Virus record (IMG/VR): IMGVR_UViG_3300046505_000149
Location: 1 to 28,086 of that record
Reading direction: 5' to 3' (one strand)
Length of the DNA stretch: 28,086 nucleotides
Origin: a virus
The position numbers and the translations under genes are program-made. This document shows positions 1 through 28,086 of this stretch, piece after piece. Each line of letters begins with the position of its first letter. Position 1 is the stretch's first letter. Under the pieces are notes generated by a model. That model was given only the letters and a program-made list of their open reading frames with translations, did not search any database and was not told the DNA's origin.

Positions 1-2
1 CG

Positions 3-59
3 CGGGCTCATTCAAACCGTGCCCGAATTTATGACCTGATGGTCCCGTTTTCCCGATGA
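3..59 (+). CDS. 3' end of an upstream gene, possibly the phage transposase
   Basis: This frame is open from the window edge to a TGA at 57-59. The TGA overlaps the ATG of the MuB-like gene in an ATGA junction, the arrangement used between most genes here. Only 18 residues are visible, ending in LMVPFSR. In Mu-like phages the transposase gene (MuA) lies directly before MuB, so this is probably its tail, but the residues are too few to show homology. Another frame ending at 37-39 is also open at the edge and would leave a short gap instead. Confidence 0.35.
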   Translation, partial: RAHSNRARIYDLMVPFSR

Positions 60-1033
60 CAACCCCCGCAAATCTGCAGACCATCGAAGGCGACGAACTG
101 GTCGCCCTCGCGACCCGCATTAGCGACTGGCAGGAGCAACGGAAGTATTCCGACAACGAGCTCCTGCGCCGCTGCCCAGGCCTTGGTTCCACCAAGACCT
201 TCACCCGCATCGTCAAGGGCGACCTGGCCGAGCTCGATCTCGACCGCTGGCTCTCCGAATACCGCGCCGTCTGGGCGCTGATCGAGAGCCTCTCCGGCCG
301 GGAGCAGAACGAAGAGGAGCTCTACGACGACATTTCCACCGTCGTGCATCTGCGGCGCTCGCTCGTCGAGATCCTCGAGTGCCGCTCAATCCGGCGCGTG
401 ATCCTCCTGGAGAGTGATTCCGGCCTCGGCAAGAGCTCCGCCCTCACGCTTCTCCAGCGGAAGTACGGTCAGCGGATCCTCATCGTCGAGGCGACCGAGG
501 TCTGGGCCGACAATCCGAACGCCTTTCTGGGCTCCGTCCTGGACTCGCTCGGCGTCAAGGAGCAGGCGATGTCGCGCGAAGGCCGGCTCCGCCAGGTCAC
601 CGGCAAACTGCGCCAGAACCGCACCGCCCTCGCGATCGACGAGGCCCATCACCTTGGGCCGCACTGCCTCAACACCTGCAAGACGCTCATTAACCAGACG
701 CCCTGCGAGGTCATCCTCCTCGCGCTACCGACCCTCTGGCGCCGCCTCGAGCGCGCGGCCTATGAGGAGGTCAAGCAGCTCCTCGGCAACCGCCTGGCCG
801 AGCGGATCAAGGTGGGCGAACTGCGTGAGGGCGACGTGAAGAAGCTCCTCCTCCGCAGGGTCAAGGTCGAGGATGGCCGCAGCGCCCAGGCCATGCTGAA
901 GGAAGCCCGGACCAGGGGAAACCTCTCATTCGTCGCGGCAGTCTGCGAGCGCATCTCCACTCAGGAAATCGACGGGAGTCCCGCCCACGAGGCCGTGCTC
1001 GCAGCGATCGAGGCCGAGAAGGCCCGGAGGTGA
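56..1033 (+). CDS. MuB-like AAA+ ATPase, transposition target-DNA activator
   Basis: This 325-residue protein matches the size and layout of Mu B proteins, which bind target DNA in an ATP-dependent way, stimulate the transposase and give target immunity. The first ~85 residues are helical and include a likely helix-turn-helix (around LLRRCPGLGSTKTFTRIVKG). The ATPase core follows, with a Walker A motif GLGKSS (K126, S127) and a Walker B motif LAIDEAHH (D195, E196). The DEAH form is typical of MuB/TniB/IstB-type ATPases. The ATG at 56 overlaps the stop of the preceding frame, which supports this start, although no Shine-Dalgarno sequence is visible. TniB is an alternative family name, but the phage morphogenesis genes downstream favour MuB. 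Confidence 0.88.
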   Translation: MTTPANLQTIEGDELVALATRISDWQEQRKYSDNELLRRCPGLGSTKTFTRIVKGDLAELDLDRWLSEYRAVWALIESLSGREQNEEELYDDISTVVHLRRSLVEILECRSIRRVILLESDSGLGKSSALTLLQRKYGQRILIVEATEVWADNPNAFLGSVLDSLGVKEQAMSREGRLRQVTGKLRQNRTALAIDEAHHLGPHCLNTCKTLINQTPCEVILLALPTLWRRLERAAYEEVKQLLGNRLAERIKVGELREGDVKKLLLRRVKVEDGRSAQAMLKEARTRGNLSFVAAVCERISTQEIDGSPAHEAVLAAIEAEKARR

Positions 1034-1036
1034 GTC

Positions 1037-1459
1037 ATGCCTCATAACGTTATCGCCCGCCGCGCCGCCGCCGCCGTGCCGATCGTGCTCTTTGGCGACT
1101 ACGGCCGCACCGTTGAAGGCTACCGTCCAGCCGACGAGGATCTCGCGTGCGCGCGGCCGCCCAGGCACGCGCACGCCTGGATGCCCGTCGTCGGACCCCA
1201 TCTCCGCACGGCGCGCAGCCAGTGCGTCCGCAACGCGACCGGGATCGTGGGGATTTCGATCTCCCGCCGGGCCCGCGACGGCAAGCATCTGCTCTATGTC
1301 CAGCTCGGCTCAACCAGCCGGCATTTCTGCATAGAGACTCTCGGCTCCAGCGAGGCCTGGCGCCGGGCGATCGCGCTTCGCCGTGCGCACCTGGAGAAAC
1401 TCGCCCTGGCCAACGCCGCGATCATCGCGGCCCGAATCCGCAATGGAGGTGCGCCGTGA
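1037..1459 (+). CDS. putative AP2/ERF-like DNA-binding protein
   Basis: A 140-residue protein. Residues ~65-125 resemble an AP2-type fold: a Gly-Ile-Ser strand followed by basic residues (GISISRRARDGKHLLYVQLG), further short strands, and an amphipathic helix with the pattern EAWRRAIALRRAHLEKLA. AP2-like domains in phages are usually fused to homing nucleases or stand alone as DNA binders. No nuclease motif is seen here. The gene starts three bases after the MuB-like stop and its end overlaps the next GTG, so it is in the same operon. The assignment rests on strand/helix pattern alone and is tentative; a plain hypothetical protein is the alternative. Confidence 0.55.
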   Translation: MPHNVIARRAAAAVPIVLFGDYGRTVEGYRPADEDLACARPPRHAHAWMPVVGPHLRTARSQCVRNATGIVGISISRRARDGKHLLYVQLGSTSRHFCIETLGSSEAWRRAIALRRAHLEKLALANAAIIAARIRNGGAP

Positions 1460-1626
1460 TCATCGACGCCATTGGGGCTTTTTTCGTCGCTGCGTTTGCA
1501 GCGCTTCTCCGGGCGGTCCGCCGCGCCACCCCTGGATGCGAGGAGTGCCTTTCCTATCGCTCCTGTCGGAACTGTCCAATCCAAGCAACGCCACGCTGTC
1601 CGATTATCCACGGAGGTGCGTCATGA
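1456..1626 (+). CDS. small membrane protein with a CxxC-x5-CxxC motif
   Basis: A 56-residue protein beginning at GTG 1456, which overlaps the previous stop (GTGA). GGAGGT lies just upstream at 1445-1450, one of the few clear ribosome binding sites in the window. Residues 2-20 (IIDAIGAFFVAAFAALLRA) form one hydrophobic segment. The tail holds C28, C31, C37, C40 and C48; the first four give CxxC-x5-CxxC, a spacing able to bind a metal such as zinc. The gene ends in an ATGA overlap with the next one. I do not recognise the family. A role at the inner membrane with a metal-binding cytoplasmic or periplasmic tail is inference. Confidence 0.6.
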   Translation: MIIDAIGAFFVAAFAALLRAVRRATPGCEECLSYRSCRNCPIQATPRCPIIHGGAS

Positions 1627-1871
1627 GCGCCCCGATGACCATCCGCTACGCCGCGACTGAGCCGTCGCGCGCCCAAATGCACGAGTTTGTCGAGGCGATC
1701 CGCACGGCCGGCTTCAAGATCATCGACGATTCCGGCCTGCTGCCCGAAGAGCTCACGCCGAACCAGATCTCCGCCCTGATCGATCGGCAATTCGGCATCG
1801 ACCGCGAACAGCTCAATGCCGAGCGCGCCGCCCAACTTCAGCCCGGCGCGGAGTGCGCCTGCGATTCATGA
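1623..1871 (+). CDS. hypothetical 82-residue early protein
   Basis: The ATG at 1623 overlaps the preceding TGA (ATGA) and has GGAGGT at 1612-1617 upstream, a good ribosome binding site. The protein is soluble and acidic, with helical stretches around MHEFVEAIRTAGFKIIDD and LTPNQISALIDRQFGI. The second looks like a short helix pair. No known domain was recognised. Its place among small early genes between MuB and Gam is where transposable phages keep host-take-over and regulatory proteins. Confidence 0.6.
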   Translation: MSAPMTIRYAATEPSRAQMHEFVEAIRTAGFKIIDDSGLLPEELTPNQISALIDRQFGIDREQLNAERAAQLQPGAECACDS

Positions 1872-1882
1872 GGAGACTGCCC

Positions 1883-2017
1883 ATGCCATCCATTACGCTT
1901 TGGTCCTCCTCCCAGGAGCGGCACGCCCGCCTGATCCGCCTTCTCCTGGTCGCCGCCGTGGCCTTCTGGGCCGGCGTCACCGTCACCGCCTGGCTCCTGG
2001 TCCTCATCCTCCGATGA
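1883..2017 (+). CDS. 44-residue single-span membrane protein
   Basis: The gene runs from ATG 1883 to TGA 2015-2017 and overlaps the next ATG at 2014. An AGGAGA sequence at 1870-1875 is a plausible ribosome binding site. Residues ~17-43 form one long hydrophobic helix (IRLLLVAAVAFWAGVTVTAW and onward), preceded by a basic, polar N-terminus, so the N-terminus is probably cytoplasmic. Function unknown. Its size would suit a small inner-membrane effector such as a superinfection-exclusion protein, but nothing in the sequence proves this. Confidence 0.5.
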   Translation: MPSITLWSSSQERHARLIRLLLVAAVAFWAGVTVTAWLLVLILR

Positions 2018-2280
2018 AGTACATCATCTTCGAGTCCCCAGAAGGCCCGCGCGTTTCGATCTTCGGAGCGCCAACGACGCACGCCGACGAGGCTGCGGCC
2101 CATCCATCTTGGAAGCCGCTCTCTGCCGGTTTCATCGAATTTCTGGGGGAGGGCAACGTCCGTTGCTTTGGCTTCAGTGAATCCCTGCGGATCGGCTGTA
2201 GCCTCCATGACGCGTCGCTCCTCGAGGTCATCATGGAAGCGACCCTCAACCTCTGCGTTACGCTTCCAGCGTCCGTCTGA
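2014..2280 (+). CDS. hypothetical 88-residue early protein
   Basis: The start at 2014 is set by an ATGA overlap with the preceding small membrane protein. The sequence begins with a beta-type stretch (MKYIIFESPEGPRVSIFG), then a short polar region, and ends with alternating hydrophobic residues, suggesting a small alpha/beta fold. The motif HPSWKPLSAGFIEF is compact and aromatic. No family was recognised. Overlap with both neighbours places it in the same early transcript. Confidence 0.55.
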   Translation: MKYIIFESPEGPRVSIFGAPTTHADEAAAHPSWKPLSAGFIEFLGEGNVRCFGFSESLRIGCSLHDASLLEVIMEATLNLCVTLPASV

Positions 2281-2282
2281 CC

Positions 2283-2480
2283 ATGCCATTCCGCGGCCTC
2301 CAATATCATCGCTGGGGCGAGGCGAAAGCCATCATGGCCCGGCTGACCCCCGAGAGCGGCGTGCTTACCGCTGGCTTCGAACGCGCGGAGGTTCTCCGCC
2401 ACGCCGGGAAACGAAACGGCCTGGCAATCACCCGCCGGCGGCTGCCGTGCGGCCTCCATCTCCTCACCCGCATCCCCTGA
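2283..2480 (+). CDS. hypothetical 65-residue basic protein
   Basis: ATG 2283 follows the previous stop by two bases, in the context CTGACC-ATG that recurs before other genes here. The product is basic (many Arg, several His) and has no membrane segment. No domain was recognised. It fills the space before the Gam-like gene exactly, which is the main support for it being real. It could also be a chance open frame. Confidence 0.45.
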   Translation: MPFRGLQYHRWGEAKAIMARLTPESGVLTAGFERAEVLRHAGKRNGLAITRRRLPCGLHLLTRIP

Positions 2481-2488
2481 TTTTCACC

Positions 2489-3046
2489 ATGAATCATCCG
2501 ACCAACCTCTCGCCGATCGAACTGATCGATTACCTCGCTCACCAGTATGCCAACAACCGCGAACTGCTCGCCGAACGCGTCGCCAAGTTCGAGGCCGAGG
2601 TGACGGCCGTGCGCACCCGCCTGCTTCCTGGCATCAAGACGGCCGCCGCGGCTGCCGCCAACGTCCAGGGCGATCTCTCCGCGGAGATCACTCGTCATCC
2701 GGAGCTTTTCGAAAAGCCGCGCACCATGACCCTCCGAGGCATCAAACTCGGCTACCAGAAGGGGAAGGGCAAGATCACCTGGGACGATGATGCCAAGGTC
2801 ATCGCCGCCATCCGCCGCACCTTCGCGCAGGATACTGCTGACAAACTCATCGCGATCGTCGAGCGGCCGGTCAAAGACGCGCTCGCCAATCTTCCCGCTC
2901 ACGAACTGCGGCGCCTGGGCGTACAGGTCGAGGAGGCCGGCGACCACGTTTACATCAAGGCGTCCGACTCCGAGGTCGATAAACTCGTCGCCCGGATCCT
3001 CGAGGAAGGCGCCGTCGACGACGCCGAAACCGTTGCCGCAAAGTAA
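2489..3046 (+). CDS. gam: Gam-like DNA-end-binding host-nuclease inhibitor
   Basis: A 185-residue protein similar in size and layout to Mu Gam (~174 residues), a Ku-like protein that binds linear DNA ends and blocks exonucleases such as RecBCD. Residues ~8-65 form a helical region (IELIDYLAHQYANNRELLAE and onward). The core around residues 75-105 holds the family-like strand pair TLRGIKLGYQKGKGKITWDD. A C-terminal helix follows (DKLIAIVERPVKDAL). The start at ATG 2489 in the context TTTTCACC-ATG gives the best-sized product; the frame is open further upstream but runs through the previous gene. Its position shortly after MuB agrees with Mu-like early gene order. Confidence 0.75.
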   Translation: MNHPTNLSPIELIDYLAHQYANNRELLAERVAKFEAEVTAVRTRLLPGIKTAAAAAANVQGDLSAEITRHPELFEKPRTMTLRGIKLGYQKGKGKITWDDDAKVIAAIRRTFAQDTADKLIAIVERPVKDALANLPAHELRRLGVQVEEAGDHVYIKASDSEVDKLVARILEEGAVDDAETVAAK

Positions 3047-3050
3047 TCCC

Positions 3051-3458
3051 ATGATCCGTCTTCTCTTCATCCTCTGCGTTCTCTGCGCCTCCGGTGTTCG
3101 AACCTCGGCGGCCGATCTGGACGTCGGCCGCATGGCCGATGCTCTTGGGATGAAGGAGACCGGTCTGCAATGGGACGGACAGCCCGGTCCTGCCGGAGAA
3201 CTCAGCGCCTACCAGATCACCGCGGGCGTCTGGAGTCAGCATATGCGACCGTTGCACTTCAGCCAGGCCCGCAACCCCGAGCTGGCCCGCCTTTGCGCGG
3301 TCCGGCATCTGCGTTGGCTCATCCAGCAGATCGGCGCCCGCGGATTGTCCATCACGCCCCAGCGCGTAGCCACGGCCTGGCATTACGGCCTATCCAGGGC
3401 CCGCGGACGCACCCAATGGGGCCTCGAGGTGGCCAATCTCTACAACGATCTCCCGTGA
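3051..3458 (+). CDS. exported lysozyme/lytic-transglycosylase-like protein
   Basis: A 135-residue protein with an N-terminal signal peptide: Arg at position 3, hydrophobic core LLFILCVLCASGV, likely cleavage after TSA near residue 21. The mature part has the layout of a small transglycosylase/goose-lysozyme-type domain: an early helix with Glu (MKETGLQW), a glycine-rich Gly-Glu-Leu-Ser-Ala-Tyr-Gln turn (GPAGELSAYQIT), then helices ending in the aromatic VATAWHYG. The presumed catalytic Glu is that of KETG. Such enzymes cleave peptidoglycan glycan strands. It is placed in the early region, far from the holin-like gene at 23336. A role in exit or entry through the cell wall is inferred. Confidence 0.6.
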   Translation: MIRLLFILCVLCASGVRTSAADLDVGRMADALGMKETGLQWDGQPGPAGELSAYQITAGVWSQHMRPLHFSQARNPELARLCAVRHLRWLIQQIGARGLSITPQRVATAWHYGLSRARGRTQWGLEVANLYNDLP

Positions 3459-3488
3459 ATCAATTTCCTCAGTTCAACCCATAATCCG

Positions 3489-4232
3489 ATGAAATCCAAA
3501 ACGACCCCGAAAGAAATTCACAGTCCGGAAGTCCAGGCGTTGCTTGCCCGTCATGCGGCGGCTTGCGATATGAAGATGCCGATCGATCGCACCCGCATCG
3601 AAGATCGGCTACAGGCCTGGGTCGCCGGCATTTCCAAGCAGAAATTGAAGCTTCGCTTCCTGAACCGAGCCGAGGAACTCGGCTCGGTCGGCGTAGCCGC
3701 CAGGGACGCCAGGGCCGCCTGGGACGCCAGGGACGCCAGGGCCGCCAGGGCCGCCAGGGACGCCAGGGACGCCTGGGACGCCAGGGACGCCTGGGACGCC
3801 TGGGCCGCCAGGGCCGCCTGGGACGCCAGGGACGCCAGGGCCGCCTGGGCCGCCAGGGACGCCTGGGCCGCCTGGGACGCCTGGGCCGCCTGGGACGCCA
3901 GGGACGCCAGGGACGCCTGGGCCGCCTGGGACGCCTGGGACGCCTGGCTATACGATTGGGATTGCAGCTGGCTCTCCATAATTCCGATCGGCGCGCTATC
4001 GCGCGCCGATAACGAGACCTCGGATCTCTGGATGCCCATCCTCGAAGCTTTCGAGGCTGGCGCCTGGCTCTACTGGATCACCAAAGACGAGTTAGTTGTG
4101 GCCGAGCGGCCGCAGGCGATACTCGTGGATGACAAACGGCAGCTCCATTGCAGCGACGGTCCGGCGTTCGTTTGGCTGGATGTCCGCGAGTTCTACATCA
4201 ACGGCGTGCGGCAGGAGCAGCCCCCGAAATGA
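3489..4232 (+). CDS. repeat protein with 28 x (D/A)-A-(R/W) array
   Basis: A 247-residue protein in three parts. Residues 1-69 are helical and basic. Residues 70-153 are 28 uninterrupted three-residue units, each Asp or Ala, then Ala, then Arg or Trp. Residues ~154-247 form a globular tail rich in Trp, with the motif [11 protein letters not shown] followed by EFYINGV, reminiscent of the DG...W.NG repeats of DUF6745-type proteins. This frame is chosen because both flanks read as ordinary protein and its stop overlaps the next ATG (ATGA). A three-residue period in a helix puts the three positions on slowly drifting faces and allows R(i)-D(i+4) salt bridges. Function unknown; a surface or nucleic-acid contact role is possible. 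Confidence 0.8.
3696..3947 (+). repeat. 28-copy 9-bp tandem array GMC-GCC-WGG
   Basis: Twenty-eight consecutive 9-base units lie inside the gene at 3489-4232. Seven of nine positions are identical in every unit. Position 2 is A or C, and position 7 is A or T, never another base. The four combinations occur as AAR 5, DAR 9, AAW 6 and DAW 8, in shuffled order. Each unit contains one CCWGG site. All six reading frames are open across the array. Confidence 0.97.
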
Positions 4233-4516
4233 CAGGAGACATCGATCTGTTTGGCATCCGAGTTCCGCCGGCGGTCGCGTATCGCAAGGACGGCCGCCTG
4301 CGGAAAAATGGATACGCAGCGCGGCCGGGCACCGGGCCGAAGGGCCAACGCTGCTATTCCTGCCAGCATTGCCAGCGAGTCCAGCACGACGGTATCCGGT
4401 CGCACAAATGCGAGCTGATCGCCGCGCGGTGGACCTACGAGGCCGACACCGACATCAAGCACAATGCGCCGGCCTGCAGTGATTGGCAGCGGAAGCAATA
4501 TCCAAAGGCCGCATGA
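4229..4516 (+). CDS. small zinc-finger-like phage protein
   Basis: A 95-residue protein starting in an ATGA overlap with the repeat gene. Its cysteines form CYSCQHC, then KCEL, then PAC near the C-terminus, with nearby His (QH, SHK). The pattern CxxCxxC...KC...TDIKHNAPAC is one seen in small phage proteins that bind a metal ion. Residues 1-40 include a basic stretch (YRKDGRLRKNGYAARPG) that could contact nucleic acid. The precise role is unknown; a small DNA- or RNA-binding regulator would fit. Confidence 0.6.
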   Translation: MTGDIDLFGIRVPPAVAYRKDGRLRKNGYAARPGTGPKGQRCYSCQHCQRVQHDGIRSHKCELIAARWTYEADTDIKHNAPACSDWQRKQYPKAA

Positions 4517-4995
4517 CTCCTCTCTCCATAGAACAGAAGCGCACCATCGCGGTGCTCGCCCGCAAGGCCTATGACGCCTGGCCGGAGCGCGAGGGATTCG
4601 AGCTCATCAACAGCGAGCTTTCGAAGACGGCCTGCTTCGAGTCCTGGCGTCACGTCGAGCAGGGCAAGGCCTGCGGCGTGCAGAGCCTGCGCGCGTGCAC
4701 CCAGGCGCACTATGGCCGAATCCTGGCACACTTTCAGACGCTCGCCGGCAACGCGGCCGGAGCAACGCAGACGCTCGCCCGCGATGCCGACAACGACCGC
4801 CGCATCGCCCGCTTCAAGCTCGACCAGGCCCTGCGCGAGCGCGGGCTGCGTCCGGATTACGCGTCATCAATTTGCCGTCGGCAGTACCGCACCGATCTCG
4901 ACAGCGCCAATGCAAAGCAGCTCTGGCGCCTGGTCTTCACTGTCCGCAACCGCCGTAGGCCAGCCGCGACGGCCCTGCCACAGGATCCATTCTGA
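4513..4995 (+). CDS. early phage protein, weakly GemA/gp16-like
   Basis: A 160-residue, mostly helical protein starting in an ATGA overlap. The N-terminal half carries several Cys and Trp (TACFESWRHVEQGKACG). The C-terminal half, YASSICRRQYRTDLDSANAK followed by QLWRLVFTVRNRRR, resembles the end of Mu gp16/GemA (DUF1018) proteins, where a Cys-Arg helix is followed by a final basic helix. GemA-type proteins modulate host gene expression and replication. The likeness is limited to this end and the position among early genes, so I give it as weak. Confidence 0.45.
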   Translation: MTPLSIEQKRTIAVLARKAYDAWPEREGFELINSELSKTACFESWRHVEQGKACGVQSLRACTQAHYGRILAHFQTLAGNAAGATQTLARDADNDRRIARFKLDQALRERGLRPDYASSICRRQYRTDLDSANAKQLWRLVFTVRNRRRPAATALPQDPF

Positions 4996-4998
4996 GCC

Positions 4999-5322
4999 AT
5001 GAAGCCGATCGATTTTCGCATGGCCACCTTCGACGATCTCCAGCTGCGGATCGCCGGCGGCCGCGCAGAGGTCCTGGCCGCCTGGCGCAAGCATGGCACC
5101 TGCACGACGCAGGAGCTCGCCGAGCTGAGCGGAATCTCCATTCTCACACTGCGCCCTCGCACGACGGAGCTTTTCCAGCTGGGCTTCGTTTGCCTTGCCG
5201 ATCACCAGCCGGCGAAGGGCGAAGGCATCTACCGGGCGCGGACTGATGCCGAGATCATCGCCTGGTGCAGTGAGCGACGGGAATTTGCCCGGGAGCGCCA
5301 GGCCGAGTTCGCCCTGCCATGA
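4999..5322 (+). CDS. winged-helix DNA-binding protein
   Basis: A 107-residue protein. Residues ~20-80 form a winged helix: helix GGRAEVLAAWRKHG, then the helix-turn-helix TTQELAELSGISILTLRPRT with recognition helix at the end, then a wing (ELFQLGFVCLADHQPAKGEGIYRA). Such folds are common in regulators that sense and bind DNA. The stretch before residue 8 is variable and a start at the in-frame Met 8 is possible. It ends in an ATGA overlap with the polymerase-like gene. It may regulate the switch to late genes, as Mor or C do in Mu, but that is only positional inference. Confidence 0.6.
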   Translation: MKPIDFRMATFDDLQLRIAGGRAEVLAAWRKHGTCTTQELAELSGISILTLRPRTTELFQLGFVCLADHQPAKGEGIYRARTDAEIIAWCSERREFARERQAEFALP

Positions 5323-5894
5323 ATCTCGCCGCTACCCAACGTCTGGCCTCGAAGATCCGCGACGAACTCGCTCCGTTCTGCGAGCAGATCGAGATCGCCG
5401 GCTCCATCCGTCGGCAGCGTCCGGAGGTCGCCGACATCGATCTCGTCTGTCTCCCCAGGGGCGCGGCCGGCCTGCACGATCTAATCGATCGTTGCCAGCG
5501 ACGGGCCCGCTGCACGAAGGCCGGAGAACAATACCGCCTTTTCGAACTCGAGAACGGTTTACAGCTCGACCTCTGGATCGCGCACACCGGCTCCGAGGAT
5601 CTCCTCGGCCACAAGACGCCATCCAACTGGGCGACGCTGCTGGTCTGCCGGACTGGTTCGAAGGAGTTCAATATTGCGATCGCCGGGCGCGCCCGCGAGG
5701 TGGGGCTCCATTGGAATCCGCACGCGGGCCTGATGAAACTGACCGGCCATGCCTTCATCGACGGCCGCGGGGCCGACGGGCGCCGGACGGGTGGCTGCGT
5801 CCCGGTCGGCAGCTATATCCCAACGGACACCGAGGAGGATTTCTTCCGCGCAATCAGCCTTGAATTTGTCCGCCCGGAGGAACGCGAGCAATGA
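5319..5894 (+). CDS. stand-alone DNA polymerase X-type nucleotidyltransferase
   Basis: A 191-residue protein with the palm and thumb motifs of family X polymerases (Pol beta type). GSIRR at 28-32 with EVADIDLV supplies the first two metal-binding acidic residues, D39 and D41. LQLDLWIA supplies the third, D84. TGSKEFNIAIAGRAREVGLH at 112-131 matches the thumb motif that contacts primer and incoming nucleotide, with the usual G/L/H/W region following. The 8-kDa lyase and PHP domains of longer family members are absent, so the protein is only the catalytic half. Known relatives fill short gaps during repair. In a transposable phage it could repair gaps left by strand transfer. ATGA overlaps at both ends put it firmly in the operon. 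Confidence 0.78.
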   Translation: MNLAATQRLASKIRDELAPFCEQIEIAGSIRRQRPEVADIDLVCLPRGAAGLHDLIDRCQRRARCTKAGEQYRLFELENGLQLDLWIAHTGSEDLLGHKTPSNWATLLVCRTGSKEFNIAIAGRAREVGLHWNPHAGLMKLTGHAFIDGRGADGRRTGGCVPVGSYIPTDTEEDFFRAISLEFVRPEEREQ

Positions 5895-7444
5895 AACTCG
5901 CCACTGTCACCACCAGTCCATGGAAGGCCGCGGTCGACCGGTTCTCCGACAAGACGGTTGTCGGTTCGAAACTGCGCTCGGCCGAGTGGTCTGACATGCC
6001 GATCGCGCTACGGGAGCGCGCGTTCTTCTCCGCCGGCGTCGACCAGGCTCGAACCCTCTCAGCCATGCGGGAGAAGGTGGTCCAGGGCCTTGATCAGTCG
6101 CGGCCTGGTGGCATCGGCATGAACCGCGCCCGCTTCGTCGCCGACATGCGCAACCTCCTTGGAGCCGCGCCCGGCGATTCCGGCAGCCTCACCGACATCA
6201 CTTCCACGCGCCGGTTGAATCTCATCTGGGATTTCCAGACAGCCGACGCACACGGTTTCGCTTCCCAGAAGGCCGACATGGATCCTGATCGGCTTGACGC
6301 CTTCCCGGCCTACCGGCTCCTCCGCGTCGAATCGCGCCGCGTCCCGCGCGACTGGTATGCGCGCTGGGGTGAGGCCGGCGCCAAGGTCGGCTGGGTCGGT
6401 GCCAGCAAGACCGAGATGGTCGCGCTCAAAACGAGCCCGATCTGGATTGCACTCTCGCGCTTCGGCAAGCCCTGGCCGCCCTTCGACTATTCCTCCGGCA
6501 TGGGCCTCGAGGATGTCGACCGCGACGAGGCCGAGGCGCTGGGCCTGCTCGACAAAAACGAGGATCCCGCGGCCCGCCTGCAGAGCCTCGGCGATGCCGC
6601 CGCGACCGCCTCGCAGGATTGGAATGACGGCCTGCAGGCGAGCGTGAAGGGAATCGACCAGGAGACCCGCAACTGGCTCAAGGACGCCTTTGGCGACCAG
6701 ATCTCGATCGACGGCGACACCGTGGCCTGGAGATCCGGAGCCACGACCGAGATCATTCCGCCGGCGCCGATCGCCGTGCCGACTCCGGAACCAGTGGCGC
6801 CCCCAATGCCGCTTCCGGACATCGATCGCGTGGCCACCGCCGTGGTGAAGGCGACGAGTCGCGAGGAAGCTCACGCGATCCTCGCGCTGCCGCTCGCCGA
6901 GCGCGGATCGCTTGTCCTATCGCCAACAGAATCGGCTCGCTCACAGACTGAAAAAGCCCGCGCGTTCATCGGATCCATTCTGCACAAGGACGCGGCTCCG
7001 GCGGCTTCCTGCAAAGTCGTCGTGCATGCGGGCCGGGCCTACTACAGCGAGAATATTTCCACGGCTACCGTGCGCCTCGGCGATGTCGGTTGCACCATTC
7101 ATGAGCTCGGCCATCACATCGAGTGCTCCGATCCGGAGATCCTGCGCGAGACGAAGGACTTCATCCGAAGCCGGATCCAGCCGGGCGACGTTCCAGAGCG
7201 CCTAAGCAAACTCACCGGTTCATCCTATTACGGCCCGTCGGAAGTCGCCTACAAAGACGAGTGGGCGGAGCGAGGCGGAAGTCCCTACGCCGGCAAGGTC
7301 TATCGCGGCGGCCTCGATGAGGCAAACGCCACCGAGGTTTTGACCATGGGACTTGAACGTCTCTATGATGATCCGGCCGCATTCGCGCGCCAGGATCCCG
7401 ACTACTTCAAATTCATCCTGCGCGTCCTGCGCCCCACACCATGA
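5891..7444 (+). CDS. Mu F-like head morphogenesis protein fused to a putative zinc metalloprotease domain
   Basis: A 517-residue protein. Residues ~30-215 match Mu gp30 (F)/SPP1 gp7-like minor head proteins: helical start (MPIALRERAFFSAGVDQART), a region around LNLIWDFQTADAHG, and the conserved RVPRDWYARWG plus FGKPWPPFDYSSGMG. These proteins sit in the capsid near the portal. A Pro-rich linker follows (PPAPIAVPTPEPVAPP, around 295-312). The C-terminal ~190 residues hold TIHELGHHIE, an HExxH motif (H404, E405, H408), with a further Glu in ANATEVLTMGLE as a possible third ligand. A catalytic cargo domain on this family is known in other phages (for example ADP-ribosyltransferases); a metalloprotease would be injected or act in maturation. 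Its gene starts in an ATGA overlap. Confidence 0.8.
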   Translation: MKLATVTTSPWKAAVDRFSDKTVVGSKLRSAEWSDMPIALRERAFFSAGVDQARTLSAMREKVVQGLDQSRPGGIGMNRARFVADMRNLLGAAPGDSGSLTDITSTRRLNLIWDFQTADAHGFASQKADMDPDRLDAFPAYRLLRVESRRVPRDWYARWGEAGAKVGWVGASKTEMVALKTSPIWIALSRFGKPWPPFDYSSGMGLEDVDRDEAEALGLLDKNEDPAARLQSLGDAAATASQDWNDGLQASVKGIDQETRNWLKDAFGDQISIDGDTVAWRSGATTEIIPPAPIAVPTPEPVAPPMPLPDIDRVATAVVKATSREEAHAILALPLAERGSLVLSPTESARSQTEKARAFIGSILHKDAAPAASCKVVVHAGRAYYSENISTATVRLGDVGCTIHELGHHIECSDPEILRETKDFIRSRIQPGDVPERLSKLTGSSYYGPSEVAYKDEWAERGGSPYAGKVYRGGLDEANATEVLTMGLERLYDDPAAFARQDPDYFKFILRVLRPTP

Positions 7445-7734
7445 CCCATGGAACAGCCTGCGTGATTTTTGAGTTGGGCGGCCAACGCTACGAATACGAT
7501 GGATCCCTTCCCAGCGAAGTGATCAGTCGTGCAGCGCAGCTGTTCGACGATAAGGGATTCTGGAAAGGAGGCTATCCGGACTCCTTGGATGCGGAAGCCA
7601 AGGAGGATCGCGATGAGCTGCCCACGGCGCTCTGGGAGATCCGGCAGGTCGGCGGAACGGTCATCGAAATCCAGGGCGCGCGCCCGACCGGGGCGATCCT
7701 CTGGGAAGATTGGAAGAACCCGGTGGTCTACTAA
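7441..7734 (+). CDS. hypothetical 97-residue protein after the F-like fusion
   Basis: This acidic 97-residue protein starts in an ATGA overlap with the F-like/metalloprotease gene. It opens with a beta strand pair (ACVIFELGGQRYEYDG) and ends with TVIEIQGARPTGAILWEDW, giving a small beta-rich fold. No family recognised. Its strict coupling to the metalloprotease-bearing gene raises the idea of an inhibitor or immunity partner, but it could as well be a minor structural protein. Confidence 0.55.
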   Translation: MTHGTACVIFELGGQRYEYDGSLPSEVISRAAQLFDDKGFWKGGYPDSLDAEAKEDRDELPTALWEIRQVGGTVIEIQGARPTGAILWEDWKNPVVY

Positions 7735-7737
7735 CTC

Positions 7738-8322
7738 ATGGCCATCGTCCCCACGCTCACGATCGAGGATCTCGCTACTCCGAGGGTCAAATCGATCCTG
7801 GCGGCGCTCTCGCCGGCGCAGCGCAAGGGCATGATGCAGCGCCTCGGCAAGGAGCTCGAGCGGCAGCTCAAGGCGCATTTTCTCATGCGCGAGGGAGAGC
7901 CGAACAAGCATGGCTGGCCGCGCCAGCACTTCTGGAGCCGGGAGGTGCGCGACAAGACCGCGCTTCGCGAAGTGACGGCCGAGCGGGCGACGGTCGGCAT
8001 CAATTCGGCTCCATTTCGATACAAGGTGCGCGGCGGAATCATTCGACCTGGGCCCGGTCGGCGCATGCTCGCAATCCCCATGCGGGCGGCCGCCTACGGA
8101 GTTCTCCCACGGGCCAATACGATTCCGGGACTCTTCATGGCGCGCGTCGGGGGAAAACTTTATCTCGCGGCAAAGGACGGCCAGGCCCTGCGCATCTACT
8201 GGCGCCTGGTGCCCTCGGTCACGCAGCCTCCGGATCCGCGAGCTCTGCCGCCCATGGAGCAGCTGCGGGCCGCGCTCGAGGCCAGGGCCGACAAGGAGAT
8301 CAAGCGCATCATCCGCCAATGA
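7738..8322 (+). CDS. Mu G-like virion morphogenesis / tail completion protein
   Basis: A 194-residue basic protein with features of the phage virion morphogenesis family (Mu gp31, G): a helix LSPAQRKGMMQRLGKELERQ, then HFLMREGEPNKHGWPRQHFW, the segment in which family members carry a Pro-Asn-Gly-Trp-like motif, then a beta region (PFRYKVRGGIIRPGPGR) and a C-terminal helix. These proteins join head and tail or terminate the tail. In Mu, G follows F, and the same order is kept here, with one small gene between. It ends in an ATGA overlap with the next gene. Confidence 0.68.
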   Translation: MAIVPTLTIEDLATPRVKSILAALSPAQRKGMMQRLGKELERQLKAHFLMREGEPNKHGWPRQHFWSREVRDKTALREVTAERATVGINSAPFRYKVRGGIIRPGPGRRMLAIPMRAAAYGVLPRANTIPGLFMARVGGKLYLAAKDGQALRIYWRLVPSVTQPPDPRALPPMEQLRAALEARADKEIKRIIRQ

Positions 8323-8579
8323 CCGTCCGATCTGAAAGACTGGTGATGGCGAAGCAGCTAGTCGACCTCTTCGGCGCGCAGGGTGTGGACATCCATTACC
8401 GCTACGCCCGCGCGATCATCGCGGAATGTCCGCAGGCGGTCCGCGGTCGCTACATTCTCTTTTCGGACGCCTGGACCTGGTGGTGCCTGCATCCAGGGTT
8501 TCTGCCTTTCTCGGAAAAAGCCCAAAAATCCGACATGACTCGCGATCTCTCGCACTCACTCGCACTCGCTCGCGATTAG
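8319..8579 (+). CDS. hypothetical 86-residue protein with repeat-encoded C-terminus
   Basis: The start at ATG 8319 is set by an ATGA overlap. Residues 9-35 suggest a helix-turn-helix (MAKQLVDLFGAQGVDIHYRY) like excisionase-type small DNA binders, followed by an aromatic segment (DAWTWWCLHPGF). The last 13 residues, TRDLSHSLALARD, are encoded by four tandem 10-base repeats at 8539-8578, so the natural C-terminus may differ between relatives. No family recognised. Confidence 0.5.
   Translation: MTVRSERLVMAKQLVDLFGAQGVDIHYRYARAIIAECPQAVRGRYILFSDAWTWWCLHPGFLPFSEKAQKSDMTRDLSHSLALARD
8539..8578 (+). repeat. four tandem 10-base repeats
   Basis: The units are CTCGCGATCT, CTCGCACTCA, CTCGCACTCG and CTCGCGATTA. 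The first five bases and base 8 are constant. The period is not a multiple of three, so a gain or loss of a unit would change the reading frame of the gene at 8319. Confidence 0.85.
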
Positions 8580-8622
8580 CGGGCTTCATTTTCCGAGTGG
8601 GGCGGCGCAGAAATTTGGCACG

Positions 8623-9456
8623 ATGCCGCGAGTTCTGCGCGCTGGCGCATTCCTCCTTATCCTGCTGATCGTCGGATGCTCCCTTATTCCGAGCGGTTGG
8701 CGCATCGGGGGATCCCCGCTCGAGAAGGTCGAGAAGAAGGAGGCGATCAAAAGCGAGGCGCGCGAGCAGGTCCTGAAGGGCGCCCAGGAGGCGACCCACA
8801 AATCGAATCTCGCCCTTGCGCAGGCGAAGACCACCGACCGGCCGGTCGTCGTCGCTACCGAGTTCGGCCTCCAGGCCCAGGATCTATTGGACCAGGCGCT
8901 CGGATCTCCGGCTGCCGGCGATACGACGGTCTGGCGTGACCTGGTCGATCGACTCATCAGCGAGAACGCGCAGATCCGTGAGGCCGCGGAAAAGGAGCGC
9001 TCGGCCGACCGCGATGAGAACCGCCGCCTCTCCGAGCGCCTGGCCCAGGCCACTGCGGTCGCCCAGCGGGCCAACACCCGCGCGCTGGAATACGCCACGG
9101 AATCCGAAGGCCTGGCTGATTTCGCGCGCAAACTGAAGCTCGGTTTCTTTTGCCTGATCGGCCTGATCGCCTTGGGCACCGTGCTTTCGCTGGTCGCTCG
9201 ATTCGTCCCTTCGCTGAGTCTCGCCAGCAAGGTCATCAATGGGGTCGTGGCTCCGGGCATCACCTTTGTGGCGAGCCGCGCCGAGGAGGGCTTGAAGCGC
9301 GTTGGCCAGGGCCTCGCCAGCATGCGCGCGGCCGGGGGCAACGTGGAGGAATTGATCGCGAAGCACCTTAACGGCGTCACTGACGCCGACCACCAGGCCA
9401 TCATCTCCGCGGCGGCGACGGCTGCCGGCAACGGTCCGCCCCCCAGCTCGCCATGA
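8623..9456 (+). CDS. lipoprotein with coiled coil and second membrane segment
   Basis: A 277-residue protein with a lipoprotein signal: hydrophobic AGAFLLILLIV then lipobox IVGC (Cys 19). Residues ~33-165 are charged and helical, with heptad-like stretches (EKVEKKEAIKSEAREQVLKG and NRRLSERLAQATAVAQRANT). Residues ~173-195 form a transmembrane segment (LGFFCLIGLIALGTVLSLVA). The C-terminal part is helical. A lipid anchor plus coiled coil and a membrane span recalls spanin-type envelope bridges, though it is longer than usual and the second span is atypical. It sits next to another membrane coiled-coil protein, with which it overlaps (ATGA). Envelope function is inferred. Confidence 0.6.
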   Translation: MPRVLRAGAFLLILLIVGCSLIPSGWRIGGSPLEKVEKKEAIKSEAREQVLKGAQEATHKSNLALAQAKTTDRPVVVATEFGLQAQDLLDQALGSPAAGDTTVWRDLVDRLISENAQIREAAEKERSADRDENRRLSERLAQATAVAQRANTRALEYATESEGLADFARKLKLGFFCLIGLIALGTVLSLVARFVPSLSLASKVINGVVAPGITFVASRAEEGLKRVGQGLASMRAAGGNVEELIAKHLNGVTDADHQAIISAAATAAGNGPPPSSP

Positions 9457-9962
9457 CCCCGTCCCTCGCCATTCAAATGATTGGTTCTCCCTTCGATTCC
9501 GAACTCCAGGTTAGCGACATCGGCCTCCTGGTCATCGTGATCCTCTTTCTGATGCGGTTCTATCAGCGGGTCGACAAATTCGAGGACGTGGTGGCGAAGC
9601 GCCTGGACGCGAAAATCCAGGCGGCCGCGGCGCCGAAGATGGTGGAGCTGCTGCCCAATCCTCTCACCGTCAAACCTCACGTGGATTTTACGCCGCTGCA
9701 GGTCCACGAGGCGATGCACGGGGGGCTCCGCGCGGAAGTCGCCGAAATTCGGACGCGCATCGACGCCAATTTCAAGGAACTGCGGGATGAGCGGTCGAGA
9801 TCCACCGGAAACCTCCACGAGAGAATCGAATCGATGGACGGCCGGGCGGCGGAGCGCACCGAAGAATTGAGGAAGGAAATCAAAGAGGACATCCGCGGCG
9901 TGCACAATCGAATGAACGATATTCTCAGCGCCGTCAGCAACCTGCAGGGCCGGATCATCTGA
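9453..9962 (+). CDS. membrane-anchored coiled-coil protein, DUF2730/gp25-like position
   Basis: A 169-residue protein with one transmembrane segment at ~20-37 (VSDIGLLVIVILFLMRFY) followed by charged helical sequence. Heptad patterns are clear from ~85 to 165 (EVAEIRTRIDANFKELRDER, RAAERTEELRKEIKEDIRGV). In Mu-like phages a short membrane coiled-coil protein (gp25, DUF2730) precedes the gp27-type small terminase gene, and this gene has that place and shape. It overlaps both neighbours (ATGA before, TGATG after). A partner role with the lipoprotein before it in lysis is the alternative. Confidence 0.6.
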   Translation: MTPSLAIQMIGSPFDSELQVSDIGLLVIVILFLMRFYQRVDKFEDVVAKRLDAKIQAAAAPKMVELLPNPLTVKPHVDFTPLQVHEAMHGGLRAEVAEIRTRIDANFKELRDERSRSTGNLHERIESMDGRAAERTEELRKEIKEDIRGVHNRMNDILSAVSNLQGRII

Positions 9963-10222
9963 TGAGAACCTCCCGCCAGCATCGCATCGATCGCGCCATT
10001 GCCCGCACGCTCCACAACTGCGGGGAATTTGTGCTCCCCCAGGAGACCCTGATCGACGAGGTCGGCCTGCTCATCGCCGCCCCTCGCGTCACGCGCTCCG
10101 AGGTCGAGGAGTCGATCCTCCATATGGAATCCAAGCAGCGGATCCTTGGCGTCGTTGGAGAATCGGCCACGCAATGGAAGCTCACGGCAATCGGCCAGGC
10201 CTGGTGGATGGAAAACTTGTGA
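9962..10222 (+). CDS. small winged-helix-like protein
   Basis: An 86-residue protein starting in a TGATG overlap. It has three helices (RIDRAIARTLHNCG, QETLIDEVGLLI, RSEVEESILHMESK) and a C-terminal hairpin-like stretch (ILGVVGESATQWKLTAIGQA), the layout of a winged helix. It lies where Mu carries gp26. A DNA-binding role linked to packaging or regulation is possible. Family assignment by sequence was not possible. Confidence 0.5.
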   Translation: MRTSRQHRIDRAIARTLHNCGEFVLPQETLIDEVGLLIAAPRVTRSEVEESILHMESKQRILGVVGESATQWKLTAIGQAWWMENL

Positions 10223-10773
10223 AGCTGCGCAAGGACAGTTTTGCCTCCCGGCTCACGCCGGCCCAGCGCGACGAGCTCTTCACGGCGCTCGCCGGCGGCA
10301 AAGGCCTGGTCGAGGCCGCCGCCATGGTCCATGATTGGACTAAATCCGAATGGTCCGGCCGGCCGCCGAGCGGACAGGCGATCTCGGCCTGGTTCCAAGG
10401 TGCGAAGGTCGAGCGGCGGTTCTTGGCCGCGAAGGAATCGGCGCTCGTCGCCCAGGCCAACTGCCCGGCCGACTATGACGAGCAGGCTCGCCGTGCTCTC
10501 GGCCAGGCCAAGTTCCTCGCGACCCTCGAGGATCTGTCGCCGATGGACATCGCTTTCCTCGAGAAAAACGAGCTGGCCAAACAAAAGCTCGATCTGGACC
10601 GGCAGAAGCTCGCCATGGACGTGCGCATCACCCGGCGCAATCTCGCCCTCGATCGGAATCGGATTCTCCTGGAGCGGGCCCGGGGAGGCGAACGGGGCGA
10701 GGGACTGCAAAAGGAAATCGATCTCGCCCTCGATGAGATCAACCGCCTGAAGCGCGGGGAGGATGCGCCATGA
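10219..10773 (+). CDS. DUF3486/Mu gp27-like protein, putative small terminase
   Basis: I choose GTG 10219, in a GTGA overlap with the preceding gene, over an upstream ATG at 10174 that would overlap 49 bases. The product has 184 residues. Residues ~10-60 hold a helix-turn-helix-like region (LTPAQRDELFTALAGGKGLV through PPSGQAISAWFQG) and the rest is long charged helix (LEKNELAKQKLDLDRQKLAM), as in Mu gp27 proteins. It directly precedes and overlaps the large terminase gene. In tailed phages the small terminase recognises DNA for packaging and stimulates the large subunit. Confidence 0.65.
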   Translation: MKLRKDSFASRLTPAQRDELFTALAGGKGLVEAAAMVHDWTKSEWSGRPPSGQAISAWFQGAKVERRFLAAKESALVAQANCPADYDEQARRALGQAKFLATLEDLSPMDIAFLEKNELAKQKLDLDRQKLAMDVRITRRNLALDRNRILLERARGGERGEGLQKEIDLALDEINRLKRGEDAP

Positions 10774-12320
10774 GCATCCGCCGCTGGAGACCCTATCAGC
10801 TCGAGGCCGATCGCATGCGCGAACAGCTCGGCATCTTCATCCTCCTCTGGCGCCGGCAAAGCGGGAAAACCGAGGAGCTCTCCACCTGGTCACTGGAAGA
10901 CCTCTTGAAGATCGCCGGCCGAACCGTGATCCTCGCCTCGGCCTCGCTCAATGTCGGCGGAGAAGTCGCGCTCCGCGCGGCCGGCGTCTTCTGGGACGTT
11001 CTCGAGCGGATGCGCATGCGCTTCAAGAGGGCCGATTCAATCAAGCGCCTCGAGACCAGCACGGAGAACAAGTTTGACGCGCTCGCGGAGGCGTTCCTGG
11101 GCGGGAAATTGCAGGTCTCATTCACGCACCCGGGCGGCAAGATCTCCCGACTAAAGGTCATCGCGCCGAATCCCGCGACGGCCCGCGGCTTCACCGGCTC
11201 GGTCTTCCTGGATGAGATTGGCTTCATCCCCGACTTTCGCGCGGTCTGGGACGCGGTCGAGCCCATCACCTCGAGCGATCCGAGTTTCCGCCTGGTCATG
11301 TCGACCACCCCGCCGCCGGACAGCGGGCACTATTCGCACGAGCTGCTGGTTCCCCCGGCCGACCTGGGGGAACTCCCGGCGAATGCGATCGGCCATTGGT
11401 ACCGAGGAGACGGCGGAATCATGGTGCACCGGGTCGACGCCCAGGACGCCGCGCTCGCCGGCGCCAAACTCTATCACCCGGAGAAGCGCACGGAGCTCAC
11501 GGTCGACCAGCACCGCGCGATCGCGCTCGATAAGGAAGCCTGGGATCGCAACTACGGCCTCCGGTTGGCCGCCACCGGTACGGCCGCCTGTTCGCTCTCG
11601 GTCCTGCACTTTGCGCAATCGCGCCCCGAGGCGGCTCGCTGCCTTGCCTTCGAAAACGAACTGCCCGCCAACTGGCGCGAGCTCCTAGGCCTGGGCGATG
11701 AACCGGTCGCAATCGGGTACGACATCGCGACGACGGAGAAGGGCTCGAGCAACCCCTCCTCGCTTTCGATCGTCCCGCACATCGGCCGCGATTATCCGGT
11801 GCGCCTGGTTTTCCGATGGAAGACGGCCGATCCGGCCAAGGCCCGCGGTTTTCTGCGCGAGATCCTCTCCGGGGTCAAATGCCGGCGTCTCTCGATCGAT
11901 GCGACCAACGAGCGGTATTTCGCGACCGATGTTCGCCGCGAGTTCTCCCGGCTCGCTCCGATCGAACTCATCATCTCGAGCGAGCGCATCACCTATCAGG
12001 GGTCCGAGATCCTGGTGAAGACCTATCTCGGCAACCTGGTCGTCAATGCGCTCGAGGAAGGCCAGCTGGTGCTCCCGTCTGACCGCTGGGTGCGCGAGGA
12101 CTTCCGCCTGGTGCGGCGCGTCAAGGGCGGATTCGACTCCGACGTCGATGGCAGCGGGAACCACGGCGACAGTTTCGATAGTACCAAACTCGCGCTCCAC
12201 GGCTGGATGACCCCGCTCGCCGGCGCCTTCACCGCGGAGACCCTGCCGATGGTCCGCATGGGTTCCGCGCGTCCCGGCCTTCCCCTGATCCGCAGGCCCT
12301 CGATCTTCCGCGCCGCCTGA
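10770..12320 (+). CDS. large terminase subunit, Mu gp28-like
   Basis: A 516-residue protein of typical length for Mu gp28/TerL. The ATPase half has a Walker A-type motif WRRQSGKTE (residues 27-35, K33) and Walker B VFLDEIGF (D148, E149), followed by the coupling-type segment VMSTTPPPDSGH. The nuclease half starts with GYDIATTEKG (D318), then LSIDATNE, and ends with DVDGSGNHGDSFDSTKLALH, whose Asp residues fit an RNase H-like metal site. The protein pumps DNA into the prohead and cuts it. ATGA overlap with the gp27-like gene and a three-base gap to the portal complete the packaging set. Confidence 0.92.
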   Translation: MSIRRWRPYQLEADRMREQLGIFILLWRRQSGKTEELSTWSLEDLLKIAGRTVILASASLNVGGEVALRAAGVFWDVLERMRMRFKRADSIKRLETSTENKFDALAEAFLGGKLQVSFTHPGGKISRLKVIAPNPATARGFTGSVFLDEIGFIPDFRAVWDAVEPITSSDPSFRLVMSTTPPPDSGHYSHELLVPPADLGELPANAIGHWYRGDGGIMVHRVDAQDAALAGAKLYHPEKRTELTVDQHRAIALDKEAWDRNYGLRLAATGTAACSLSVLHFAQSRPEAARCLAFENELPANWRELLGLGDEPVAIGYDIATTEKGSSNPSSLSIVPHIGRDYPVRLVFRWKTADPAKARGFLREILSGVKCRRLSIDATNERYFATDVRREFSRLAPIELIISSERITYQGSEILVKTYLGNLVVNALEEGQLVLPSDRWVREDFRLVRRVKGGFDSDVDGSGNHGDSFDSTKLALHGWMTPLAGAFTAETLPMVRMGSARPGLPLIRRPSIFRAA

Positions 12321-12323
12321 CCC

Positions 12324-14180
12324 ATGAACACTTCCCGCCAACTCACCCTGCGCGAACGGAGCACGGCAATCTTTGCGGCGGCGCGCCAATTCGGCAAGGC
12401 GCTGGTCGGCCAGCCTGGGGCCGCGCTCTCCCGGCCGGTCATTGCCGACTATACGCCAATCCTCTGGGGCGGCCGGCGCATGACCCCCGACCAGGTCCGC
12501 TATGTCCTCCAGGCAGCGATCGGCGGCAACATTGAGGAGCAATGGGCGCTCTTCGACCTGATGGAGGACACCTGGCCGCGCCTCACGAAGAACTTGAACG
12601 AGGTGCGCCGCGCCTCCGCCCGCACGACCTACACCGTGCAACCCTACAGCGAGCGCGGCGAAAAACCGACGCCCGATGCGATCGATCGCGCCGACATGGT
12701 CGAGGACGCAATCAAGAATTGGCGCCCGAAGCCTGGCACGCTCGAACTCAGTTTCGAGGACGCCCTCTACAACGCCCTGGACGCTTTCGGCAAGGGTCTC
12801 TCCGTCCTCGAGGTCACCTGGCAGCGCAACGAGGAGGGCCTCCTGCCGCGCTGCGCGCATCTCCTGCACCCCTGCCGCTACGGATGGAACGCCGACGGCA
12901 ACGAGCTCGGCCTGGTGAACGCCGGCGAGGCACCCTGGCAGGAATTTCCTCCGGGGCAATTCTGGGTAGGCACCTGGCAGGCCCGCTCCGGTGCCCCCGG
13001 CCAGACCGCGCTCCTGCGCTGCCTGGCGCCCTACTGGGCCGGCATCACCTTCGGCTGGGAATGGCTCCTTTCTAACGCGCAGATCTTCGGGGTCCCGATT
13101 CGCTGGGGCACTTATGACTCCAGCCGCCCGGAGCTGCGCGACCAACTTGCCGCGATGCTCGAGAATCTCGGCCACGCCGGCTGGGCGGCGTTCCCGAGCG
13201 GCACGACCCTCGACCTCAAGGAGGCCGTCACCCGCGCCACCGACAACCCGCAGGTGATTGTCCAGAACATGGCCGACAAGGCCTGCGACCTGCTGATTCT
13301 GGGCCAGGAGGCCTCGAGCGAGAGCAAGACGGCCGGCCTGGGAAGCGGAGCGAGCGAACTGCATGGCGCCGTGCGCGACGATCGCCTGCAGGATGCCGCG
13401 CAATGGTGCGCCGACCTGCTCAACTACCAGCTCGTGCCGGCCGTTCTGCGGTGGAATTGGGGCGACGAGACCGATCCTCCGACAATCGTCCCCGACATCG
13501 CGAGCGAGCCCGATCCTAAATCCAAGGCCGACCGGGACCAGATCCTTTCCGGCCTGGCGCCTCTGCCCAAAAAGTGGTTTTACGATCGGCACGCGATTCC
13601 GATGCCGGAAGATGGCGAGGCCACCGTCGGCGGGCCAGCCGCGGCCCCGGCAAACGACCCCAATTTCCCGCCAAACGGCGGGCCTTCATCGGGCTCGGCT
13701 CCGGGGGGCGCGGGTAAAACCGCCCTCCCGGGGTCAGAGGCCTCAAATTCCCCCCAGGATCGTTTAGGGGGTACCAACACCGCGGGGAAGGGCCCGAGGG
13801 GCCATAGCGTCAATCCGCCGCGTTCCGCCGTACCTCCTAGCGACGCGTTAAAAGCCAAAAACGCGGCCGGGGTGATCGGGCCGCCGGCGCTGCCCGGCGA
13901 CTACCAAATGCCCGGGGCCACCCGGCAGATCCTGGAAATGGCCCTGGCGAAGGATTTCGCGCCTCTGCGCAAGGCGGCCGAGCCGCTCCTGGCGGCCATC
14001 GAGGCCGGCAACCTGGACGTCGTCGGCGAACTTGAGGCCTTCATTGCCCGCCTGGATTCCCTCGCCCCGCAGATGATCGGTGCCTCCGAGCTGGCCGACG
14101 CTCTCGAAGCCGGGCTCGCCCAGGCCGCGATCTCCGGGGCGGCCGCCAGCTACGCCAAGATTTCCCCCGCCAAACCATGA
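12324..14180 (+). CDS. portal protein, Mu gp29-like (DUF935)
   Basis: A 618-residue protein. Residues 1-430 follow the DUF935 portal pattern: YTPILWGGRRMTPDQVRYVL, FDLMEDTWPRLTKNLNEVRR, the central FEDALYNALDAFGKGLSVLE, FGWEWLLSNAQIFGVPIRWG and QNMADKACDLLILGQEASSE. These 12-subunit rings form the DNA entry pore of the head. A ~90-residue low-complexity linker (~440-530, Gly/Pro/Ser/Asn-rich) divides it from the family's C-terminal helical region (LEMALAKDFAPLRKAAEPLL). DUF935 proteins are usually shorter, about 500-530 residues, so the linker looks added. The gene overlaps the protease gene by four bases. Confidence 0.9.
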   Translation: MNTSRQLTLRERSTAIFAAARQFGKALVGQPGAALSRPVIADYTPILWGGRRMTPDQVRYVLQAAIGGNIEEQWALFDLMEDTWPRLTKNLNEVRRASARTTYTVQPYSERGEKPTPDAIDRADMVEDAIKNWRPKPGTLELSFEDALYNALDAFGKGLSVLEVTWQRNEEGLLPRCAHLLHPCRYGWNADGNELGLVNAGEAPWQEFPPGQFWVGTWQARSGAPGQTALLRCLAPYWAGITFGWEWLLSNAQIFGVPIRWGTYDSSRPELRDQLAAMLENLGHAGWAAFPSGTTLDLKEAVTRATDNPQVIVQNMADKACDLLILGQEASSESKTAGLGSGASELHGAVRDDRLQDAAQWCADLLNYQLVPAVLRWNWGDETDPPTIVPDIASEPDPKSKADRDQILSGLAPLPKKWFYDRHAIPMPEDGEATVGGPAAAPANDPNFPPNGGPSSGSAPGGAGKTALPGSEASNSPQDRLGGTNTAGKGPRGHSVNPPRSAVPPSDALKAKNAAGVIGPPALPGDYQMPGATRQILEMALAKDFAPLRKAAEPLLAAIEAGNLDVVGELEAFIARLDSLAPQMIGASELADALEAGLAQAAISGAAASYAKISPAKP

Positions 14181-16201
14181 GAAAACACCTCCTGATCCTC
14201 GCCTCCTCCTCCGACGACCTGGTCGCCCTGGCCGCTTCCCGGCCGGTGGCCGTTCCGGAAGCCGACAAACCGTTGCCCTCGGAAATCGTCTGGATGCCGA
14301 AGGGCGAGCATGATCTCAACGCCTACACCTCCGGCGGGAAGGCAGTCCAGGCCAGGGTGCTTTGCGACCAGGCGGGCGCGCAGGCGATCCAGGCATCGTT
14401 CGCCGAGATCATCGCGGCCGGTCGCCGGGTCTACCTCGACAAGGATCACCTGGATGGCGAAGCCACCGCCTGGGTGACCGGCTTCAGCTGGGATCCTGCG
14501 CAGGGGATCATGGCCAGGGTCGAATGGACCTCGCTCGGCGAGCAGCTGCTCCGCGGCAAGGTCTATTACTCATTCTCCCCGGTTTTCTTCACCAACAAGA
14601 AGACCAACCGCGTCTCGAAACTGCTCTTCGGCCATGCCGCCGGCAGCCTCGTCAACGCCCCAGCTTTCGGCGCCGCAATGCCGGCGCTTATCGCCGCCCG
14701 ATTGGCCGGCGCCGAATCAACCAATCCCGCGTCCGGCGGATCCCCGGATAACAACCAACAGAAACGCACCATGAAAGATCTGCTCATCAAGATCCTGGCC
14801 GCGCTGGCGGTATCCGTTCCCGCCGACGCGACCGAAGAACAGCTGGTGGTCCTCGCGACCGCCAACATCGACAAACTCCCCGCGGCCGGCGCCGAGGGCG
14901 AGGACCTCAAGGACCAGCTCGAGGAACTGCAGGCCCTCAAGGCCAAGGACTCCGAGCGGCGCAAGGCCGATGCCAAGACCGCCGTTGAAGCGGCCGTCGC
15001 TCGCGGGGCCCTGCCGCCCAAGGACGAGGCCATCCAGGCCAAGTGGCGCGGCATGATCGAGGCCGACCCGAAGCACGCCGAACTCCTGGCCGCGATCCCC
15101 GACAATCCGGCCCTCAAGCGGGTGACCGAGCCCGGATCGGTCATCCAGGCGAAGGACGGCGCAGTCGAGATCCTCCGCGCCTATGCGGCGAAGAAGGATT
15201 ACCTCGAGCGCTCGGCGATCTATGCCAAGGACATCTCGCCGCTCTTCAAGCCCGGCTTCAACCTGGGCCCGATCCTCGCGGTCAATTCGCTGGGCAGCCT
15301 CGCCGGCGATCTGGTCACCCAGCGCTCGCTCACGCTCCTCAAGCGCGAGTTCCCGGCGCTCTTCGCCATCTCGACCGATTTCTCGGACGTCGCGGCGAAG
15401 TTTGGGCAGCAGGTCATCGCCCACTTGGTCACGATCCCCACGGTTACCCCCTACAGCGCCGACACCGGCTACGCGGACAGCGGAGCCGCGGTGACCGACG
15501 TGCCGGTCGTCATCAACGCCCACAATGCCGTACAGATCGCCTTCGGAGTGAACGAACTGGCCGCGACGAACCGCGACCTCTTCGGCGAACAGGCTGAGGG
15601 CGCTCACAACGCGATCGGGGCCGACCTGGTCGACGCGCTCCTGGCCGTCATCACCGCCGGCAACTTCAGCGCCTCCACTCTCACGACCGTCGTGGCGCTG
15701 CAGGCCTTCGCCCGCAGTTCGCTGACCGGCATCGCGAAGAAACTCACGAACCGCAAGGTTCCGAAATCGGGCCGGTTCGTCATGCTCAACACCGATTATT
15801 ACGAGAAGATCGGGCAGGACACCTCGATCGTGTCGCTCGCCACGGTGCAGCAGGCGAACATCATCACCGAGGGCCAGCTGCCCCGCATCGCGAAATTCCA
15901 GCCTTTCGAGGTGCAGGAGTTCCCGACGACCGGCAACCTGGTCGGCTTTGCCGGCGCGGCCGACGCGCTCGCGCTGTCGACGCGCGTGCCCAACGACTAC
16001 ACCGCCGCCATGCCGGACGTCCCGAGCAACGGCGTCGTGCAGCTCGTCAAGAACCCGGACACCGGCATCACCGTGATGCTGGTCCGGTTCGTCGACCACC
16101 AGATGGGCAAGAGCTACTGGCGGATCGCCTACATGCGCGGCGCCGCCAAGGGCCAGGTGGCCAGCGGCGAACGCATCATCTCCGCCTCCCCGAGCTCCTG
16201 A
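14177..16201 (+). CDS. protease-scaffold-major capsid polyprotein (Mu gpI + Z + T type fusion)
   Basis: A 674-residue protein fusing products that are separate in Mu. Residues ~1-180 are a prohead protease: LDKDHLDGEATAWVTGFSWD with H91, VEWTSLGEQLLRGKVYYSFS and SPVFF with S134, the presumed His/Ser pair. Residues ~199-300 are a charged scaffold-like helix region (EGEDLKDQLEELQALKAKDS). Residues ~330-674 are an HK97-fold-type major head protein (FALFAISTDFS-like start, VNELAATNRDLFGEQAEGAH, GKSYWRIAYMRGAAKG). Protease and scaffold would be removed during head maturation. An in-frame ATG at 14771 (codon 199) could yield a shorter scaffold-capsid form. The start overlaps the portal stop (ATGA). 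Confidence 0.88.
   Translation: MRKHLLILASSSDDLVALAASRPVAVPEADKPLPSEIVWMPKGEHDLNAYTSGGKAVQARVLCDQAGAQAIQASFAEIIAAGRRVYLDKDHLDGEATAWVTGFSWDPAQGIMARVEWTSLGEQLLRGKVYYSFSPVFFTNKKTNRVSKLLFGHAAGSLVNAPAFGAAMPALIAARLAGAESTNPASGGSPDNNQQKRTMKDLLIKILAALAVSVPADATEEQLVVLATANIDKLPAAGAEGEDLKDQLEELQALKAKDSERRKADAKTAVEAAVARGALPPKDEAIQAKWRGMIEADPKHAELLAAIPDNPALKRVTEPGSVIQAKDGAVEILRAYAAKKDYLERSAIYAKDISPLFKPGFNLGPILAVNSLGSLAGDLVTQRSLTLLKREFPALFAISTDFSDVAAKFGQQVIAHLVTIPTVTPYSADTGYADSGAAVTDVPVVINAHNAVQIAFGVNELAATNRDLFGEQAEGAHNAIGADLVDALLAVITAGNFSASTLTTVVALQAFARSSLTGIAKKLTNRKVPKSGRFVMLNTDYYEKIGQDTSIVSLATVQQANIITEGQLPRIAKFQPFEVQEFPTTGNLVGFAGAADALALSTRVPNDYTAAMPDVPSNGVVQLVKNPDTGITVMLVRFVDHQMGKSYWRIAYMRGAAKGQVASGERIISASPSS
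14771..14773 (+). other. possible internal in-frame start for a scaffold-capsid product
   Basis: This ATG is codon 199 of the polyprotein and starts MKDLLIKILAALAVSVP, just after the protease and a Ser/Asn/Gln-rich joint (SGGSPDNNQQKRT). Its context CGCACC-ATG is the same as before many gene starts in this window. In Mu and other phages a scaffold protein is made from an internal start inside the protease gene, so the position is suggestive. Confidence 0.45.
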
Positions 16202-16225
16202 GCGAGCCCGAAGCGGATTCTCCTC

Positions 16226-16252
16226 GAGGCGCCCGGCCCCTGCGGGCGCCTC
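16226..16252 (+). terminator. 10-bp GC-rich hairpin after the capsid gene
   Basis: GAGGCGCCCG at 16226-16235 pairs perfectly with CGGGCGCCTC at 16243-16252 across a seven-base loop. It sits 24 bases after the capsid stop and 29 before the glycosyltransferase start, in the largest untranslated gap of the window. No T-run follows, so it may be a weak or factor-dependent terminator, or an mRNA-stabilising 3' structure that raises capsid yield over the genes downstream. Confidence 0.6.
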
Positions 16253-16281
16253 CATGCAGAACCTGCCAGCAATTTCCATCG

Positions 16282-17529
16282 GTGAACTCCTACTCGGTCA
16301 TCATCCCATCAGCCAAAGCCGACAACGTCGGCCGGTGCATCGCGGCCATCCGCGAGCATCAGCCAGACGTGCACATTATCGTCGTCGCCGACGGAATCCC
16401 CGCGGCCGAGCGGGCGCCGATCGAGGGAGTGCTCTGGGTCGAGGGCGTGCAGCCGTTCTGCTTCGCGCGCAACGTCAATCTGGGGATCGCGGCCGCCGGC
16501 CAGGATGACGTGATCCTCTGCAACGACGACGCGATCCTGGCCACTGCCGGGGGCTTCAATCTTCTCCGGGAGGCAAGCAGCCACTTCGCCGTGGTGAGCG
16601 CCACGATCCGCGGGTGCTGCTGCAATAGTCGCCAGCAGCTGACGACGGAGGATAACCACGCCGAGCCGACCATGCTCGCCTTCGTCTGCGCCTATATCCC
16701 GCGATCGACGATCGAGGCGATCGGACTCCTCGATGAGCGCTACGAGAATGGCAATTGGGATGACAACGATTACTGCCGCCGCGTGACCGAAGCGGGGCTC
16801 TCGCTGGGCATCTGCGGAGCCTGCGCGATGATCCATGAGGGCACGCATACCACGTTCGCCAAGCTCCCAAACTACCGGCAGATCCTCGATGACAACCAGC
16901 GGCGCTATGAGGAGAAATACAAGCTGACGCGCACGCTCCTTTCGATCTGCGTCTGCTCGATCTTCACGCGCAAAGCCTTCCTCGATCGCCTGCTGGCCGT
17001 TCTCTCTCCCCAGCTCTCCCAGCGCGTGGAACTGCTGATCGCGATCGATGCCGGCCAAGTCCCGATCGGGCAAAAGCGCCAGCGGCTCCTCGACCAGGCG
17101 CGCGGGGATTTTGTCGTCTTCATCGACGACGACGATCTGGTCTCGCCCGACTACGTGCGCCTGATCCTCCGGGCGATCTACGGCAATCCATCGGCCGACG
17201 CCATCACCTACCTTTCGAAGAGGTACCAGGACGGGGTCTATGAGGCCGATTGTGTCTACTCCCTGCGCAATCCGAGCAACGAGGGATTTGTCACGATCGA
17301 TGGCTTCAAGACCTACACCCGGTGGCCCTATCACGTGACGCCGATCCGCCGGGAGATCGCGATCGAGGTGGGCTTCCGGAAGTTGAATTTCCTCGAGGAC
17401 ACCGATTTTGCGACGCGGCTGCGGCCGCTCCTGCACACGGAGGCGTTCATCAACGAGTTTCTCTATTTCTATTGGTGGCGGACCGCCCGCACCGGCGAGC
17501 AGACCAACCGCACGCTCCAGAAAGTCTGA
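16282..17529 (+). CDS. glycosyltransferase with two GT2-like domains
   Basis: A 415-residue protein from GTG 16282. Domain 1 (~1-210) begins SYSVIIPSAKADNVGRCI and carries the DXD-type CNDDA (D82, D83) and NGNWDDNDYCRRV, as in GT-A rhamnosyltransferase-like enzymes. Domain 2 (~215-410) has a second nucleotide-sugar site FIDDDDLVSPDY (D282-D285) and LEDTDFATRL. GT2 enzymes transfer a sugar from a nucleotide donor; the acceptor is not evident. No membrane span, so it is cytoplasmic. Lying between capsid and connector genes, with its own start and a hairpin before it, it looks like a cargo gene that might modify phage proteins, phage DNA or a host glycan. Confidence 0.8.
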   Translation: MNSYSVIIPSAKADNVGRCIAAIREHQPDVHIIVVADGIPAAERAPIEGVLWVEGVQPFCFARNVNLGIAAAGQDDVILCNDDAILATAGGFNLLREASSHFAVVSATIRGCCCNSRQQLTTEDNHAEPTMLAFVCAYIPRSTIEAIGLLDERYENGNWDDNDYCRRVTEAGLSLGICGACAMIHEGTHTTFAKLPNYRQILDDNQRRYEEKYKLTRTLLSICVCSIFTRKAFLDRLLAVLSPQLSQRVELLIAIDAGQVPIGQKRQRLLDQARGDFVVFIDDDDLVSPDYVRLILRAIYGNPSADAITYLSKRYQDGVYEADCVYSLRNPSNEGFVTIDGFKTYTRWPYHVTPIRREIAIEVGFRKLNFLEDTDFATRLRPLLHTEAFINEFLYFYWWRTARTGEQTNRTLQKV

Positions 17530-17531
17530 CC

Positions 17532-17963
17532 ATGTCCTGGATCCTCCTCACTGAAGCCCATCTCCTGAGCGCCCTGGCGGCGATCGAGCTTTCCTCCCTG
17601 CGCACGCTGCAGCTTGCCGAGGACCAGGAGGATCCTTTGCCCGAGGTCCTCTCTCGTGCGACCGGGGAGGTCCAGGGCTATGTCGGCACGCGCTACCAGG
17701 TGGGCCAGCCAGGAACCGTGCCAGAGCAGCTGCTCAACTCGGCGATCGCGATCGCGCGCTGGCGCCTGATCGGCCGGCTGCCGGCCAAGGCGCTGGCCAC
17801 TGAGAACCGCCGGCAGGAATATGAGGACGCCATGGCGCAACTGCGCGACGTGGCCGCGGGCAAGTTCGCCCTGGACGTGGCTGCCGAACCCGCCGCCGAA
17901 CAACCCCGGCCGATTGCCACCGGCCGCTGGGGCAGTTCCACCAGCATTTTCTCCGGGTCATGA
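17532..17963 (+). CDS. Mu gp36-like head-tail connector protein (DUF1320)
   Basis: A 143-residue protein from ATG 17532 (context TCTGACC-ATG). The helical pattern fits DUF1320/gp36: a start with TEAHLLSALAAIEL, then VLSRATGEVQGYVGTRYQVG, VPEQLLNSAIAIARWRLIGR and QEYEDAMAQLRDVAAGKFAL. The conserved features are the AxxEVxxYL-like helix, here ATGEVQGYVGTRY, and the later IARWRL. The tail after ~125 is disordered (Pro/Ser/Gly). The family joins the portal to the tail. It ends in an ATGA overlap with the small membrane protein. Confidence 0.75.
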   Translation: MSWILLTEAHLLSALAAIELSSLRTLQLAEDQEDPLPEVLSRATGEVQGYVGTRYQVGQPGTVPEQLLNSAIAIARWRLIGRLPAKALATENRRQEYEDAMAQLRDVAAGKFALDVAAEPAAEQPRPIATGRWGSSTSIFSGS

Positions 17964-18064
17964 ACAATCCCTCCTACAAATTTCTGGTCGCGGTGCTTCT
18001 CTATGGCTTCGGCGCCATCGTGATCATCGGCCTCGCGGCCATCGCATGGGGTTTCTGGTCATGA
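17960..18064 (+). CDS. 34-residue single-span membrane protein
   Basis: This tiny gene lies exactly between two ATGA overlaps (start 17960, stop 18062-18064). Residues 7-32 are one hydrophobic helix (YKFLVAVLLYGFGAIVIIGL and onward) ending in WGFWS. Perfect coupling to both neighbours argues that it is real. A membrane protein among connector genes is unusual; it may be a small lysis or exclusion factor. Confidence 0.55.
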   Translation: MNNPSYKFLVAVLLYGFGAIVIIGLAAIAWGFWS

Positions 18065-18510
18065 ATCTCTCCAGCCTACAATCGCGCCTGGCCATTCTGG
18101 TCCAAACCGCCGAGACCCTCGCCGGCCGGCCGGTCATCATTGAGGACAAGGGGAACCTGGTGAGCGAACTCGAGACCGCGCTTTCGACGCAGTCCCTCGC
18201 GGTTGTCGTGGCGCCGGCCGGCGGCGAAACCAAGGCGGGGTCGCTCCGCGGCCGCTCGGCCTGGGACACGACCCTCGAGGTGGTCATCCATCGCGGGCAA
18301 CTCGATACCGACCCGATTCCTTCGACGGTGGCTGTCCTGGACGAACTCGTTCCCCTGATCCACGGCGCCCCGATCGATCCCAACAATCCCGCCCTGGGCG
18401 AGTTTGCCTGCCGCCGGCACGAGCTGCGCGAGGGCGGAGACGGCAGCTACTGCCGCGTCCTCACTGTCCTGGTCACCCATCCCTGGTCTCAACCCTCCTC
18501 CACATCATGA
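18061..18510 (+). CDS. Mu gp37-like / tail terminator-type protein
   Basis: A 149-residue protein starting in an ATGA overlap. It begins with a helix (LQSRLAILVQTAETLAGRPV), then alternating strands (LAVVVAPAGGETK, TTLEVVIHRGQL) and a helix TVAVLDELVPLIHG, and closes with the strand CRVLTVLVTHPW. This helix plus mixed sheet layout, ending in a long strand, is that of tail terminator and gp37/DUF1834-like proteins, which cap the tail and join it to the head. Position after gp36 agrees with Mu order. Confidence 0.6.
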   Translation: MNLSSLQSRLAILVQTAETLAGRPVIIEDKGNLVSELETALSTQSLAVVVAPAGGETKAGSLRGRSAWDTTLEVVIHRGQLDTDPIPSTVAVLDELVPLIHGAPIDPNNPALGEFACRRHELREGGDGSYCRVLTVLVTHPWSQPSSTS

Positions 18511-18824
18511 GTCGCGAAATTATTCCCATCCAATTCGACCGCCTAGCCACCGCCGGGGAAGTCGGCCACGCCGTCCCGCTCACCTCCGAAGACTGTTTCC
18601 TCACGAGCGGCATGATCCTCTTCCGGGCTGCCAACGTCGGCGCTGTCACCATCGGCGCCAAGAACACCGGTGGCGTCGCCGAACCGCGGGAGGAAATCCG
18701 CGGCCTCATCCTGGACCCCGCCGCGGGTCGCGAGGGCGGCTCCCTCTACAATCTGAAGAACTACTACATGACCGCCGCCACCGAGGGCGATGGCGTGCTC
18801 ATCATCGGTCACCAGGAGAGCTAG
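18507..18824 (+). CDS. small beta-rich structural or decoration-like protein
   Basis: A 105-residue protein starting in an ATGA overlap. Nearly all of it is alternating strand and turn: MILFRAANVGAVTIGAKNTG, then a loop, then IRGLILDPAAGREGG, LYNLKNYYMTAATEGDGVLI. This pattern, with V-T-I-G, a Leu-x-Pro-Gly-like turn and ‘Asn-Leu…Tyr…Ala…Gly-Asp’ near the end, is frequent in small virion surface proteins of phages. Likely a capsid or tail surface protein; exact site unknown. Confidence 0.5.
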   Translation: MSREIIPIQFDRLATAGEVGHAVPLTSEDCFLTSGMILFRAANVGAVTIGAKNTGGVAEPREEIRGLILDPAAGREGGSLYNLKNYYMTAATEGDGVLIIGHQES

Positions 18825-18862
18825 GCCCGGCCTCTTTACCGCAAAATTTTCCCCGCCCCACC

Positions 18863-20437
18863 ATGAAAATGCTCCGATGCAGTTTAGTCCTATGTCTCGC
18901 GCTCCTTCCTCCGCTGCTGAAAGCGTCGCTGCCTGGTCCCCAGGAGGCGACGACTTCCGACTACACGGCGGGAATCAAGTACGCCGGGCACTCGCAATAC
19001 ATGTCGCTCTATGGCTGGCTTTCGGGCTGGTACGGATCTGGCGGAACTGGTGCGGCCTGGTATTCAGCTTCGGGAACACCGAGCGACAGCGCTGGCGCGA
19101 ATGGCGACTACTATTTCCGCACGTCGACCGGCGACGTCTACAAGAAGCTGGCCAACACCTGGGGAACCCCGATCGCGAATCTAAAGGGCCCCACCGGCAG
19201 CACCGGAAGCACGGGGGCGGCCGGCAGTAACGGAACCAACGGCACAAACGGAGCGACCTGGACCTCCGGCAGCGGCGTGCCCAGCGACGGCAGCGGCGCC
19301 AACGGCGACCACTATTTCCGGACCTCGAACGGTGCTGTTTACCTGAAATCCGGGGGCACCTGGGGAGCGGCGATCGCCAATCTCACCGGCCCCACGGGCA
19401 GCACCGGAAGCACGGGGGCGACCGGCGCGGCCGGAAGCAATGGCACCAACGGTACCAATGGGTCGACCTGGACCTCTGGCAGCGGCGTGCCGAGCGATGG
19501 CTCCGGCGCCAATGGCGACTTCTATTTCCGCACGACCGGCGATGTCTACAAGAAATCTGCTGGCACCTGGGGCTCGCCGATCCTGACCATGCTGTCCGGC
19601 ACGAACCAGGAGATCTTCGACAGCCTCACAGTCCACGGCGCCAATGTCGCCTCCGCCACCACGGTGAACCTCGACACGGCGACCGGCTCCTACGTGCATA
19701 TCACCGGCACGACGACCATCACCGGAATAACGCTCACCGATGGCCGGGTGCGCTATATTGTGTTCGATGGGGTGCTCACGTTCACCCACGGACAATCGCT
19801 GATCCTTCCCGCCGGCGGCAGCAACATCACGACGGCAGCCGGCGATCGCGCAGTTCTCCGTGGCGAGGCCGCGGGCGTCGTGCGCTGCGTCAGTTACCAG
19901 AGAGCGGATGGGACGGCCTTGGTTGCCCCGACGAACATCAGCGGGAATGCCGCGGGTCTCACACCTTCCACCAGTAATTCTGTGAACGTCGGCACCATCG
20001 AGCTCGGGCACGCAAGCGACACGACGATCGCGCGCTCCTCGGCGGGAGTGATTTCTATCGAGGGCGTGACAGTGGACACGATTTCGGGCGGAAACACACT
20101 GACGAACAAGCGTATTACGGGGCGGGTCGGCTCAACGACCTCGAGCGCGACGCCGACGATCAACACAGACAACGTTGACGTCTACAAGCTGACCGCGCAG
20201 GCGGCGGACATCACGTCGATGACCACCAACCTGAGTGGCACTCCGGTCGACGGGGATCAACTGGAGATTCGCATCACCGGCACCGCAGCGCGGGCGATCA
20301 CCTGGGGCACAAGTTTCGTCGCCGGCCCGGTGGCGTTGCCCACCACGACAGTCACGACCAAGACCCTTCGTGTCTTCTTTGAGTTCGATAGCGTGGTGAC
20401 CCATTGGGTTCTTCTCTACAGCGGCAGCGATTCCTGA
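18863..20437 (+). CDS. collagen-like tail-fibre protein with a signal peptide
   Basis: A 524-residue protein from ATG 18863 (CCCCACC-ATG). Residues 1-22 look like a signal peptide (MKMLRCSLVLCLALLPPLLK), unexpected for a fibre. Two and a half modules follow, starting at residues 66, 133 and 203: a W-x-S-x-SG-x-PSD / GANGDxYFRT / VYKK / GTWG box, then a collagen-like Gly-X-Y run (GPTGSTGSTGAAGSNGTNG). The last ~320 residues match modules common in phage fibres: GTIELGHASDTTIARSSAGV, TLTNKRITGRV, TPTINTDNVDVYKLTAQAAD and a final beta sheet. Fibres bind host surface receptors. The signal implies either export or a retained N-terminal anchor. Confidence 0.8.
   Translation: MKMLRCSLVLCLALLPPLLKASLPGPQEATTSDYTAGIKYAGHSQYMSLYGWLSGWYGSGGTGAAWYSASGTPSDSAGANGDYYFRTSTGDVYKKLANTWGTPIANLKGPTGSTGSTGAAGSNGTNGTNGATWTSGSGVPSDGSGANGDHYFRTSNGAVYLKSGGTWGAAIANLTGPTGSTGSTGATGAAGSNGTNGTNGSTWTSGSGVPSDGSGANGDFYFRTTGDVYKKSAGTWGSPILTMLSGTNQEIFDSLTVHGANVASATTVNLDTATGSYVHITGTTTITGITLTDGRVRYIVFDGVLTFTHGQSLILPAGGSNITTAAGDRAVLRGEAAGVVRCVSYQRADGTALVAPTNISGNAAGLTPSTSNSVNVGTIELGHASDTTIARSSAGVISIEGVTVDTISGGNTLTNKRITGRVGSTTSSATPTINTDNVDVYKLTAQAADITSMTTNLSGTPVDGDQLEIRITGTAARAITWGTSFVAGPVALPTTTVTTKTLRVFFEFDSVVTHWVLLYSGSDS
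19058..19588 (+). repeat. two and a half copies of a ~200-bp fibre module
   Basis: Copy 1 is 19058-19258, copy 2 is 19259-19468 and copy 3, cut before its collagen-like part, is 19469 to about 19588. Each encodes a Trp-started box with PSD, GANGD, YFRT and GTWG, then Gly-X-Y triplets. DNA copies are near-identical in places (for example around CAGCACCGGAAGCACGGGGG), which points to recent duplication or conversion. Confidence 0.85.
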
Positions 20438-20440
20438 GTC

Positions 20441-21028
20441 ATGAAACGTTTCCCCGCCTTCTCTCTTGTTTTGTTCGCGTTCATCGCGTTCCTCTGTACT
20501 GGGGCTCGGTCGCATCGCTGGATTCCACCGCAGCCGGTGTCGGGGGGCGGTGCCGGCACAGTCAAGGACTCCTACGCGGGAACCTATAATTGGCAGTGGA
20601 CTTTTGGGGACAGCGGAGGCTACACGGGGGCTTCGGCCAAGTTTACGGCGACCGCAAGTTACACGAGCACGCAGGCGACTATTCGGCTAAAGCGGAATGG
20701 AACGGGTGGCCCCGGAAACGTTGAGGTGAGGATCTATGCGGACAATGCGGGCGTGGAGGGAACGCTGCTGGCGACGAGTGGCTCCGTTCCCTGTTCTTCC
20801 CTAGACCCATCGGGCGCGGTTCAGGTGTTTCCAAACCTAGTCTACTCATTCACAGCCCCGACGGCTTATCATATTGCCGTATTTTACACCGGCACACCCG
20901 ACGATGGGTCTAACTGTCCACAGGTAATGTATGACGATAGGATCGGGCACGACTTTCGTGGGTACTACGGGAGTTGGATGACTGCCCTAGATGACGGCTC
21001 TTTGAGATTCCAGATTTACGGTAACTGA
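20441..21028 (+). CDS. exported beta-rich protein
   Basis: A 195-residue protein with a clear signal peptide (MKRFPAFSLVLFAFIAFLCT, cleavage near residues 22-24). The rest is strands and turns rich in Gly, Thr and Tyr: YNWQWTFGDSGGYTGASAKF, ATIRLKRNGTGGPGNVEVRI, YSFTAPTAYHIAVFYTG. This resembles a jelly-roll or carbohydrate-binding type sandwich, in which the ‘VEVRIYADNAGVEGTLLA’ segment is typical of extracellular adhesion modules. Base composition is lower in GC than the morphogenesis genes. It follows the fibre gene by three bases and precedes the beta-helix gene by two, so the three are coupled. Receptor or glycan binding is inferred. Confidence 0.65.
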   Translation: MKRFPAFSLVLFAFIAFLCTGARSHRWIPPQPVSGGGAGTVKDSYAGTYNWQWTFGDSGGYTGASAKFTATASYTSTQATIRLKRNGTGGPGNVEVRIYADNAGVEGTLLATSGSVPCSSLDPSGAVQVFPNLVYSFTAPTAYHIAVFYTGTPDDGSNCPQVMYDDRIGHDFRGYYGSWMTALDDGSLRFQIYGN

Positions 21029-21030
21029 CC

Positions 21031-23331
21031 ATGAAGCGTTTACTCGTTATCTTCCTCCTCGCCTGCACCGTAGAGGCGTCCGACTACACGATTGATTCCT
21101 CGCGCCTTCCCTCCGGTGGGACATGGGCGGGTGTTGGCGTGACTGGCGGGATTGACCAATATCGTCCTGGTGGAGTCAATGCCCGCCCGTCCGGGAGCGG
21201 CACGACTATCACCATCACGAGTGCAATTCCAGGTTCGGCGCTGATTGCCTCGGGCTCCACCACGACTACCACGGGTTCCATTTCGGCGGGCTCAAACCAG
21301 TTGACGGTGGCGTCCCCAACTTCCTTTTCGGCGCACATGGGACTCAACCTGAAGGGAGCGATTGAAACGGTTCGCGGAGTGATTGGAACGGGCGCTACCT
21401 CATCCGGCAATCTCACGATCACCATTAACAGCACCCCGTACACCATCTCCGTAGTAGCTGGGGACACTGCCATTCAGGTCAGAGATAAGATCGTTACGGG
21501 ACTTGCTGCGGCGGGCACAGTCACTGCCGGTAACGAAAACTACAACGACCACCCGGCTTGGTCCTGTGCGACGGTGGCGTATGATGCAAATACTGCCCAC
21601 TCGACATGGTCTGCTGGGTCTACGGGAGTCGTCTCCAACAGCGGGCACGACAGCTTCACGGTCAGTTACGCGGATTTCATCACGCTGATTTCATCGGTCA
21701 ATGGATCGGTGCTGACCCTGGCGGATAATGCGATAGCGACGGTTGCCGGCCTCCCCGTGTGGCACGAGGATTCGCAGGCTTTCATCGCGGCCAATAATGG
21801 AGCCGTCGCCGGGTCCGTCGTTTACATGCCCAATGGCACATATCGAATCACCACCCTGAATGACGTCCGCCAGTTCAATCCCAAGTCCGACATCACATGG
21901 CGCGGGCAGAGCAAGGCGGGCACAATCTGGATACCCACTGGTTGGCCCCCAATCGAAACGACTAACGGGAATTTCGGTAGCCCAATCACAATCACAGGCG
22001 GAGCCACAAAGGGCAGCAGGACTCTTTCCTTGGCTGACGCGAGCGGGGTTGCGGTGGGCAAGATGATCCAGATAACGCAGCTCAATCCCGCCTATGTTCG
22101 TTACAATGCGAATTACTGGTCGATCGCCTCGTGGGTCGGACACGACATCAATCGGCTCATGTCGATTATGCTGATGGTGACGGCGCGGGATACGGTATCG
22201 AATCCCAACACCATCACGATTGATCGCCCCCTGCCGATCAACATGACGGACACGCCGCAGATCACCGTCTGTTCCACCCTCACGTCCAAGGTCGGGTTTG
22301 AAGATTTGACGATTGACTGCTCGGGATGCTCACCGGGACTCCGCTTCTTCTACGCCAACGACTGCTGGGTCTATAACGTCTTGTTCAAGACGATGGTGGC
22401 GCGGTCCATCTGGTTCTCAGAGGTCACGAATTGCACGGTCAAGCACTGTGACTTTTCCGGCCACTATGTCAGCGGAGACCAGTACGGGGCGAACCACGAG
22501 AATCTGGATTTCTACGAGAATTGCTGCTGGAACATTGTAGAGGACTGCTGGTTCTACGATGCGGGGTTTACCCCGTTCATGTGGGGAGACTGGCAGGGCG
22601 GGTGTGTTGGGAACGCTTTTGTCTACAACTACCAGGACAGCATGACCCAACTGGCCGATAATGGTTCGGGGCCAATGGCAATCGACATCAACCACGGCGC
22701 TTGGAATATGTTCAATCTGGTTGAGGGAAACTATGTCGAGAACATCTCGGCTGATGGCTATTACGCAGGGGACGGTTATTGCACCATTGCCCGCAACCGG
22801 GTGACTGGTTGGTTCTCCCACAATTCCACCTATTTGGATCATGCTGCGATTGTGCTCTCACACTGGTCGGTCTATGAGAACGTGGTTGGCAACATTCTTG
22901 GGACCAGCGGGCACTCCACCATTTATCAGGCCAGCGGGTACACCGATTTCCAGGCTCCGCATATCTACCGGCTTGGTTACGCCACGAGCGGCAGCCGGGC
23001 AGGGGGCGACACTTTTCTGTCCAACCCCGCCAGCTCAAGTGCGGGCGATTCCAACGTGGAAGCAACACTGGTACGCGTAGGCAATTACAACTACGTGAAC
23101 AACGCGATTCCTGCCGGCGAGACTCTCGGGGGTACGACCGTCCCGAACAGCTACATCTATGCCTCTAAACCAGCGTGGTTCGGCAGCCTGACATGGCCTG
23201 CATTCGACCCGGCCAACCCTAGCGCGAATGCCATGACGCAGGTCCCTGCCGGCTATCGCTATATCAATGGGCAAGACCCGCCAGCGGAAGGCGACACGAC
23301 CCGCCGAGTCGGCTTCCTTGTTATCCATTGA
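21031..23331 (+). CDS. exported right-handed beta-helix protein, pectate lyase-like fold
   Basis: A 766-residue protein with a signal peptide (MKRLLVIFLLACTVEA, cleavage likely before SDYT). The N-terminal ~200 residues are Gly/Ser/Thr-rich beta sequence. From ~235, DSQAFIAANNGAVAGSVVYM followed by PNGTYRI is the standard entry of a pectin-lyase-fold domain. Beta-helix coils run to ~600, with repeats such as EDLTIDCSGC, NDCWVYNVLFKT, VTNCTVKHCDFSG and DYYENC-type turns. Several Cys suit an exported protein. Phage beta-helix proteins commonly degrade capsules or lipopolysaccharide, but catalytic residues could not be assigned. Lower GC than the phage backbone suggests acquisition. Confidence 0.75.
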   Translation: MKRLLVIFLLACTVEASDYTIDSSRLPSGGTWAGVGVTGGIDQYRPGGVNARPSGSGTTITITSAIPGSALIASGSTTTTTGSISAGSNQLTVASPTSFSAHMGLNLKGAIETVRGVIGTGATSSGNLTITINSTPYTISVVAGDTAIQVRDKIVTGLAAAGTVTAGNENYNDHPAWSCATVAYDANTAHSTWSAGSTGVVSNSGHDSFTVSYADFITLISSVNGSVLTLADNAIATVAGLPVWHEDSQAFIAANNGAVAGSVVYMPNGTYRITTLNDVRQFNPKSDITWRGQSKAGTIWIPTGWPPIETTNGNFGSPITITGGATKGSRTLSLADASGVAVGKMIQITQLNPAYVRYNANYWSIASWVGHDINRLMSIMLMVTARDTVSNPNTITIDRPLPINMTDTPQITVCSTLTSKVGFEDLTIDCSGCSPGLRFFYANDCWVYNVLFKTMVARSIWFSEVTNCTVKHCDFSGHYVSGDQYGANHENLDFYENCCWNIVEDCWFYDAGFTPFMWGDWQGGCVGNAFVYNYQDSMTQLADNGSGPMAIDINHGAWNMFNLVEGNYVENISADGYYAGDGYCTIARNRVTGWFSHNSTYLDHAAIVLSHWSVYENVVGNILGTSGHSTIYQASGYTDFQAPHIYRLGYATSGSRAGGDTFLSNPASSSAGDSNVEATLVRVGNYNYVNNAIPAGETLGGTTVPNSYIYASKPAWFGSLTWPAFDPANPSANAMTQVPAGYRYINGQDPPAEGDTTRRVGFLVIH

Positions 23332-23335
23332 TCCC

Positions 23336-23602
23336 GTGAGTACCGATCAACAGTCGACCCCCCGCCAGCCCTGGCGCTTGGCCTTCTGCGAGCAGGACGG
23401 CATGCCGTCATTCGCGCGGGTCTGCACTGCGCTGATGGTCATCTGCGCGCTCTTCTGGGTGACCTACCTGGTGATCCACAACAAGGCGCTGCCCGACCTG
23501 GGTGGGGCCGCGCTATTCATCACCGTCCTCTACGGCACCAACAAATTCTCGACCATGCTTGAGAAGAAGGACCCGCCGGCGCCGCCCGCGCCTCCTGTTT
23601 GA
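23336..23602 (+). CDS. holin-like protein with two membrane segments
   Basis: An 88-residue protein from GTG 23336, four bases after the beta-helix gene. Two hydrophobic segments, RVCTALMVICALFWVTYLVI and LGGAALFITVLYGTNKF, are joined by a short loop (HNKALPDL), and a charged tail KKDPPAPPAPPV ends the protein. Size, two spans and a polar tail fit class II holins, which open the inner membrane at lysis. An ATG at 23402 would give a shorter form (MPSFARV) and is possible as a second start. There is no endolysin next to it; the lysozyme-like gene is at 3051. Confidence 0.6.
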   Translation: MSTDQQSTPRQPWRLAFCEQDGMPSFARVCTALMVICALFWVTYLVIHNKALPDLGGAALFITVLYGTNKFSTMLEKKDPPAPPAPPV

Positions 23603-23647
23603 ACCCTCTCTATTTTTCACCCGCAACTCAACCCATAGGATCCCACC

Positions 23648-24133
23648 ATGTCATTGCCCTCCGCTCCCTTCGACACCGCAAAATCCATCTTTGCGGGTCT
23701 CGCCATCATTGAACTGACGCCCACCGGCGGCACCAAAGTCGTCTTCGAAAGCCGGCTCCTCACCTCGAAACTCGAGCAGGAAATCAAGGACATCTCCCGA
23801 CCCGATTCCAAGGGCGTGCTCCGCAAGGTGCGCACCGTGCTGACGAAGCAGCAGGAATCGTTCACCTTCGAGATCGACGAGGCGAAGCGCCTGCTCGACA
23901 TCTTCGCCAATTCGCTCGCCGGCCGGGTCACCGGGGTCTGCACCCTCTGGCTGCCGGATCCCGACGACCTCACGGGCAAGATCGCCCTCAAGAGCGAGGT
24001 CGGGTTCGCCTGCACCATCACCCGCGACGGCGACATGCCCTTCGGCAACTCCGAGTTCGCCAAGGCCACGATCAACCTGGAGAGCAACAAGCAGGGCCCG
24101 ATCACCTGGACCGCGGACGCCAGCTACTCCTGA
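23648..24133 (+). CDS. putative major tail (tube) protein
   Basis: A 161-residue protein starting at ATG 23648 (TCCCACC-ATG). It alternates strands and one helix: AIIELTPTGGTKVVFESRLL, VRTVLTKQQESFTFEIDEAK, VTGVCTLWLPDPDDLTGK, SEVGFACTITRDGDMPF, FAKATINLESNKQGPITW. Small beta-barrel folds of this size form tail tubes in siphoviruses, and the gene directly precedes the tail chaperone and tape measure, where the tube gene normally lies. Family name by sequence is uncertain. Confidence 0.65.
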   Translation: MSLPSAPFDTAKSIFAGLAIIELTPTGGTKVVFESRLLTSKLEQEIKDISRPDSKGVLRKVRTVLTKQQESFTFEIDEAKRLLDIFANSLAGRVTGVCTLWLPDPDDLTGKIALKSEVGFACTITRDGDMPFGNSEFAKATINLESNKQGPITWTADASYS

Positions 24134-24168
24134 TCGCCCAGGCCGATCAACCTCCCAGCCAAATCCCG

Positions 24169-24618
24169 ATGAGCACCATCAAACAGAAGACCGCCGTCGT
24201 TGAAATCGAGGGCGGTCCCCGCTTCGAACTCCACCGCATGCGGTGGAAGCCCACCAAAGAGTTCCTCCGCAAGCTCGCCGCGGTGGTCACGCAGCTGATC
24301 CGCGAGGGGCGCCTGGGACAGCTCTCCGCGGCCGACGGCACCGGGAAACTCTCCTTTCTCGATGCGCTGGCCGCGCAGATTCCGGCGATCATCGAGCAGT
24401 CCGAGGAGCTGGTCACGCTCCTCGTGACGCAGAGCACTGACCTCACCCCGGAGAAATTCGACGAGCTGGACGCCCTGGCCGCGAGCGAACTCCTCAGCGC
24501 CGCGCTGGAGGTCAACTGCGACCAAGAACTAAAAAACTCCTGGGCCGGCATCGTGGCAAAGGTCGCAGCCCTCTTGCCGGCCCCCACGGTCGCGGCCGAG
24601 GCACCGAAGACGAGTTGA
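24169..24618 (+). CDS. tail assembly chaperone, zero-frame product (G-type)
   Basis: A 149-residue, mostly helical protein (TKEFLRKLAAVVTQLIREGR, AAQIPAIIEQSEELVTLLVT, LDALAASELLSAALEVNC). It lies between the tube and tape measure genes, the fixed place of the lambda G/GT-type chaperones that hold the tape measure for tail assembly. Codons 121-123 are CTA AAA AAC, forming an A_AAA_AAC slippery site in phase, and the -1 frame after it stays open to 24755. Most ribosomes would end here at TGA 24616-24618. Confidence 0.75.
   Translation: MSTIKQKTAVVEIEGGPRFELHRMRWKPTKEFLRKLAAVVTQLIREGRLGQLSAADGTGKLSFLDALAAQIPAIIEQSEELVTLLVTQSTDLTPEKFDELDALAASELLSAALEVNCDQELKNSWAGIVAKVAALLPAPTVAAEAPKTS
24531..24583 (+). 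promoter_or_regulatory. programmed -1 ribosomal frameshift site with stem-loop
   Basis: The heptamer A AAA AAC occupies 24531-24537, in phase with the upstream gene (codons CTA AAA AAC). Four bases later GGGCCGGCA (24542-24550) pairs perfectly with TGCCGGCCC (24575-24583), a 9-bp stem with a 24-base loop. Loop bases CGTGG (24552-24556) also match CCACG (24584-24588), leaving room for an alternative pairing. This A-rich run stands out in a GC-rich gene that otherwise favours CTC/CTG and AAG. Confidence 0.85.
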
Positions 24619-24755
24619 TGGGGACCCTCTATGTCACCCTGGTCGATGCGGGCTTCGATCCGGCCTACCTCGACCAGTGCACGCTCCTGGATCTCGACCT
24701 CTTCACCCGCCACGTCGCCGAGTTCCGAAAAAAACAAGGGCCGAAGCTCTTCTGA
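24537..24755 (+). CDS. -1 frameshift extension of the tail chaperone (GT-type)
   Basis: After slippage at A_AAA_AAC reading continues from 24537 in the -1 frame with no stop until TGA 24753-24755. This gives 123 + 72 = 195 residues. The first part of the extension is basic and Gly/Arg-rich (LLGRHRGKGRSPLAGPHG), then comes a helical end (YLDQCTLLDLDLFTRHVAEF). In lambda the T part of GT binds the tape measure. The last part could also be read alone from ATG 24618 (45 residues, TGATG overlap), so a separate small gene remains possible. The tape measure starts 15 bases later. Confidence 0.75.
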   Translation, partial: LLGRHRGKGRSPLAGPHGRGRGTEDELMGTLYVTLVDAGFDPAYLDQCTLLDLDLFTRHVAEFRKKQGPKLF

Positions 24756-24770
24756 GCCGGCCCGGCCGCC

Positions 24771-27575
24771 ATGTCCGACCAGGTAGAAATCACCCTCAGC
24801 TTCAAGCCCATCCTCGATGGGCTTCAGCGCTTCGGCACGGCGCTCGAGCAGCGCCTGCAGAAGGTGAGGGATTTCAACAACTCGCTCGCCCAGGGCGCGG
24901 CCGCCACCGAAGCATTGCTCAGCCAGGCGGCCACGGTCCTCGGGATCGCGGCCATCAACAAATACATCGCCAAGGCAGCCGAGGAAGAGCGGGCCCAGAA
25001 GCAGCTCGCGGCCGCCCTGGCGCAGAGCGGGCAGTATTCGAAAAACTGGCTGCAGGAGCTCAACGACCAGGCGGAGGCACTGCAGCGGGTCACGATGTTC
25101 TCGGACGAGGACATAATGGCCGCCCAGCGCACGCTCGCGACCTATGGCGTGCGGGGCGAGAAATTGAAGGAGCTCACAGCGGCCACGCTTGATTTTGCTG
25201 CGGCCCAAGGCATGAGCGGCCAAAATGCGGCAGAACTTGTCGCGAAGACGATTGGCACTTCGGTCAACGCGCTCAGCCGCTACATCGGAGAACTGGACAA
25301 GAGCAAGCCCAAGGTGGAAGGAGTAATTGAGGCATTCGGGCGTTTTTCGAATCAGGCGAGAGCCGCCGTGGTTTTTCCAGATCTTCACGAAGCCGGGGTT
25401 GGCCTTGAACAGATCGAGAAATCGATCGGGCGCATGGCGGAGGGCACATTCGGAACGGCGATCAAATCCTTCGTCGATGGACTGAAGGCGGGTTTTGACA
25501 TGCTGAAGCAATGGGGCTCAGCGATACAGAAACTCCTCCCGGAATCTGACATTCTCCAACGTACCTTACAGGGCATGGGTTCCAGTCTAGGCTGGCTTAT
25601 TGCGATTTTTCTGGGGTTGCTCGCTCCCTTGGTCGCTTTGAAGGGCGGAATCGGGGCTTTAACCATGGCATTTGGAGCCAATGGGGGCCTCTACGGAGCT
25701 CTATTTCTCGCTGGGTTTGCCCTTGGGAATTGGCTAAACCAGCTAAAACTCGGGGGCGCCACGGTCGGAGATTGGATCGCGACCACGATGGCCATGTTCA
25801 TGGGTTGGGGCGCGCAGGTCTGGGGAGCGATTCGAAAGGGCTGGGAGAACATCAGCTTCACTTTCAAGGCCTACATTCCCGTCGTGAAGGTGGACGTGCT
25901 CGAGTTTCTCTCCTGGCTGGCGGACAAATTCAACAATAAGCTCGGCGAGAAACTCGGATTCAAAATCCCAACCGATGGGCTGAAGGAATCGCTGACCGCG
26001 GCGAGAACCGAGGCTGGGAAACTTTACGCCGAGCACGAAAAGAATCTTGCGCAGATAACCAAAGAAACGAAGGAATCGGCCGCCCATTGGGAGGATGTCG
26101 CCAGCGACGTTTTGGCGACAGGAATGGGAGCCGGAACGAAGACGGGCCGCGGTTCGGCTGAGCCGAAGAATGTACCAGGAGGAGTGCCCGACGCCATGGC
26201 TGCTCAGAAAGAAGAAATGGCTCAGACTTTCCTTTGGCAGACGCAGTTACTGAGCGCTCAATTAGCCGGAAACCAGGCGGAGGTCGATCGGCTGCAGCAT
26301 CTCATCGACGAGCGAAAACTGACCAAGGAACTGCAGGAACTCGGAGCGGGATTTGGGCCTGCAATAAAGATACGGCTCACTGCTGAGGATCTCCTCCGCG
26401 ACAAGGAACGGGCCCGGGTAAATGCCGAGATCCAATTCTCGCAGCAGATTGGCGCGCTCGAGATCAAGCGGGCCAACATTGAGGCCAATCGTCTCCTGAC
26501 CACCGAGGAGAAGCAGCGCGAGGTCAACGCGCTCCTGGTCGAGGAAAACACCCTGATCGACAGGAAACTCGCCAAAGATGAGGCGGCGCTGAAGTCCGGC
26601 GTGACTGACCAGGAAAAGACGCGCCTCATGCAGGAGATCGAGCAGCTGCGAAAGCAACTGGCCGACAATACGCGCACCCAGGAGGGCAATCGCCCACTAT
26701 CGATCGGCGAAGGCCTGGCCGCCGGCGCCAACAGCTTCCTCGATGCGATCGGCAACCGCGCGAAGATTGCAGCCGACGCCGTCACCGGTACGCTGAACTC
26801 GGCGCTGCAGGGCACGAGCGATCTCCTCTACAACGTCGCCAGCGGCTCGATGACCTTCGCGCAGGCCTGGGGATCGGCCACGCTGGCGGTTGGCCAGCAA
26901 TTTCTCCGGATGGCCACCGACATGGTGGCGAAACTGATTTGGAAGGCCACGGTCGAGCGCGGGCTCATCGCATTGACGACCGCCCTCCACATTGGCGGGG
27001 AGGCCAGGAAGACAGAGTCCACCGCCACCGGATCCGGCATCCGGCTTGGTCTCATCATCAAAGAGGCCTTGGCGGCCGTCTATCATGGCGCCGTGGCGGC
27101 CTTTTCGGCCATGGCCTCAATTCCCTACGTTGGCCCGATTCTCGCGTTTGCCGCAATGGCGGCCGCGCTCGCAGGGGGCATTTCCCTGGTCTCCAAGATC
27201 GGCCACGCCGAGGGTGGACTGATATCGGGACCTGGCGGGCCGACCGATGACAGCATCTTCACCCGGCTTTCCAATGGGGAATTTGTCGCGAGGGCGGCCG
27301 CCGTCGATCGCTTCGGGCCGGATTTCTTTAATGCGCTCAACGCCGGCGTCCTCGACCTCGCTGCATTGCCCGCCAATGTGGCCGGGCAGATCTCCAGTCC
27401 GGATGCGCCTGGCGGATCCTCCGCAGCGGTCGCCGGCGGCGGGTCATCTCCCCAGCAAGTCCACATCGGAGTGACCGCCCTCGATGTCGGATCCTCCTGG
27501 CAGCAATGGGCAGAGACGCGGAAGGGCCGCCGCTATATCCTCAACATGATCCGCGGCACCGCCCAGGAGGTTTGA
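24771..27575 (+). CDS. tail tape measure protein
   Basis: A 934-residue protein, the longest in the window. Long helical stretches occur at both halves (LDGLQRFGTALEQRLQKVRD near the start; LAKDEAALKSGVTDQEKTRL near 600-640). A hydrophobic region lies at ~273-330 (LGWLIAIFLGLLAPLVALKG and LYGALFLAGFALGNWL), with another near 760-810 (ASIPYVGPILAFAAMAAALA). Near the C-terminus GGPTDDSIFTRLSNGEFVAR and the following AAVDRFGPDFFNALNAG match the end motif of many tape measure proteins. These set the length of the tail and enter the host membrane during injection. At ~934 residues, a tail of roughly 140 nm is suggested by the usual length ratio. Confidence 0.88.
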   Translation: MSDQVEITLSFKPILDGLQRFGTALEQRLQKVRDFNNSLAQGAAATEALLSQAATVLGIAAINKYIAKAAEEERAQKQLAAALAQSGQYSKNWLQELNDQAEALQRVTMFSDEDIMAAQRTLATYGVRGEKLKELTAATLDFAAAQGMSGQNAAELVAKTIGTSVNALSRYIGELDKSKPKVEGVIEAFGRFSNQARAAVVFPDLHEAGVGLEQIEKSIGRMAEGTFGTAIKSFVDGLKAGFDMLKQWGSAIQKLLPESDILQRTLQGMGSSLGWLIAIFLGLLAPLVALKGGIGALTMAFGANGGLYGALFLAGFALGNWLNQLKLGGATVGDWIATTMAMFMGWGAQVWGAIRKGWENISFTFKAYIPVVKVDVLEFLSWLADKFNNKLGEKLGFKIPTDGLKESLTAARTEAGKLYAEHEKNLAQITKETKESAAHWEDVASDVLATGMGAGTKTGRGSAEPKNVPGGVPDAMAAQKEEMAQTFLWQTQLLSAQLAGNQAEVDRLQHLIDERKLTKELQELGAGFGPAIKIRLTAEDLLRDKERARVNAEIQFSQQIGALEIKRANIEANRLLTTEEKQREVNALLVEENTLIDRKLAKDEAALKSGVTDQEKTRLMQEIEQLRKQLADNTRTQEGNRPLSIGEGLAAGANSFLDAIGNRAKIAADAVTGTLNSALQGTSDLLYNVASGSMTFAQAWGSATLAVGQQFLRMATDMVAKLIWKATVERGLIALTTALHIGGEARKTESTATGSGIRLGLIIKEALAAVYHGAVAAFSAMASIPYVGPILAFAAMAAALAGGISLVSKIGHAEGGLISGPGGPTDDSIFTRLSNGEFVARAAAVDRFGPDFFNALNAGVLDLAALPANVAGQISSPDAPGGSSAAVAGGGSSPQQVHIGVTALDVGSSWQQWAETRKGRRYILNMIRGTAQEV

Positions 27576-27578
27576 CCG

Positions 27579-28086
27579 ATGATCGCGACGGCCTTCTCCG
27601 GCATCCCCGTTTTCCTTGTCACCGCGGAACCATCCGGGGACGTCAAACTCACGGTCTCCCGGCTGACCGAACGGCATGCCGGCCGGACGCGCATCGAGGA
27701 ACGCCGCGCACTTGGAGCGACGCTCCGGTGGAAGATGGAATACGCCACAGTTATTGACGATCCCGCAGCCGCGCAGGCCTTCCGCCTGGCGCTCCTGGCC
27801 TATGACAACCGGCCGATCTTGTGTCCATTCTGGCGGGCGGCCGTGCCCTACGGCCAGGCCTCGCTTTTCACAGGCGGCCTCAATTGCACCTGGGAGCCGA
27901 ATTTCGCCACCTGGGAACTGCACACCGGATCGGCGCCGGCGGGATTCACGCCAACCGCGGCCGCGCAGATCGCGCCAATCTTTTGGGGCCGGTTCGACAA
28001 AATGCCGGATCCCGGCCTCATGACGACCGAGGTAATCCAGGATACGATCTCGATCATCGAGACCGGGCCGGCCGCCTACGCGATCG
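27579..28086 (+). CDS. distal tail protein, 3' end beyond the window
   Basis: The frame is open from ATG 27579 through the window edge with 169 full codons visible. It begins FSGIPVFLVTAEPSGDVKLT, includes RRALGATLRWKMEYATVIDD and later FWRAAVPYGQASLFTGGLNC with TWEPNFATWEL. The beta-rich, Trp-rich pattern and the place just after the tape measure are those of distal tail or tail-tip proteins of siphoviruses. Its total length and any C-terminal domain are unknown. Confidence 0.65.
   Translation, partial: MIATAFSGIPVFLVTAEPSGDVKLTVSRLTERHAGRTRIEERRALGATLRWKMEYATVIDDPAAAQAFRLALLAYDNRPILCPFWRAAVPYGQASLFTGGLNCTWEPNFATWELHTGSAPAGFTPTAAAQIAPIFWGRFDKMPDPGLMTTEVIQDTISIIETGPAAYAI

Follow-up and report, generated by a model that had tools for sequence, protein, structure and literature searches.

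Predicted Sec signal peptides on fibre-type proteins encoded in the late operon of a tailed phage, probably of Verrucomicrobia

Three consecutive genes of a 28,086-base IMG/VR virus record, analysed over its whole length and called here the window, begin with predicted signal peptides, and we conclude from their sequences that their products are fibre-derived proteins for which export through the Sec pathway is predicted. Tailed phages are taken to assemble wholly in the cytoplasm, and the annotation of fibre genes assumes this; to our knowledge, export of tail-fibre proteins from the cytoplasm is not known among them. No earlier report of signal peptides on tail fibres was found in the part of the literature that is open access, which is weak evidence.

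Among the genes of the window are those of a Mu-type portal (12324-14180), a fused protease and capsid (14177-16201) and a tape measure (24771-27575). A tail-completion-type gene, e (18088..18510, + strand), and a tail-tube-type gene, a (23648..24133, + strand), whose roles were assigned from position, form the upstream and downstream borders of a cassette of five genes, all on the + strand. These encode a 105-aa protein without a signal peptide (18507..18824), a collagen-like fibre protein of 524 aa (18863..20437), a beta-rich protein of 195 aa with a choice-of-anchor R-like domain (20441..21028), a beta-helix-type protein of 766 aa (21031..23331) and an 88-aa membrane protein with a GTG start and two likely hydrophobic helices (23336..23602). 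The three middle genes are those with signal-peptide-like starts, and the tight spacing of 2-3 bases ascribed to them at first sight agreed with the measured gaps of 3 and 2 bases. Neither the 105-aa nor the 88-aa protein matched a PHROG or Pfam family; the latter is holin-like by shape only.

Open reading frames were called mechanically, and signal peptides were called with a home-made explicit rule based on the charge of the n-region, an uncharged hydrophobic stretch and small residues at -3/-1, with a pass mark of 10 and, additionally, a stricter cut-off of 11. Predicted Sec signal peptides, all on the + strand, were located at 18863..18925 in the fibre (21 aa, rule score 11.8), at 20441..20512 in the beta-rich protein (24 aa, 12.5) and at 21031..21078 in the beta-helix protein (16 aa, 13.1). 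With a slash for the predicted cleavage (LKA/SLPG, ARS/HRW and VEA/SDYT, respectively), the N-termini read MKMLRCSLVLCLALLPPLLKA/SLPG, MKRFPAFSLVLFAFIAFLCTGARS/HRW and MKRLLVIFLLACTVEA/SDYT, so that by this rule all three have the n-region, h-region and -3/-1 residues expected for Sec and signal peptidase I. The first-pass annotation of a signal peptide at the start of all three is upheld by these scores, and the relatives described below strongly agree with it. An alternative possible cleavage site of the beta-rich protein is TGA/RSH, and the weakest of the three predicted sites is that of the fibre (LKA/S).

The positive controls Bla, OmpA, MalE, PhoA and DsbA from E. coli scored 10.4-11.9, and the cytoplasmic controls LacZ and GroEL gave no score. 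Among the tested genes of the window only the three passed 10, the portal reaching 7.1, the capsid 8.7 and all others none, and segments taken at random from within these three proteins passed in 0-2% of trials. A lipoprotein nature (signal peptidase II) was rejected, as no proper lipobox with a Cys at about 15-35 was present: in the beta-helix protein, Cys12 (LLAC) lies too near the start, and LVLC and AFLC in the fibre and the beta-rich protein have no small residue before the Cys. C-terminal surface-anchor or sorting signals were absent from all three proteins, and a hydrophobic C-terminal stretch of any kind was seen in 2/31 cases.

The position of the genes was compared with that in the six closest relatives (L008-L011, L014 and L015), whose capsids are 56-68% identical to that of the window. 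Genes e (48-61% identical) and a (32-57%) follow each other directly in all six, and the five-gene cassette is absent. The cassette is a block inserted between the tail-completion and tail-tube genes, in the late structural operon, and its absence from the six nearest relatives shows it to be dispensable in the window's lineage; as with lysogenic-conversion (moron) genes, it is an extra block that close relatives do not have. In a more distant relative, L036, the corresponding place is occupied by the genes of two signal-bearing proteins, a fibre of 1,496 aa and a pectate-lyase-fold protein of 660 aa; these genes overlap by four bases and are followed by that of a small membrane protein without sequence similarity to its positional counterpart in the window. 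The early suggestion that the proteins work as a set therefore holds for the cassette, given its block-wise insertion and the same order, a signal-bearing fibre and then a signal-bearing beta-helix protein, in L036. The accompanying idea that they may act on the surface of the lysogen received no support here: their location is within the late structural operon, and none of the three products has a C-terminal surface anchor.

The collagen-like fibre consists of the signal peptide, repeats of about 70 aa joined by collagen-like GPTGSTG linkers and a C-terminal phage-fibre domain. It matches several tail-fibre PHROGs, the best of them phrog_15437 at 2e-9, and also phrog_3030 at 1e-13, whereas the beta-rich and beta-helix proteins have no PHROG match; its match to Pfam Collagen was below the cut-off. 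The C-terminal domain is also present in other phage records, and it is 58% identical to that of a fibre in L032, 71% in L275 and 64% in L276, all three of these proteins being without a signal.

The beta-rich protein was matched by NCBIfam NF041539 (choice-of-anchor R) with E=1.8e-4 and 21.5 bits against a cut-off of 30, and no direct homologues were found in phage records. It resembles the bacterial proteins of that family in this weak domain match and in its predicted export, but differs from them in falling below the family cut-off and in having no C-terminal cell-surface anchor, its C-terminus being SLRFQIYGN. A low-confidence structure model (pLDDT 47) shows an N-terminal helix followed by strands.

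For the beta-helix-type protein there was no direct Pfam match and no direct homologue in phage records or IMG/VR, but it aligned with the 660-aa protein of L036 (25% identity over 309 aa, E=1e-10), which in turn matches PF12708 (pectate-lyase fold) at 6e-10. The L036 homologue also has a signal peptide (rule score 12.4), so that the signal is retained between proteins only 25% identical. Through L036 the window protein may be a distant relative of tailspike-type depolymerases of the pectate-lyase fold; it would differ from them in its signal peptide. The polysaccharide trimming once proposed for the set is suggested for the beta-helix protein alone, by this 25% match. The mature protein contains 12 Cys. 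Its structure model was of very low confidence (pLDDT 29). Comparison of the cassette proteins with solved structures matched nothing meaningful.

The frequency of signal peptides on fibres was then compared between phages. Relatives were gathered through the capsid gene, and a fibre-like ORF was defined as one of at least 250 aa, rich in G/S/T/N/A and poor in charged residues. A signal was detected in 27/65 fibre-like ORFs of the viral relatives, compared to 2/118 in other phages fetched only via a shared fibre motif (P about 1e-12; 2e-12) and 31/429 in the non-fibre ORFs of these relatives (P=1e-11); as the loci are non-independent, these values overstate the certainty, although the effect is large. 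At the cut-off of 11 the respective counts were 19/65, 2/118 and 15/429. In nine Mu-portal phages of other hosts the count was 0/9, and the sole fibre-like ORF of Akkermansia phage Chantilly, the nearest isolate by Mu-type portal, had no signal either. The signal-bearing proteins of the relatives include pectate-lyase-like and GDSL-like domains.

The capsid family had only three genome matches, all in Verrucomicrobia metagenome-assembled genomes, and for this reason the phage of the window probably infects Verrucomicrobia. In prophages from genomes of the same phylum, 3/9 fibre-like ORFs carried a signal; among them that of L132, which reads signal/QTRISDLPSLSGSG, lies directly before a tape-measure-type gene. 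Fibre-type proteins with a signal are also encoded by a chromosomal prophage from this phylum (L139, with L283). The tail module of this prophage ends with a tip gene followed by an opposite-strand gene, without any fibre-like gene after the tip, a layout that fits an exported protein being the putative fibre of that phage. For many siphophages the tip alone suffices.

Comparison of homologues at the same locus showed that the signal is a separable module. In L020 and L022 the fibre has no signal and starts with MSARPPVTFLSRLNDV, whereas in the homologous fibres of L024, L025, L027, L030 and L073, which were aligned, and of L051 the order is signal/QA[SG]RPPVTTLSGLSDV or a close variant; at most loci of this set the fibre gene is preceded by, and overlaps by four bases, a tail-completion-type gene of 155 aa, and it is mostly in the same gene slot. 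Similarly, the fibres of L032 and L019 have no signal and start with MADEKISDLPAASSV, and that of L029, in a similar neighbourhood, reads signal/ADVPISALPPATTV. In both sets the signal-less form starts exactly at the predicted mature N-terminus of the signal-bearing form. The first-pass annotation had held that homologues without a hydrophobic N-terminus would speak against a signal; such homologues do exist, but they do not refute it, because the signal is a clean extra module before an ordinary fibre start.

A motif scan revealed the fibre N-terminus beginning at Met in 71/75 motif loci and yielded three more signal-fibre fusions (L239, L247 and L256). These appear to lie in different gene neighbourhoods, and the fusion is therefore likely to have more than one origin. 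The relatives of the window share with ordinary tail fibres, of the 'ISxLPxAT...' or 'RPPVTxLSGLSDV' N-terminus, the mature motifs, the collagen-like linkers and the C-terminal domains, and in some of them signal-less homologues occupy the same gene slot; the difference is that ordinary fibres start the motif at Met and the signal-bearing ones add a Sec-type signal in front. Tail-fibre PHROGs are matched by the fibres of L025 (1e-31) and L029 (1e-18), and the C-terminal part of the L029 fibre is 42-48% identical to tail fibres annotated in isolated phages of Enterobacter, Klebsiella and Pectobacterium. Selection was estimated in the relatives over the 34 codons that open the conserved fibre N-terminus after the signal, where pS was 0.5-0.9, up to saturation, versus a pN of mostly 0.23-0.36, with a dN/dS of 0.04 for the closest pair, L024/L073. 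This N-terminus is under purifying selection in the relatives.

Taken together, the three genes make up an accessory cassette of fibre type, placed in the late operon of a phage probably infecting Verrucomicrobia. As sequence and relatives suggest, their products would be synthesised with a cleavable Sec signal and exported across the inner membrane. The fibre part would descend from ordinary tail or neck fibres that gained the signal as a separate N-terminal module, as seen in the homologues of the relatives, and the exported and processed fibres would fold once outside the cytoplasm and attach to completed virions, at lysis or later, via their normal N-terminal attachment domain. To this explanation as a whole, including cassette, export and joining of the virion, we give about an even chance. 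The joining step taken singly is favoured only tentatively, at just short of even, and we lean to it because a protein that is secreted and stays free would have less need of an attachment domain. Several observations count against the explanation: the cassette is missing from the six nearest relatives, the argument from the attachment domain rests on the relatives while the fibre of the window has neither of their two conserved N-terminal motifs, and the beta-rich protein is nearer to a domain of bacterial exported proteins than to a fibre. Moreover, we know of no precedent for fibre loading from outside the cytoplasm.

In a different fate the proteins would be exported but never enter the virion, acting as free decoys or adhesins, or binding or cutting glycans, so as to coat or modify the surface of the host. 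Their roles would be superinfection exclusion, receptor masking or debris clearing, and the genes would be lysogenic-conversion or late accessory genes. We regard this as nearly as likely as the joining of virions, although below even: the accessory nature of the insertion, the resemblance of the beta-rich protein to a domain of anchored exported proteins and the pectate-lyase-like and GDSL-like domains of the relatives all agree with it, whereas the purifying selection behind the signal, the signal-less homologues at the same locus, the lack of C-terminal anchors and the location inside the late tail operon do not. Hydrophobic N-termini alone would also fit uncleaved segments, serving either as anchors inside the particle or as signal-anchors that hold the fibres at the membrane until lysis, and signal-anchor-release (SAR) proteins are known among phage lysis proteins. 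This is unlikely given the small -3/-1 residues directly before the canonical fibre start in the relatives, an argument only partly independent since the rule requires such residues, and given that signal-less homologues have no replacement of any kind. Finally, none of the three starts is preceded by a Shine-Dalgarno sequence, as if the true starts were downstream and the hydrophobic stretches, untranslated, had arisen by chance. However, most structural genes of the window, including the portal, capsid and tape-measure genes, do not have one either, and the pattern recurs in the relatives with strong statistics; such an artefact is very unlikely because the next in-frame Met codons are at residues 47 (fibre), 163 (beta-rich) and 103 (beta-helix).

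Returning to exported fibres that join the virion, the general form of this proposal, that some tailed phages, mainly of Verrucomicrobia, secrete receptor-binding fibres via Sec and complete the virion outside the cytoplasm at or after lysis, and that this arose more than once, is possible, with a likelihood we put somewhat under even. If true, it would be a second assembly route for tail fibres, created where an ordinary fibre gene acquired a signal peptide. That homologous fibre genes have repeatedly gained and lost export signals amounts to a natural experiment and predicts either a new assembly step, in which fibres are loaded on lysis, or a class of fibre decoys that are secreted. Exported proteins encoded by phages are exemplified by Lom and Bor of lambda, lom lying near the tail-fibre genes. 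The window proteins would resemble them in their predicted export, but Lom and Bor are outer-membrane or lipoproteins unrelated to fibres, whereas the set described here includes fibre parts and lies in a late tail operon. The prophage fibre of L132 had only five matches in 388 genomes of the phylum. As a caution, genes of Verrucomicrobia genomes that look like adhesins and carry a signal may encode phage fibres.

In several of the phage and prophage loci compared, a protein bearing a predicted signal peptide was encoded directly or closely 3' of the capsid gene (L036, a more distant relative of the window, 12035-12553; L047, 12135-12632; L052, 12799-13275; L077, 12490-12987; L081, 12691-13239; L037, 7447-7929; L088, 12023-12481; and L139, a Verrucomicrobia chromosomal prophage, 5398-6447 on the reverse complement). 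In the window, this slot is occupied by a glycosyltransferase-2-like gene (16282-17529; Pfam, E=1e-12), flanked by the capsid on one side and by tail-completion genes on the other, and conserved at 60-64% identity in the six closest relatives. A role for its product in glycosylation of the virion or of a surface is possible. The head gene (14177-16201) is a single 674-aa ORF combining a Mu-like protease and the major head protein, a fusion also present in relatives.

When the Mu-type portal was used for comparison, the nearest isolate was Akkermansia phage Chantilly (29%; L166, ON453895.1), whose sole fibre-like ORF carries no signal peptide. In a phage related to that of the window, L005, the structural region encodes a large protein (18369-20840) that has a hydrophobic stretch at its N-terminus and by eye looks like an alpha-galactosidase-type glycosidase.

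The last cassette gene of the window (23336-23602) encodes a small membrane protein that probably has two helices and resembles a holin in shape; L036 has a gene in the matching position, with no sequence similarity between the two. Across 12324-27575, the majority of structural genes lack a Shine-Dalgarno sequence before the start. Elsewhere in the window, a 191-aa ORF (5319-5894) carries the thumb domain of DNA polymerase beta (PF14791, 2e-10), a surprising feature for this type of phage.
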